56,026 bases of DNA from Deltaproteobacteria bacterium (lineage in GTDB: Bacteria > Desulfobacterota > Desulfobacteria > Desulfobacterales > SpSt-501), in NCBI GenBank assembly GCA_016219005.1, contig JACRCN010000080.1, positions 1 through 56,026 of the forward strand, given 5' to 3'. Shown here piece after piece: positions 1 through 56,026 of the stretch (positions within the stretch are counted from its first letter, which is position 1; each line of letters begins with the position of its first letter). The position numbers and the translations under genes are program-made. The notes beneath the pieces were generated by a model, which had not been told where the DNA came from, ran no database searches, and saw nothing but the letters and a program-made list of their open reading frames with translations.

Positions 1-141
<141 letters not shown>

Positions 142-143
142 GG

Positions 144-285
144 AGAAGCTAACTCAAAAATGCATCTGACAGTCGATGGCGGCGTTGCAGGCCTCTGAAA
201 AATGCTCACAACCTGACGCGGCTGGGCTTTTCATCGGCGTGCGCCATGCCCTCGGCTGTAATCTGCTGTTTTTGAAATGGCTTCG
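144..285. repeat. MITE-like interspersed repeat, copy 1 (family C)
   Basis: This stretch of about 142 bp aligns over its whole length, in inverted orientation, with 50168-50314. Shared blocks include TGCATCTGACAG, TCTGAAAAATGCTCAC and CCCTCGGCTGTAATCTGCT (as read here). The ends form imperfect inverted repeats: AGAAGCTAACTCAAAAATGC at the left, and the right end reads inward as CGAAGCCATTTCAAAAACAG. It starts 2 nt after the gdhA stop. No coding frame of note is present. Confidence 0.75.
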
Positions 286-325
286 AGTAACCTGTAACGA
301 GTCATGAGTCATGCGTGAACGGAAT

Positions 326-360
326 GGGGACTGAGCCGGGACTCTCGCCGCCCGGTCCCC
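326..360 (+). other. Stable hairpin in the leader of the permease gene
   Basis: GGGGAC (326-331) can pair with GTCCCC (355-360), with an inner CCGGG/CCCGG stem at 336-340 and 351-355. No U-rich run follows, so it is not a classical terminator. It could still close the gdhA transcript or fold in the leader of the downstream gene. I looked for a thiamine-pyrophosphate riboswitch here because of the transporter type and did not find the conserved core. Confidence 0.35.
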
Positions 361-437
361 ACTCCTTACGACCCCGGGCCTTTCTCCGATCTGTCGAGCA
401 TTCTGCTTGACAGCCCCTCCGGCGGAAAAGAGCATCC

Positions 438-1706
438 ATGAACATTCGACCCGTTCCCGCCCCGGAGCGCAATCTGCGCGGCATCGATTTCTTCCTGCTG
501 TGGGCCGGGGTGGCCATCTCGCTGGCCGAGATCTGGGCCGGCGGATTTCTGGCCCCGCTGGGATTCTGGTCCGGCCTTTGGGCCATCCTGCTGGGCCATC
601 TCATCGGCAACACCCTCATGGCGCTGGGAGGCGTGATCGGCTCCGACCACGGGATCATGTCCATGGTATCAATCCGGCCCGCGTTCGGAATCCGGGGCTC
701 CAACCTCGCGGCGGTGCTCAACATCGTGCAGCTCATCGGCTGGGCCGCCATCATGCTGATCATCGGCGGCCGGGCCGGCGCCGCCCTCGGCAAACCGATC
801 GGCGGCCTTCTGGCGACCGACGCCTTCTGGGTGGTCCTGATCGGCTTCGGCACGCTGCTGTGGGCGCTGTGGACCGGCAAAACCGTCTGGAAGCTTCTCC
901 AGAGCGTTTCGGTCGTTGCCCTGGTGGTGGTCCTCCTGGTGATGACGTGGATTGCCTTCACCGGGCTGGAGGCCAAACCGGCCGCTGCGGCCGGGCCGCT
1001 TGCCTTCATGAGCGCCCTCGATCTGGTGATCGCAATGCCGATCTCGTGGATGCCGCTGGTGGCGGACTACGCGCGCTCCGCCCGCAGCACGCGCACGGCG
1101 TTCTGGAACACGTGGTGGGGTTATTTCCTGGTTTCCTCCTGGATGTACGTGCTGGGGCTGCAGGTTGCGCTGCTCACCGGCGCCGCCGACCCGGGTCAGG
1201 CGGTGCTCGAGACCATGGGCCGGATCGGTCTGGCGGTTCCCGCGCTGCTCATGGTAGTGTTCTCGACCATCACCTCCGATTTCCCCGACGTTTACTCCGC
1301 CACCTGCTCCATGCTCAACATCTCCCGGAAGCTGAGCGCCCGGAACGTCATGTGGATCGCCGGGATCATTTCGATCCTGGTGGCGCTGGTCTTCCCCATG
1401 GAGCAGTACGAGAATTTCCTGTTTTTCATCGGGGCGATGTTCATCCCGCTGTTCGGGGTGAGTCTCACCGACTACTTCATCCTCCGGCGGCGCCAACTGG
1501 ACATCGGCGACATCTACCGCGAAGGCGGACAGTACTGGTATCGCAAGGGGTTCAACCCGGCGGCGATCACCGCCTGGGCGGTGGGCTTCGTTGTATACGA
1601 GGCGATAACCGTGCTCAAGCTTCCCATCGGAGGCTCCATTCCCTCGATGGTCACCGCCGGCATCATTTACTGGGTTTTCGCCCGGGCGCAGAAAACCGCA
1701 CCTTGA
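438..1706 (+). CDS. NCS1-family nucleobase/HMP permease (CytX-like)
   Basis: 422 residues with about twelve hydrophobic segments, so an inner-membrane secondary transporter. The N-terminal segment with ISLAEIWAGGFLAPLGFW, followed by a GNTLMALGG-type helix, resembles the nucleobase:cation symporter-1 (CodB) superfamily. The short N-terminus and the ISLAEIWAG stretch are closest to the CytX subgroup, proposed to import hydroxymethylpyrimidine for thiamine synthesis. ATG at 438 is preceded by GGAAAAGAG. No thiamine gene or TPP riboswitch lies nearby, so the HMP assignment is weak and cytosine or another nucleobase remains possible. The gene stands alone between gdhA and the convergent hcp. Confidence 0.75.
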   Translation: MNIRPVPAPERNLRGIDFFLLWAGVAISLAEIWAGGFLAPLGFWSGLWAILLGHLIGNTLMALGGVIGSDHGIMSMVSIRPAFGIRGSNLAAVLNIVQLIGWAAIMLIIGGRAGAALGKPIGGLLATDAFWVVLIGFGTLLWALWTGKTVWKLLQSVSVVALVVVLLVMTWIAFTGLEAKPAAAAGPLAFMSALDLVIAMPISWMPLVADYARSARSTRTAFWNTWWGYFLVSSWMYVLGLQVALLTGAADPGQAVLETMGRIGLAVPALLMVVFSTITSDFPDVYSATCSMLNISRKLSARNVMWIAGIISILVALVFPMEQYENFLFFIGAMFIPLFGVSLTDYFILRRRQLDIGDIYREGGQYWYRKGFNPAAITAWAVGFVVYEAITVLKLPIGGSIPSMVTAGIIYWVFARAQKTAP

Positions 1707-1852
1707 AACACGCAGGCCCCCGCAGGGCAGCCTGAAGAAAAAAGCCGTCTTCCGCCACGCGGGCTGCCCCGTGTGCTTCAGCGCCGTGCCATCCGTGATG
1801 CTTTCAGCCCGGACATTTCATAAAATTTTTTCATCAATCGATGCAGCTCACA

Positions 1853-3481
1853 TCAGCCCAGGATAGCCTTTAAATCCTCATCCGGCGTGCCGATGGGTTT
1901 TATATCAAAGTTTTTAACCAGAGTGTCGAGCACGTTGGGGGTTATGAACGCCGGCAGCGACGGCCCCAGGCGGATGCCCTTGATGCCAAGATGCAGCAGC
2001 GCCAGAAGGATACAAACCGCTTTCTGCTCGTACCAGGACAAAATCAACGAAAGCGGAAGGTCGTTCACCTGCACATTGAACGCCTTGGCCAGGGCCGAGG
2101 CAATCAGAACGGCCGAGTAGGCATCATTGCACTGACCGGCATCCAGCAGGCGAGGAATGCCGCCGATATCGCCAAGCGCTTTGTCGAAGAAGCGGAACTT
2201 GCCGCAGGCCAAGGTCAAGACTACACAGTCCTTTGGGACCTTTTCCACAAATTCGGTGTAATAGTTTCGCCCCGGTTTGGCTCCGTCGCAGCCTGCCACC
2301 AGGAAGAAATGCCGGATGGCTCCGGACTTGACCGCCCCAACCACCTTGTCTGCCACTTCCAGAACGGCGTTCCGGGCGAATCCGACCGTCACTTCTTTGC
2401 CGTTCTTATCCTCATGAAAACCAGGCATGGATAGTGCTTTGTCGATGACCGGTTTGAAATTGAGGTCGGATACATGCGCAATGCCGGGCCAACCGACCAT
2501 GCCGCTCGTAAATAGATTTTCCTTATATTCGTTCTTGGGTCGTTGGATACAGTTGGTCGTCATGAGAATGGCCCCGGGGAAGTCCGGGAATTCCCTGATC
2601 TGATTTTGCCAGGCCGTTCCATAATGTCCGTAGAAATGTTTATATTTTTTCAATTTGGGGTACCCATGGGTAGGAAGCATCTCCCCATGGGTATATATGG
2701 TGATGCCTTTGCCTTCAGTCTGTTTAAGAAGCGCTTCAAGATCTTTCAGATCATGGCCTGACACGAGAATGGCTTTGCCTTTCCTGTGGCCCAATGGGAC
2801 TTTTGTCGGTACCGGATGGCCGTATGTTCCGGTGTTGCCCGCATCCAGAAGCTCCATGGCTTTCACCGCGGCTTCACCGCACCTGAGGGTCAGGACCACC
2901 CAATCGTCCAGGCTCAAATCCTCCCTCTGAATGGCGGCCAGGCCTTCATGGACAAATGCAAACACCACGTCATCCTGCCGTCCCAGAATCATGGCGTGGT
3001 CCGCATAGGCGCTCACTCCTTTAATGCCGAAGAGGACGGTGTGCTTCAATGAGAGAATGTCCGGGTTGGCAGCCGGATAGGATTTCAAGCCGAACGCCTC
3101 GGCCTGCTTGATTAATTCCTCCAGTGTGGTCTTTGGAACGATCGTGGCAGCTCCCTCGGGGAAATCGACCTTTCCTCCGGCGGCTTTGACCGTTGCCTTG
3201 AGTCGGTCTCGCTTCCCGGCTGCCTCGGTAATCAATCGCAGGAAACGTTCAGGGTCAAAATCCACATTGGTCAAGGTAGAAAAGGCCGCTTTGACGGTAA
3301 AGTGATTGACGTCAGGGTCCGACACCCCTACTTTTCGGCCCTCGACCGCGACCTGCGAGAGTCCCATGAGCGTGTAGAGAAGCAGGTCCTGAAGGGCAGC
3401 AACCTCCGGCTGTTTACCACAAACGCCCAGCACGGTGCACCCGGTGCCTTTTGCCGTCTGTTCACATTGATAGCAAAACAT
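1853..3481 (-). CDS. hcp: Hydroxylamine reductase / hybrid-cluster protein (class I)
   Basis: 542 residues, full length for the Desulfovibrio-type enzyme. The N-terminal cysteine motif is C3-X2-C6-X8-C15-X5-C21, which binds the cubane cluster. Hybrid Fe-S-O cluster ligands are in recognisable blocks: HGEMLPTHGYP, TTNCIQRPK, AGCDGAKPGRNYY, DAGQCNDAYSA and WYEQKAVCILLAL. The family reduces hydroxylamine in vitro and NO in vivo, and protects anaerobes from nitrosative stress in the cytoplasm. A strong Shine-Dalgarno (AAGGAGGT) precedes the ATG. It lies 86 bp downstream of the ABC-F gene on the same strand, so it may be co-transcribed or have its own promoter. I saw no TTGTGA-N6-TCACAA HcpR-type palindrome in that gap. 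Confidence 0.95.
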   Translation of the reverse strand: MFCYQCEQTAKGTGCTVLGVCGKQPEVAALQDLLLYTLMGLSQVAVEGRKVGVSDPDVNHFTVKAAFSTLTNVDFDPERFLRLITEAAGKRDRLKATVKAAGGKVDFPEGAATIVPKTTLEELIKQAEAFGLKSYPAANPDILSLKHTVLFGIKGVSAYADHAMILGRQDDVVFAFVHEGLAAIQREDLSLDDWVVLTLRCGEAAVKAMELLDAGNTGTYGHPVPTKVPLGHRKGKAILVSGHDLKDLEALLKQTEGKGITIYTHGEMLPTHGYPKLKKYKHFYGHYGTAWQNQIREFPDFPGAILMTTNCIQRPKNEYKENLFTSGMVGWPGIAHVSDLNFKPVIDKALSMPGFHEDKNGKEVTVGFARNAVLEVADKVVGAVKSGAIRHFFLVAGCDGAKPGRNYYTEFVEKVPKDCVVLTLACGKFRFFDKALGDIGGIPRLLDAGQCNDAYSAVLIASALAKAFNVQVNDLPLSLILSWYEQKAVCILLALLHLGIKGIRLGPSLPAFITPNVLDTLVKNFDIKPIGTPDEDLKAILG

Positions 3482-3541
3482 GAGGTACCTCCTTTCTGTC
3501 GTTTTGGACGGAATGATGAGTCTGTTCGGAACATAGCCTTG

Positions 3542-3559
3542 AACCCGGGAAACCGGGTT
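3542..3559. other. Small perfect hairpin between the ABC-F gene and hcp
   Basis: AACCCGG and CCGGGTT form a 7-bp stem with a GAAA tetraloop. No U-run follows on either strand. It may be a processing or weak termination site between the ABC-F gene and hcp. Confidence 0.35.
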
Positions 3560-3567
3560 GACTTAAA

Positions 3568-5463
<1,896 letters not shown>

Positions 5464-5557
5464 GGGGACCGTCTCTCACCAAGAAAAAGACCGCTGCCTG
5501 CCGCAGCGGCCGCGCCGGCGGGCGAGGCACCGCCGCAGGTATGCCGGTTTTCCCGGC

Positions 5558-5590
5558 TTGACTTTAGACGTGAGGTCGAATAATAAATAT
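5558..5590 (+). promoter_or_regulatory. Candidate sigma-70 promoter for the mla genes
   Basis: TTGACT at 5558-5563 is followed after 15-17 nt by the AT-rich run AATAATAAATATAGG, which offers -10 candidates (AATAAT at 5579-5584 or TAATAA at 5581-5586). It lies in the divergent gap upstream of mlaE. A small GCCGG/CCGGC hairpin (5543-5557) sits just before the -35. Confidence 0.45.
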
Positions 5591-5631
5591 AGGTTAACAA
5601 TGATGTTGAAAAACAAATACCTTTACCACGT

Positions 5632-6432
5632 ATGGCCATTCTTGTCACACTGAAAAGCCCCATCGCCGCCATCGGCCGCGAAGTCCTGGATTTCACCCAG
5701 CACCTCGGGAGTCTCTTTCTCTTTTTCATGTGGGGGTTCGTGCTGATTTTTCAGCCGCCCTTCCAGTTCGATAAGTTCCGGCAGCAGGTCTATTTCATCG
5801 GCATGAAGTCCGTTTTCGTCATCTGCCTGACCGGCGCGTTCACCGGGATGGTGCTCGGGCTCCAGGGCTATTACGCCCTCGTGAGATACGGCTCCACGGC
5901 CGCCCTCGGCTCGGCCGTGGCGCTCTCCCTGGTGCGCGAGATGGGGCCGGTGCTCACGGCCATCATGATCATCGCCCGGGCCGGCTCCTCCATGACCGCG
6001 GAGATCGGCATCATGCGGATCTCGGAGCAGATCGATGCCCTCCGGACCATGGACATCAACCCGATGCGGTTTCTCGTCAGTCCCCGCATCGCTGCTGCGC
6101 TGATCTGCTTTCCCCTGCTCACAGCCTTGTTCGATGTCGTCGGGCTCTACGGCGGGTACTTGTCGGGCTCGGCTCTCCTGGGGCTCAACCCCGCCTTCTA
6201 TTTCGCCCGGGCGCAGTCGAGTGTTGAGATGAGCGATATCATCGGCGGGTTCATCAAGTCCATCGCCTTCGCGGTGGTGGTGGTCACGGTCTGCTGCTTC
6301 CAGGGCTATTACACGCACACCCGGGCCGAGTTTGGCGCCAAAGGGGTCAGCATCTCCACCACGAGCGCGGTGGTGATCTCCTGCGTGCTGGTCCTGGTCA
6401 CCGACTATGTATTAACCACCTTCTTGCTCTGA
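5632..6432 (+). CDS. mlaE: MlaE-like ABC transporter permease (lipid transport)
   Basis: 266 residues with about five to six hydrophobic segments. The block ALVRYGSTAALGSAVALSLV followed by REMGPVLTAIMIIARAGSSM is the MlaE/YrbE signature. The family forms the inner-membrane core of the MCE/Mla phospholipid transport complex with MlaF (ATPase) and MlaD (MCE ring). The ATG at 5632 lacks a clear Shine-Dalgarno, but no in-frame upstream start fits better. mlaF starts 12 nt after the stop. No mlaA, mlaB or mlaC is visible in the window. Confidence 0.93.
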   Translation: MAILVTLKSPIAAIGREVLDFTQHLGSLFLFFMWGFVLIFQPPFQFDKFRQQVYFIGMKSVFVICLTGAFTGMVLGLQGYYALVRYGSTAALGSAVALSLVREMGPVLTAIMIIARAGSSMTAEIGIMRISEQIDALRTMDINPMRFLVSPRIAAALICFPLLTALFDVVGLYGGYLSGSALLGLNPAFYFARAQSSVEMSDIIGGFIKSIAFAVVVVTVCCFQGYYTHTRAEFGAKGVSISTTSAVVISCVLVLVTDYVLTTFLL

Positions 6433-6444
6433 CGCATTGGCCCC

Positions 6445-7659
6445 ATGACCCGATCGCCCCTGATTCAACTTAAAGACGTCGTCAAGACCCTGGGTGCCAA
6501 CCGCGTGCTCAACGGGGTCAACCTGAGCATTTGCCGGGGGGAGATCACCGCCATTATCGGCAAGAGCGGCTCGGGCAAGAGTGTCCTGCTCAAGCACGTC
6601 ATCGGCCTGTATGAGCCCGACGGAGGGGCGATCCTGTTCGACGGCAGGCTCCGCGCGGCGATGACTCCGGCCGAGCGTAGGGCGCTGAAGAACAAATTCA
6701 GCTATGTGTTTCAGGACACGGCCCTTTTCGATTTCCTGAACGTCTTCGAAAACGTGGCCCTCCCGCTCAAGGAGCGCAACGCCCTGTCCCTGGCCGAGGT
6801 GAGCCGGCGCGTGCGCGACAAGCTGCATCAGCTCGATCTGCACGACGTCGAAGACAAGTACCCGGCCCAGCTTTCGGGCGGCATGAAAAAGCGGGTGGCG
6901 CTCGCTCGTGCCCTGGTGACCGATCCCGAGATCGTCCTGTTTGACGAGCCGACCACCGGACTCGACCCTATCCGCAAAAACGCGGTCCATAGCATGATCC
7001 TGGACTACCAGCGGCGTTTCGGCTTTACCGGGGTGGTGGTCAGCCACGAAATCCCCGACATCTTTTTTATCTCGCAGCGCGTGGCGATGCTCGACGAGGG
7101 CCGGATCGTGTTCGAGGGCGGCCCGGATGAAATTCAGGAGGCGGCCGCCCCGGAGGTGAAGAATTTCATCCAGGGCCTCGAGAGCCCCCGCGACGACCTG
7201 ACCGGAATCGCCTCCCATTCGATCGGGCAGAACCGCCTGCTGCAGGAGATGAGCCGGCTGCAGCGCTACCGGATACCCTTTTCGATCGTGCTGCTGGCCA
7301 TGGACAACCTGGAGGACGTGGACCGGATCGCGGGCCACGTGGTCGCCCAGACAGTGTTCAAGGCCTTTGCCAACCACGTGACCCAGAACACCTACATCAC
7401 CGACACCTGCTTCCGGTTCGATATCAACAAAATCCTCGTGGTCCTGCCGGACACCAACGAGGAACAGGCCCGGGACTTCTGCCGCAAGCTCTCCCGCACC
7501 ATGCAAAGCCACGCGCTCTTCGGCTCGATCGAACCCGTCAAAGGGTTCTGCTACTCCGTGAGCGCGGGCGTGGCGCAGGCCAATAAGGACAGCGGGCCGG
7601 ACGAGCTGATCGCCGCGGCCGGGCAGAGGGTGGCCGTGTTTTATGAATGCCGCAATTGA
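6445..7659 (+). CDS. mlaF: MlaF-like ABC ATPase fused to a degenerate GGDEF-like domain
   Basis: 404 residues, whereas MlaF is usually about 260-270. Residues 1-250 are a complete ATPase: Walker A GKSGSGKS (39-46), signature LSGGMKKRVALARAL (about 143), and Walker B IVLFDEPTTGLDP (about 161). Residues about 260-404 are extra. They follow the GGDEF fold pattern: RLQRYRIPFSIVLLAMDN, then GHVVAQTVFKAF, then FRFDINKILVVLPDTNEEQA, then SVSAGVAQ near the end. The active-site loop reads DINKI where GGDEF is expected, so cyclic-di-GMP synthesis is unlikely. The ATPase energises lipid transport with MlaE and MlaD, and the extension may be a regulatory or nucleotide-sensing module (inference). The fold call is by eye. 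Confidence 0.85.
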   Translation: MTRSPLIQLKDVVKTLGANRVLNGVNLSICRGEITAIIGKSGSGKSVLLKHVIGLYEPDGGAILFDGRLRAAMTPAERRALKNKFSYVFQDTALFDFLNVFENVALPLKERNALSLAEVSRRVRDKLHQLDLHDVEDKYPAQLSGGMKKRVALARALVTDPEIVLFDEPTTGLDPIRKNAVHSMILDYQRRFGFTGVVVSHEIPDIFFISQRVAMLDEGRIVFEGGPDEIQEAAAPEVKNFIQGLESPRDDLTGIASHSIGQNRLLQEMSRLQRYRIPFSIVLLAMDNLEDVDRIAGHVVAQTVFKAFANHVTQNTYITDTCFRFDINKILVVLPDTNEEQARDFCRKLSRTMQSHALFGSIEPVKGFCYSVSAGVAQANKDSGPDELIAAAGQRVAVFYECRN

Positions 7660-7693
7660 TGGCGTGATCTTTTGGAAACGCTGAGGACAAGCG

Positions 7694-7849
7694 TTGATGG
7701 GCTCGTAAAAAGTCGATTTACAGGCGACTTTAAAATAGTTCCAAATTCATGGCGCGCGAGTCTCGTGTCACGGGGCGTGCTTGTCGAACGCCGCAGTGAC
7801 AACGCGATGAAGCGTAATGCCGAAGTTGGAAGTTTTACGAAGTCGTCAA
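7694..7849. repeat. MITE-like element in the mlaF-mlaD gap (family B, copy 1)
   Basis: About 156 bp bounded by imperfect inverted repeats. The left end reads TTGATGGGCTCGTAAAA, and the right end read inward is TTGACGACTTCGTAAAA (13 of 17 positions equal). The same ends occur at 54498 and 54762. The element separates mlaF from the true start of mlaD and explains the unusually large gap within an otherwise tight operon. It carries no transposase. Confidence 0.6.
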
Positions 7850-7870
7850 GAGTTTCCCCTGGGAGGCCTC

Positions 7871-8323
7871 GTGAAGCAATCATCGGTTGAATTGGGGGTG
7901 GGCGTCTTTGTCCTGCTCGGGATCATCTGCGTGGGGTATCTCACCCTGCGCCTGGGCGAGATCGAGGTGCTGGGCGATAAGTACTACCAGCTGAACGCGC
8001 GTTTCAAATCGGTCAGCGGTCTTAAAGTGGGCGCCCAGGTGGAAATCGCCGGCGTGCAGGTGGGCCAGGTGGAGTCCATCGCCCTGGACCCCAAGGACCA
8101 GGTGGCGATGGTGCGCCTGAAGGTCAAGGCGGTGATCGTTCTCGGCGATGATGTGATCGCCTCGGTCAAGACCGCCGGGTTGCTGGGGGACAAGTACATC
8201 CTGCTGTCACCCGGGGGGTCGGGCAAACTCCTGAAACCGGGCGACATGATCATCGAAACCGAGCCGGCGCTCGACATCGAGGCGCTGATCAGCAAGTACG
8301 CTTTCGGCAAGGTGAACGAATAA
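7871..8323 (+). CDS. mlaD: MlaD-like MCE-domain lipid-transport protein
   Basis: 150 residues from a GTG at 7871, chosen because GGGAGG sits 4 nt upstream and because longer frames run into the repeat at 7694-7849. One N-terminal membrane helix (VELGVGVFVLLGIICVGYLTL) is followed by a single MCE domain with YYQLNARFKSVSGLKVGAQV, VQVGQVESIAL and LLGDKYILLSPGG. Family members form a hexameric ring on MlaE in the periplasm that shuttles phospholipid between the membranes. Length is typical of MlaD. Confidence 0.92.
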   Translation: MKQSSVELGVGVFVLLGIICVGYLTLRLGEIEVLGDKYYQLNARFKSVSGLKVGAQVEIAGVQVGQVESIALDPKDQVAMVRLKVKAVIVLGDDVIASVKTAGLLGDKYILLSPGGSGKLLKPGDMIIETEPALDIEALISKYAFGKVNE

Positions 8324-8328
8324 GCGTC

Positions 8329-8356
8329 TTGACAACGGGCGCGTTTCCCATAGATT
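8329..8356 (+). promoter_or_regulatory. Candidate sigma-70 promoter upstream of the DUF1844 gene
   Basis: A perfect -35 hexamer TTGACA (8329-8334) is followed after 16 nt by TAGATT (8351-8356). It lies just after the mlaD stop and would transcribe the DUF1844-ispE-prs stretch, reading through the repeat at 8368-8504. Confidence 0.5.
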
Positions 8357-8367
8357 ATCCCTAACAA

Positions 8368-8504
8368 GGCTGTTGAAAAACGAGCATCAGGCCGTCAGCC
8401 AAGGTGCACGGCGTTTTGGAAACCGCAGCACATCGTAATAGGCAAGCATTGACAAAAGCCACGCAATGCCGGCTTAAGGCGAGAGGCGCTGTTTCTCAAC
8501 AGCC
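8368..8504. repeat. MITE-like inverted-repeat element (family A)
   Basis: A 137-bp non-coding segment whose ends are near-perfect inverted repeats: GGCTGTTGAAAAAC at the left, and the right end read inward is GGCTGTTGAGAAAC (13 of 14 equal). A similar end (GGCAGCTGAGAAAC) occurs at 23042-23055 without a recognisable partner. No open frame of note is inside. As RNA it would fold into a long hairpin in the leader of the DUF1844 gene. Confidence 0.55.
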
Positions 8505-8547
8505 GGCTTAGTGAACCAGCTATCTCAACTCTTCCGCAGGAGGCGCT

Positions 8548-8949
8548 ATGCCAGAGCAGGAAAAAGGCTTTGTGGTCAAAGACCGCCGGATGTTTTCCCA
8601 GGAAGGACAGTCCACCCCGCCGGAAGAGCCGGGCCCGGCCGAAACTCAAGACCGGAAGCCGGAGGGCCCGTCCGCCGCCGGCGCTCAGCCACCCCCCACG
8701 CCACTGCCTGAAATCAATTTTCCGACATTCATCGCCTCCCTGAACGCATCGGCCCTGGTTCATCTAGGTGTCATTGAAGATCCGGTTTCCGGCAAAGCGG
8801 AAAAGAATCTTGCCATGGCGAAGCAGACCATCGACATCCTGAGCATGCTCCAGCAGAAAACCGCCGGCAACCTGACGCCGGACGAGGAGGCCATGCAGAA
8901 AAGCATTCTTTACGACTTGCGTATCCTTTACGTGAAGGAAAGAGGGTGA
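8548..8949 (+). CDS. DUF1844 family protein
   Basis: 133 residues. The first 55 are a proline- and charge-rich, probably disordered leader. The rest (INFPTFIASLNASALVHLG, then KNLAMAKQTIDILSMLQQKT, ending DLRILYVKE) is the DUF1844 signature, a small helical domain of unknown function. The start is supported by CAGGAGG 6 nt upstream. ispE begins 26 nt after the stop, so the two are probably co-transcribed. The family has no established activity. Confidence 0.88.
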   Translation: MPEQEKGFVVKDRRMFSQEGQSTPPEEPGPAETQDRKPEGPSAAGAQPPPTPLPEINFPTFIASLNASALVHLGVIEDPVSGKAEKNLAMAKQTIDILSMLQQKTAGNLTPDEEAMQKSILYDLRILYVKERG

Positions 8950-8974
8950 TGCCTCTTTCCGGGCTGCGCCGGCG

Positions 8975-9847
8975 ATGATCGTTCGCGTCCTGTCCCCCGC
9001 CAAGATTAACCTGGTTTTGCGCGTTACCGGCAAGAGGCCGGACGGCTATCACAATCTGCTCTCCCTGATGTGCCGCATCGGCCTATGGGACGAGATTCGC
9101 CTGCGCCCCGCCCCGGGGTCCGTCACGTTGCGGTGCTCGGACCCCATGCTGCCCCGCGATGAGACGAACCTGGCTTTTCGTGCCGCGCAGGTATTCTTCG
9201 AGGCGCAGGGCCGGGAGCCGGGGGTCGAGATCGTGCTCGAGAAACGCATTCCGGTGGCGGCCGGTCTGGGGGGCGGAAGCAGCAACGCGGCCAGCGTTCT
9301 GATCGGGCTGAATCACCTCCACGGTTCGCTTTTTTCCCGGCGCAAACTGATGACCCTCGCGCGCACCCTCGGGGCGGATGTGCCCTTCTTCATTTTTCAG
9401 TCCCCGGCCCTGGCCTCCGGGATCGGAGACATCCTGGAACCCTGCCCGCGCTTGCCGCGCTTTCACCTCCTTTTAGTCTGCCCGGCGCTTACCGTTTCGA
9501 CCCGGGCGGTTTACCAGAATCTGAATTTGCGATTGACAAACTGCCAAAAACAACTTACAAGAGCACGTTTAAAAAAAGAAGCGTTCCACCCTGCGCGCCA
9601 CTTATGTAATGATCTCGAGATAGTTACGCTGACTCTGCACCCGGAGCTGGCATCCATTAAGCGTCTGCTGGTCCGGCATGGCGCGGTGGGGGCGCTCATG
9701 TCCGGCAGCGGGGCCAGTGTTTTCGGTCTTTTCAGGGGTGCGGATGCCGCACGAACCGCGGCGGCTTCCATGCCGCAGGAGCCCGGATGGCGCCTGTTCC
9801 TGGCTGACATGCTGCTTGACCCGGTCCAGTTGGTTCAGGAACAGTAG
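8975..9847 (+). CDS. ispE: 4-diphosphocytidyl-2-C-methyl-D-erythritol kinase
   Basis: 290 residues, normal for IspE. The N-terminal SPAKINLVLRVTGKRPDGYH and the GHMP-kinase ATP loop PVAAGLGGGSSNAAS are diagnostic, and the C-terminal GALMSGSGASVFGLF is the third GHMP motif. The enzyme phosphorylates CDP-ME in the non-mevalonate isoprenoid pathway in the cytoplasm, supplying undecaprenyl and quinone precursors. The order ispE - tRNA-Gln - prs - rplY - pth is one I recognise from other Desulfobacterota. The stretch around 9530-9580 is more A-rich than its surroundings, but the frame is intact. Confidence 0.96.
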   Translation: MIVRVLSPAKINLVLRVTGKRPDGYHNLLSLMCRIGLWDEIRLRPAPGSVTLRCSDPMLPRDETNLAFRAAQVFFEAQGREPGVEIVLEKRIPVAAGLGGGSSNAASVLIGLNHLHGSLFSRRKLMTLARTLGADVPFFIFQSPALASGIGDILEPCPRLPRFHLLLVCPALTVSTRAVYQNLNLRLTNCQKQLTRARLKKEAFHPARHLCNDLEIVTLTLHPELASIKRLLVRHGAVGALMSGSGASVFGLFRGADAARTAAASMPQEPGWRLFLADMLLDPVQLVQEQ

Positions 9848-9899
9848 ACCCCGATCCGCTTTCCTGAGCAAGCCGGGTGGCGGAAGTGTGAGGTTGTTC

Positions 9900-9974
9900 T
9901 GGGGCGTCGTCAAGTGGTAAGACACAGGACTTTGGTTCCTGCATTCGGAGGTTCGAATCCTCCCGCCCCAGCCA
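9900..9974 (+). tRNA. tRNA-Gln (anticodon TTG)
   Basis: The acceptor stem TGGGGCG (9900-9906) pairs with CGCCCCA (9964-9970), followed by discriminator G and an encoded CCA (9972-9974). The anticodon loop CTTTGGT gives anticodon TTG, reading CAA. The T arm GGAGGTTCGAATCCTCC is canonical. It lies between ispE and prs on the same strand and may be cut from their shared transcript. Confidence 0.96.
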
Positions 9975-10242
9975 GTCGACCGGGGCGCTTGGTCAACCCC
10001 CGAATCGCCGGCGCCGTCCGTAGTTGCACACTCACAATCCGGAGCTTGGGGGTTTTGCTTTTTCGGGCTCGTTGAAAGACGGGAATCGCCCCTGTGATGG
10101 AGGCAGCGCAAGTTCGTCGGGTCGACGACAGTGCGAATGACCCGGCCCGGAAGCTTGCCGCAGCAGGCGCAGCGGTCTTGAGGGCTGCCGGAAAAGCGGC
10201 CCGTGGTGGAGATACCGAACCGAACGTGCCGAGGATGGAACA

Positions 10243-11184
10243 ATGGACAACGGTGTGGTCCTTTTTGCGGGGAATTCGAACCCGGCGCTGGCCCATAAAA
10301 TCTGTGAGCACCTGAATCTGCCGCTGGGTGGTGCCAAGGTGACCACCTTCAGTGACGGCGAAATCCAAATCGAGATTCACGAAAACGTGCGCGCGAAGGA
10401 CGTTTTCGTCATTCAGTCCACCTGTTCGCCGGGCAACGACAACCTGGTCGAACTCCTGCTGATGATCGATGCGTTCAAACGCTCTTCGGCCCGCCGGATC
10501 ACGGCCGTCATCCCGTACTACGGTTACGCGCGGCAGGACAAGAAGGTAGCGCCCCGGGTACCGATCAGCGCCAAGCTGGTGGCGGACATGCTGACCGTTG
10601 CAGGCGCCCACCGGGTTATCACCATGGACCTGCACGCGGGCCAGATCCAGGGCTTTTTTAACATACCGGTGGACAACCTGTTCGCCGCGCCGGTGCTGAT
10701 CAAGTACATCCGCGGCCAGTTTGATCACAACCTGGCCATCGTTTCGCCCGATGCGGGCGGGGTCGAGCGGGCCCGGGCCTTCGCCAAACGGCTGGATGCG
10801 GACCTGGCCATCATCGACAAGCGGCGCTCCGCGCCGAACCAGGCCAAAGCCATGGCCGTCATCGGCAACGTGCGGGACAAGGTGGCCGTGATCCTGGACG
10901 ACATGGTGGATACGGCCGGCACCCTCGTGGAGGCGGCCGAGGCGCTCTGCCTGGAAGGCGCCCGGGAAATTCATGCTTCCATCGTTCATCCGGTTCTTTC
11001 CGGTCCAGCGGTGGAGCGGCTCCAGGGCTCGGTGCTGAAAAGCATCGTGGTGACCGACACCATTCCGTTGCGGCCGCCCGCACAGGCGTGCGCCAAAATA
11101 AAGGTGTTGTCGATCGCCGACCTGGTGGGGGAGGCGATCATTCGAAGTTACCGAGGGGACTCCGTGACCTCGCTGTTTGTTTGA
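10243..11184 (+). CDS. prs: Ribose-phosphate pyrophosphokinase
   Basis: 313 residues, standard length. It makes PRPP from ribose 5-phosphate and ATP for nucleotide, His and Trp synthesis. Family blocks are present: N-terminal [14 protein letters not shown] with [13 protein letters not shown]-site [31 protein letters not shown], and the PRPP-binding loop [18 protein letters not shown] at 10243 is preceded by GAGGA. The 268 bp between the tRNA and this gene hold no other gene that I can support. rplY follows after 45 bp. Confidence 0.97.
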
Positions 11185-11229
11185 AGATACCGACCTTTTT
11201 ATATTTCAACCGTCAAGGAGGATTTCCTT

Positions 11230-11883
11230 TTGAAACAGCTAGAATTGAGCACTACGCTTCGGACCACGACGGGCAACGGCCCCGCACGCAGATTGAGAGG
11301 GCAGGGCATGATCCCCGCCGTCCTTTACGGGCCGGCCACGCCGCCGGTCATGCTGGCTGTTGTTGCCAGGGATTTCGAGCATGTCGTGCAGAAAGGCAAC
11401 ATCCGGCGGACGATATTCGCTCTCAACCTGGAAGGCGGCAGCGGTGTTACTAAGCCTGCCGTCGTCAAGGAACTGCAGCGGAATCCCGTGAGCGGGAAGT
11501 TTCTGCATGTCGATTTTTATGAAATCGATATGCACCGCAAACTGCGGGTCATGGTGCCGGTGGTCATCCGGGGCAAGGCTAAGGGCGAGGAGGACGGTGG
11601 GATGCTCCAGATCATCGAGCGCGAGATCGCGGTCCTGTGCCTGCCGAGCGAAATGCCCGAGGCTTTAGAAGTCGACGTGACCGAACTGGGCATCGGCGGC
11701 ACCCTGCACGTGAACGACATCGCGCTTCCGAGCGGCGCGGAGCTGCCCCCGGGCGGCAACTACACCGTGCTGACCGTCGTCAGCCCGAAGGCGGAGCCGA
11801 CCCCGGCCGAGGCCGCCGCCGAAGTGGCGGAGGGCGCGGAGGCCGCCGAGAAGCCGGCAGAGGCCGAAGCGGCCGCCGAATAA
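11230..11883 (+). CDS. rplY: 50S ribosomal protein L25/general stress protein Ctc
   Basis: 217 residues from a TTG start at 11230, with AAGGAG upstream at a suitable spacing. The N-terminal L25 domain (ARRLRGQGMIPAVLYGP, then NPVSGKFLHVDFYEI) binds 5S rRNA. The C-terminal TL5-type beta domain follows, ending in an Ala/Glu-rich acidic tail of about 35 residues. This two-domain CTC form is longer than E. coli L25 and usual outside the enterics. It is followed by pth, a common pairing in ribosome-maintenance operons. Confidence 0.95.
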   Translation: MKQLELSTTLRTTTGNGPARRLRGQGMIPAVLYGPATPPVMLAVVARDFEHVVQKGNIRRTIFALNLEGGSGVTKPAVVKELQRNPVSGKFLHVDFYEIDMHRKLRVMVPVVIRGKAKGEEDGGMLQIIEREIAVLCLPSEMPEALEVDVTELGIGGTLHVNDIALPSGAELPPGGNYTVLTVVSPKAEPTPAEAAAEVAEGAEAAEKPAEAEAAAE

Positions 11884-11970
11884 GCGCGACGTCCCCGGCA
11901 GGCCGGAGGGCCTTTCCCAGGGCCCGGTTGAAACACAGGCAGGAAACGGGCTTTTCAGCCTGGAGTGGGG

Positions 11971-12606
11971 ATGGGGATGGATGGTTTGCAGGGCGATCCG
12001 GAGGGGCGGCTGCGGCTGGTGGTCGGGCTCGGAAACCCGAGTCCGAAATACCGCGCGACCCGTCACAACATCGGGTTTACGGTGCTGGACCGAATCGCGC
12101 AGGAGTTTGCCATCGACGTGTCCCGGGAGAAGTTCGACGCCGTTTTCGGACGGGGCCGAATCGACACCGGCGAGGTGGTCTTGGCAAAGCCTCTGGCGTT
12201 CATGAACCGCAGCGGGCCGCCATTGCGGAGCCTCGCAGATTTTTTTCGAATATCTCGCCAGGACGTATTGGTTATCCACGACGACATTGATTTGGCTTTC
12301 GGTCGCTTAAAAATAAAAGAGAAAGGAGGGCATGGCGGACACAATGGCATACGGTCGGTGATCGAGGCCTTCGGCGGGGGCGATTTCATGCGCCTGCGCG
12401 TGGGTATCGGGCGCTCCGGGACCGGTCAGGATGTGGCAGGCTACGTATTGGACCAGTTCGATCGGGATGAGGCTTTGGTTCTGCCCCAGATCATTCAGCG
12501 GGCCCGGGATGCAGCGGTCACCGTCCTGTGCAAGGGCACGAAGGTGGGAATGAATCAGTTCAACGTCAACCCAGTCACGCTTAACGATTCAACTTCGGGA
12601 GTGTAG
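11971..12606 (+). CDS. pth: Peptidyl-tRNA hydrolase
   Basis: About 211 residues from ATG 11971. GTG 11965 and ATG 11977 are alternatives, and the CTGGAG ending at 11965 fits 11971 best. The family pattern is clear: [20 protein letters not shown] (with catalytic His), the FMNRSGPP block, [16 protein letters not shown], then [12 protein letters not shown] and LRVGIGRS. Pth frees tRNA from prematurely released peptidyl-tRNA in the cytoplasm. It is the last gene of the ispE-prs-rplY-pth run, and hppA begins 10 nt downstream. Confidence 0.95.
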
Positions 12607-12616
12607 GGAGGAGAGG

Positions 12617-14653
12617 ATGAATTATTTGCCGTTAGTGTGTACACTTGTTGGTGCGGTCGGCGTGCTCTACGCGATCATCGTGGCCGGCATGGTCAAAAGC
12701 GCTCCGGCCGGTAACGAGCGGATGCAGCAAATTTCCGGGGCCATCGCGGAAGGCGCCATTGCCTACCTGAACCGTCAGCTGAAAAGCGTCGCCGTTACGG
12801 GCATCATTATTTTCGCCATCATGGCCGTAACCATGAAACTCTCCACGGCGATCGGGTTCCTGATCGGGGCCGTGGCTTCGTACCTGGCGGGCTACATCGG
12901 GATGCGCGTGTCGGTTATCGCCAACGTGCGCGTCGCCGAGGCGGCCAAAAAGGGTCTCAATGCAGCCCTGCAGCTGGCGTTCCGGGGCGGTTCGGTGACC
13001 GGCATGATCGTGGCCGGGCTCGCGCTGACCGCTGTGGCCGGCTATTACGCTGTCCTGGTCAACATGGGCAACAGCAGCCGCGATGCGGTGGTGGCGCTGG
13101 TGGCCCTGGGCTTCGGCGGCAGCCTGATTTCGATCTTCGCGCGGCTCGGCGGCGGCATTTTCACCAAGGGCGCGGACGTCGGCGCCGACCTGGTGGGCAA
13201 GGTCGAAGCCGGGATTCCCGAGGACGACCCGCGCAACCCGGCGGTCATCGCCGACAACGTGGGCGACAATGTCGGCGACTGCGCTGGCATGGCGGCCGAC
13301 CTGTTCGAGACCTATGCCGTCACGGCCGTTGCCGCGATGCTGCTCGGCAACCTGCTGTTCCCCAAAGCTTCCATTGCCACTGAGTTCCCGCTGGTGCTGG
13401 GCGCCATCTCCATCGTGGCCTCCATCATCTCGGTCTTCTTTGTCCGCCTGGGTAAAAACGAGTACATCATGGGCGCCCTTTACAAGGGCATGTTCGGCAG
13501 CGCCATCATCGCGGCCGTCGCCTTTTTCTTCGCCGTCCAGAACATGGTGCCGGCGCTCACCCTCGTCAGCGGCAAGCAGATTTCGTCGATGAATATTTTC
13601 CTGGCGACCCTGGTGGGGCTGATTTTAACCGTGGTCATCGTTATCATCACCGAGTATTATACCGGCAAATACGGCCCCGTGAAGGGTATTGCTCAAGCGT
13701 CCACCACCGGCCACGGCACCAACATCATCGCCGGCCTCGCCGTCAGCATGCAGTCCACCGCGGCGCCGGTTCTGGTCATCTGCCTGGCCATCGGCCTGGC
13801 GTACCATTTTGCCGGGCTTTACGGCATCGCCATGGCGGCCATGTCCATGTTGTCCATGACCGGCATGGTCATCGCCATCGACGCCTACGGTCCAATCACG
13901 GATAACGCCGGCGGCATCGCCGAGATGGCGGGGATGGACGAAAGCGTGCGCGCCATCACCGATCCGCTGGATGCGGTCGGCAACACCACCAAGGCCGTCA
14001 CCAAGGGATACGCCATCGGCTCCGCCGGGCTCGCCGCTTTGGTGCTGTTTGCTGCCTACACTCAGGAGTTCGCCTTGCTTGGCAAGGGAGCCGAATTGAG
14101 GTTTGACCTGAGCGACGTCAACGTCATCATCGGGCTGTTCATCGGCGGCCTGCTGCCGTACCTGTTTGCCTCCATCGCCATGATGGCGGTCGGCAAGGCC
14201 GGCGGCGCCGTCGTCGAGGAAGTGCGGCGTCAGTTCCGCGAAATCCCCGGGATCATGGAAGGCACCGGCAAACCCGACTATGCCGCCTGTGTCGACATCG
14301 TGACCAAGTTCGCATTGAAGGAGATGATGATTCCGGCCCTGCTGCCGGTCGTCACCCCGATCCTTGTCGGGCTGCTGCTCGGTAAGATCGCCCTGGGCGG
14401 CCTGCTGATCGGCAGCATTGTCACCGGCGTGTTCGTGGCCATCTCCATGACCACGGGTGGCGCGGCCTGGGATAACGCCAAGAAGTACATTGAAGACGGC
14501 CACCTGGGCGGCAAGGGCAGCGATTCCCACAAGGCTGCCGTCACGGGCGACACCGTCGGCGATCCGTACAAAGACACCGCCGGCCCGGCCGTCAACCCGA
14601 TGATCAAAATCCTGAACGTCGTGGCTCTGCTGATGGTACCGTTCCTGCTGTAA
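12617..14653 (+). CDS. hppA: Membrane-bound ion-translocating pyrophosphatase, K+-independent type
   Basis: 678 residues with about 15-16 membrane segments. Catalytic motifs of the family are present: [20 protein letters not shown], then [20 protein letters not shown], and C-terminal [16 protein letters not shown]. The marker motif reads GNTTKA. Lys at this position (instead of Ala in GNTTAA) is the known mark of K+-independent, H+-pumping enzymes. The protein hydrolyses cytoplasmic PPi and exports protons, recovering energy from sulfate activation and biosynthesis. A strong Shine-Dalgarno (GGGAGGAGAGG) precedes the ATG. A terminator follows. Confidence 0.96.
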
Positions 14654-14687
14654 TTTCGAACTAATCAGCGCGGTTGATCAGCTGTCC

Positions 14688-14727
14688 AAAAGGATTGGTG
14701 CCGAAAGGCACCAATCCTTTTTTTTCT
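14688..14727 (+). terminator. Intrinsic terminator of hppA
   Basis: AAAGGATTGGTGCC and GGCACCAATCCTTT form a perfect stem with a GAAA tetraloop, followed by a run of eight or more T. It closes the pth-hppA transcript. Confidence 0.95.
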
Positions 14728-14770
14728 TTCCCGCCACCTTCCGCCCCGTGTTACCTCTTGCGGGTGGCAG

Positions 14771-14799
14771 TTGACTCCCGCCCGCGAATATGCTAAAGA
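14771..14799 (+). promoter_or_regulatory. Candidate sigma-70 promoter for carD
   Basis: TTGACT (14771-14776) with TAAAGA 17 nt downstream (14794-14799), between the hppA terminator and carD. The -10 match is modest. Confidence 0.4.
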
Positions 14800-14853
14800 A
14801 GTGGCACATGTCGAGGAAACACCCCTCGGGCCCTGCCAAAACAACAAGCTGAA

Positions 14854-15417
14854 ATGAGTGGAAATATGATTGTGAAAGCACCCAAGGAAGGCGTGTCGGC
14901 GGCAAAGCCCAGGATGCGCAAGTTCCGAGTCGGCGACCTTGCCGTCTATCCGGCCCACGGGGTCGGTCAAATTCAAGCCATCGAAAGCCGCGTGGTCAAC
15001 GGCGAACACCATAATTTTTACATTCTGCGGGTGCTGGAAAACGGGATGGTTATCATGATCCCCATCAACAACGTGGAATCGGTGGGTCTGCGTTGCCTGA
15101 TCGATGCCAAGGAGGTTCCCAAGGTCTACGCCATCATGAAGACCAAGCGGGAGGTCTTGGGCGACAACCAGACCTGGAACCGCCGCTACCGCGAATACAT
15201 GGAGAAAATAAAGACCGGCTCCCTCTTCGATGTGGCCGAGGTGTTCCGCGACCTCTTCCGCCTCAAACTGACCAAGGACCTCTCCTTCGGCGAGCGCAAG
15301 CTTTACGACACCGCCCAGATTCTGCTGGTGAAGGAGCTCTCGAAGGCCAAAAAGACGGACGAGAAGACCATCCTCTCGGAAATCGAGTCCCTGTTCGTCT
15401 CCGAGGCTGCTGCCTGA
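14854..15417 (+). CDS. CarD/CdnL family transcriptional regulator
   Basis: 187 residues. The N-terminal RNA-polymerase-interacting domain is clear (FRVGDLAVYPAHGVGQI, then GMVIMIPINNVESVGLR). A helical DNA-binding half follows, with TWNRRYREYMEKIKTG, AEVFRDLFRLK, LSFGERKLYDTAQILLVKEL. This is the CdnL/CarD arrangement, a global factor that stabilises open complexes at rRNA and other promoters. ATG 14866 is an alternative start. It has its own likely promoter and is followed after 19 bp by an RluD-family gene, with which it may be co-transcribed. Confidence 0.92.
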   Translation: MSGNMIVKAPKEGVSAAKPRMRKFRVGDLAVYPAHGVGQIQAIESRVVNGEHHNFYILRVLENGMVIMIPINNVESVGLRCLIDAKEVPKVYAIMKTKREVLGDNQTWNRRYREYMEKIKTGSLFDVAEVFRDLFRLKLTKDLSFGERKLYDTAQILLVKELSKAKKTDEKTILSEIESLFVSEAAA

Positions 15418-15436
15418 CCAACCGAATTCAGCGTCC

Positions 15437-16411
15437 ATGACCCACGGCGCGGCCTTTTCCATCATTGTGGATTCTTCCGCAGCGGGCCAACGGCTGGACG
15501 TGTTCGTCGGCGCCCGCCTGCCGGGTTGCTCGCGCTCTTTCGCCGCCCAGCTCATCGCGGGCGGCAACGTCCGGGTCAACGACCGGCACCAAAAGCCGGG
15601 CCATCGTTTGAAGACCGGAGACGCCGTCACCGGCTGCATTCCGCCCCCACGGCCGGCCGGTTTTCTGCCCGAACCCATCCCCCTCGCCATCCTCTACGAA
15701 GACGAGCACATCGTTGTGATCAACAAACCGCCGGGACTGGTCGTGCACCCGGCCCCGGGCCACTATTCAGGGACCTTGGTGAACGGGCTGCTTTACCACT
15801 GCCCGGATCTCGGCGGTATCGGGTCCGAACTGCGTCCGGGGATCGTCCACCGGCTCGACAAGGACACCTCCGGCACCCTGGTGGTGGCCAAGAATGGTGC
15901 CGCCCTCGAGGAGCTCAACTCCCAGTTCAAAGCCCGCACGGTGCAGAAGACCTATATCGCGCTGGTTCATGGAGCGATGCCCGCCGCGCAGGGTACCATC
16001 CGGCTGCCCATCGGGCGGCACCCCGTGGACCGCAAGCGCATGTCGGTTGCGAGCCGCAAGACGCGGCAGGCCGAGACCGGTTGGCGGGTGCGCCGCCGCT
16101 TTACCGGTTTTACCCTCCTGGAACTCGACCTCAAGACCGGCCGCACCCACCAGATCCGCGTGCACTGCGCGGCCGTGCACCACCCCATCGTCGGCGACCC
16201 GGTCTACGGCAAACGCAACGCCTCCCGGGCTTCGCGCGACACATCGCATTCGACTGAAGTCAACGAACTTATAGCAAATATCCGCCGGCAGATGCTGCAC
16301 GCCTGGCGGATCGGGTTCGTGCACCCCGCCAGCGGTGCGGCGTTGACGTTCGAGTCGCCGCTGCCGCCGGACATGCAGGCCCTCATCGACCGGCTTGAAT
16401 GCGGGTCATGA
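15437..16411 (+). CDS. RluD-family 23S rRNA pseudouridine synthase
   Basis: 324 residues. An S4 RNA-binding domain (AGQRLDVFVGARLPGCSRS to HRLKTGDAV) is followed by the RluA/RluD catalytic domain. The active-site motif is HRLDKDTSG near residue 138, with the catalytic Asp at its fourth position. LKTGRTHQIRVH and HPIVGDPVYG are further family blocks. The domain order matches RluD, which modifies helix 69 of 23S rRNA, but paralogues RluC and RluA-like enzymes cannot be excluded by eye. The gene lies downstream of carD. Confidence 0.93.
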   Translation: MTHGAAFSIIVDSSAAGQRLDVFVGARLPGCSRSFAAQLIAGGNVRVNDRHQKPGHRLKTGDAVTGCIPPPRPAGFLPEPIPLAILYEDEHIVVINKPPGLVVHPAPGHYSGTLVNGLLYHCPDLGGIGSELRPGIVHRLDKDTSGTLVVAKNGAALEELNSQFKARTVQKTYIALVHGAMPAAQGTIRLPIGRHPVDRKRMSVASRKTRQAETGWRVRRRFTGFTLLELDLKTGRTHQIRVHCAAVHHPIVGDPVYGKRNASRASRDTSHSTEVNELIANIRRQMLHAWRIGFVHPASGAALTFESPLPPDMQALIDRLECGS

Positions 16412-16745
16412 TGGCATGGTTTCGCTGATTTTCCAGGTGCAATCGGTACGATCCCCCGCGCGACTTCGACGGGAATTTTCTATCTGGCGCCTTTTCACGG
16501 AGCCTCCCGAAGTCTTCGCCGGCAACCGATCCGGGAGAGCCCGTTCCTGGACTTGACTTCCCCTGTATTTGTTGCGAATGTAGCCGACATTAAGCCTTAA
16601 ATTAATCCGGCAGGGCTCGTCCCAGCGCCATGAAGCGGGTGAGGTATTCTCGACCCGGAATGGCGGCTTGCGGTCAGCTTTGCGCAGCTATCGAATGTCA
16701 AGACGATCGTCCCATCTCAACGCCCATCAGCGGGAGGAGGAAAGT
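16412..16745 (+). promoter_or_regulatory. 334-bp gene-free leader of the accessory cluster
   Basis: No supportable gene. TTGACT at 16553-16558 is a possible -35 without a good -10 partner. A longer frame into the transporter begins at 16668, but the GGGAGGAGGAAAGT just before 16746 fixes the start there. The gap therefore probably holds the promoter and untranslated leader of the 16746-23039 cluster. Confidence 0.35.
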
Positions 16746-18503
16746 ATGGCAACAGACACTGTAAAGTCTCAAGCGGATCCGGATTATGTCGTGATCGACA
16801 GCGGCAAGACCACTCTCAGGGATTTATACACCAAGGAAGACTGGATGGCCGTCTGGATGGGATTTGTCCTGCTCATCGTCGGTCTTTTGATTTATCTGCC
16901 GAACCCGCCTGAAAAAGCGGCCGAGATTCCCAAGTACAACACCGTGATGAAGGAAGAGGCCGCCAAGGCCCCGTTCAAGACCATCGAATGGCACAATGCC
17001 TCTTCGGCCAAGCGCGGCGTACGAGCGACCAGCCAGAATTTCGCCAAGACCATTCAAAATTTCCTGTCAGCCCCCAGCGATTGGAACACCAACCCTCTGG
17101 ACGCCCTCATCCGAACCGAGGAAACCGCCAAGGCGATGGGCGCGCCGTATAAAGAGGCGGCGGACAAGGCCAAGGCCGCTGCAGAGGCGGCCATAGCGAA
17201 AGCCAAAGCCGCCCAAGCCGCCGCCGCCGCCGCGGGCTTCAAGGACGCCAATCTCAACGCCGCGGCCGACAAGGACATCAAGGCCTGGCAGGAGGCTAAG
17301 GACAAGGCGTCCAAGGCCGATAGCAAGGTTAACGTCAAAGCTTATAACCGCATCCCCTACCTCATCGGCCTGTGCATCATGTTGGCGGTCTTTTTCGGCA
17401 TTGGCAAAGCCATCATGGGAGTCTCCTTCGGCAAATTCGTGGTGGGTTTCCCGGCCGTCTTCTTTCTCGCCATACTGGCCTACATGGCCGAAACCCAGGC
17501 CCTGATGAAATACTGGGGCTTCGGGTTCCCGCTGTGGGCCATTGTCTTCGGCCTGCTCATCAGCAACACGGTCGGCACCCCCAAGTGGATCATGCCTGCC
17601 GTCTGCACGGAATACTACATCAAGACCGGTCTCGTTTTGCTCGGCGCTGAAATCCTCTTCAACAAGATTCTCGCCATCGGCAAGCCGGGCATCTTCGTGG
17701 CCTGGATCTGCACGCCCATCACACTGATCCTGACCTACTGGTTCGGCCAGAAGATCGTCAAGATGCCTTCCAAGACCTTGAACATCACCATCTCGGCCGA
17801 CATGTCGGTCTGCGGTGTCTCTGCGGCCATTGCCACGGCTGCCGCCTGCAAGGCCAAGAAGGAGGAACTGACGCTCGCTATCGGCCTGTCCATGGTGTTC
17901 ACGGCCATCTGCATGGTGGCCCAGCCGGCCTTCGCCAAACTGGTGGGCATGCCTGAAATTCTCGCAGGGGCCTGGATGGGCAGCACGATCGACTCCACGG
18001 GTGCCGTGGCCGCGGCCGGCGCGTTCCTCGGGCAAAAAGCCCTGTACGTCGCGGCGACCATCAAGATGATCCAGAACGTGCTGATCGGCGTCGTGGCCTT
18101 CTGCGTCGCCGTGTACTGGTGCGCCAGGGTGGACAGCAAGCCCGGCGCCAGCGTGAGCTGGTGGGAAATCTGGTACCGTTTTCCGAAGTTCGTCGTCGGT
18201 TTCATCGTGGCCTCGATAGTATTTTCCATCATCGACCAGAGCGTGGGCAAGGATATGAGCTCGGTCATGATCGACCACGGGGTGCTCAGGGGCTTCACCC
18301 GCATCGCCCGCGAGTGGTTCTTCGCGCTGGCTTTCACCTGCATCGGGCTTGAGACCAACTTCAAGGAATTCGGACCTTATTTCAAGGGTGGCAAACCCAT
18401 CACCCTGTACGTGTTCGGCCAGAGCTTCCAGCTGGCCTTCACGCTCTTGATCGGCTACATCATGTTCTACATCGTTTTCCCCGAGATCACCGCGGCCATA
18501 TAG
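16746..18503 (+). CDS. YeiH/PSE-type putative sulfate exporter with an alanine-rich insert
   Basis: 585 residues from ATG 16746 (Shine-Dalgarno GGAGG 8 nt upstream). The first membrane segment is at about 33-51. A long hydrophilic insert follows (about 53-199), including a very Ala/Lys-rich helical stretch at 135-178 with AAAEAAIAKAKAAQAAAAAA. The remaining ten or so membrane segments hold family blocks such as KTGLVLLGAEILFNKI, MSVCGVSAAIATAAACKAKKEE and STIDSTGAVAAAGAFLG, matching the YeiH/UPF0324 putative sulfate exporter family. YeiH proteins are about 350 residues, so the insert is extra. The substrate is unproven; sulfate, sulfite or an organic anion is possible. First gene of a six-gene block. 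Confidence 0.82.
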   Translation: MATDTVKSQADPDYVVIDSGKTTLRDLYTKEDWMAVWMGFVLLIVGLLIYLPNPPEKAAEIPKYNTVMKEEAAKAPFKTIEWHNASSAKRGVRATSQNFAKTIQNFLSAPSDWNTNPLDALIRTEETAKAMGAPYKEAADKAKAAAEAAIAKAKAAQAAAAAAGFKDANLNAAADKDIKAWQEAKDKASKADSKVNVKAYNRIPYLIGLCIMLAVFFGIGKAIMGVSFGKFVVGFPAVFFLAILAYMAETQALMKYWGFGFPLWAIVFGLLISNTVGTPKWIMPAVCTEYYIKTGLVLLGAEILFNKILAIGKPGIFVAWICTPITLILTYWFGQKIVKMPSKTLNITISADMSVCGVSAAIATAAACKAKKEELTLAIGLSMVFTAICMVAQPAFAKLVGMPEILAGAWMGSTIDSTGAVAAAGAFLGQKALYVAATIKMIQNVLIGVVAFCVAVYWCARVDSKPGASVSWWEIWYRFPKFVVGFIVASIVFSIIDQSVGKDMSSVMIDHGVLRGFTRIAREWFFALAFTCIGLETNFKEFGPYFKGGKPITLYVFGQSFQLAFTLLIGYIMFYIVFPEITAAI

Positions 18504-18507
18504 TGGC

Positions 18508-18798
18508 ATGATCGTAAAGGACACATGCACCCTTACCCCTGCCGGCGGGGCTTCGGCCCCGTTGGCAGGGGTCAATCCCTGGTTAAAACTGATCATCGGA
18601 ATCGCCCTGATTCTGTTTTTCATGTTCGGCATCGGGACCCTGGCCCAAAGGATCCCCGGCGCACGCCACATGGCGCACGTGATCGACGAGCGCAACCTGA
18701 GAGTCACCGCCATTTATTACACGGACTTCGAGGAGCCGGCCGAAGGCTCGGAACGCATCCGCGACAGCCTCGATTACACCCCGGGCGGCAAACCCTGA
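18508..18798 (+). CDS. Small single-pass membrane protein, unknown function
   Basis: 96 residues if it starts at ATG 18508, 4 nt after the transporter stop. One hydrophobic segment (LKLIIGIALILFFMFGIGTLA) is followed by a polar tail with HMAHVIDERNLRVTAIYYTDFEEP. The first 20 codons overlap a 17-bp hairpin (18535-18572), and the Shine-Dalgarno is weak. TTG 18562 inside the hairpin is an in-frame alternative that keeps the membrane segment. I do not recognise the family. Its place directly after the exporter suggests an accessory subunit or a membrane-bound partner of the cluster (inference). Confidence 0.6.
   Translation: MIVKDTCTLTPAGGASAPLAGVNPWLKLIIGIALILFFMFGIGTLAQRIPGARHMAHVIDERNLRVTAIYYTDFEEPAEGSERIRDSLDYTPGGKP
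18535..18572 (+). other. 17-bp UUCG hairpin after the exporter gene
   Basis: ACCCCTGCCGGCGGGGC and GCCCCGTTGGCAGGGGT pair over 17 bp (two G-U pairs) around a C(TTCG)G tetraloop. No T-run follows. The hairpin lies 32 nt past the exporter stop, inside the predicted start of the next gene. It could be an mRNA-stabilising or translation-controlling element. Confidence 0.65.
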
Positions 18799-18871
18799 CC
18801 GGCATGGAGCGCAACACCGGCCCCCTGCGCAACTCCCGTGGTCGCTTTTTTATTTTGGCACCCGGACGACC

Positions 18872-19450
18872 ATGAAGGCATTAGCTCAAAAAATCGACAT
18901 CATACTGCAGCGCGAACTGGCCTTCGCCAATGCGATCGGGGCAGCCGTGTTCGAGAAGCCCAAGGTCAGCTTCTGGATGGTGCTCATCCCGATTCTCTTC
19001 GTGTATTTCATTTACCGCATGCAGAGGTTCAAGAGCGGTCGCATGAAGTTCGACGAGGAGTTCATGGCCACCCGCCGGCGTGCAATGAATGTCGCCCTTG
19101 ATGCCGTGGAAACGAACGGCCGGCCGGACATGGGTGAGGTGGCCCGTAACTCCAGCCTTCCGGAGGCGCTTCAAAAGCCTTACATCTCCTGGGTGAACGC
19201 CCTCGTCGAGTATTACATGGATCTGCTGGCCGCGGACGGCGACAGCTTCGAGTCTCTGGTCCGCGCGGCCTACCGCAACCGGACCGACTACCTGCTGACC
19301 CTCAACCGGTTGAACACGGTGGAAAAGGAGTTCTACACGGCACTCAAGCCGCATATGGGCGCCGCCGAAGGGGCGGCCGACATCATTGCCACGATTGAAT
19401 CGCAGTCCCAGCAGCTGCGCCGCGAGCTGGCCGAACAGATTTTTCGTTGA
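18872..19450 (+). CDS. Membrane-anchored protein of unknown function
   Basis: 192 residues. A short amphipathic N-terminus (AQKIDIILQRELAFANAIG) precedes one hydrophobic segment (VSFWMVLIPILFVYFIYRM, about 31-50). A soluble helical domain of about 140 residues follows, charged and without cysteines or obvious catalytic motifs. I do not recognise the family. The stop at 19448-19450 is 3 nt before the GTG of the GNAT-like/TraB gene, so they are almost surely co-transcribed. The topology suggests a scaffold or anchor for the cluster's enzymes at the inner membrane, which is only inference. Confidence 0.75.
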   Translation: MKALAQKIDIILQRELAFANAIGAAVFEKPKVSFWMVLIPILFVYFIYRMQRFKSGRMKFDEEFMATRRRAMNVALDAVETNGRPDMGEVARNSSLPEALQKPYISWVNALVEYYMDLLAADGDSFESLVRAAYRNRTDYLLTLNRLNTVEKEFYTALKPHMGAAEGAADIIATIESQSQQLRRELAEQIFR

Positions 19451-19453
19451 ACC

Positions 19454-21145
19454 GTGACCCCTTCCGATCTGAACGCGGTCTTGGAGGACGCCACCGTCCC
19501 CGAGCACTCCGCAGCTTTCATGCGGGCCATGTCGGGCGGGGAGCCGTTTCGGATCGGAGCCTACCTGTTTGTGGCTGCCCGGGGCTGGCTTCTGGCGATC
19601 GGCTATCCGCTTGCGGGCGCTGACGATCCGGGAGGGTTCGACCGGGCGCTCAGTGCCGCGCTGAACCGGACGCACGCCAGAGACGTCTGGGCCGTTGCCC
19701 CGGCCCTGCCCGAGCGGCTCCAGGCCTATCGCCGCGACCGGGACCATTATTACACGCTGCCGCTCGATGCCGTCCTGCCCGCGCGTCTGGAACGCCTGGC
19801 CGGCCGGGCGTCCTCATCGCTGCGGGTGGAGGAAGGCTGCTCCTTCACCGCGGCCCACCGGCGCCTCTGGGCCGAGTTCACCGGCCGAGTGGCCCTGTCC
19901 GCCAACGTGCGCGAGCTGTTCGCTCGAACCGAGGCCGTGCTGTCACAGGCCCCCGGTTTGTCCCTCCTGAACGCCTGGGATGCAGACGGCCACTTGGCGG
20001 CCTGCTTGCTGCTCGACTCGGCGCCGCGCCGCTTTTTCAGCTACCTCATCGGAGCCTACTCCCGCATCCACTACACGGCGCACGCCTCGGACCTGCTTTT
20101 TCTGGAGATGATCCGGGCCGCCCGGCGGCAGGGCAAGGAGTTCGTCCATCTCGGCCTGGGGGTGAACGATGGCATCCGCCGCTTCAAAACGAAGTGGGGT
20201 GGCACCCCCTCGCTGCCTTACGAGATGGCGGAGTGGCAGGAGGAGGAAAGCCTGCGCGGCGGTGTAAACGATCTCATGCGCATGCTGGCAACGATGCCCG
20301 CCGCCTCCATGTCCAAGCGCGAGTACCTGGCCAGTCTGCCACCGCAGCGGCCGTTCCGCATGCTTTGGGAGGTCACCAAGAACGGACGCCGTTCCTGGAT
20401 CGGGGGCACGGCGCACTTCTTCTGCTACAGCTTCGAGTCCTCGTTCCGGGATCTGTTCGAAAAGGTCGAAACAGTTCTCTTCGAAGGCCCGCTGGACAAG
20501 GCGAGCCTCGATCAGGTGGCCGAGGTCGGCCGCCGACCCGAGCCGGGCGTCCCGTGCCTGATTGACGTCTTGGCGGAGGAGAACATCAAGCACCTGGAAC
20601 GGGTGGTCTGCGGGCCGCGGGGCTTCTGGGCGAAGCTGTTCGGCTACACGTCGCCCCACCCGGCGGACGTGCGGGGCATTCTGTCCGAAACCCGCCACTG
20701 GATGGCGTTCTTCTCGACGTGGACGTGCTACCTGGCGCGTAAGGGCTGGACTCAATCCGTGGACCTGGAGGCCTGGCAGCTCGCCCAGGACATGGGCAGA
20801 GCCGTGCGCGGCATGGAAACCATTGCCGAGCAGATCGAAACCCTGCAGGGCATCCCCATCCCGCGCATCGTGAATTTCCTGCGGCAATGCGAACGCTGGG
20901 GGGCCTACCTCAAGCGCAACGAGCGCGCCTACCTCAAGGGCGACCTGGAGGCCATGCTGGGCACCAGCATCGAGTTTCCGACCCGCACGGAACTCGTCAT
21001 CGGCCGCCGCGACGCGCGATTCCTTGAGCGCATGCGGCCCTTCATCGAGGCGGGCGGTTGCGCCGTGTTCGTGGGCTCGGCCCACATGCTCAATCTGCGC
21101 CACCTGCTGGCCGACGCTGGTTTCAGCGTGCGGAGGTGCCGATGA
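19454..21145 (+). CDS. Fusion of a GNAT/FemAB-like acyltransferase and a TraB/GumN (Tiki-like) domain
   Basis: 563 residues from GTG 19454. The N-terminal half (1 to about 285) looks like a GNAT/FemAB-type transferase, with LAACLLLDSAPRRFFSYLIG and, at about 232-250, HLGLGVNDGIRRFKTKWGG. The C-terminal half (about 297-563) matches the TraB/PrgY/GumN superfamily: WIGGTAHFF (first GxxH, about 317), VETVLFEGP (conserved Glu) and CAVFVGSAHMLNLRHLL (second GxxH, about 540). TraB/Tiki-type proteins are proposed metal-dependent proteases acting on small peptides. The next gene repeats the transferase module. Substrates are unknown. The domain calls are by eye and an HMM search would settle them. Confidence 0.75.
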   Translation: MTPSDLNAVLEDATVPEHSAAFMRAMSGGEPFRIGAYLFVAARGWLLAIGYPLAGADDPGGFDRALSAALNRTHARDVWAVAPALPERLQAYRRDRDHYYTLPLDAVLPARLERLAGRASSSLRVEEGCSFTAAHRRLWAEFTGRVALSANVRELFARTEAVLSQAPGLSLLNAWDADGHLAACLLLDSAPRRFFSYLIGAYSRIHYTAHASDLLFLEMIRAARRQGKEFVHLGLGVNDGIRRFKTKWGGTPSLPYEMAEWQEEESLRGGVNDLMRMLATMPAASMSKREYLASLPPQRPFRMLWEVTKNGRRSWIGGTAHFFCYSFESSFRDLFEKVETVLFEGPLDKASLDQVAEVGRRPEPGVPCLIDVLAEENIKHLERVVCGPRGFWAKLFGYTSPHPADVRGILSETRHWMAFFSTWTCYLARKGWTQSVDLEAWQLAQDMGRAVRGMETIAEQIETLQGIPIPRIVNFLRQCERWGAYLKRNERAYLKGDLEAMLGTSIEFPTRTELVIGRRDARFLERMRPFIEAGGCAVFVGSAHMLNLRHLLADAGFSVRRCR

Positions 21146-21987
21146 TCGTTCCCGATCGCCTGGCCGGGGTGACCGCTGCGGCCGCCGTTCCCGAGCAGGT
21201 GGTACCTTACGCCTGCGCCGTGGCGGGCTCGAAACCGCAGCGTGTGGGTCCCTGCGTGGGGTACGCGTCCGAGGGCGAGTTCGTACTCGTGGGCTACCCT
21301 CTGCACGATCCCCGGGATACCGGCGCTATGGTCGACGCCGTGGACCAGGCACTCAAGCTCCCCAGCTTGCGCCGGATCACAGTGATCGGGTCGGTGCGGC
21401 CGCCGCAGGCACCGGCAGGATCCCCGGCGGAGGAGGATGGCTATGTTTCCGTGCCGGTGCCGCACCCTCCGCCGGCTCAGAAGCTCCGCAACCTAATGCG
21501 TCGCGCAAGACGCGAGCTTGTTATCGAGCGGGATCAAACCTGCGGCGGCGAGCATATGGCTTTGATTCAACCTTATCTCGACGGGCGGCATCTGGCGGCC
21601 GGCACGCGGCACATTTTTCGGCAGATCCCGCGCTACCTCGAAATGTCTTCCGGCAGCCTGATGCTCTCTGCGCGTTTGTCGGATGGCCGCCTGGCCGCCT
21701 TCAGCGTGGGGGAGTTCGGCTCCCTGCACACCGCCTTCTACATGTTCTGCTTTCGTCACTCCGGGCTCGCGCCGCCGGGGAGCACGGACCTTTTGCTTTC
21801 CGCGCTGCTGGAGGAGGCGCGCGAGCGCGGCCAGGTGCGCATGAATTTGGGGCTGGGGGTCAATGCGGGTGTTCGTTTCTTCAAGCGCAAGTGGGGAGCC
21901 GAGCCCTTTCTGCCGTATGTGCAGGTGAGTTGGGAGCCGGCAGCACCTAAGATGTTCCGACGGCTTCGGGGTTTTTTCGGTGGCTGA
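21142..21987 (+). CDS. GNAT/FemAB-like acyltransferase, paralogue of the preceding module
   Basis: 281 residues from ATG 21142, which overlaps the preceding TGA as ATGA and has GGAGG 6 nt upstream. The longer frame from 21058 is not needed. The C-terminal half reads LAAFSVGEFGSLHTAFYMFC, then MNLGLGVNAGVRFFKRKWGA near residues 234-252. That is the same signature, at the same position, as in the upstream fusion protein (HLGLGVNDGIRRFKTKWGG). The two are paralogues, one with and one without the TraB domain. Likely acyl- or aminoacyl-transfer to an amine, with unknown substrate. Confidence 0.7.
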   Translation: MIVPDRLAGVTAAAAVPEQVVPYACAVAGSKPQRVGPCVGYASEGEFVLVGYPLHDPRDTGAMVDAVDQALKLPSLRRITVIGSVRPPQAPAGSPAEEDGYVSVPVPHPPPAQKLRNLMRRARRELVIERDQTCGGEHMALIQPYLDGRHLAAGTRHIFRQIPRYLEMSSGSLMLSARLSDGRLAAFSVGEFGSLHTAFYMFCFRHSGLAPPGSTDLLLSALLEEARERGQVRMNLGLGVNAGVRFFKRKWGAEPFLPYVQVSWEPAAPKMFRRLRGFFGG

Positions 21988-22004
21988 CAGGAGAGGCGTT
22001 CGTC

Positions 22005-23039
22005 ATGAAGAACACTGCGGGTGGAGAATTCAGGCAACCGGGGTTCTGGGAGACCATCCGCGAGGCGTTCCTCGGCGTGCGCCGGATGTTGGATTGCATC
22101 CAGGTGGAAGTCACCTCCCACTGTCCGGGCCGCTGCAGCTACTGTCCCCACACCACCCGGCGCGACCAGTGGCTTGCGCGCGACATGGACATGGGCACCT
22201 TCGAGCGCCTGTGGCCACTGATGCGCAAAGCAAGCCGTGTGCACCTGCAGGGCTGGGGCGAACCGCTGCTTCACTCCGGCTTTTTCGACATGGCCGCACT
22301 GGCACGCAAGGCCGGCTGCGCCGTGTCCACCACCACCTGCGGGTTGTGCATGAACGGGGACATCGCCCGGAAGCTTGCCGACAGCGGGATCGACATCGTG
22401 GCCTTTTCGCTTGCCGGCACCGATGCCACCAGCAACGCCGCGCGCCACGGAGTCGATTTCGACCGTGTGTACGAAGCCATCGGCCTGCTTCAAGCCGTAC
22501 GCCGCTCGGTCATGGCCGTGCACCTGGAAATCCATTTCGCCTACCTGATGCTGGCCTCCGACATAGAGGCTGTGCGAGGCTTGCCCAGCCTGGCGCACCG
22601 GCTGGGCGTGCACGCCGCGGTTGTCAGCACCCTGGACTACATTGCCGAGCCCGGTTTCGAGGCCGAGGCGTTCATGCCCCATGAAGCCGGGAAACTCGCC
22701 CGGGCGGCGGCGGTACTGGGCGAAGCCGAGGCCGAGGCGAAACGTCTGGGTGTCGACTTCCACTGGTCGCTGCCCCGGCCCGACGCTTCAGGCACGCGGT
22801 GCCGGGAAAACGTCGCCCGCTCCCTTTACGTTGCCGCCGACGGGTCGGTCGCCCCCTGCGTTTATCTGAATGTGCCCATTGACTGCCTCTATCCCGACCG
22901 CCGGGTCTTCGGCAACGTCAACGAGACGGAGCCGCTCGAAATCTGGGAAAGCGCAGCCTTCCGCAGCTTCCGGGACGGCTTGCCCTCCGGTGACGCGGAC
23001 CCGGCGTGCCGGATGTGTCCCAAGCGGTTCATGATCTAA
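22005..23039 (+). CDS. Radical SAM protein with SPASM-like C-terminal domain
   Basis: 344 residues. After VEVTSHCPGRCSYCPHTTRR (CX3CX2C, the SAM-binding 4Fe-4S cluster near residue 43) comes a TIM-barrel core with HLQGWGEPLLHSGFF. The C-terminus has at least five more cysteines (CRENVAR, VAPCVYLN, IDCLYP, then DPACRMCPKRF) and the SPASM-type phrase GNVNETEPLEIWES. SPASM enzymes bear auxiliary clusters and often modify peptides or small proteins. AGGAGAGG precedes the ATG, 17 nt after the upstream stop. Last gene of the cluster. No obvious precursor peptide with a leader is seen next to it. Confidence 0.88.
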   Translation: MKNTAGGEFRQPGFWETIREAFLGVRRMLDCIQVEVTSHCPGRCSYCPHTTRRDQWLARDMDMGTFERLWPLMRKASRVHLQGWGEPLLHSGFFDMAALARKAGCAVSTTTCGLCMNGDIARKLADSGIDIVAFSLAGTDATSNAARHGVDFDRVYEAIGLLQAVRRSVMAVHLEIHFAYLMLASDIEAVRGLPSLAHRLGVHAAVVSTLDYIAEPGFEAEAFMPHEAGKLARAAAVLGEAEAEAKRLGVDFHWSLPRPDASGTRCRENVARSLYVAADGSVAPCVYLNVPIDCLYPDRRVFGNVNETEPLEIWESAAFRSFRDGLPSGDADPACRMCPKRFMI

Positions 23040-23149
23040 CAGGCAGCTGAGAAACCGCGTCTGTAATCGTGATCCAGCGTTGTGCGGCATTTGTAAATGT
23101 TCAGCTGAACAAGGCTCGAAGCTGACAGCTCAAAGGTAAAGCAAAAAGA

Positions 23150-23174
23150 AAAACGCCGCGACAAGCGGCGTTTT
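23150..23174. terminator. Bidirectional terminator between the radical SAM gene and rnfA
   Basis: AAAACGCCGC and GCGGCGTTTT form a 10-bp stem around GACAA, with T-rich flanks on both strands (AAAAAG before, TTTTC after). It can end the plus-strand accessory cluster and the minus-strand rnf operon. Confidence 0.85.
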
Positions 23175-23187
23175 CAGGGAAACGCAG

Positions 23188-23211
23188 AAAAGGGCGCGCA
23201 GCGCCCTTTTT
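23188..23211 (-). terminator. rnf operon terminator
   Basis: AAAGGGCGC and GCGCCCTTT form a stem directly after the rnfA stop (23211-23213), with T-rich flanks. It forms a double terminator with 23150-23174. Confidence 0.75.
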
Positions 23212-23789
23212 TACACCCAGCCCTTGAAGGCGAAGAAGGTCAGGGAGAGCATGCCGGCCGTGACCAGGCCGATGGCCGTGTCCTGGAAGGGTTTGGGCGT
23301 TCGGGCGAGCAGGATGCGTTCGCGCACTCCGGCGAAGAGGACCAGCGCCAAGCCGAAGCCGACCGGGTAGGCAAAGGAGGAGATCAGCATCTGGAAGAAG
23401 TTGTAATCTTCCTGGATGTTGATGAGGCAGACGCCGAGCACGGCGCAGTTGGTGGTGATGAGGGGCAGGTAGATGCCGAGGCCGGTGTAGAGCACCGGGA
23501 TGCTCTTCTTGAGGAACATCTCGACGAACTGCACCAGGGCGGCGATGACCAGGATGAAGGCGATGGTGCGCAGGTACTTCAGGTTGAAGGGCACCAGTAC
23601 GTACAGTTCGACCAGCCACGTGATGATCCCGGCCAGGACGAGCACGAACACCACCGCCATGGCCATGCCGGTGGCGGTCTCCATTTTCTTGGAGGTTCCC
23701 AGGAAGGGGCAGTTCCCCAGGTACTGGATCAGCAGGATGTTGTTGATCAGCACACAGCTGAAGAAAAGGACGGCAAGGTCACCGAACAT
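23211..23789 (-). CDS. rnfA: Ion-translocating ferredoxin oxidoreductase subunit A
   Basis: 192 residues, six membrane helices. LFFSCVLINNILLIQYLGNCPFLGTSKK and NCAVLGVCLINI are the NqrE/RnfA blocks. The cysteines in the half-helices bind an intramembrane [2Fe-2S] cluster with RnfE. Last gene of the operon rnfB-cyt-rnfC-D-G-E-A. 9 nt separate it from rnfE. It mediates transmembrane electron transfer coupled to Na+ or H+ export. Confidence 0.97.
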   Translation of the reverse strand: MFGDLAVLFFSCVLINNILLIQYLGNCPFLGTSKKMETATGMAMAVVFVLVLAGIITWLVELYVLVPFNLKYLRTIAFILVIAALVQFVEMFLKKSIPVLYTGLGIYLPLITTNCAVLGVCLINIQEDYNFFQMLISSFAYPVGFGLALVLFAGVRERILLARTPKPFQDTAIGLVTAGMLSLTFFAFKGWV

Positions 23790-23798
23790 GGCGATCTC

Positions 23799-24404
23799 CT
23801 ATTTTTTCCCGAGGATGTTCATGAGCCCCAGCATCAGCCCCAGGCAGATGAAGGCCCCCGGCGCTTCCACCAGGAACCGGAACGGTTCGAATGCCGGCCC
23901 GAACAGGGTGATCGGGGTTTCATAAATGGTGATGGCGCCGGTGGCGATGACTTGCCGGAACGTGGCCAGCACGGACAGCGCGATCGTGTAGCCGAGGCCG
24001 CGGCCGAGCCCGTCCAGCGCGGAGCGCACGATGCTGTTCTTGCTGGCGAAGGCTTCGGCGCGTCCCATGGGGATGCAGTTTACGACGATGAGCGGTATGA
24101 AGATCCCGAGCTTCAGGAACAGAGCATAGGTGTAAGCCTGCATGACCAGTTCCACCACGATGACAAACGTGGCGATGACCACGATGAAGGCGACGATGCG
24201 CACCTTGGACGGGATGATTTTGCGCAGGGCCGAAATGAGGATATTCGAAAACGCCAGGACGAAGGTCACGGCGACCCCCATCCCGTAGGCGTTTTCCAGG
24301 GTGTTGGTGATCGCGAGCGTCGGGCAGAGCCCGAGCACCAGGCGAAACGGCGGAATCTCCGCCCAGAGGCCTTTGGTAAATTCCTGAACAAGGGTCTTGG
24401 CCAT
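23799..24404 (-). CDS. rnfE: Ion-translocating ferredoxin oxidoreductase subunit E
   Basis: 201 residues, six membrane helices. FTKGLWAEIPPFRLVLGLCP and FIPLIVVNCIPMGRAEAFAS are characteristic of NqrD/RnfE, the inverted-topology partner of RnfA. The conserved cysteines (CPT and NCIPMGR) are in place. It sits in the inner membrane, 10 nt after the rnfG stop. Confidence 0.97.
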   Translation of the reverse strand: MAKTLVQEFTKGLWAEIPPFRLVLGLCPTLAITNTLENAYGMGVAVTFVLAFSNILISALRKIIPSKVRIVAFIVVIATFVIVVELVMQAYTYALFLKLGIFIPLIVVNCIPMGRAEAFASKNSIVRSALDGLGRGLGYTIALSVLATFRQVIATGAITIYETPITLFGPAFEPFRFLVEAPGAFICLGLMLGLMNILGKK

Positions 24405-24414
24405 ATGTGCCTTC

Positions 24415-25008
24415 CTATTTTCGGAGCTCTTTCAGTTTCTGCTCGATCTGGGGCTTCAGCCGCTCATAGATGGTGAAGGCGTTGGACACCCCGCCGGCGA
24501 CCGCGCGGGAGGTGATGGTAGCGCCGCTGATAGCGTTGATCGACCCTCCGTCCTGGGTGACTTTGGCGGGGCTGGACACGGAGGCCCCCTTGAACTGGGC
24601 GGCGAAGGCAGGGTCGGTCTTGGCCTTCGCCCCCAGTCCGGGCGTTTCCGAGTGGGTCGTGACTTCGATCCCGATGACTTTGCCGGTCTGGGTGTCAACG
24701 GCGACGACGAGCCCGACCTCCCCCTTGTAGCCCTTGCCGGCGGCCTCCAGAGCCACCCCCCGCGGGGAGCCCTCGAGCTCGCCGACGAAGAAGGTCCGCA
24801 CGATCTGCCCGTCCTTCAGCTGGAAGCGCGTGGCGATGGGATCGTTGGTCGCGTCCTTGAATACGCCGCGTACGGAAGGCCCCTTGACGAATTCCAGCAC
24901 CTGCTGGTCGATCCGCTCCTGAGTGCTTGCCCGCAGGGACGCCAGCAGGCCGCCGGAGGCCAGGCTGATGCCCGTCAGTACCACCACCATGTTGATGAGT
25001 TCACGCAT
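24415..25008 (-). CDS. rnfG: Ion-translocating ferredoxin oxidoreductase subunit G (FMN-binding)
   Basis: 197 residues. A single N-terminal membrane helix (MVVLTGISLASGGLLASL) anchors a periplasmic domain. The flavinylation motif SGATITS (about 155-165, in INAISGATITSRAVAGG) carries the Thr to which FMN is covalently linked by ApbE-type transferases. ETPGLGAKAKTDPAF is another family block. No apbE gene is in this operon, so the transferase must be encoded elsewhere. Confidence 0.95.
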   Translation of the reverse strand: MRELINMVVVLTGISLASGGLLASLRASTQERIDQQVLEFVKGPSVRGVFKDATNDPIATRFQLKDGQIVRTFFVGELEGSPRGVALEAAGKGYKGEVGLVVAVDTQTGKVIGIEVTTHSETPGLGAKAKTDPAFAAQFKGASVSSPAKVTQDGGSINAISGATITSRAVAGGVSNAFTIYERLKPQIEQKLKELRK

Positions 25009-25011
25009 GAC

Positions 25012-25971
25012 TTACACGACCTTTCCAAGCGCCTTGGGCCTGATTTTGTCAACGAGCGGCTGGATCAGGTTCCCGACCAGCACGGCATACGGCAGCCCTT
25101 CGGCGAAGACGCCGATGTCGCGGATGAACACGACGACACTGCCGATCACGGCGCCGTAGATGAGCATGGGCAGGAAATTCACCGGCGAGGAGGGGTCCTC
25201 CGGTGCCAGGAAAAACGCGCCGATCAGGGTGTAGCCGGTGAGAAGGTGAAAAGCCGGGGAGGCGAACTTGGCCGGGTCCACCTGGTTGAAGATGAACGCC
25301 GTTAGCGCCACTCCCGCCAACATACTGAGCGTGATCTCCCAGCGGATGACCCCCCGCACGAGCAGGTAGACCCCGCCGAGGATGAGACCCAGGCCGAACG
25401 TGCAGCCGATGCCGCCGATCTGCCGGCCCAGGAGCAGGTCCCCGAGGCTGACATCGCCGATGGCGGCCGTTCCGAACGCCTTGACGGCGGTGAGGTGATA
25501 CACCGCGGGGAAATCGAACGGGTAGTTCACCAGGGCGGCGTCGAAGTCCATGCGCCCCTTCCAGGCCAGCATCAATATGGCGAGTGCCACCGCCACCGGG
25601 TTGAACGGGTTGGCGCCGATGCCGCCGTAGATCTGGCGAGCCACCACGACGGCGAGGAAGGTCCCGGTGAGGATGCCCCACCATGGCATGGAGGCGGGCA
25701 GCATCATGCCGAGCAACAGCCCGATGACGGCAGCCGTTCCGTCGCCGACCGAGACGGGGCGGCCGGCGACACGGGTGAACGCGAGCTCCCACAGGACGGC
25801 CGAGGATACCGACAGGGCGAGCACGCCGAGCGCGGATACCCCGTACTGATAGACGCCGAAGAGCGCGGCCGGAAGGGCCGCCAGGAAGATATCACGGCTG
25901 CGGTCGGTCACCCGGTTGCAGTTGTGCCAGAACGGGGCGTGGGAGACGATGAGTTTTTGATGCTCAGGCAT
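25012..25971 (-). CDS. rnfD: Ion-translocating ferredoxin oxidoreductase subunit D
   Basis: 319 residues from the ATG at 25971 (protein MPEHQKLIVSHAPFWHN). The longer frame upstream is a shadow of rnfC. The start overlaps the rnfC end by 8 nt. It has about nine membrane helices with GGIGANPFNPVAVALAILML and the C-terminal FFLAPEDPSSPV, matching NqrB/RnfD. The family carries covalently bound FMN and forms part of the ion path. Confidence 0.95.
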   Translation of the reverse strand: MPEHQKLIVSHAPFWHNCNRVTDRSRDIFLAALPAALFGVYQYGVSALGVLALSVSSAVLWELAFTRVAGRPVSVGDGTAAVIGLLLGMMLPASMPWWGILTGTFLAVVVARQIYGGIGANPFNPVAVALAILMLAWKGRMDFDAALVNYPFDFPAVYHLTAVKAFGTAAIGDVSLGDLLLGRQIGGIGCTFGLGLILGGVYLLVRGVIRWEITLSMLAGVALTAFIFNQVDPAKFASPAFHLLTGYTLIGAFFLAPEDPSSPVNFLPMLIYGAVIGSVVVFIRDIGVFAEGLPYAVLVGNLIQPLVDKIRPKALGKVV

Positions 25972-27238
25972 TGGCGTCCTCCATAGGGCGAACCCGCGCC
26001 AGCTCGTGTTTGGCCAGGGTGATGTATTGCAGGATCGGGATCTTCGACACGCAGACGTAGGCGCACAGGCCGCATCCCACGCACGAATCGAGATCGTAGG
26101 ATTCGGCTCCGTCCTCGTACTTTCCGGCTTCCAGGTAGCGTACGAGGAGGTTGATCTGCATCCGCGCAGGGCAAACCCGCACGCAATCTCCGCAGTTGAC
26201 GCAGGGGTAGTCGGAGACGGAGGAGGCACTCGCCGCATCCAGCACCATTACGGCGTCCGTGCCGGGCCGAACCGGCTGGTCCAGGGAATAGGCAGCTGCT
26301 CCGCGCATGGGGCCGCCGAGCACGACGCGGTCGCCCGCTACGACGGCAATTCCGAACCGCTCGAAAATGTCGCCGACCCGCGTCCCGATGGGGGTTTCCA
26401 CCAACCGGGCGGTCCCGTCCCGGGCCACGAGGGTCAGGACCTTGGTGACGGGGATCCGGCCGGTCTCGAAGGCAACGCCGATGGCCGCCACGGCTTCGGC
26501 GCACATGAAGCAGAACCCGAGGTCTTCAGGGGTTTGTCCGGCCGGGACTTCCCGGCCGAAGACCTGGTGCATGACCAGGTGGGGGTGTGCCGAAGGGTAA
26601 ACGGGGTCGACAGCCATCACGCGGCCGTCGATATGGCCGTGGCCCTGGACGGCTTCCCGCAGGGTGAGGATGACAACGTCTTCGATGCCGGTCGCCTGCT
26701 TAAGCACCTGGATGCCGCTCGTTATCTCATGGGAACGGGCGCGCAGCACGTGCTGCTGGGTGAACACGAGCAGGTCCTCGTCGACGCCGCAGACGACCAG
26801 CGTTTTGACCGGCCGCTTGGGATTGCACAATCGCTCCAATGGCGGGAGCCCAGGTGCGGCCGCGAGGAAGTGGCGCAGGGTTTCCGGGGACGGTTCCCGG
26901 CGGGCGCTCGCGAACTGATCGTCGCGGGCTTTTATGGAGGAGGCAGTGATCGTGATGGCGGTCTCGTCGCGGCCGAAATGGCCGGCAAAGGGCGCTAAGG
27001 CCGTAACCGTGCCGGTCACCGGTGCGATGACGTAATCCGCACCCCCATAGAGGGATAGCCTCTGTCCGGTCTTAACGGTGTCCCCGGTTTTCAGGGCCGC
27101 CGGAGTCCGGCGCTTTGAGGGGCCGGGGTGCAGGAGGGTAACCGATGTTCCGGCCGGAACGACCTCCGGCCCCGCGAGTCGGGGGGGCGGGGTGGCGTAA
27201 TGCAGACCGGGTTTGCCAAGGCCAAAGAATGTTTTCAT
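25964..27238 (-). CDS. rnfC: Ion-translocating ferredoxin oxidoreductase subunit C
   Basis: 424 residues from the ATG at 27238 (MKTFFGLGKPGLHYATPP), preceded by GAAGGG. Twelve further upstream codons are probably not translated. The RnfC N-terminal barrel and the SLBB-like region are followed by two [4Fe-4S] motifs, CVNCGDCVRVCPARMQINLL and CVGCGLCAYVCVSKIP. It is the cytoplasmic subunit that exchanges electrons with NAD(H) in classical Rnf. Here RnfB carries a second pyridine-nucleotide module, so the electron route may differ. Confidence 0.95.
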   Translation of the reverse strand: MKTFFGLGKPGLHYATPPPRLAGPEVVPAGTSVTLLHPGPSKRRTPAALKTGDTVKTGQRLSLYGGADYVIAPVTGTVTALAPFAGHFGRDETAITITASSIKARDDQFASARREPSPETLRHFLAAAPGLPPLERLCNPKRPVKTLVVCGVDEDLLVFTQQHVLRARSHEITSGIQVLKQATGIEDVVILTLREAVQGHGHIDGRVMAVDPVYPSAHPHLVMHQVFGREVPAGQTPEDLGFCFMCAEAVAAIGVAFETGRIPVTKVLTLVARDGTARLVETPIGTRVGDIFERFGIAVVAGDRVVLGGPMRGAAAYSLDQPVRPGTDAVMVLDAASASSVSDYPCVNCGDCVRVCPARMQINLLVRYLEAGKYEDGAESYDLDSCVGCGLCAYVCVSKIPILQYITLAKHELARVRPMEDANA

Positions 27239-27293
27239 CTCAGGATTCACCCTTCTGAACAGGACGGTAAACAAACCCTCAACCGGCCAAGCC

Positions 27294-27683
27294 TCAGAAC
27301 ATTACGTGGCACCGTGTGCACTCCACCGGGCCCGCCCCGTATTCCGTGTGGCAGCCGATGCACTGCTGGTGCAGCGCGTCGGAACGCTTGGGGACGTCCG
27401 CGTCGCCCTTCTCCGCATCGTGGCATTCCGTGCAGGATGAGGCCTGGTCGTACTCGTCCTTGGATAGCGTGTGGTGGCACTCCCCGCAGGTAAGGCTGTA
27501 GCCTGTGTCCGCTGCGTGCCGGGCGTGGTCGAAGAGCGCCTTGCCGGCGACGGACTGAAAAACGATCCGGGCCGGCGGTTTAGGTGGCGTGACCCCGAAC
27601 GCCGCATAGCTCACCACCGCGATCAGCAGCAGGCAGACGGCCAGCCCATACACCCGTTTCAGCTCGATTCGTGAAAACATCAT
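27294..27683 (-). CDS. Membrane-anchored tetraheme cytochrome c of the Rnf operon
   Basis: 129 residues. An uncleaved-looking hydrophobic N-terminus (VYGLAVCLLLIAVVSYAAFG, about 11-30) anchors or exports the protein. Four heme-binding CXXCH motifs lie at 66-70 (CGECH), 84-88 (CTECH), 108-112 (CIGCH) and 122-126 (CTRCH). His53, His56, His71 and His105 are candidate distal ligands. The pattern fits the class III (c3/c7-like) cytochromes known next to rnf in sulfate reducers and methanogens. It lies between rnfB and rnfC and likely exchanges electrons between Rnf and periplasmic carriers. Confidence 0.93.
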   Translation of the reverse strand: MMFSRIELKRVYGLAVCLLLIAVVSYAAFGVTPPKPPARIVFQSVAGKALFDHARHAADTGYSLTCGECHHTLSKDEYDQASSCTECHDAEKGDADVPKRSDALHQQCIGCHTEYGAGPVECTRCHVMF

Positions 27684-27691
27684 GCGTCCTC

Positions 27692-29788
27692 TCAGGCCTC
27701 GATCGCCGGGGCGTGCCGGTCGGTGGACCCGTCCGGGTTGTAGCAGGTCAGGCAGCAGTATAGGCAGCGGTCGCTCTCGCCGCGAGCCGCCGCCTCAGTC
27801 AGCACCTGGTCGACCTCGACGAAGGAGCGGACCCGTTCGGCCACCGCCAGCTCGACCATTTCCGCGCGCGGCCGGGGGGTAACGCCCTCGACGCGGTCGA
27901 AGATCGTTCCCGTGATGAGCGTCCGGCCGAGTTCGTCGGCCGCCGCCGTCACCGGTCGGCCCATGACGTACTGGTGAATGGAGCGCGCGGCCCGCCGGCC
28001 CCCGCCGATGGCGTCCACCACGAGTGCGGGGCCGGTGGCGGCATCCCCGGCGGCAAAGAGGTAAGGGATGTTGGTCTGCAGTGTCGCTGGGTTGGCGTCG
28101 ATCGTGCTCCACCGGGTGGTTTTCAGCCCGCTCAGGGGCGAATCGGTCTTGGCGACGAACGCCACGTCCGGCGCCTGGCCGATGGCGGAGATTACCAGGT
28201 CGGCGGGCAGCAGGGTTTCGGAGCCTTTTACCGGGACCGGTCGGCGCCGGCCGCTGGCATCCGGCTCGCCGAGCTCCATGCGCAGGTATTCCAGGTGGCT
28301 CACGTGACCCTGACCGTTTCCGATGACCCGCGCCGGGGCGCTCAGGAACATCAGCTCCACGCCTTCCGCCTCGGCCGCCTCAACCTCCACCGCATTGGCG
28401 GGCATCTCCTTGCGGGTGCGGCGGTAGACCAGGTAGACCTTGCCGGCCCCCAGGCGGACCAGATTGCGGGTGCAGTCGATGGCCGTGTTGCCGCCGCCGA
28501 CCACCGCCGTGACGGGTGGGATGGAAAGCTTCTCCCCGGCCGCCAGGCGGGAGAGGAAGTCGATCCCGGTATAGCACCCGGCCAACTCCTCCCCGGGCAC
28601 CGCGAGCTTGGTGTCCTTCCAGGCGCCGATGCCGAGGAAGACGGCCTGGTACCCTTCCGCGAGCAGGCGCTCCAGGTCGATATCCGCGCCGAACCGCACG
28701 CCCGTGCGGGCTTCGACGCCCAGGTCCAGGATGCCCTGGATCTCCCAGTCGAGCACCTGCTTGGGCAGCCGGTACTCCGGGATCCCGTAGCGCAGCATGC
28801 CGCCCAACTTGGGCATGGCCTCGAAAATGGTGACCTGGTGGCCCAGCCGCCGCAGGAAGTAAGCGCAGGTCAGGCCGGCGGGCCCTCCGCCGATCACGGC
28901 GATGCGCTTGCCGGTCTCCGGCGCGATGGAGACCGGCAGGTGCCGGCCGGAGTTCATTTCGAAGTCGGCCGCGAAGCGTTTGAGCTGGTTGATCGAGACC
29001 GGGTCGTCTGCGACCCCCCGGCGGCAGTTGGTCTCACAGGGGTGCGGGCAGACGCGGCCGCAGGCCAGGAGCAGGGGGTTGCGCTCCCGGATGGTCTGCA
29101 CGGCCCCGGCATAGTCGCCCTGGCGGATCTGATGGATGTAGGTGGGGATGTCGATTTCGGCCGGGCAGGTCTGGCGGCAGGGGGCCAGGCAGTCGTTCAG
29201 CTGGTTGAAGTGCAGGAGGCGCTCGGAGGGGGTGCGTACCTTCAGCAGGTTCTTGGGGCAGGCCTGCGCGCACATTCCGCACCCGACGCATTTTTTCTCG
29301 TCGACCACCGGGAACCCCTCCGGTCCCATGGCGATGGCGTCGAACAGGCACACCCGCACGCAGTCCCCATGGCCGATGCAGCCCACTCCGCAGACGCGCT
29401 TGCCGCCGAAGATCGCGGCCTCGGCCCGGCAGGTGTTGATCCCCAGGTAGACGAACTTGTTTTCGGCGCGCAGTCCGCCCGTGCAGGGGTTGATGGACTT
29501 CGGCGCTTCGGCGAGCGAGACTTCGACACCCATGACGGCGGCCGCCTTCTGAGCCGATTCGAGACCGCCCACGAGGCACACGTTGGTCTTGGCTTTTCCG
29601 ATGACGACCGCGGCCGCCGCAGCCGAGCAGCCGGCGAACCCGCACCCGCCGCAGTTGGCTCCCGCCAGGCAGCCCTCCACCTGGGCGATGCGCGGGTCTT
29701 CGTACACGTAGAAGATGCGCGCCGCAACCCCCAGCACGATGCTGCAGGCCGCACCCAAGCCGCCCATGAACAGGATCCCTTCGAGCAT
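27692..29788 (-). CDS. rnfB: RnfB fused to a GltD-like FAD/NAD(P) oxidoreductase module
   Basis: 698 residues, against 190-330 for ordinary RnfB. An N-terminal membrane helix is followed by the RnfB cluster motif CLAGANCGGCGFAGC and two ferredoxin-type clusters (CGVGCIGHGDCVRVC, CVGCGMCAQACP). From about residue 195 a GltD-like part begins: CLAPCRQTCPAEIDIPTY and CGRVCPHPCETNC (Fe-S), AVIGGGPAGLTCAYFLRRLG (FAD), AVVGGGNTAIDC with VYRRTRKEMPA (NADPH-type Rossmann) and LFAAGDAATGPALVVDAI. A terminal CLYCCLTC motif may hold another cluster. It probably passes electrons between ferredoxin, NAD(P)H and the membrane. First gene of the rnf operon, with GGAGGAGGG before the ATG. Confidence 0.93.
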   Translation of the reverse strand: MLEGILFMGGLGAACSIVLGVAARIFYVYEDPRIAQVEGCLAGANCGGCGFAGCSAAAAAVVIGKAKTNVCLVGGLESAQKAAAVMGVEVSLAEAPKSINPCTGGLRAENKFVYLGINTCRAEAAIFGGKRVCGVGCIGHGDCVRVCLFDAIAMGPEGFPVVDEKKCVGCGMCAQACPKNLLKVRTPSERLLHFNQLNDCLAPCRQTCPAEIDIPTYIHQIRQGDYAGAVQTIRERNPLLLACGRVCPHPCETNCRRGVADDPVSINQLKRFAADFEMNSGRHLPVSIAPETGKRIAVIGGGPAGLTCAYFLRRLGHQVTIFEAMPKLGGMLRYGIPEYRLPKQVLDWEIQGILDLGVEARTGVRFGADIDLERLLAEGYQAVFLGIGAWKDTKLAVPGEELAGCYTGIDFLSRLAAGEKLSIPPVTAVVGGGNTAIDCTRNLVRLGAGKVYLVYRRTRKEMPANAVEVEAAEAEGVELMFLSAPARVIGNGQGHVSHLEYLRMELGEPDASGRRRPVPVKGSETLLPADLVISAIGQAPDVAFVAKTDSPLSGLKTTRWSTIDANPATLQTNIPYLFAAGDAATGPALVVDAIGGGRRAARSIHQYVMGRPVTAAADELGRTLITGTIFDRVEGVTPRPRAEMVELAVAERVRSFVEVDQVLTEAAARGESDRCLYCCLTCYNPDGSTDRHAPAIEA

Positions 29789-29889
29789 GCTCTACCCTCC
29801 TCCAAGCTGCCGCCCAGCGCCGCGCATGACCGGTGAAGCAGCCGGGCGTAACGACAGCATTCTAGATCAAAAGGCTAATATTTACCAGG

Positions 29890-31683
29890 TTACGATTTGG
29901 AATGCAAGGTTTCCTGGCTGGAATCCGCGCCGGGCGGCTCGTCCCCGCAGGCCCCGCACAGGCGGCAGGAGTCCATGCGGCAGACGACACCCGGGCGGCC
30001 GTCCAGGGCTCGCTGATAGTCCTGCTTGAGAAAGGCTTTGCTGACGCCGTGGTCGATGAAGTCCCATGGCAGGGTCTCGTCCAGATCCCGCTCGCGGCCC
30101 ACGTAGAAGTCCGCGTTGACGGCCACGACCTTGAGGGCCTGGGCCCAGTTGCCGGACAGGGCGTGGACGCGGGAAAGGATCTCCGCGACGCGGCGGTCGC
30201 CGCGCGCCAGCAGCGCCTGGGCGTAGGCCCAGCGCGGGATATCGGAGTGCACGCGCACGTTGGGCACCCGGTTGAGCTCGGCCTTGATTTTTTTGATCCG
30301 TGCCTTGAGGGTCCCGATCTCCGCCATCGCCGCCCACTGGAACGGCGTGAACGGCTTGGGCACAAAGGAGTTGACGCTGACCGTGATGGTGCCGATGGCC
30401 CGCCGGCTGCGGCTTACCTGCAGAAAGCGGTGCTTGACGCGCTTGACCAGGTCGACGACGGCCTCCACGTCCGCCGGGGTTTCGGTGGGCAGCCCCAGCA
30501 TGAAGTAGAGCTTGAGGTTGGGGATGCCGTGGGCAACCAGGGTCTCGGCGGCGTTCAGCACGTCGTCCTCGGTGATCCCCTTGTTGATCACGCGGCGCAG
30601 GCGCTCGGAGCCGGCCTCCGGGGCGATGGTGGCGGTCTTGACCCCGCCCTGTTTCAGGGCGTTCCCCAGCTCCGGCGACAGCGCATCCGCCCTCAGGGAG
30701 CTGAAAGAGATGGTGGTGTGCGTTCCGGCAAACTGCGCGCACAGGGCCCCGATCCCCGGCAGGTCCGAAACCGCTGCGCCCACGAGCCCGATCTGGTCCG
30801 TGTGCCGAAGGCCTTCGCGCATGCTGCGGGCGAGGGCCGCGACGGGCCGGAACCGCGGCGGGCGGTAGACGAACCCCGCGCTGCAGAAGCGGCAGCCGTG
30901 CGGGCAGCCCCGGCCGACTTCCACCAAAAAGGCGCGACCGAACGCGGTGTCGGGGGTCACCACGGTGCTGCAGGTGGCCGTCTGGGAGAGGTCGCCTACA
31001 AAGGGCCGGACGATCCGTGCGGGAACATCCGCGGCCGGTTCAAACGCGTCGATGGTCCCCGCGGGGGTGTAGGTCACGCGGTAGAAGGCGGGCACGTAGG
31101 CGCCGGGCACCCCGCGGGCTATTGCCATGAGCAGCGCCCGCCGTTCGGTGCCGGAACGAAACGCCTCCATGAAATGCGGGAGGATCCCCTCGGCCTCCCC
31201 GATCAGAAAGGCGTCTACGAACGGCGAGATCGGTTCCGGGTTCAGGAAACAGGCCACCCCGCCGGCGATCACCAGGGGATGGTGCTCGGTCCGCTGCGAA
31301 GCGAGCAGGGGGATTTTCGCCCGTTCCAACAGCGAGAGCAGGTGCGGGTAGTCGCTTTCAAAGGAGATGGAGAAGGCGACGATGTCGGCCTCGGCCACCG
31401 GCCGGCCTGACTCGAGGGTCGTCAGGCGAGCGGCGGCCGATTCGCCGTCTTCAGGCAGGAATACGCGTTCGCAGACGACGTCGTCGAATCCGTTGAGAAG
31501 CCCATACACCGACTGCAGGCCGAGATTGGACATGCCCACGTGGTAGCGGTTGGGGTAGACCAGGGCAACGGTGGTCCGCCCGCGCCAGCTCTTGCGGATG
31601 GTGCCGATCTCGTTGGCACCGGGTGTCGTAGCGCCCGTGTCGGATTTCACTGCCTGCCGCCTCCTGCCGGTCGAATGGGGCAT
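29890..31683 (-). CDS. B12-binding-type radical SAM protein (TIGR03960-like)
   Basis: 597 residues from the ATG at 31683, chosen for AGGAG 6 nt upstream (an upstream ATG at 31743 lacks one). The N-terminal half resembles cobalamin-binding radical SAM proteins (VALVYPNRYHVGMSNLGLQS, then VIAGGVACFLNPEPISPFVD). The SAM cluster motif is RGCPHGCRFCSAGFVYRPPR near residue 260. KLYFMLGLPTETPADVEAVV is typical of this class. The C-terminus ends with CRLCGACG. In other bacteria such proteins are often joined to, or next to, a DUF2344 protein; none is seen here. Function unknown, possibly RNA or protein methylthiolation-like chemistry. It lies between ftsZ and rnfB. Confidence 0.82.
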   Translation of the reverse strand: MPHSTGRRRQAVKSDTGATTPGANEIGTIRKSWRGRTTVALVYPNRYHVGMSNLGLQSVYGLLNGFDDVVCERVFLPEDGESAAARLTTLESGRPVAEADIVAFSISFESDYPHLLSLLERAKIPLLASQRTEHHPLVIAGGVACFLNPEPISPFVDAFLIGEAEGILPHFMEAFRSGTERRALLMAIARGVPGAYVPAFYRVTYTPAGTIDAFEPAADVPARIVRPFVGDLSQTATCSTVVTPDTAFGRAFLVEVGRGCPHGCRFCSAGFVYRPPRFRPVAALARSMREGLRHTDQIGLVGAAVSDLPGIGALCAQFAGTHTTISFSSLRADALSPELGNALKQGGVKTATIAPEAGSERLRRVINKGITEDDVLNAAETLVAHGIPNLKLYFMLGLPTETPADVEAVVDLVKRVKHRFLQVSRSRRAIGTITVSVNSFVPKPFTPFQWAAMAEIGTLKARIKKIKAELNRVPNVRVHSDIPRWAYAQALLARGDRRVAEILSRVHALSGNWAQALKVVAVNADFYVGRERDLDETLPWDFIDHGVSKAFLKQDYQRALDGRPGVVCRMDSCRLCGACGDEPPGADSSQETLHSKS

Positions 31684-31787
31684 GGCCGGCTCCTGGCGCC
31701 GGCGCATTGCCGCCACTATACACGTGCGGCAGGCCCATGGCAATCACAGCGCGGCAGTGCTTTCACGCTGAACGTGTCGGCCGGCGC

Positions 31788-33017
31788 TCAGTCCGCCTTT
31801 CGGCGCAGGAAGGTCGGGACATCGAGATCGGTGTCGTTCAGCGCCATCCGGCCCACTCCCCGGTAGAGGGCCCCCGAGGTTTCACCGACGGCCCGCCGGT
31901 TGCGCATGAAGGTCGGCTGATCGAGGTCGACGATGTCGGTGCGATCCAGGTCGGCCGGAGTGACGTCCCGGACCTTGCCCCGCAGCGGCTGAGCGAACTT
32001 TTTCTCCTTCTCGTGCTCCTTGTCTTTGGCCATGTCTTTTTCCCGCTGCCGGGCCGCATCGACTTCGGCCCCGATGCCGGTGGCGATCACGGTCACCCGC
32101 ATCTCATCGCCCAGGCTGTCGTCCACGGACGTGCCCCAGAAGATCTCCGCGTCTTCACCGACCTCCTTGTGGATGCGCTCCGAGGCCTCCGCCACCTCCT
32201 CGAACTCCATGCTGCTCGAGGCGGTGATGTTCATGAGCACACCCTTGGCGCCGGCGATCGAAATGTCCTCGAGCAGCGGATGCGAGATGGCTTTTTCGGC
32301 CGCCTCGAGCGCACGGTTTTCGCCGGAGGAAACACCGATGCCCATGAGGGCCATCCCGGCCTTGGACATGGTGGTGCGCACATCGGCAAAGTCGAGGTTG
32401 ACCAGGCCCGGCATCATGATGAGGTCGGTGATGCCCTTCACGGCGTGCAGCAGGATCTCGTCGGCCTTCATGAACATCTCCATGAGGGTCGCCTTCTTCG
32501 AGGCCAGCGCCCGCAGGCGGTCGTTCGGGATGGTAATGGCCGTGTCGACGTATTTTTTGAGCTCCGTCAACCCCTGCTCGGCGATCTGGGCGCGCCGCTT
32601 GCCTTCGAAGGAAAAAGGCCGCGTTACCACGGCCACCGTCAGCGCTCCCATCTCGCGGCAGATCTCGGCGATCACGGGAGTGGCCCCGGTGCCGGTGCCG
32701 CCCCCCAAGCCGGCGGTGATGAACACCATATGGCTGTCCCGCAGGGCGTTGCGCAGCTCCTCGACGGTTTCGAGCGCGGCGTCCCGTCCGATTTGAGGGT
32801 TGGCGCCGGCTCCCAGTCCCTCGGTGATGCTGTCGCCCAGCTGGACCCGGACGTCCGACTTGGAGATTTCGAGTGCCTGCGCGTCGGTGTTGGCGGCGAT
32901 GAACTTGACGCCCTGCAGGCCGGAACGGATCATGTTGTTGATGGCGTTGCCGCCGGCGCCGCCGACCCCGATCACCTTGATCTTTGCCGATTTCTCATTG
33001 TCTACATAAGTGAACAT
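31788..33017 (-). CDS. ftsZ: Cell division GTPase FtsZ
   Basis: 409 residues. The GTP-binding tubulin signature GGGTGTGATPV is present, with IKVIGVGGAGGNAINNMI at the N-terminus. The C-terminal peptide DLDVPTFLRRKAD (397-409) is the conserved FtsA/ZipA-binding tail. A second similar peptide, DLDQPTFMRNRR, occurs about 33 residues earlier (about 364-375) at the end of the linker. FtsZ forms the cytokinetic ring at midcell. A good Shine-Dalgarno (CAGGAGGG) precedes the ATG. Last gene of the dcw cluster. Confidence 0.98.
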   Translation of the reverse strand: MFTYVDNEKSAKIKVIGVGGAGGNAINNMIRSGLQGVKFIAANTDAQALEISKSDVRVQLGDSITEGLGAGANPQIGRDAALETVEELRNALRDSHMVFITAGLGGGTGTGATPVIAEICREMGALTVAVVTRPFSFEGKRRAQIAEQGLTELKKYVDTAITIPNDRLRALASKKATLMEMFMKADEILLHAVKGITDLIMMPGLVNLDFADVRTTMSKAGMALMGIGVSSGENRALEAAEKAISHPLLEDISIAGAKGVLMNITASSSMEFEEVAEASERIHKEVGEDAEIFWGTSVDDSLGDEMRVTVIATGIGAEVDAARQREKDMAKDKEHEKEKKFAQPLRGKVRDVTPADLDRTDIVDLDQPTFMRNRRAVGETSGALYRGVGRMALNDTDLDVPTFLRRKAD

Positions 33018-33140
33018 CAGTTGCCCTCCTGCCTGTGGTTGGTGTCAAGTTAGTAGTATTCAGTGTTGAGGCCCCGGTTGCCCTATCCTGTGAATGCTTC
33101 CATTCGAACCTGTTCTGTTCTTTTGCTTAAAACTTGACGA

Positions 33141-33162
33141 GATGTCGTTGACAAACGACATC
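33141..33162 (-). other. Hairpin between ftsA and ftsZ
   Basis: GATGTCGTT and AACGACATC form a perfect 9-bp stem around GACA, 2 nt past the ftsA stop. There is no strong T-run, so attenuation or RNase processing is more likely than full termination. It could uncouple FtsZ from FtsA levels. The ftsA-ftsZ gap is 146 bp, the longest in the cluster. Confidence 0.5.
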
Positions 33163-33163
33163 T

Positions 33164-34396
33164 TCAGATGACGTCTTTAAACCAGCGCTTCATGCGGTTC
33201 ATGAGGCGGTTGAAGATGTGGCGGTCCCGGATCCGGAACTTCTTCTTTTCCGTCTGCTGGTGGCGCGCCCCGTAGAGAACGAGGCCCACGCCGGTTGCAT
33301 ACATGGGGTTGTTGACGACGTCCGCCAGCCCCCGCAGCCCCTGTGGGGTGCCGATGCGGGTCGGCAGACTGAATACCGACTCCGCGATTTCGGTCACCCC
33401 CTCGAGCAGGGCCGTTCCCCCCGTCAGGACCATCCCGGAGGGGACCATGTTCTCCATGCCGGCACGGTAGATCTCCCGGTTGACCAGGGAGAATATCTCC
33501 TCCATCCGGGGCTCCAGGATTTCCCCGAGGATCTGGCGCGGGAGCTTGCGCGCCTCGCGGCCGCTTACGCCGGGCACTTCGATCGCTTCATCGGCCTGAA
33601 TGTTTTTGGCGACGCAATTGCCGTAGCGCTTCTTCATTTTTTCCGCCTCGGGGTGGGGGCAGCGCAGTCCGATGGCGATGTCGTTGGTCAGGTTGTCCCC
33701 GCCGAGCGCCAGCACGAAGGTGTGCTTGATGTTTTTGCCGGAGAAGATGGCCAGGTCCGTCGTGCCGCCGCCCAGATCCAACAGGGCGGTGCCGAGCTGT
33801 TTTTCTTCCTCCGAGAGTACGGCTTCCCCGGAGGCAAGGGATTCCAGGACGATGTCGCACACGTCCAGCCCGGCGCGGTTGGCGCATTTCACGATGTTGT
33901 GGGCGGAGGTCACCGCACCGGTGACGATGTGGATTTTCGCCTCCAGCCGGACGGCGGACATGCCGACCGGGTTCTGAATGCCGGGCTGGTCGTCCACGAT
34001 GTACTCCTGGGGCAGCACATGGATGACCTCGCGGTCCATCGGGATGGCCACCGCCCGGGCGGCGTCGATCACCCGCTCGACATCCTGCGGGGTGATCTCC
34101 GGCCCCTTGATGGCCACGATGCCGCGGCTGTTGAAGCCGGTGATGTGCCCCCCGGCGATGCCGGTGTAGACCGAGGAGATCTCGCAGCCGGCCATGAGCT
34201 CGGCTTCCTCGACTGCTTTCTTGATGGACTCGACCGTCGTCTCGATGTTGACGACTACACCCTTGCGCAGCCCGATCGAGGGGTGAGTGCCGATCCCGAT
34301 GATGCTGATGCCGTCGCCGGAGACCTCGCCCACCACCGCGCAGATCTTGGTGGTGCCGATGTCCAGGCCGACGACGATGTCTTCCCTGCGCTGCAT
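33164..34396 (-). CDS. ftsA: Cell division protein FtsA
   Basis: 410 residues of the actin/Hsp70 fold. VGLDIGTTKICAVVGEV (phosphate 1), LLDLGGGTTDLAIF (phosphate 2) and VLTGGTALLEGV (adenosine) are present. The C-terminal amphipathic helix FNRLMNRMKRWFKDVI is the membrane-targeting sequence. FtsA tethers FtsZ to the inner membrane and recruits later division proteins. It begins 2 nt after the ftsQ stop. Confidence 0.97.
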   Translation of the reverse strand: MQRREDIVVGLDIGTTKICAVVGEVSGDGISIIGIGTHPSIGLRKGVVVNIETTVESIKKAVEEAELMAGCEISSVYTGIAGGHITGFNSRGIVAIKGPEITPQDVERVIDAARAVAIPMDREVIHVLPQEYIVDDQPGIQNPVGMSAVRLEAKIHIVTGAVTSAHNIVKCANRAGLDVCDIVLESLASGEAVLSEEEKQLGTALLDLGGGTTDLAIFSGKNIKHTFVLALGGDNLTNDIAIGLRCPHPEAEKMKKRYGNCVAKNIQADEAIEVPGVSGREARKLPRQILGEILEPRMEEIFSLVNREIYRAGMENMVPSGMVLTGGTALLEGVTEIAESVFSLPTRIGTPQGLRGLADVVNNPMYATGVGLVLYGARHQQTEKKKFRIRDRHIFNRLMNRMKRWFKDVI

Positions 34397-34398
34397 GC

Positions 34399-35355
34399 TC
34401 AGCCTCCTTGAGGTCCCGTCTGAGGGAGTTCCGCCTTCACCGGATTGACGATCACCCGATTGACGTCGGTCAGATCGATCCGGTCGAAATCGACCGGGCC
34501 CGGCTGGGCTTTGAAAAACGCCAGAAGATCCTCGAGTAGATGGTATTTGGCGGGATAATCGTCGTAGCCCAGACGGATGGACTTGCCTGGATCAAACGCC
34601 ACGACGGTGATCCCCAGCTCGCGGTCCACCCGGATCGTCCGGATCTGGCGGATGGGCAGCGCGGCCCCCGGCTCGCGCCCCAGGGCGAGCACCTGCATGA
34701 CCGCATCGAGCGGCCGACTGCGGGCCTGCTCCGGCGGCAAGTCCGGCGCAAGGGCGGACAGCGGCAGCCGCCGCGCCGCACCGGGCCGATCCACCGCCCG
34801 GGCATCCGAGACCTTGAACCCGTTCACCACCGGCAGGTCGACTGCGTCCGATTCCTCCCACTCCTTGAAGAGCTCGCCCTGGTCGTTCAGCAGGAATCGG
34901 CGCCCCAGATCGACGACGGCCGCCGGCGCATGCTCCCGGATGCGGATGCGCAGGCCCGAGGGGATTTCGCGCTGGACCTCCGCCTCGGCGATCCACGGGT
35001 GCGCCAGCAGCTGCCGCCGCGCGGCCGAGAGATTGACGCTCAGGACGTTGACCCCCTCTCGGACTCCGGCCTGGCGCATGATCTCCCGGGACGACAGGCG
35101 CTGCCCGCCCTCGACCTGGATTCCCTTGGCTTTGAAATAGTCGCTCTGGACGAACACGTCGTGGACGAAGATGAAAAAGAAGCTTACCAACACCACGAGG
35201 ACGGCGCCGGCGCAGAGCTTCAGGCCGAGCACGCAGCGGCGCAGCAATGCCTGCCGGCGGACCGCAACGGCCCGCCGGCTGATGTTCTGGCGCGGCGGAC
35301 GCCGGGTGTTGATGCGCGCCGGTGGGCGCGCGCCGCGACGAGTGTTGACCCTCAT
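34399..35355 (-). CDS. ftsQ: Cell division protein FtsQ
   Basis: 318 residues. A basic cytoplasmic N-terminus (about 45 residues, Arg-rich) is followed by one membrane helix (LCAGAVLVVLVSFFFIFVHDVF) and a POTRA domain starting FKAKGIQVEGGQRLSSREIM. It bridges early and late divisome parts in the periplasm. It directly follows murC with a 42-bp gap. murB and ddl, often found between murC and ftsQ, are missing. Confidence 0.93.
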   Translation of the reverse strand: MRVNTRRGARPPARINTRRPPRQNISRRAVAVRRQALLRRCVLGLKLCAGAVLVVLVSFFFIFVHDVFVQSDYFKAKGIQVEGGQRLSSREIMRQAGVREGVNVLSVNLSAARRQLLAHPWIAEAEVQREIPSGLRIRIREHAPAAVVDLGRRFLLNDQGELFKEWEESDAVDLPVVNGFKVSDARAVDRPGAARRLPLSALAPDLPPEQARSRPLDAVMQVLALGREPGAALPIRQIRTIRVDRELGITVVAFDPGKSIRLGYDDYPAKYHLLEDLLAFFKAQPGPVDFDRIDLTDVNRVIVNPVKAELPQTGPQGG

Positions 35356-35397
35356 GTCGCCTCCCCCGTGGGCGTATGTCGAATGCGGTGCACCATG

Positions 35398-36765
35398 TTA
35401 CACATCCTTCAACACCTCGGCCCCGACCTTCCAGACATCGCCCGCACCCAGGGTCAGCAGCAGGTCCCCCGGCACCAGCATCTCGCGCAGGTGGGCCACG
35501 GCGGCGGCGATGCTCTCGGCGCAGACTACCTGCTTGTGGCCGTGCGCTTTGATCCCCTCGCACAGGGTCTGGCCGGTGATGCCTTCGATGCGGTCCTCGC
35601 CGGCGGCGTAGATCGGGAGTACGCACAGGACGTCGGACTGGTAGAAAGCCCGGGTGAACTCGTCGAACAGGGCGCGGGTGCGGCTGTAGCGGTGGGGCTG
35701 GAACACCACTACCACGCGCCGCTCCGGCCAGCAGACCTTCGCCGCGTCAAGGGTCATCTTGATTTCAGTGGGGTGGTGCCCGTAGTCATCCACCACGGTG
35801 ACCCCGTTTTTCTCCCCCTTCACCTCCAGGCGGCGCTGGACACCCGCGATGTTTTCCAGGGCCGCCTGGATCCGCTCGACGGGGATGTCGAGCTCCACTC
35901 CCACCGCGATGCTGGCGGTGGCGTTGTAGACGTTGTGCACCCCCGGCAGGTTCAAGGTGAAAGTGCCGAGGCGCTTGCCTTTGCGAAATACCTTGAAGCG
36001 GCTGCGACGGCCCTCGACCGCCACGTCGCGGATGTGAAGGTCCGCTTGGGACGTCATTCCGTAGGTGGTGTGCCGTTTCTGGATGCGGGGGATCAAGCCC
36101 TGGATGGACTCGTTGTCAAGGCACAGCACGGCCAAACCGTAGAAGGGGATGCGGTCGATGAACTCCAGGAAGGCCCGTTCGATCGCGTCCAGGTCCGGGT
36201 AAAAGTCCAGGTGCTCGCGGTCGATGTTGGTCACCACTGCGATCGCCGGCGCGTAGCGCAGGAAGGACCCGTCGCTTTCGTCCGCCTCCGCCACGATGAA
36301 ATCCCCTTTGCCAAGCACGGCGTTCGTGCCGACGCTCATCAGTTTCCCGCCGATTACCACCGTGGGGTCGAGGCCTCCGCTCGCCAGCACCGCGGCCACG
36401 ATGGAGGTGGTCGTGGTCTTGCCGTGGGCCCCGGCCACGGCGACGCTGTACTTGAGGCGCATCAACTCGGCCAGCATCTCGGCGCGCGGGATCACCGGGA
36501 TCGACAAGCGCCGGGCGGCCACGACCTCCGGGTTGGCGGGCCGCACGGCCGAGGAGATCACGACCACGTCGGCGCCCTGGATCCGGTCGGCGGCGTGGCC
36601 CTCGAAGATGATCCCGCCCAGGTTCTTAAGGCGCGCGGTGATCTCCGAGGACTTGAGGTCCGAGCCGGACACCTTGTACCCGAGGTTGAGGAGCAGTTCG
36701 GCGATTCCACTCATGCCGATGCCGCCGATGCCCACGAAGTGGATGTGATAGCGTTTGAGATACAT
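35398..36765 (-). CDS. murC: UDP-N-acetylmuramate--L-alanine ligase
   Basis: 455 residues. [21 protein letters not shown] at the N-terminus binds the UDP-sugar, [13 protein letters not shown] is the ATP loop, and [11 protein letters not shown] is a MurC-specific block. It adds L-Ala to UDP-MurNAc in the cytoplasm. It begins 6 nt after the murG stop. Confidence 0.97.
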
Positions 36766-36771
36766 GGTGCG

Positions 36772-38007
36772 TCAGCCCGTTGGCCTGTTGGCCCGTTGGC
36801 CCGTTCGCCGGGCGATGAGTTCCACGCAGTCGTCCACGATGCGGCGGGCGGCGTCCGGCTTGCCGAGGCGTGCAGACTTCTCCGCCAGGTCCCGCAGTGC
36901 TTCAGGGTGGGAGGCGAAGAAGGCGATGCGTTCGGCAAGCCGGACGCCGCTCAGCTCCGCCTCGGTGATCATTTCGGCGGCGCCGGTCGAAACCAGGCAC
37001 AGGGCGTTCAGGCGCTGGTGATCGTCCGCCGCCTGCGGGAACGGAATAAAGATGGCCGCTTTGCCGAGGGCGGTGATTTCGGCCACGGTGGTGGCGCCCG
37101 CCCGGCAGATGACCAGGTCGGTCCGGCCGTATTGAGCGGCCATGTCGTCATAAAAGGCCTGCACGCGGCCGGGGATTCCCGCGCGGCGGTAGGCTTCGCG
37201 CACCATGTCCTCGTCCGCGGTTCCGGTCTGGTGCACGAAGTCGAAGCGATTCCGGGGGTGCAGGCGGCCCAGGGCCTCGGCCACCGCCACGTTGATGCCA
37301 TGGGCGCCCTGGCTGCCGCCGATGACCAGGACCGTGAACTTTTCCCCGCGGGTCGCGGCGGCGTCCCGGTGAGGTTCGGCGGCGGCCTGCACGATCTCCC
37401 GGCGCAGGGGGTTGCCCGTCCACAAGACCTTGCGCGGGTCGAAACCACCGCCGGTCCGCTCGAAAGCGGTGTAGATGCGGTCGGCCAGCGGCGCCAGGCC
37501 TCGGTTGGCGATGCCGGGCAGGGTGTTCTGCTCGCACAGGGCCACGGGCCGCCGCCGCAGCCAAGCCGCCATGACCACGGGCCCGGCCGCGTAACTGCCC
37601 AAGCCGATCACAAGATCCGGGCCGAAAGCCCGCACGATTCGCGCGGACTGCAGGACTGCGTGGGGGAGGTGGTAAAGCGCCCGCAACTGGTTCCAAACGC
37701 CGCGGCCTTTCAGCCCTTCGACCGTGATCGCCTCCAGCGGGAACCCCGCCCGGGCGAGAGCCGAGCGCTCGAAGTCGTTGCCCCGGCTGACGAAGAGCAC
37801 GCGGTTGCGCGGGTTGCGGGCGCGGATTTCCTCGGCGACGGCAATCCCCGGGAAGAGGTGCCCGCCGGTGCCGCCTCCGGCGATGACCACCCGCAGCGGC
37901 CGGGCGGCACCGGCCGCCGTCGCGGCATGACCCGCCTCTGTCGCCGGCCCGTCTTCCGGCAGCGCCGTCAGCCACCCGAGGCCGTGCATGCGCTGTGCCG
38001 TCGTCAT
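36772..38007 (-). CDS. murG: UDP-N-acetylglucosamine--lipid I GlcNAc transferase
   Basis: 411 residues from the ATG at 38007, which overlaps the ftsW stop as ATGA. The GT28 fold begins at about residue 46 with VVIAGGGTGGHLFPGIAVAEE. VLVIGGSQGAHGINVAV and CRAGATTVAEITALGKAAIFIPFP form the donor site. The 45-residue N-terminal extension (Ala/Thr-rich) is unusual, so a later start cannot be ruled out. The C-terminus ends in a short GGCCNGTTGGCCCGTTGGC-like tandem sequence. The enzyme makes lipid II at the inner face of the membrane. Confidence 0.95.
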   Translation of the reverse strand: MTTAQRMHGLGWLTALPEDGPATEAGHAATAAGAARPLRVVIAGGGTGGHLFPGIAVAEEIRARNPRNRVLFVSRGNDFERSALARAGFPLEAITVEGLKGRGVWNQLRALYHLPHAVLQSARIVRAFGPDLVIGLGSYAAGPVVMAAWLRRRPVALCEQNTLPGIANRGLAPLADRIYTAFERTGGGFDPRKVLWTGNPLRREIVQAAAEPHRDAAATRGEKFTVLVIGGSQGAHGINVAVAEALGRLHPRNRFDFVHQTGTADEDMVREAYRRAGIPGRVQAFYDDMAAQYGRTDLVICRAGATTVAEITALGKAAIFIPFPQAADDHQRLNALCLVSTGAAEMITEAELSGVRLAERIAFFASHPEALRDLAEKSARLGKPDAARRIVDDCVELIARRTGQRANRPTG

Positions 38008-39134
38008 GCCGGCCTCCGCGCGGTTCTGGCCGTCGCCCCGATGTTCATCAGGATTCCGACGGTGGCCATGTTCAACACGAGCGACGTCCCGCCGTAGCTG
38101 AGGAAGGGCAGGGTGAGTCCCTTGGTCGGCAGCAGTCCCAGGGTGACTCCCATGTTGATGCAGATCTGAAGACCCAGGGCCGCCGTGAGCCCGATGGCAA
38201 GGTAGTTCCCGAACAGGTCCGGCGCGTTGTACGCGATGCGGACCCCCTTCCACACGATCACGACATACAGGAGGATGGTGAAGATCACTCCGGCCAGGCC
38301 GAGTTCCTCCCCGATCACCGAAAAGATGAAATCCGTGTGCGGCTCCGGCAGGTAGAAGAGCTTCTGGTAGCCGTTGCCGATGCCGGCCCCCCACCACCCG
38401 CCCGTTCCGAAGGCCATCAGGGAATGCACGATCTGATAGCCCTCGTCGGACGAATACTGCCACGGGTCCATGAAACTCATCAGCCGGCGCATGCGGTAGC
38501 CGGCGTGCGTGATGAAATAGAAAGCAGCCATCCCCAGCAGTGCGCACGAACTGAGCAGGTAAGCCAACCGCACCCCGCCGACGAACATCATGAGCCAGGT
38601 CAGCCCCGCCAGGATCACCGCCGAGCCGAAATCCGGCTGCTTCAGGATCAAGAGGGCAAGCGCCCCCATCACCACCACGTGGGGCAGGAAGCCGACCGTG
38701 AAATCTTTGATGCGATGGGCCTTCTTCTCCAGCGAGTAGGCCATGAAGACGATCAGCGCCAGCCGGGCGAATTCGGACGGCTGGAAGCGCAGGCTGCCGA
38801 GGCGCAGCCACCGGCTGGAGCCGCCGGCCGTGACCCCCAGCGGCGTAACCAGCACGGCCAACAGCAGCACGGCCGCGACTCCCAGGAGCGGGTAGACCAG
38901 GGGCCGGTAGACCTGGTAGGGGATGTGCCGGCAGACCACGAGCACGCAGATCCCGACCAGGGCGAACACCGCCTGCTTCTTCAGGAAAAAGTAATCCGAT
39001 CCGAACTTTTTCATAGCCAGGGCCGAACTCGAGCTGTAGACCATGACGATTCCGATGCCCACCAGAAACAACACCGGGAACAGGAGCTGCACGTCGTAGG
39101 GCGTGCTCGGCGATCGTCGGGCGCTGTTACTCAT
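38004..39134 (-). CDS. ftsW: Lipid II polymerase/division protein FtsW
   Basis: 376 residues with about ten membrane helices of the SEDS family. YSLEKKAHRIKDF and LLILKQPDFGSAVIL are typical, as is the C-terminal GLTLPFLSYGGTSLVLNM. It polymerises glycan strands with FtsI at the septum. The start overlaps the murD stop by 4 nt. Confidence 0.96.
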   Translation of the reverse strand: MSNSARRSPSTPYDVQLLFPVLFLVGIGIVMVYSSSSALAMKKFGSDYFFLKKQAVFALVGICVLVVCRHIPYQVYRPLVYPLLGVAAVLLLAVLVTPLGVTAGGSSRWLRLGSLRFQPSEFARLALIVFMAYSLEKKAHRIKDFTVGFLPHVVVMGALALLILKQPDFGSAVILAGLTWLMMFVGGVRLAYLLSSCALLGMAAFYFITHAGYRMRRLMSFMDPWQYSSDEGYQIVHSLMAFGTGGWWGAGIGNGYQKLFYLPEPHTDFIFSVIGEELGLAGVIFTILLYVVIVWKGVRIAYNAPDLFGNYLAIGLTAALGLQICINMGVTLGLLPTKGLTLPFLSYGGTSLVLNMATVGILMNIGATARTARRPA

Positions 39135-40507
39135 GGCTCGTTCATTTTTTTAAGCCGCAGGGCCGCCTGCCGGAAGTCCTCCCCGCGGGCTTGATAGTTC
39201 TGATACATGTCGAAGCTGGCGCAGCCGGGGGAAAGCAGCACCACGTCGCCGCTGGCGGCCAGCCCGGCGGCCGCCCCCACCGCCGCCGTCATGTCCGGGG
39301 TCTGGACGGTCGGAACAAGACCGCCCAGCGCCGCCCGGATGGTGTCGCTGGCCTTGCCCACCAGCACGAGGGCCCTGACGCGCCGTCGGACGGCGGTCTC
39401 GAGCAGCCGGAAGTTGCCGCCTTTGTCCAAACCGCCCATGATCAGGACCACCGGTGTTGCGAAGCAGTCCAGCGCGCGCAGGACCGCATCGACGTTGGTC
39501 GCCTTCGAGTCGTTCACGTACTCGACGCCGTTGACGACCCCTACGGATTCGATGCGGTGGGGCAGGCCGGCGAAGGCGGCGAGGGCCTGCTGGATGCCCG
39601 GGGGGCTGGCACCGGCCGCCAGAGCGGCAAGAGCCGCGGCGCACGCGTTCTCGACGTTGTGGGGTCCCCGGAGCCGGAACGGCGCCAGGTCCAGCCGGGC
39701 CGCCTCGCGCTCGGGAAGCCGCAGGGTGAGGGCGGTCCCTGCAACGGCGGCGCAATTCTCGGCGGCCTCCGCGGTGTTGTAGAACAGCCGGCGGCTGCGG
39801 ATGACCGCGGCCTGCGCCCGGATGACCGGGTCAGCGCCGTTCAGGACGGCTGCGTCCTGCGCGGTCTGGTTTTCAAAGAGCCGCATCTTCGAGCGGGAGT
39901 AGGCCGCGAAATCCGGGTAGCGGTCCAGGTGGTCGTCGGTGATGTTGAGCAGCACTCCCACCGCGGGCCGGAACGTCGCGATGGTGTCGAGCTGGAAACT
40001 GCTGATTTCGGCCACGACGAGGTCGGCGGCCTGCCCGCCGTCGACGTAGCCGATCAGGGGCCGTCCGATGTTCCCGCCGACGAAGACCCGGCGGCCCGAG
40101 CATTCCAGCATCCGTCCCAGAAGCTCGGTCACCGTGGTTTTCCCGTTCGTGCCGCTCACCGCCACGATGGGCTCGCGGATGAACCGCGCGGCCAGCTCGA
40201 CCTCCCCGATTACGGGCACCCCGCGGCCGCGTGCGGCCTGGAGCGGGGCGAGGGTGTGGGGTACTCCCGGGCTCAGCACGATCAGATCCGCCGCCGTGAA
40301 ATCTTCGACACGATGTCCCCCCAGTGCCAGATCAACGTCCAGAGTGCGCAGCTCGGCCACCCCGGGGCCGAGTGCCGCCTCCGCCGCCGTGTCCGTGGCC
40401 CGCACCGCCGCACCGCGGCGGCGCAGAAACCGCGCGGTGGCGATTCCGGTGCGCGCCAGCCCGACCACGAGGATCTTTTTGTTCGCAATCTGCATGCGGC
40501 CTGTCAT
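39131..40507 (-). CDS. murD: UDP-MurNAc-L-alanine--D-glutamate ligase
   Basis: 458 residues from ATG 40507; ATG 40495 (MQIANKKILVVG) is an equally plausible start. The ATP loop VSGTNGKTTVTELLG and NDSKATNVDAVLRAL are Mur-ligase blocks, and the N-terminal ILVVGLARTGIATARFL fits MurD. It adds D-Glu in the cytoplasm. It lies between mraY and ftsW. Confidence 0.96.
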   Translation of the reverse strand: MTGRMQIANKKILVVGLARTGIATARFLRRRGAAVRATDTAAEAALGPGVAELRTLDVDLALGGHRVEDFTAADLIVLSPGVPHTLAPLQAARGRGVPVIGEVELAARFIREPIVAVSGTNGKTTVTELLGRMLECSGRRVFVGGNIGRPLIGYVDGGQAADLVVAEISSFQLDTIATFRPAVGVLLNITDDHLDRYPDFAAYSRSKMRLFENQTAQDAAVLNGADPVIRAQAAVIRSRRLFYNTAEAAENCAAVAGTALTLRLPEREAARLDLAPFRLRGPHNVENACAAALAALAAGASPPGIQQALAAFAGLPHRIESVGVVNGVEYVNDSKATNVDAVLRALDCFATPVVLIMGGLDKGGNFRLLETAVRRRVRALVLVGKASDTIRAALGGLVPTVQTPDMTAAVGAAAGLAASGDVVLLSPGCASFDMYQNYQARGEDFRQAALRLKKMNEP

Positions 40508-40535
40508 CCCATCGTGAGCGGTCCCGCCCGGCGTG

Positions 40536-41615
40536 CTATCGGAGCTTCAACGTGCTCATGGCCAGCAGGGCCAGGGCAATCGCAATGATCCAGAAGCGTA
40601 CGATCACCTTGGGCTCCGCCCAGCCCTTCAGTTCAAAATGGTGGTGCAGCGGCGCCATGCGGAAGATCCGCCGGCCGTGGGTCATCTTGAAAAAGGTCAC
40701 CTGGAAAATGACCGAAAGGGCCTCGATCACGAACAGCCCCCCCACCAGCACCAGGAGAATTTCCTGCTTGGTGATCACGGCGATGGCCCCCAGAGAGGCG
40801 CCCAGAGACAGCGAGCCCGTGTCGCCCATGAAGACCTGGGCCGGGTAGGCGTTAAACCAGAGAAAACCCAGCCCAGCCCCCGTCATCGCGCCGCAGAATA
40901 CCGTGATCTCGCCGCAGCCGGGGATGTAGGCAATCTGCAGATAGCTCGCGATTTTGATGTTGCCGGCGATGTACGCGAAGATCATGTAGGTTGCGGCGGC
41001 GATGCTCACCGGGCCGATGGCAAGCCCGTCCAGGCCGTCGGTCAGGTTGACGGCGTTCGACGCGCCGACGATCACCAGCAGCGCGAAGAGGATGTAGCCC
41101 CAGCCGAGCTCCGGGGAGACCGTCTTGAAGAACGGCACCGTCACCTCGGTCGAGAAGCTCGGTACGAGGCAGACCAGTGTGCCCGCCAGCAGCCCGAGGA
41201 TCGCCTGCAGCCCCAGCTTGCCGCGTACGCTCAAGCCCTTGCTCTGCTTCTTGACCTGCATCAGGTAGTCGTCGATGAACCCGATGGCGCCGAAGCCGAG
41301 CAGCACCAAGAGCACGATCCAGATGAACGGGTTGGTGAGGTCGCCCCAGAGCAGGGTGGAGATGGTGATCGCCGCCACTATGAGAATGCCGCCCATCGTG
41401 GGGGTGCCGGCCTTGCCGAGGTGGCTCTTGGGCCCGTCGTCGCGGATGTATTGGCCGACCTGAAGCCGGGTGAGCCGCTCAATCACCCACGGGCCAAGGA
41501 GGTAGCAGATGAAAAAGGCCGTGAGGCTGGCGTAGATCGTCCGGAACGTGATGTAACGAAACACGTTCAGGGCCGAAAACAGCGTATGCAGCGGATACAG
41601 TAGATGGTACAGCAT
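40536..41615 (-). CDS. mraY: Phospho-N-acetylmuramoyl-pentapeptide transferase
   Basis: 359 residues, ten membrane helices. The Mg2+-binding [23 protein letters not shown] and the histidine loop [20 protein letters not shown] are diagnostic. It moves phospho-MurNAc-pentapeptide to undecaprenyl phosphate, making lipid I. 3 nt separate it from murF. Confidence 0.98.
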
Positions 41616-41618
41616 CGA

Positions 41619-43040
41619 TCACTCTTTCAGCCGGAGCCGGGTGCGGCTCCAATCCTGGATCGCCCGGACGATATGTTCCATGCCCATGGCGCGCGAGCCC
41701 TTGACCAGGACCCGGTCCGACGGTTGGAGCACTTTGAGCAGGGCGTGCTCGATGTCGGCCCGTGCGCCGATGACAATGTCGGCGGCGGCCATGCCGCCGC
41801 TGCGGGCCCCGGCGGAGGTTTCGGCGGCCAGATCCCCGCACGCGAAGAGCCTGCCCACACCCGTGCGGGCTGCGAGCCGGCCGATCTCCCGGTGCATGCG
41901 GCCGGCCTCGCCCCCGAGTTCGCGCATGTCGCCGGCCACCAGGATGCTCCGGCCGCCGCTGCGCAGCGAGCCGAGCACCGCGAGGGCCGCTTCCATGGAG
42001 GCCGGGTTGGCATTGTACGTGTCGTCGATCAGGGTGATTCCATCCGCCAGACGGCTCACCTGCATGCGGCCGGAGACGGGGGCGAAACGCCCCAAGCCTG
42101 CTGCGATCTCAGCGCCCGAAAGCCCCAGCAGGTGCCCCACCGCCGCCGCGGCCAGGGCGTTTTGCACCATGAAGCGGCCATGGGCGTTGAGGAGGATCGG
42201 CACGGTTTCGGCCGGCAGCATCAGCTCGAAATCGACCCCCGCTGCGGTGTCCTGAATCCGGGCGGCCCGAACGGCGGCATCCGGCGACAGGCCGAAGAGC
42301 ACCGCCGGCGGGCCGGAGCCATGTGCGAGCGGCCGCAGGCGGGGATCATCCGCGTTCAACACCGCGCGGCCGCCGGCCCGCAGGCCTAAGATCAGTGCGG
42401 ACTTCTCCGTGAAGACCCCCTCCAAGGAACCGAGCCGCTCCAGGTGCGCCGGGCCGATGTTGGTGATGACGCCGATCTGCGGCGTGCAGATTTGCGCCAG
42501 GCGCGCGATCTCGCCGGGCATGCTGGTCCCGAGTTCCAGGATGGCCCAATCGTGCTCCGGCGCGAGCCGGAACAGGGTCAGCGGGACGCCGATCTGGTTG
42601 TTGAGGTTGCGCTCGGCCTCCAGCACCCTGAAGCGTTGGGCCAGCACGGCGGCGATCATCCGGCGCGTGCTGGTCTTGCCGTTGGACCCCGTGACGGCGA
42701 CCACCGCGGCGCGGCTGCGGGTGCGATGGAACGCGCCGAGGTCGCCCAGGGCGCGGGTCGTGTCGGCCACCGCCGCGCAGGCGACCCGGCCCGTGGCCCG
42801 GGCCGCTTCGGGCAGCGCGTCCAGCCGTCGGCGGTCGACGACCAGGCCGCGCACCCCGCGGCCGAGCACGTCGGGGACGAAGCCGTGGCCGTCGTGGACG
42901 TCGCCCCGAATGGCCACGAACAGCTCGCCTTCGGCGATCGTGCGCGAATCGATCGATATGCCGGTGAAGCTCCGCCGGCCGTCGCCGCACACCAGCTCAG
43001 CGCCGGTGGCCTTCAGTATGTCTTGCATCGTCCACGGCAT
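41619..43040 (-). CDS. murF: UDP-MurNAc-tripeptide--D-alanyl-D-alanine ligase
   Basis: 473 residues. VTGSNGKTSTRRMIAAV is the ATP loop, IDDTYNANPASMEAALAVL is the MurF-specific block and RVLVKGSRAMGMEHIV closes the family pattern. It adds D-Ala-D-Ala to complete the pentapeptide. The gap to murE is 15 nt. Confidence 0.96.
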   Translation of the reverse strand: MPWTMQDILKATGAELVCGDGRRSFTGISIDSRTIAEGELFVAIRGDVHDGHGFVPDVLGRGVRGLVVDRRRLDALPEAARATGRVACAAVADTTRALGDLGAFHRTRSRAAVVAVTGSNGKTSTRRMIAAVLAQRFRVLEAERNLNNQIGVPLTLFRLAPEHDWAILELGTSMPGEIARLAQICTPQIGVITNIGPAHLERLGSLEGVFTEKSALILGLRAGGRAVLNADDPRLRPLAHGSGPPAVLFGLSPDAAVRAARIQDTAAGVDFELMLPAETVPILLNAHGRFMVQNALAAAAVGHLLGLSGAEIAAGLGRFAPVSGRMQVSRLADGITLIDDTYNANPASMEAALAVLGSLRSGGRSILVAGDMRELGGEAGRMHREIGRLAARTGVGRLFACGDLAAETSAGARSGGMAAADIVIGARADIEHALLKVLQPSDRVLVKGSRAMGMEHIVRAIQDWSRTRLRLKE

Positions 43041-43055
43041 AGTTGCGAATCACTT

Positions 43056-44558
43056 TCAGCTTCGCGCTTCCTTCAGTTCGGCCAGCGCCCGCGCCGCCTC
43101 CTCGCGGTCGTCGAAGTGGATCGTGCGTCCGCCGATGATCTGATAGCTCTCGTGCCCCTTGCCGGCGATCAGGACGGTGTCCCCGGGACGGGCGGCGCGC
43201 AGCGCGATTTCGATGGCCCGCCGCCGGTCCGGTTCGACGACGACCTGCGTGCGTCCTGCCGGTGCGCCGGCGCGGCGGATACCGGGGAGAATCTCGTCGA
43301 TGATGGCCTGTGGGTCTTCCGAGCGCGGGTTGTCGGAGGTGACAATCGCCAGATCGCTCAGGCGCGCCGCGATCTCCCCCATGAGCGGCCGCTTGCTGCG
43401 GTCGCGGTCCCCGCCGCAGCCGAAGACACAGATGATCCGCTCGGCCGTGAGCTCCCGCAGGGCCGAGAGCGCATGTTCGAGGGCGTCCGGGGTGTGGGAG
43501 TAGTCCACGTACACGTGGCGCCCGCTGCCGTTTTCGACCCGCTCCAGACGGCCGGGAACATTCGTGACGGCTTCAATGCCGGCACGGATCGCCGGGGCCG
43601 GGATGCCGAGAGCGGCACCGGCCCCGGCCGCACACAGGATGTTTTCGATGTTGTGGCGCCCCACCAGCGGCGAGACAAACTCGATCCGCTGCCCGGGCAG
43701 GTGGATGGCTCCGCGGATTCCGCCCTGGCTGCACACGAGGTCCTCGCCCCGCACCGTGCAGCCCGCGTCGGTTCCGACAAGGATCACCGGTCGCTGGATC
43801 CGGCCGGCGAGCTGCCGGCCGTGGGCGCTGTCGGCGTTGACGACGGCCAGCGCCCGCCCGGCCTTGGGGCCCGCCACGAGGTGCTCCGTGAAGAGCCGTT
43901 GCTTGGCCTGCCAATAGGATTGCATGTCGCCGTGGTAGTCGAGGTGATCCTGGCTCAGGTTGGTGAACACCGCCACATCCATCCAGCAGCAGTGGACGCG
44001 GGACAGGTCGATGGCATGGGAGGAGGCCTCCAGCATGACGTGGGTCACCCCGGCGGCGCGCATGTCCGCCAGGATCCGCTGCAGGTCCAGCGACTCAGGG
44101 GTCGTCACCGGGCTGGCGAAGGATCGGCCCGCGTAGCGGGTGTCGATCGTGCCGATGACGCCGGTGCGATGCCCGGCGCGCGCCAGGATGCTTTCGACCA
44201 GGTAGCTGGTGGTGGTCTTGCCGTTGGTGCCGGTGACCCCCACCACGGTGAGCTGCTCCGAGGGGGCGCCGAAAAAGCGGGCCGCCAGCTCGGCCAGGGC
44301 GCGGCGGGTGGAGGGGACGGTGATGACGACGGCGTCCGCGGCGGCCGGCCGCTCGGCCACGACGGCGACAGCCCCGCGCCGGACCGCGTCATCGATGAAC
44401 GCGTGACCGTCTGCAGCGAGACCCCGCATGGCCACGAAGAGGCCGTCGGCCTTGACGTCCTGAGAGCGGTAATGGATCGAGGCCACGTCGGGACCCTCCC
44501 CCGTGAGACCGCTCACGGATGCCGGTTGCAGGGCTGCAATCAGGCGCGCCAATTTCAT
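43056..44558 (-). CDS. murE: UDP-MurNAc-L-Ala-D-Glu--meso-diaminopimelate ligase
   Basis: 500 residues. VTGTNGKTTTSYLVESIL is the ATP loop. The motif DNPRSEDP is the known marker of meso-diaminopimelate specificity, so the wall has DAP cross-links as expected in a Gram-negative. VYVDYSHTPDALEHAL is another family block. The start overlaps the ftsI end by 4 nt. Confidence 0.97.
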   Translation of the reverse strand: MKLARLIAALQPASVSGLTGEGPDVASIHYRSQDVKADGLFVAMRGLAADGHAFIDDAVRRGAVAVVAERPAAADAVVITVPSTRRALAELAARFFGAPSEQLTVVGVTGTNGKTTTSYLVESILARAGHRTGVIGTIDTRYAGRSFASPVTTPESLDLQRILADMRAAGVTHVMLEASSHAIDLSRVHCCWMDVAVFTNLSQDHLDYHGDMQSYWQAKQRLFTEHLVAGPKAGRALAVVNADSAHGRQLAGRIQRPVILVGTDAGCTVRGEDLVCSQGGIRGAIHLPGQRIEFVSPLVGRHNIENILCAAGAGAALGIPAPAIRAGIEAVTNVPGRLERVENGSGRHVYVDYSHTPDALEHALSALRELTAERIICVFGCGGDRDRSKRPLMGEIAARLSDLAIVTSDNPRSEDPQAIIDEILPGIRRAGAPAGRTQVVVEPDRRRAIEIALRAARPGDTVLIAGKGHESYQIIGGRTIHFDDREEAARALAELKEARS

Positions 44559-46291
44559 CCCTGGCCCCCGCTGTCCCGGGATACCCTCAGCTTTTCCGTG
44601 ACGTTCCGCGGGGGCACGTTCAGGTAGTTGAGGGTGGATTGGGTGATTTTTTTGAACACCGGGGCGGCGACGGCGCCGCCGTAGACCTGGCCTCTGGGCT
44701 CGTCGATGACCACGAGCACCGCGATCTGCGGGTTTTCCACCGGCGCGAAGCCGATGAACGAGGCGACGTGGCGGTCATTGGCATACTGGCCGCTGTCGTC
44801 GACCTTGCGGGCGGTGCCGGTCTTGCCGGCAGCCGTGTAGCCCTCGAGGGAGGCCTGGACCCCGGTACCGCCGGGCAGCATCACGCTCTGCAGGATGTCT
44901 TTGAGGGTTTGCGCCGTCTGGCGCGAGATCGCCCGGCGGACCTCTTCGGGCGGGAACTGCTGCAGCACTTGCCCCTGTTTGTCGGTTGCGGCCTGGACAA
45001 TCCGGGGCTTCATCAGGACGCCGTCGTTGGCGATGGCGGAGACGGCAGTGATGAGCTGGACGGCCGAGACGGAGATGCCGTGCCCGAAGGAGATGGCGGC
45101 CGTGTCGATGTTTGCCCATTGCTTGGGGAGCATCAGCAGGCCGGTGGTCTCGGACGGGCCGTCGATGCCGGTCTTCTGGCCGAAGCCGAACTGCCGCAGG
45201 GTCTGGTGGAGCTTCTCCGGTCCGACTTTCTCCCCGATCTTCGCGGCGCCGATGTTGCTGGAGAACTTGATGATATCCTGCAGCGATAGCACGCCGTAGC
45301 GGTGGACGTCGTGTACGGTGTATTTGCCGATGCGGTAGGCGCCGTTTTCGCAGTTGAAGGTTGTTTTGGGCGACAGGCTGGAAAACTCGAGGGCGGCGGC
45401 GGCGACAAAAATTTTCAGCGTCGACCCGGGCTCGAACGGGTCCGTGATGGCCCGGTTGCGCCACACGGGTTTTTTGAAATCGTCATAGGCGTTCGGGTTG
45501 AACGTCGGCGCTAGCGCCAGGGCGAGGATGGCGCCCGTCTTGGGCTCCATCACCACGGCCATGCCGGAGCGTGCCCGGGTCGATTCTACCGCCTCGTTCA
45601 GGGCGGTTTCGGTGATGAACTGCACGGCCTGGTCGAGGGTCAGGATCAGGTTCTTGCCGCTGCCGTCGGTGTCCGCCGGCGGCTCGGACTGGAACCCGTT
45701 TCCCAGGGCGTCACGCAGCACTTTGACGCTGGTGTCCGTGCCCCGCAGGTGGCTGTCGTAGAAGAACTCGACGCCCTCGAGGCCGCGGCCGTCCATCCCG
45801 GTGAAGCCGATGACCTGGGCGGCGAGCGTCCGGTTCGGGTAGAAGCGGCTGGATTCGGCGACGAACTCGATGCCGGGCATCCGCAGCCTCCGGACCACCT
45901 CGAGTTCTTTGGGGGTGGCCTGGCGCTTGACCCACACGAACGGTTTGCCCGAGGTGAGCTTTTTTCTCACTTCCGGAAGCGGCCGCTTGAAGATGCTGGC
46001 CAGGTCCCGGGCGGCTGACTCGACGTCCTTGATCTGGGCGGGGCGGACGGCGATGGAGGTGGCGTCGATGCTGACGGCCATCTCGCGCCCCCGGCGGTCC
46101 AGGATCGCCCCGCGTTTGCCTACGGCCTTGAGGGAATCCTCGACCTGGTCGGATGCTTTCTGGGAAAGCCAGGAGCCCTGATAGAGCTGAAGCAGCAAGG
46201 CTTTGCCGCCGATCACCGCGAACCCGACGGCGAACGTTACGCCGACCAGCAGGATGCGCAAACGGGTGAAATTTGATTTCCTGGCCTTCAT
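44555..46291 (-). CDS. ftsI: Division-specific class B penicillin-binding protein
   Basis: 578 residues. One N-terminal membrane helix (ILLVGVTFAVGFAVIGGKALL) is followed by the dimerisation domain and a transpeptidase with the three active-site motifs: PGSTLKIF (SxxK), FSSNIGAAK (SxN) and AAGKTGTARK (KTG). It cross-links septal peptidoglycan in the periplasm with FtsW. It overlaps ftsL by 4 nt. No C-terminal PASTA domain is seen. Confidence 0.96.
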   Translation of the reverse strand: MKARKSNFTRLRILLVGVTFAVGFAVIGGKALLLQLYQGSWLSQKASDQVEDSLKAVGKRGAILDRRGREMAVSIDATSIAVRPAQIKDVESAARDLASIFKRPLPEVRKKLTSGKPFVWVKRQATPKELEVVRRLRMPGIEFVAESSRFYPNRTLAAQVIGFTGMDGRGLEGVEFFYDSHLRGTDTSVKVLRDALGNGFQSEPPADTDGSGKNLILTLDQAVQFITETALNEAVESTRARSGMAVVMEPKTGAILALALAPTFNPNAYDDFKKPVWRNRAITDPFEPGSTLKIFVAAAALEFSSLSPKTTFNCENGAYRIGKYTVHDVHRYGVLSLQDIIKFSSNIGAAKIGEKVGPEKLHQTLRQFGFGQKTGIDGPSETTGLLMLPKQWANIDTAAISFGHGISVSAVQLITAVSAIANDGVLMKPRIVQAATDKQGQVLQQFPPEEVRRAISRQTAQTLKDILQSVMLPGGTGVQASLEGYTAAGKTGTARKVDDSGQYANDRHVASFIGFAPVENPQIAVLVVIDEPRGQVYGGAVAAPVFKKITQSTLNYLNVPPRNVTEKLRVSRDSGGQG

Positions 46292-46617
46292 GGCAACACC
46301 ATCATCTGTTTGGGCGCCGGCAGCGTCAGCCCGAGTTTCTCCCGCGCGATTTTGGTGATGCGCGGGGGCGATTTCAGCCGTGCGAGCTCCACCTTGAAGT
46401 TGTCCTGGAGTTCGGTCAGGCGCAGCGTATCGCGGTTCAGCGCGGCGATTTCATAACCGACGCGCACGCACTGGACCCGCACCCAGGTGTATCCGAGCAG
46501 TTCGGCGATCAAGGCGCTCAGCAGCAGGAGCCACAGTGCAATCATCTTCGGATTGCGTCGTCGTCTGATTTTGGGTGCCGCCTGCGACATGGCGCTCGCC
46601 GTTTCTGCCGTTCCCAT
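46288..46617 (-). CDS. ftsL: Cell division protein FtsL
   Basis: 109 residues. Short cytoplasmic head, one membrane helix (MIALWLLLLSALIAELLGYTW) and a helical periplasmic part with a heptad-like LTELQDNFKVELARL, then ITKIAREKLGLTLP. Size, topology and place between rsmH and ftsI define it. It forms a coiled coil with FtsB-type partners and links FtsQ to FtsWI. Confidence 0.9.
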   Translation of the reverse strand: MGTAETASAMSQAAPKIRRRRNPKMIALWLLLLSALIAELLGYTWVRVQCVRVGYEIAALNRDTLRLTELQDNFKVELARLKSPPRITKIAREKLGLTLPAPKQMMVLP

Positions 46618-46621
46618 GCGA

Positions 46622-47560
46622 TTACATGCGCTCCGCCGCCCGCAGGCGCGTGCTGCGTGCCATGGGGTTGGCGGCGATCTCCTCCGGCCCGGGCCGCAGG
46701 ACCTTTTTCGTCAACACCTTCAACACACCCGGCACTCGATCCGGGTTCGCCGCATATGGCGACTCGGGTTGACGGCCTTTCTCCAGGGCGCGCAGACGAT
46801 GCTTTACGATGCGGTCCTCCAGCGAGTGAAAGGCCAGGATGCACAGCCGCCCCTCGCGGTTCAGGCAGGGAGGCACCCGGTCCAGGAATTCCTCGAGGCG
46901 CTCGAGCTCCCGGTTGACGGCGATGCGCAGCGCCATGAACACTCGGGTGGCCGGGTGGATCCGGCCGCGGCCCGCGGCGCGCCCCGGCACCGCGGCGCAG
47001 ACGATGCGGGCCAACTCGCTGCTGGTCCGGACGGGTGCCCGCCGGCGTTCGGCGGCGATGCGCCGGGCGATGCGACCGGCAAAGCGCTCCTCGCCGTATT
47101 CCTGGAAGATCCGGCGCAGCTCGTCCTCGGTCAGGCCGTTGACGAGGTCGGCGGCCGTTTCCGGCGCGCGGGGGTCCATGCGCATGTCCAGCGGCTCCTC
47201 GCGCTGGAAGCTGAAGCCACGGCCGCTGTTCTCCAGCTGGTTCAGACTGAGCCCCAGGTCGAGCAGGATGCCGTCTACACCGGTGATGCCGAGCTGAGAG
47301 AGTACCTTCGGAATCTGCGCGAAATTTTCGCGAACGAGCCGGACTCGGGCCACAAAAGGTTCCAGAACGATCCTGGCGTTGGCGATGGCGGCGGGGTCCT
47401 GGTCGATTCCGATCAGCAGCCCATCCGGCATGATGCGTTCGCAGATGTCCCGGGCGTGGCCGGCGCCGCCCAGCGTGCCGTCGACGTAAATTTTCCCCGG
47501 CCGGCAATTCAGATACTCCAGCACTTCGCCGCGCATGACCGGAATGTGGCGGTACGCCAT
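46622..47560 (-). CDS. rsmH: 16S rRNA (cytosine-1402-N4)-methyltransferase
   Basis: 312 residues. HIPVMRGEVLEYLNCRPGKI at the N-terminus, DGTLGGAGHARDI (SAM loop), DGILLDLGLSLNQLE and the C-terminal LAFHSLEDRIVKHRL are the RsmH/MraW blocks. It methylates C1402 in the ribosomal P site. It lies 4 nt after mraZ and 4 nt before ftsL. Confidence 0.97.
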   Translation of the reverse strand: MAYRHIPVMRGEVLEYLNCRPGKIYVDGTLGGAGHARDICERIMPDGLLIGIDQDPAAIANARIVLEPFVARVRLVRENFAQIPKVLSQLGITGVDGILLDLGLSLNQLENSGRGFSFQREEPLDMRMDPRAPETAADLVNGLTEDELRRIFQEYGEERFAGRIARRIAAERRRAPVRTSSELARIVCAAVPGRAAGRGRIHPATRVFMALRIAVNRELERLEEFLDRVPPCLNREGRLCILAFHSLEDRIVKHRLRALEKGRQPESPYAANPDRVPGVLKVLTKKVLRPGPEEIAANPMARSTRLRAAERM

Positions 47561-47564
47561 GGGC

Positions 47565-48011
47565 CTAAATGCCGAGTTTGGCGATTTCGTTCCGGGCCTC
47601 GGGGTTTCTCAGATCGCCTTCCATCGTGAGGCTTTCCTTTTCGTAATTTTCCCGGGACCAGATTTCAAAGTGGTCGAGGACGCCCACCAGGACGATGTCC
47701 TTGTTCAGGCTGGCGTACTGTCGTAGTGTGGGCGGGATGAGGATGCGATCCTGTTTGTCACAGAGGCACTCGAAGGCGCCGCCGATGAAGATTCGCCGGA
47801 ACCGGCGCATGTAGTCGCTTTTTTCGGCCAGCTGCAGGATGCGCTCCTCCAACTTGTGCCAATCCGCGAAGGGGTAGGCGAGCAGGCAGTTGTCCATCCG
47901 CGAGACCATCAGTCCATCGGCGTCCTCCGAGCGGACCCGATCCCTGAACCGGGTGGGGACCACGATCCGGCCCTTGTCGTCGAGAGTATGGAATGAGCTG
48001 CCGCGAAACAT
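47565..48011 (-). CDS. mraZ: Transcriptional regulator MraZ
   Basis: 148 residues with two MraZ/AbrB-like halves, each with the DxxxR pattern: HTLDDKGRIVVPTRFRDRV and CLCDKQDRILIPPTLRQYA. MraZ binds repeats upstream of its own gene and controls the dcw cluster. The matching repeats are present at 48026-48050. First gene of the cluster. Confidence 0.97.
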   Translation of the reverse strand: MFRGSSFHTLDDKGRIVVPTRFRDRVRSEDADGLMVSRMDNCLLAYPFADWHKLEERILQLAEKSDYMRRFRRIFIGGAFECLCDKQDRILIPPTLRQYASLNKDIVLVGVLDHFEIWSRENYEKESLTMEGDLRNPEARNEIAKLGI

Positions 48012-48025
48012 GAGCGTTGGTTATC

Positions 48026-48050
48026 CCCCACTTTCCACCACTTTGCTCCA
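48026..48050 (-). promoter_or_regulatory. MraZ-binding repeats
   Basis: On the minus strand the sequence TGGAGCAAAGTGGTGGAAAG is followed by TGGGG. This gives three TGGNG repeats at 10-bp spacing (start positions 48050, 48040, 48030), the arrangement known for MraZ-binding boxes (TGGGN separated by 5 nt). They overlap the expected transcription start. Confidence 0.85.
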
Positions 48051-48078
48051 TTAAATATTAATATCCTTTGAGAGTCAA
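48050..48078 (-). promoter_or_regulatory. Sigma-70 promoter of the dcw cluster
   Basis: On the minus strand TTGACT (48078-48073), a 17-nt spacer, then TTTAAT (48055-48050) match the consensus at 5 of 6 positions each. The first MraZ repeat begins at the last base of the -10, so MraZ binding would directly affect transcription. Confidence 0.8.
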
Positions 48079-48297
48079 GGAAAAAATGGCGGATTTTTTA
48101 ATATGATTTTGAGTTGTTAATCGAAAAAACGAGGGGCCGGGACTGGGGTATAAAGGGCGGCCGAAAAGGGAGGCGTCGGAAGCGATCAATCAGACTGACT
48201 GAAGGATAAAGACATGCGCGATCACACAAAGCCGAAATCGTTTAAATCTTCCCCAAGCGCACTTTTCCTCGAACCCGTCATCTGAAGAGTCAGCACG

Positions 48298-50142
48298 TTA
48301 GTTCACGTTAGGCGCTTGCGCCTTTTCCGCCTCCTCCAGGTTGCGGCGGGCGGCGGCGTAGTTCGGGCTGATTTGAAGCGCCCGGCGGAAGCTGTTCCCA
48401 GCCTCCTTCAGCCGGCCTTGTTCCTTCAGCGATACCCCGAGGTTGTTCCAGGCCTCGGCGTAATTCGAGTTGACCCGGATGGCCTCCGAGAACTGGCGAA
48501 TGGCGCCAGCGAGGTCGCCCTGGTTTTTCAGAGCGACCCCGAGGTTGTTGTGGGCGGCTTCGAAATCGGGGTTGAGGCGCAAGGCCTCCTGCAGATGCCG
48601 GACGGCGTCCGGGTAGTTTTCCTGGATGAGATAGGCGACGCCGAGGTTGTTGAGCGCCATGTGGTTGCGTGGTTCGATCCGGACCGCCTCGAGGAGTTCC
48701 CGGATCCCGGCGTCCACCTGTCCCAGCTGCACCAGTACATAACCCAGATTGTACCGGGCATCGTCGTAATTTGGTTTCAGCTTGACGGCCCGGGCGAGGT
48801 AGGCTGCCGCCTCTTCGAAGCGGCCTATTTTCGACAAGGCGCTGCCGAGGTTGTTGAAGGGCCTGGGCTTGAGCGGCGATTTTTCCATGCAATCACGCCA
48901 CAGAGCCACTTCATCGGCCCACACATGACTGCGCTGCCAGGTCCAGAACGAACAACCGGCCGCCAGTGCGGCCAGCAGGGCGACCGCCGCCCATTTCTGC
49001 TTCAGGAACCTGAACACCAGTGACACCAGCACGATCGCCGGGAACACCGAAGGGAGGTAGGTGCGGTGGTCGAAAATGAGCTCGAGCCGTATCACCGAGG
49101 ATTCGATCACCAGGTTGCCCAGGAACCAGAGGGTGGCGTAAGCGCCGAGCGGCTCACGGCGCGCGGTGAGGACCGCCGCCGCGAAAAGTCCGGCCACAAA
49201 CAGGAGGCTGAACAGCGTGGTGGCGGGGTCGAACAGCGCAAGTGAGATGGCGACATCGTGGTCGAGGTTCAGCCGCGAGGGGGCCGGCCAGAACAGGAGG
49301 CTCAGGTAAAAAACCACCACTCGGAACTGGGTCATCACGCGCTGCCACGCGGTCATGCCGCCGCCGGCATATGGAGCGAAGATGCGCTCGACCGGGTTTT
49401 CGAACCCTGAAAAAACCAGCACGATCACGCCAAACGCGACGCAGACACCGGCCAGGGCGGGCAGGCGCCGCCGCAGCCAGTCCTGCTCCAGCTGCTGGAA
49501 GAAAAACCATTCGTACAGGAAGATGAAGATGGGCAGCGTGGCGGCGATTTCCTTGGTCCCGAGGGCCAGCAGCCCAGACACGGCGCACAGGGTCAGCAGG
49601 ATATTCCTGCGGGTGGTCGTGGTCGAAAGTCTCGCACCGGAGTAGCAGGCCATGGCGAGCAGGTAGAACAGGGTCGTCAGGCTGGTCATGCGCTGAACGA
49701 TGTAGGCCACGGACTGGGTATGCAGGGGGTGCACCAGCCAGAGGATGGCCGCCCCGCAGGCGATGGCGCCGGCCTGCTCCCGGAAACCCCTCAGGGCCGG
49801 CGTGCGCAGGGTGAATCGGGCGAGGAAGTAGACCAGGTAACCGTTGATGATGTGGATGAGGATGTTGACGAAGCGGTAGCCGACCACGTTGTAGCCGTTG
49901 AAAAAATAATTCAGAGCGAAGCTGGCGTTGGCCACGGGGCGGTGGGGCAGGGGGCTGTTGAACGCTGCGGCGTAGACGTCCTCGGGGCTCAAGCGCTTCA
50001 GTCGGATATGGCGGTTTTCGGTGATGTTCGGCTCATCGTCGAAAACAAAAGGGCCGGAGAGGGACCCCATGTAGATGAAGATCACCACCACGGCGGCCGT
50101 TAGCAGCAGGATCGTTTCGCGGGAAGAGGTCTTTGAGTCCAT
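48298..50142 (-). CDS. Polytopic membrane protein with C-terminal TPR repeats
   Basis: 614 residues. The first 400 have about ten to eleven hydrophobic segments with a periplasmic loop near the start (GPFVFDDEPNITENRHIR), reminiscent of GT-C type and TMTC-like glycosyltransferase membrane domains. From about residue 415 onward there are roughly five tetratricopeptide repeats (PRPFNNLGSALSKIGRFEEA, AHNNLGVALKNQGDLAGA and similar), ending near residue 605. The FDDEPN block resembles the acidic loop of such transferases. Protein O-glycosylation is possible, but the substrate is unknown. It stands alone between mraZ and the divergent sensor kinase. Confidence 0.8.
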   Translation of the reverse strand: MDSKTSSRETILLLTAAVVVIFIYMGSLSGPFVFDDEPNITENRHIRLKRLSPEDVYAAAFNSPLPHRPVANASFALNYFFNGYNVVGYRFVNILIHIINGYLVYFLARFTLRTPALRGFREQAGAIACGAAILWLVHPLHTQSVAYIVQRMTSLTTLFYLLAMACYSGARLSTTTTRRNILLTLCAVSGLLALGTKEIAATLPIFIFLYEWFFFQQLEQDWLRRRLPALAGVCVAFGVIVLVFSGFENPVERIFAPYAGGGMTAWQRVMTQFRVVVFYLSLLFWPAPSRLNLDHDVAISLALFDPATTLFSLLFVAGLFAAAVLTARREPLGAYATLWFLGNLVIESSVIRLELIFDHRTYLPSVFPAIVLVSLVFRFLKQKWAAVALLAALAAGCSFWTWQRSHVWADEVALWRDCMEKSPLKPRPFNNLGSALSKIGRFEEAAAYLARAVKLKPNYDDARYNLGYVLVQLGQVDAGIRELLEAVRIEPRNHMALNNLGVAYLIQENYPDAVRHLQEALRLNPDFEAAHNNLGVALKNQGDLAGAIRQFSEAIRVNSNYAEAWNNLGVSLKEQGRLKEAGNSFRRALQISPNYAAARRNLEEAEKAQAPNVN

Positions 50143-50167
50143 AGTCGATGGGGTCTTCCAATGTCAT

Positions 50168-50314
50168 AGACGCCATATCAAAAATAGCAGATCACAGCCG
50201 AGGGCCAGGCGCACGCCGCTGAAAAAGCGCAAGACGCCGCGGCGGGTGGTGAGCATTTTTCAGAGGTGTGCAAGGCCGCCGGGGACTGTCAGATGCATTA
50301 TTGAGATGGCGTCT
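50168..50314. repeat. MITE-like interspersed repeat, copy 2 (family C)
   Basis: 147 bp with well-kept terminal inverted repeats: AGACGCCATATCAAAAAT at the left, and the right end read inward is AGACGCCATCTCAATAAT (16 of 18 equal). The interior matches copy 1 in inverse orientation. It lies in the divergent gap between the TPR gene and the sensor kinase. Confidence 0.8.
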
Positions 50315-50464
50315 AAACTCAACTCATTTTGGGCATGTTAGCGCACTTTAGGTATTTTAGACACTTGTTTTTGCGCATTTGACTCTCTTATAGCTTTGTA
50401 CTACGCTGAAAATACAAACGAAGATGTCTATCCCATCGATAGACTCAACAGAAGACATCCCGCC

Positions 50465-52258
50465 ATGAAGACGAAGACTACGCACGACCGGATGATGAAC
50501 TCGATCCTGATCACCGGCATCGTCATCGCCTGCTTCTATTGGGTGTGCGAATCGTTCATGTTCTTTTTTCTGGCGCCGGAGTCCAATTTCTTTCAATATC
50601 TGCTCGGTCCGAACCTGTTCCAGACGTTTACACGGGTTCTCGTGCTGTGCCTCTTCGCCATCTTCGGGTCGCACATCCGGTACACCCTGAACAAGGAACG
50701 GGAGTCGGACGAGGCGCTGCGGGTGAGCGAGGAGAAATACCGCAACATCCTCGAAAGCATCGAGGAAGGGTACTTCGAAACCGACCTGCGTGACAACCTG
50801 ACCTTCTTCAATGCCCCCCTATCCCGTATCCTGGGTTTCAGCGCTGCCGAGCTCCAGGGCAAGAACACCCGAAATTTTACGACCCCGGAGGCCGCGGCCG
50901 CAACAGAGGCCGCGCTCGAAAAGGTGGTGAAGACGGGGGAGGCGGCGTCGGTGGCCGACTACAAGGTCATTCGAAAGGACGGCGACCCGAAGGACCTCGA
51001 GCTCTCTGTTTCGCTGATCCGGAACGCCGAGGGGCGGCCGACGGGTTTCCGCGGCGTGGTCCGGGACGTTTCCGAGCGCAAGCGCGCCGAAGTGGAACGC
51101 AAGAAGCTCGAGGGGCAGCTGCAGCAGGCGCAGAAGATGGAGGCCATCGGCACGCTTGCCGGCGGCATTGCCCACGACTTCAACAACATCCTCATGGGCA
51201 TCCAGGGCAACGCGTCGCTGCTTGATCTGCGGCTCGAATCGGGCCATGCGGGGCACGAGAAGATCCAGAACATCGAGAAGTACGTGGAGAGCGGCACCGA
51301 GCTGTCCCGGCAACTGCTCGGTTTCGCCCGCCGCGGGAAATACAACGTCAAGGCCTCCGACATCAACGAGATCATCGAGAAATCTGCGTCGATGTTCGCG
51401 CGGACGAGGAAGGAGATCCGGGTGCACTGCCAGCTCGCCCCCGAGGTTTGGACGGTGGAGGTCGACCGCGGCCAGATCGAGCAGGTGCTGCTCAACCTCT
51501 GCATCAACGCGTGGCAGGCCATGCCCGACGGCGGGGACCTCAACCTGATGACGGAAAACCTGTTCCTGGACGAAAACTACGTGCGGCCTTACAAAGTGAA
51601 GCCGGGCTGCTACGTGAAGATCACCGTGGCCGACAGCGGGGTCGGCATCGACAAGGCGGACATGGCCCGGGTCTTCGAGCCGTTCTTCACTACCAAGGAA
51701 ATGGGTCGCGGCACCGGCCTCGGCCTGGCCTCGGTGTACGGGATCGTCAAGGGCCACGGCGGCCACATCAACGTCTACAGCGAAAAAGGCCAGGGCACCA
51801 CCTTCACCATCTACCTGCCGGCCTCCGCGCGGGAGGTGGAGGCAGAGGTGCGGCGCGCGTCGGCCACGGTTCAGAAGGGACAGGAGACGGTTCTGCTGGT
51901 CGACGACGAGGAGATGATCATCGATGTCGGCCGGGGCCTGCTGAGCGAGCTCGGCTACACGGTGATGGAGGCGCGCAGCGGCCCGGAAGCCCTGGAGGTG
52001 TACCGGCAAAACTCGGGCCGGATCGACATCGTCATCATGGACATGATCATGCCCGGCATGGGCGGCGGCGAAACCTTCGACCGTCTGAAGCGGATCGACC
52101 CCAACGTGAAGGTGCTCCTGTGCAGCGGCTACAGCATCAACGGCCAGGCGTCCAAAATCATGGGGCGCGGCTGCGAGGGGTTCATCCAGAAGCCGTTCAC
52201 GCTCAAGCAGCTTTCGACCAAGATCCGGGAAATATTGGATAGGGGGAAAAAAGATTAG
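50465..52258 (+). CDS. Hybrid sensor histidine kinase with PAS and receiver domains
   Basis: 597 residues from ATG 50465; a TTG at 50396 would add 23 residues. Two N-terminal membrane helices (ILITGIVIACFYWVCESFMF and the FTRVLVLCLFAIFG region) are followed by a PAS domain (EEKYRNILESIEEGYFETD onward). The phospho-acceptor His is in LAGGIAHDFNNI near residue 236. The ATPase has NAWQAMPDGG, VADSGVGIDK and GRGTGLGLASVYGIV. A C-terminal receiver has LLVDDEE and the phospho-Asp in VIMDMIMPGMGG (about 526), with conserved Lys in FIQKPF. The IAHDFNNIL type of DHp box is common in Desulfobacterota. No cognate regulator lies next to it. Confidence 0.93.
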   Translation: MKTKTTHDRMMNSILITGIVIACFYWVCESFMFFFLAPESNFFQYLLGPNLFQTFTRVLVLCLFAIFGSHIRYTLNKERESDEALRVSEEKYRNILESIEEGYFETDLRDNLTFFNAPLSRILGFSAAELQGKNTRNFTTPEAAAATEAALEKVVKTGEAASVADYKVIRKDGDPKDLELSVSLIRNAEGRPTGFRGVVRDVSERKRAEVERKKLEGQLQQAQKMEAIGTLAGGIAHDFNNILMGIQGNASLLDLRLESGHAGHEKIQNIEKYVESGTELSRQLLGFARRGKYNVKASDINEIIEKSASMFARTRKEIRVHCQLAPEVWTVEVDRGQIEQVLLNLCINAWQAMPDGGDLNLMTENLFLDENYVRPYKVKPGCYVKITVADSGVGIDKADMARVFEPFFTTKEMGRGTGLGLASVYGIVKGHGGHINVYSEKGQGTTFTIYLPASAREVEAEVRRASATVQKGQETVLLVDDEEMIIDVGRGLLSELGYTVMEARSGPEALEVYRQNSGRIDIVIMDMIMPGMGGGETFDRLKRIDPNVKVLLCSGYSINGQASKIMGRGCEGFIQKPFTLKQLSTKIREILDRGKKD

Positions 52259-52294
52259 AACGCCTATAACGCGCTATTGGGCATTCGCTTTTCT

Positions 52295-52378
52295 AGAAGC
52301 TACTCAAAAACAGCAGATCACAGCCGCGGGCCACGCCGCCACAGACTGTCGGATGTATCTTTTGGATAGCTTTTACTC
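52295..52378. repeat. MITE-like interspersed repeat, shortened copy 3 (family C)
   Basis: About 80 bp. The left end AGAAGCTACTCAAAAACAGC with AGATCACAGCCGCGGGCC matches copies 1 and 2, and the right end with GACTGTCGGATGTATCTTTT matches the other end, but the middle (about 60 bp) is missing. The right edge includes the stop codon of the minus-strand helicase gene (52373-52375). It fills the gap between the convergent kinase and helicase genes and may act as a joint transcript end. Confidence 0.7.
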
Positions 52379-54454
52379 AAACATCACCGGATCCCTCAGG
52401 ATCAGCTCGAGCGCCCGGGCGGCGGAGGCGGCAGCTTCCGGGAAGACCCGTTCCAGATCGCGGATGTGCCGCAAGTTGTCCGCCGTTCTAAGGATCAGCA
52501 TGGATAGGTCGCCCTCTTCCATCTCCGCGGCCCCTACGACGCTCTCCCAGGACTGCCCCCCGGCCCAGGCGTACATTACCGCCGCCGGCTTCAGGTAGAG
52601 CGCCCGGTCCCCGAACCCCGCCGCCTGCATCTGCCCGATGAACGGCATGAGGGCTGCGGCCGTGCGCTGGTATCGCTGAATCAGCACCTTGGGCAGGCGC
52701 TTGCGGTCGAGCCGCTCGTCGGTCTCCTTCTCGTTCACGAACACGGCAACGATCGCCGCCAGCAGCGCCGGATCGGAGCGGGGGAAGACACCCGCGCGGA
52801 ATCCCTCCGCGATCAGCAGCGGCTGGTCGACCCGCAGCTGGCTCGCCCATTGTCCATCCTCTGTCAACTCGTCCCTATCGTTCACGTATCCCTTCCGGCG
52901 CAAAAACTCCAGGTGCCGCAGGAAATCGCGCCACAGACGGGATGGGCCGGCGGGTGCGGCCGGATTGGGGTGAGCCCTGCCCATGCGGTAAGCGGCAAAC
53001 GAGCGGTGGAGCATCTCCTCGACCATGGCCGGTGTGTGGGAAAGCAGCAGGTTCAGTACCATCGAGAAGTTGATCCGGATCTGGCTCTCCACGCCCGAGG
53101 GCGCAGTGGCGAACAGGCGGTGGATCTGGCGCACGTCCATAAAACGGCCCGGGACGATGAGGGCGAAACCGATGTGGTCCATGCCGCGGCGCCCGGCCCT
53201 GCCGGTCATCTGGTGGAACTCGGTGGGATCGAGCGGCAGGAATTGCGTGCCGTTGAAACGGTCGGAGTTCAGGAAGACGATGGTGCGGGCCGGGAAGTTG
53301 ACGCCGGCCGCCACCGTGGTGGTGGCAAAGACCGCGTCCAGCAGCCCCTCGGTCATCAGCCGTTCCAGCGCGAGTTTCCAGAAGGGCAGCTGCCCGCTGT
53401 GGTGCGACCCCACCGCCAGGTGCTCCAGGTGCCAGAGCTGCCGGTGCCGGGCCATGCGCGGGCTCTGCCGGGTAAAGGCCTCGATCCTGGACGTGAGTCG
53501 CAGCCGGCGGTCCGGGTCGGCGATCCGGTTGTCCCGGCACATGTCCAGGGCGCGGTCGCAGTCGGCGCGGGATTTGAGGAAGAAGATTGCCGGCAGCAGG
53601 TCATAGCGGCGCAGCACCTCCAGCACGCGGCCGCAGTGCGGCAGGCTGCCGCCGCGCGCGAAGCCGCGTTTCTGCCCCTGACTGTCGGCGACCCGCCGAT
53701 CGAGCCCGCCCGCCGCCCCTTTGCGCGCGGGGGCGGCGAGCGGGATCAGTGTGCCCCCGGGGTCGAGGAACAGGGGAAAGATCGGGACGGGCCGTTTTGT
53801 TTCCGTAACCACGGTGCAGGTACTGCCGCGAATGGAAGCCAGCCATGAGGCGATTTCGCCGGCATTGCCGATGGTGGCGGAAAGCAGCAGCAGCCGGACC
53901 CGCGCCGGCAGGTAGATCATGACCTCTTCCCAGACGACCCCGCGTTCGCCGTCCCCTAAGTAGTGCGCCTCGTCGAGCACCACGAGATCGCTGTCCAGGG
54001 ACTCGCCGCGGTGCATCGCGTCATAGAGCTGGTTGCGTAGGATTTCGGTGGTGCCTACGGTGATCGGCGCATCGGGGTCCTCCTTGCGGTCACCGGTCAG
54101 GATGCCGACCTCGCCGGTCCCGAAGATCGCTGAAAATTCGGCATGCTTGGCGTTGCTGAGAGCCTTCAGCGGGCAGGCGTACCAGGCGCTTCCGCCCTGC
54201 GCGCGAACGCGGGCGATCGCCTGCTCGGCGATCCAGGTCTTGCCGGAGCCGGTCGGGGCAGTGACCAGGCAGTCACCGTGCTCGATTGCCGCCAGGGCAT
54301 CCACCTGGAAGCGGTCGGGGGTGAAGCGTTCGCTCGCCGGGACGCCGATGCGGGCAAAGACCCGCTTGAGGCGCGGATCGGCCGCGGGGGTGAAGCGCCG
54401 GGGTTCAGGCGGTCGGGCTCGTTCGCGTCGGCGGTAGGTGTGGGAGCGGTGCAT
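52373..54454 (-). CDS. Ski2-type DEAD/DEAH-box helicase
   Basis: 693 residues. The helicase core has APTGSGKTWIAEQAI (motif I), KALSNAKHAEF (Ia), VVLDEAHYLGDGERG (II, DEAH), LLLSATIGN (III), FATTTVAAGVNFPART (V) and HQMTGRAGRRGMDHIG (VI). Spacing and the AGRRG motif are typical of Ski2-like superfamily 2 helicases, which unwind RNA or DNA 3' to 5'. A helical C-terminal part of about 200 residues follows. The N-terminus is Arg/Pro-rich. It is too divergent from the archaeal Hel308 and from Lhr to name. The role is unclear, possibly RNA turnover or repair. Confidence 0.92.
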   Translation of the reverse strand: MHRSHTYRRRERARPPEPRRFTPAADPRLKRVFARIGVPASERFTPDRFQVDALAAIEHGDCLVTAPTGSGKTWIAEQAIARVRAQGGSAWYACPLKALSNAKHAEFSAIFGTGEVGILTGDRKEDPDAPITVGTTEILRNQLYDAMHRGESLDSDLVVLDEAHYLGDGERGVVWEEVMIYLPARVRLLLLSATIGNAGEIASWLASIRGSTCTVVTETKRPVPIFPLFLDPGGTLIPLAAPARKGAAGGLDRRVADSQGQKRGFARGGSLPHCGRVLEVLRRYDLLPAIFFLKSRADCDRALDMCRDNRIADPDRRLRLTSRIEAFTRQSPRMARHRQLWHLEHLAVGSHHSGQLPFWKLALERLMTEGLLDAVFATTTVAAGVNFPARTIVFLNSDRFNGTQFLPLDPTEFHQMTGRAGRRGMDHIGFALIVPGRFMDVRQIHRLFATAPSGVESQIRINFSMVLNLLLSHTPAMVEEMLHRSFAAYRMGRAHPNPAAPAGPSRLWRDFLRHLEFLRRKGYVNDRDELTEDGQWASQLRVDQPLLIAEGFRAGVFPRSDPALLAAIVAVFVNEKETDERLDRKRLPKVLIQRYQRTAAALMPFIGQMQAAGFGDRALYLKPAAVMYAWAGGQSWESVVGAAEMEEGDLSMLILRTADNLRHIRDLERVFPEAAASAARALELILRDPVMFE

Positions 54455-54497
54455 GTGGGGTGAAGTGCAAGTTCCTAAATTGATTGAAGCTAAAAGT

Positions 54498-54762
54498 TAT
54501 GGGCCCGTAAAAAAATCGATTCGAAAATTTCTCCCACCTCCCTTGCCATACACAGCGGCAAATGAAATAGCGCATGGGATATTTGTGAATACGCATCAAC
54601 GCTGGGCTGGTGATTGCAACATGCGCAATTATTTATGACGCTGTGTATAAATAGGGTGTTAGAGATACCGGCGTTTCTCCCCCTTTGCAAAAGGGGGCCG
54701 GGAGGATTTCGTCGCGGCATGAGGATGGCGCCGCGTGCCCCTGCTTCTTACGAAGTCGTCAA
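54498..54762. repeat. MITE-like element downstream of the CooC-like gene (family B, copy 2)
   Basis: Its ends match the element at 7694-7849: TTATGGGCCCGTAAAAAAA at the left, and the right end read inward is TTGACGACTTCGTAAGAAG. The right end lies inside the cooC-like gene and gives it its last codons and stop (54748-54750). The interior (265 bp) differs from copy 1 and contains a palindrome at 54676-54709. No gene is supported in 54455-54747. Confidence 0.5.
54676..54709. repeat. Palindromic CCCCCTTTGCAAAAGGGGG unit
   Basis: CCCCCTTTGCAAAAGGGGG with GGGAGGATTT after it. It is the same palindrome as the four units at 55592-55756. On the minus strand it lies 39 nt past the CooC-like stop and could act as a transcript-end hairpin. 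Confidence 0.6.
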
Positions 54763-55512
54763 TTTTTCTATCATCCCTCCCACCGCGGCCTTGGCCGGCG
54801 AATCGACGGCGTAGGGGGAGATACCCTTGAGGTCGGCTTCGATGAGGGCGTTGTCGTGCGGCAGGAAACCCAGGAAGTCGAAGCCGGGCATCGCGGACCG
54901 GAGGAATTCTTCGTCCGAGGCGTTGCGGACCTTGTTGCCGACGACCGCGATGCGGTTCAGGTTGATTTCGGAGGCGAGCCTGCGGATGTGCTCGGCCGTG
55001 TCGATGCTGCGCCGGCCGGGCTCTACTACGACGATGAGCTTGTCCACGGCCTTGGCCGTGGACCGGCCGAGGTGCTCGATGCCGGCCTCCATGTCCATCA
55101 CGACCACCTCGTCGCGCCGCAGCACGATGTGCATGACGAGCGCCCGCAGCAGGGCGCTCTCGGGGCAGATGCAGCCGGAGCCGCCCTTCTTGACGCCGCC
55201 CAGACGCATGAACTTGATGTTGCCGAGCCGGGCCGACAGGGCGTCCGGCAGGTCGTCCACCCGGGGGTTGAGCTTGAAGTAACCGCCGATGGTATCGGGC
55301 TTGGCGCCCGTGCGCTCCAAAACGAGTTCCTTCATTTCCGCGATAGGGACAATGCGGTCGGCCCCCGCGATCCCGAGACCGGCGGCCAGGTTGGCGTCCG
55401 GGTCGGCGTCGATGGCGAGCACTTTCCTGCCCTGGTCGCTCAGGGTCCGGATCAGAAGCGCGGCAAAGGTCGTCTTGCCTACGCCGCCTTTGCCGCTTAC
55501 GGCGAATTTCAT
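54748..55512 (-). CDS. CooC-like MinD-superfamily ATPase
   Basis: 254 residues. VSGKGGVGKTTFAALLI (deviant Walker A), KVLAIDADPDANLAAGLG, a CICPESALLRALV block and DEVVVMDMEAGIEHLGRST are the CooC pattern. CooC-type ATPases help insert nickel into carbon monoxide dehydrogenase or acetyl-CoA synthase in the cytoplasm. No CODH gene is in the window, though one could lie beyond the right edge. The last residues (IEKLTTS) and the stop come from the terminal inverted repeat of the element at 54498-54762, so the native C-terminus may have been replaced. GGAGG precedes the ATG. Confidence 0.88.
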   Translation of the reverse strand: MKFAVSGKGGVGKTTFAALLIRTLSDQGRKVLAIDADPDANLAAGLGIAGADRIVPIAEMKELVLERTGAKPDTIGGYFKLNPRVDDLPDALSARLGNIKFMRLGGVKKGGSGCICPESALLRALVMHIVLRRDEVVVMDMEAGIEHLGRSTAKAVDKLIVVVEPGRRSIDTAEHIRRLASEINLNRIAVVGNKVRNASDEEFLRSAMPGFDFLGFLPHDNALIEADLKGISPYAVDSPAKAAVGGMIEKLTTS

Positions 55513-55591
55513 TTTTTTTTCCTCCAGTCGGGCAGGTCAGTTTCCTTGGAAGCTTGTTGTGGCGCGTTATGCCATCCGATGTGAAACGAAA
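55513..55591. other. Upstream region of the CooC-like gene
   Basis: Contains the Shine-Dalgarno of the CooC-like gene (TGGAGG on the minus strand). No clear promoter is visible. Together with the repeat array and the far-right terminator it forms a 514-bp gene-free end of the window. Confidence 0.4.
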
Positions 55592-55756
55592 TCCCCCCGG
55601 CCCCCTTTTGCAAAGGGAGAGAAACCCCGGAGTACTCTCACTCCACCTTTATCAAAGGGGGAGAGACACCGGGATCCTCCTTAAACCCTCTTTGGCAAAG
55701 GGGGTGGCGCCGGAGCACTCTTAACTCCTCCCTTTATCAAAGGGGGTTGGGGGGAT
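55592..55756. repeat. Tandem array of four palindromic units, about 42 bp apart
   Basis: Palindromes of the type CCCCCTTTTGCAAAGGG occur at about 55601, 55643, 55686 and 55728, a regular 42-43 bp step. The spacers are also alike (GAGAAACCCCGGAGTACTC, GAGAGACACCGGGATCCTC, TGGCGCCGGAGCACTC). Both outer edges carry the complementary ATCCCCCC and GGGGGGAT, so the whole array is a larger inverted repeat. The similar spacers exclude a CRISPR array. Confidence 0.75.
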
Positions 55757-55971
55757 TTTGGGCGCGAGTTTCATGGAATGCCCTCCAGAAAAAAACAGTT
55801 TGTTGAGTCTATTGATTCTATTGCGTCAAGGGGAAAACTGCAAGGCTGCGCATCAATGTTCGGGGGCTTCGAAGAGACAGCCAGAAATTCTGACGCCGGG
55901 ACATGGCGTTGAGCCATTGCTCAACTCAAAGGCAAGTTAAGTCGGGGAACTCTTGCAGCAAGGGATAGGGT

Positions 55972-56006
55972 AAAAAAAGAGGGCGACAGGCAAAATTGTC
56001 GCCCTC
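55972..56006 (-). terminator. Terminator of a minus-strand gene beyond the right edge
   Basis: GAGGGCGACA (55979-55988) and TGTCGCCCTC (55997-56006) form a 10-bp stem around GGCAAAAT. On the minus strand it is followed by seven T (55972-55978). The last three bases of the window (TTA) would be a TAA stop on that strand, consistent with a gene ending at 56024. Confidence 0.85.
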
Positions 56007-56026
56007 GTGAAAAAGAATTCGGCTTA

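Follow-up and report, generated by a model that had tools for sequence, protein, structure and literature searches.

In order to find out what a compact cluster of six genes does in a deltaproteobacterium, we asked whether the genes at 16746-23039 of a 56,026-nucleotide stretch of its DNA (the window) belong to one system, and to which. All six open reading frames were found on the plus strand with the same short gaps (4, 73, 3, -4 and 17 nt) as in the original prediction, and the HMM searches it had proposed for PSE, GNAT, TraB and SPASM domains returned the Pfam families PF03601, Acetyltransf_6, TraB_PrgY_gumN and PF13186 (Table 1). The terminator placed downstream of the cluster reappeared as a stem-loop. 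The plus strand showed no promoter-like site, and an Rfam scan of 16350-23250 gave no family at gathering score and no match to a structured leader. Comparison between genomes divides the genes into module A (PSE, TM96 and HY of family NF038143) and module B (GNAT1-TraB-GNAT2-radical SAM). The gene maps came from a custom gene caller based on amino-acid composition instead of a standard gene finder, so that starts are approximate, and internal stop codons of sequence pieces were replaced by X in one map set and in the radical SAM (rSAM) tree. The gene set emerges as modular, apparently undescribed and present mostly in sulfite-respiring bacteria.

Table 1. Features of the six-gene cluster and its downstream boundary
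Feature	Position	Strand	Basis
Gene 1, putative PSE/YeiH-type anion exporter (PF03601), 585 aa	16746..18503	+	Pfam Cons_hypoth698/YeiH-like 6.4e-44
Ala-rich insert of PSE, about residues 135-200	17148..17345	+	common to long (~585 aa) PSEs of alignment
Gene 2, TM96, small one-helix protein, probable PSE partner	18508..18798	+	relatives at PSE loci, shared features by eye
Gene 3, HY (NCBIfam NF038143), helical, one hydrophobic segment (by eye)	18872..19450	+	NCBIfam 6.5e-61
Gene 4, GNAT1-TraB fusion, 563 aa	19454..21145	+	Pfam Acetyltransf_6 1.8e-5 and TraB_PrgY_gumN 1.5e-30
TraB GTAH motif	20405..20416	+	invariant in 13/13 aligned sequences
TraB Glu of EGPLD	20483-20485	+	invariant in 13/13 aligned sequences
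TraB His of GxxH	21083-21085	+	invariant in 13/13 aligned sequences
Gene 5, GNAT2, 281 aa, GNAT1 paralogue	21142..21987	+	match to GNAT half of gene 4, E 6.4e-28
Gene 6, predicted twitch radical SAM protein, 344 aa	22005..23039	+	Pfam Radical_SAM and SPASM (PF13186)
CxxxCxxC radical SAM motif (C40, C44, C47)	22122..22145	+	invariant in 18/18 aligned
Predicted auxiliary-cluster Cys, C266-x13-G-x4-C285 and C335-x2-C338	22800..23018	+	invariant in 18/18 aligned
Terminator-like stem-loop, 11 pairs	23149..23175	. (scored on -)	separates convergent rSAM and rnfA

The comparison revealed a link to dissimilatory sulfite reduction that is invisible in the sequence alone. The dsrA gene was detected in 20/22 carriers of the phylum sample (all but G400 and G454; G535 was counted from half-length matches below the cut-off) versus 102/225 non-carriers (Fisher p 2.7e-5, not corrected for kinship). 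Further carriers showed it in 17/20 cases, including 12/12 of good quality; those with no match (G248, G289, G078) are 84, 79 and 65 percent complete. Module B is not a core factor of the Dsr pathway, since 102/122 phylum-sample genomes with dsrA give no P0004 match at E<=1e-12. In three genomes from two family groups, GNAT2-rSAM-PSE adjoins dsr genes. At locus L160 the neighbours are nifU/nifS-like genes, dsrA, dsrB, dsrD, dsrN, dsrC, dsrM and dsrK; at L161 the neighbourhood extends to dsrA at the contig end; and at L162 dsr genes are followed by PSE, rSAM and GNAT2, with TraB and GNAT1 next on the same contig (L146). Here, dsrA, dsrB and dsrC were called above NCBIfam cut-offs, dsrN as CobB-like and nifU/nifS below cut-offs, while the remaining genes were named by eye or from general Pfam domains. 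Sulfur-transport genes also lie beside module B: two lineages, L145 and L245, have YedE-TusA there, four congeners have YedE halves, and Desulfovibrio piger has TauE. Such YedE and TauE neighbours are few in number, and common ancestry links the four congeners with YedE halves. Overall, a dissimilatory sulfite link of the gene set is supported.

The presence of dsrC in the same locus as module genes, together with TusA next to module B in lineages L145 and L245, could also indicate that the enzymes modify a protein of the Dsr pathway or a sulfur carrier (DsrC, TusA or DsrAB). We consider this unlikely: the TusA adjacency is confined to those two lineages, and no DsrC position separates carriers from non-carriers, although a universally conserved residue could serve. 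From 80 genomes searched, 78 had a DsrC-family match and 76 were aligned (G031 and G399 had no match, and G262 and G478 only weak paralogues). A carrier-specific DsrC residue was rejected as support, as no alignment column distinguishes the 33 carriers from the 43 non-carriers. At the strongest one, column 61, the groups differ just in how often Lys occurs (6/33 carriers versus 30/43 non-carriers; p 8.6e-6, uncorrected and ignoring kinship). Within five mixed families (carriers versus non-carriers), the number of separating columns was none in f112 (2 vs 6), 2 in f87 (1 vs 4), 5 in f93 (1 vs 1), 6 in f125 (3 vs 2) and 13 in f144 (1 vs 2), and no change common to several families was seen. Judged by title, none of the open-licence papers listed for DsrC and acylation treats DsrC acylation.

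Next, we considered the enzymes of module B. The order GNAT1-TraB-GNAT2-rSAM is preserved across several families of the phylum, and its members occur fused as GNAT1-TraB (gene 4), as GNAT2-rSAM (L247, the GNAT part found by tblastn only) and as SDR-rSAM (L042); GNAT1 and TraB are separate adjoining genes in distant relatives. Gene 4 combines a PF01963 domain with the conserved His and Glu active-site residues of the TraB/PrgY/GumN (TIKI) family, residues that PMC6254334 describes as catalytic in TIKI enzymes. It differs from that family in being fused to, or directly adjoining, a GNAT, usually followed by GNAT2. The relationship between the two GNATs agrees with the paralogy originally proposed. 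Profile searches of the PDB with the GNAT and TraB families gave no convincing relative. The AF2 model of GNAT2, built from two sequences, reached a pLDDT of 43.9 and was set aside.

A resemblance of the GNATs to the C-terminal domain of phosphatidylglycerol lysyltransferase would allow them to modify lipids or aminoacyl-lipids, with TraB as the matching hydrolase. LPG_synthase_C (PF09924) is matched by 11/27 GNAT relatives at E<=0.01 (best 9.4e-6), and one relative exceeds the cut-off; however, 8/27 match Acetyltransf_6, GNAT2 of the window stays below the cut-off (4.7e-4, 19.8 bits versus 27.5), and the PDB search gave no convincing relative. This reading, which leaves the rSAM/SDR and the dsr link unexplained, appears quite unlikely.

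The rSAM protein had been described as SPASM-type and peptide-modifying. SPASM domains with two auxiliary clusters have a seven-cysteine pattern. Gene 6 matches Radical_SAM and PF13186, but despite the latter match it does not contain the cysteine set for two auxiliary clusters: among 18 aligned relatives, its C-terminal Fe-S domain has no conserved cysteine beyond the four in Table 1. Because only these four are invariant, gene 6 is, judged from its sequence, a twitch protein (a truncated SPASM with one predicted auxiliary cluster) and not a complete SPASM. According to PMC9012708, twitch enzymes carry one auxiliary cluster and the BtrN motif has four cysteines, a motif that gene 6 shares. 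BtrN is among its PDB matches (residues 27-91), whereas overall similarity to the twitch enzymes BtrN and MoaA is low and fusions to SDR or GNAT occur in gene 6 relatives. The nearest NCBIfam models, rSAM_Geo_metal (TIGR04311, 3.8e-36) and W_rSAM_matur (TIGR04317, 2.1e-30), were matched below their cut-offs (125 versus 400 and 106 versus 380 bits). A role in defence was rejected, as a PADLOC scan of five of the proteins (TM96 left out) gave only weak viperin matches of the rSAM.

Gene 1 clearly exceeds the PF03601 gathering score (150.5 versus 24.5 bits) and shares the membrane domain of the YeiH/PSE putative sulfate (sulfite) exporters. It differs from them in lying far below the cut-off of the YeiH subfamily TIGR00698, in its long Ala-rich insert (which the short PSEs at L036, L040, L042 and L014 lack) and in its linkage to TM96 and HY. 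PMC12880088 assigns Salmonella YeiH a role in resistance to sulfite stress; sulfite as the substrate of the PSE would be argued from a distant relative (TIGR00698, 73.8 bits versus 232.6). A PDB search with the PSE profile found no convincing relative. HY is a clear NF038143 ("HYxxLL") member (205.8 bits versus a curated cut-off of 50) and shows no difference from this family, whose model gives no function; its AF2 model (pLDDT 89.4) had no PDB match at E<=0.001, and a search of open-licence papers found none that names NF038143/HYxxLL.

TM96, for which no Pfam or NCBIfam cut-off was reached, had been suggested as a possible substrate. Its relatives were found at 56/80 PSE loci (the best 80 of at least 539 confirmed), mostly where no module-B match is present, and by eye they have in common a hydrophobic helix and a YYT(D/E)-like stretch. 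A peptide substrate is hence unlikely, and TM96 looks more like a transporter partner. Records titled Clostridium saudiense and Saprospiraceae likewise contain PSE, the former together with TM96; two such genomes were tested and contained no P0004 relative.

These features bear on the RiPP-like peptide system favoured originally, in which the rSAM would modify a peptide, TraB trim it and the exporter display or export it. The best PDB match of gene 6 is indeed PqqE, a peptide enzyme, and proteases exist among TIKI proteins (PMC6254334). Nevertheless, no short precursor gene stood out in gene maps covering open reading frames of about 50 aa and up, TM96 appears to serve the PSE, and the four-cysteine twitch, together with a related rSAM that is fused to an SDR, weakens the peptide-modifying SPASM label. 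We therefore regard a peptide product as improbable.

Whether the two modules belong together was assessed from their spread. PSE or NF038143 genes lie close to module-B genes in 18/41 carrier genomes and 11/19 family groups (G480 and G430 via L160 and L161 included), versus roughly 1 percent expected by chance (a rough estimate from ~15 kb of a 4-Mb genome with 1-3 loci); the association of the cluster genes exceeds chance. Within 6.8 kb, locus L156 of a different family group contains part of a PSE where the contig ends, a weak match to TM96, and rSAM, HY, GNAT2 and GNAT1-TraB. Scattering in related genomes, named originally as evidence against a system, is partly observed, because PSE-HY and GNAT1TraB-GNAT2 occupy two separate places in four congeners (G030, G090, G254, G272). 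Of the undescribed six-gene system, the recurrent set co-occurring in other lineages thus stands, but not a fixed six-gene unit. Of 42 rSAMs from sampled loci, 12 have both modules nearby, 16 have just the enzymes, 9 just PSE/HY and 5 neither; these contexts are interleaved in the tree, most loci having been chosen because of these families. Weak P0004 matches in G043, G051, G065, G112 and G454 were left out as module loci, as were 6/22 rSAM places. That two unrelated modules merely met in this genome, module B serving another pathway common to sulfate reducers, fits their separation in the four congeners and the 23/41 carriers with neither PSE nor HY in the examined stretches, but is highly improbable given the proximity in 18/41 genomes and the rSAM proteins found with either module.

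Our preferred reading, to which we assign a probability of about 0.5, is that the cluster forms an accessory system for dissimilatory sulfite metabolism, exporting a sulfur oxyanion and making and unmasking an amine- or peptide-type compound. Gene order, fusions, conserved catalytic residues, dsrA co-occurrence and, in some genomes, adjacency to dsr and sulfur-transporter genes are direct observations; the transport substrate, chemistry, order of steps and product given below are inferred. Module A would export a sulfur oxyanion, most likely sulfite and possibly sulfate, from the cytoplasm, with PSE as the transporter, TM96 as its small partner and HY as a membrane-tethered helical scaffold. 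Module B would act as a single enzyme assembly, in which the twitch rSAM, SDR-fused in some lineages, may oxidise an amine- or amino-acid-type substrate, both GNATs may acylate or aminoacylate it, and the TraB hydrolase may cut the amide or ester, so that the product is released or removed. The product could aid sulfite handling, e.g. by carrying sulfur, scavenging, signalling or modifying a transporter. A more specific and rather doubtful version holds that module B makes an undescribed small amine- or amino-acid-derived compound with which a subset of sulfite respirers carries or scavenges sulfite or reduced sulfur, with PSE, TauE and YedE as interchangeable membrane partners.

No match to a described system was found; searches of open-licence papers gave none on PSE, TraB and radical SAM together and none on a "putative sulfate exporter family" in Desulfovibrio. 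A module of four activities, mostly in dsr-bearing bacteria and partly beside dsrAB in two family groups, would represent a seemingly nameless piece of sulfite metabolism. Among the carriers with names are Desulfovibrio piger and a Bilophila MAG; both Desulfovibrio piger and Bilophila are gut organisms. Sulfite handling and sulfide output in the gut are of medical interest, and culturable carriers would make gene deletion feasible.

The six genes share one strand, spaced by 4, 73, 3, −4 and 17 nt as the original prediction had placed them, and the terminator proposed 3' of the cluster was recovered as a terminator-like stem-loop of 11 pairs. Domain searches (Pfam/NCBIfam) assigned the first three genes (module A) to a PSE/YeiH-type exporter, a one-helix protein without a family (TM96) and an NF038143 'HYxxLL' protein (HY), and the last three (module B) to a GNAT-TraB fusion (GNAT1-TraB), a second GNAT (GNAT2) and a radical SAM protein (rSAM). 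The cluster is flanked upstream by hppA-carD-rluD and downstream by a convergent rnf operon (hppA by Pfam, the rest mostly by eye). This frame recurs wholly or partly in loci L036, L040, L042, L021 and L133, and in some genomes a CaCA antiporter (Na_Ca_ex) is added to it. The RnfB-like protein of the window joins FeS, Fer4_20 and pyridine nucleotide-disulphide oxidoreductase domains, a fusion unusual for RnfB.

Coordinates of the features discussed
Feature	Sequence	Positions	Strand
Six-gene cluster	window	16746-23039	+
hppA-carD-rluD to rnf frame	window	12617-29788	
RnfB-like protein	window	27692-29788	
Second, distant PSE relative (28 percent)	window's genome, G000:C9	140108-140917	
GNAT2 + rSAM reading frame	L247, Desulfovibrio sp. 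OH1186_COT-070	6322-8208	

The cluster is not a one-off, and its relatives recur across the order, class and phylum samples. Relatives of the window's GNAT1-TraB protein, P0004, were detected in 16/116 genomes of the order sample (E<=1e-3), 18/291 of the class sample (E<=1e-15) and 22/247 of the phylum sample (E<=1e-12). NF038143 was found in 20/116 and 51/291 genomes of the order and class samples, including 15 of the 18 class-sample carriers of P0004 relatives.

Module A is widespread without module B: among the best 80 of at least 539 PSE relatives in named records, 56 loci showed a TM96 match and 24 an HY match, while an rSAM match (some weak) was present in 11 and a weak GNAT match in one. 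Among 41 genomes carrying GNAT/TraB genes, which represent 19 family groups, 29 have an rSAM match in the same stretch, and PSE or HY occurs there in 18/41 genomes and 11/19 family groups, a count in which L160 and L161 add two genomes and one family group to 16 genomes (10 groups). The expected co-occurrence of all six genes in fixed order held only as a recurrent set: within 6.8 kb, L156 combines rSAM, a single HY gene, GNAT2 and GNAT1-TraB with a fragment of PSE, a weak match to TM96 and a 102-aa ORF that starts like HY. Since the modules lie at separate places in four congeners, the contiguous run of six genes is one of several arrangements. L036, L040 and L042 carry PSE-HY-HY-GNAT2-HY(inverted)-rSAM beside rnf, with GNAT1-TraB elsewhere. 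In a tree of 42 rSAM proteins, contexts were interleaved (16 near the enzymes only, 12 near both modules, 9 near PSE/HY only, 5 near neither); these shares are no unbiased sample, because most loci were chosen through these same families. Two families, one sensor-kinase-like (30 loci) and one response-regulator-like (26 loci), recur across 117 loci and lie just upstream of PSE in L101, L112, L126 and L162; in L162, Pfam identifies them as a kinase and a sigma-54 regulator.

Within module B, the order GNAT1-TraB-GNAT2-rSAM is found with all genes separate in L140, L142, L145, L149, L155 and L157, and with GNAT1-TraB fused in L029, L031, L033, L128, L130, L151 and L158 as well as in Bilophila and D. 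piger genomes (L245, L246). In L247, GNAT2 and rSAM apparently form a single 628-aa frame, of which Pfam detects the rSAM part only. Incomplete versions lack rSAM beside GNAT2 (L131) or GNAT2 (L032). In L042, an SDR domain precedes the rSAM part; longer rSAM proteins (513-628 aa) occur in L042, L040, L014 and L139, and the L042 protein, the sole one scanned, has its N-terminal SDR by Pfam. In L036 (Pfam) and in L026, L138 and L139 (similarity or by eye), GNAT2 has a gene for an alpha/beta hydrolase nearby, and in the congeners L128, L029 and L031 rSAM is followed by a mannosylglycerate synthase-related glycosyltransferase of family 2.

All 13 aligned TraB sequences keep GTAH, a Glu and GxxH; comparable His/Glu residues are described as acting in TIKI and erythromycin-esterase enzymes (PMC6254334). 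The three + four Cys kept across 18 aligned rSAM sequences give a twitch pattern, and the four putative auxiliary-cluster Cys resemble those of BtrN, described as a twitch enzyme oxidising an aminocyclitol with a four-Cys auxiliary cluster (PMC9012708). LPG_synthase_C matched 11 and Acetyltransf_6 matched 8 of 27 GNAT relatives. From these residues, Cys patterns and matches we therefore infer that a small amine- or amino-acid-type substrate suits module B no less well than a peptide would; any single chemistry is, in our estimate, unlikely. HY is predicted to be all-helical, and its predicted structure matched nothing in the PDB at E<=0.001.

dsrA was found in 122/247 phylum-sample genomes, in 20/22 carriers of P0004 relatives vs 102/225 others, a test that ignores kinship. 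It was also found in 17/20 further carriers, including 12/12 of good quality; carriers without a match are G400, G454, G248, G289 and G078. L160 reads GNAT2-rSAM-PSE-nifU-nifS-dsrA-dsrB-dsrD-dsrN-dsrC-dsrM-dsrK (dsrA, dsrB and dsrC above NCBIfam cut-offs; dsrN CobB-like; nifU and nifS below cut-offs; dsrD, dsrM and dsrK by eye, the last two supported by general Pfam domains), and L161 has an identical start through dsrA, where the contig ends. In L162, dsr genes adjoin a two-component system, a C_GCAxxG protein, PSE, rSAM and GNAT2, and the contig continues with TraB and GNAT1 (L146); in G030 and G090, PSE lies ~17 kb from dsrA. YeiH is described as required for sulfite resistance in Salmonella (PMC12880088), and PSE proteins may export sulfite, as argued in PMC11582611. 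YedE-TusA flanks module B in L145 and L245, YedE halves flank it in four congeners, and TauE lies directly upstream of module B in D. piger. Against a role in sulfite metabolism count the 102/122 dsrA-bearing phylum-sample genomes with no P0004 match, the occurrence of PSE in records named for organisms not known as sulfidogens, and a DsrC comparison with no residue specific to module carriers. Overall, we put the probability that the cluster, with a PSE exporter of putative transport substrate, serves sulfite metabolism at about 0.5.
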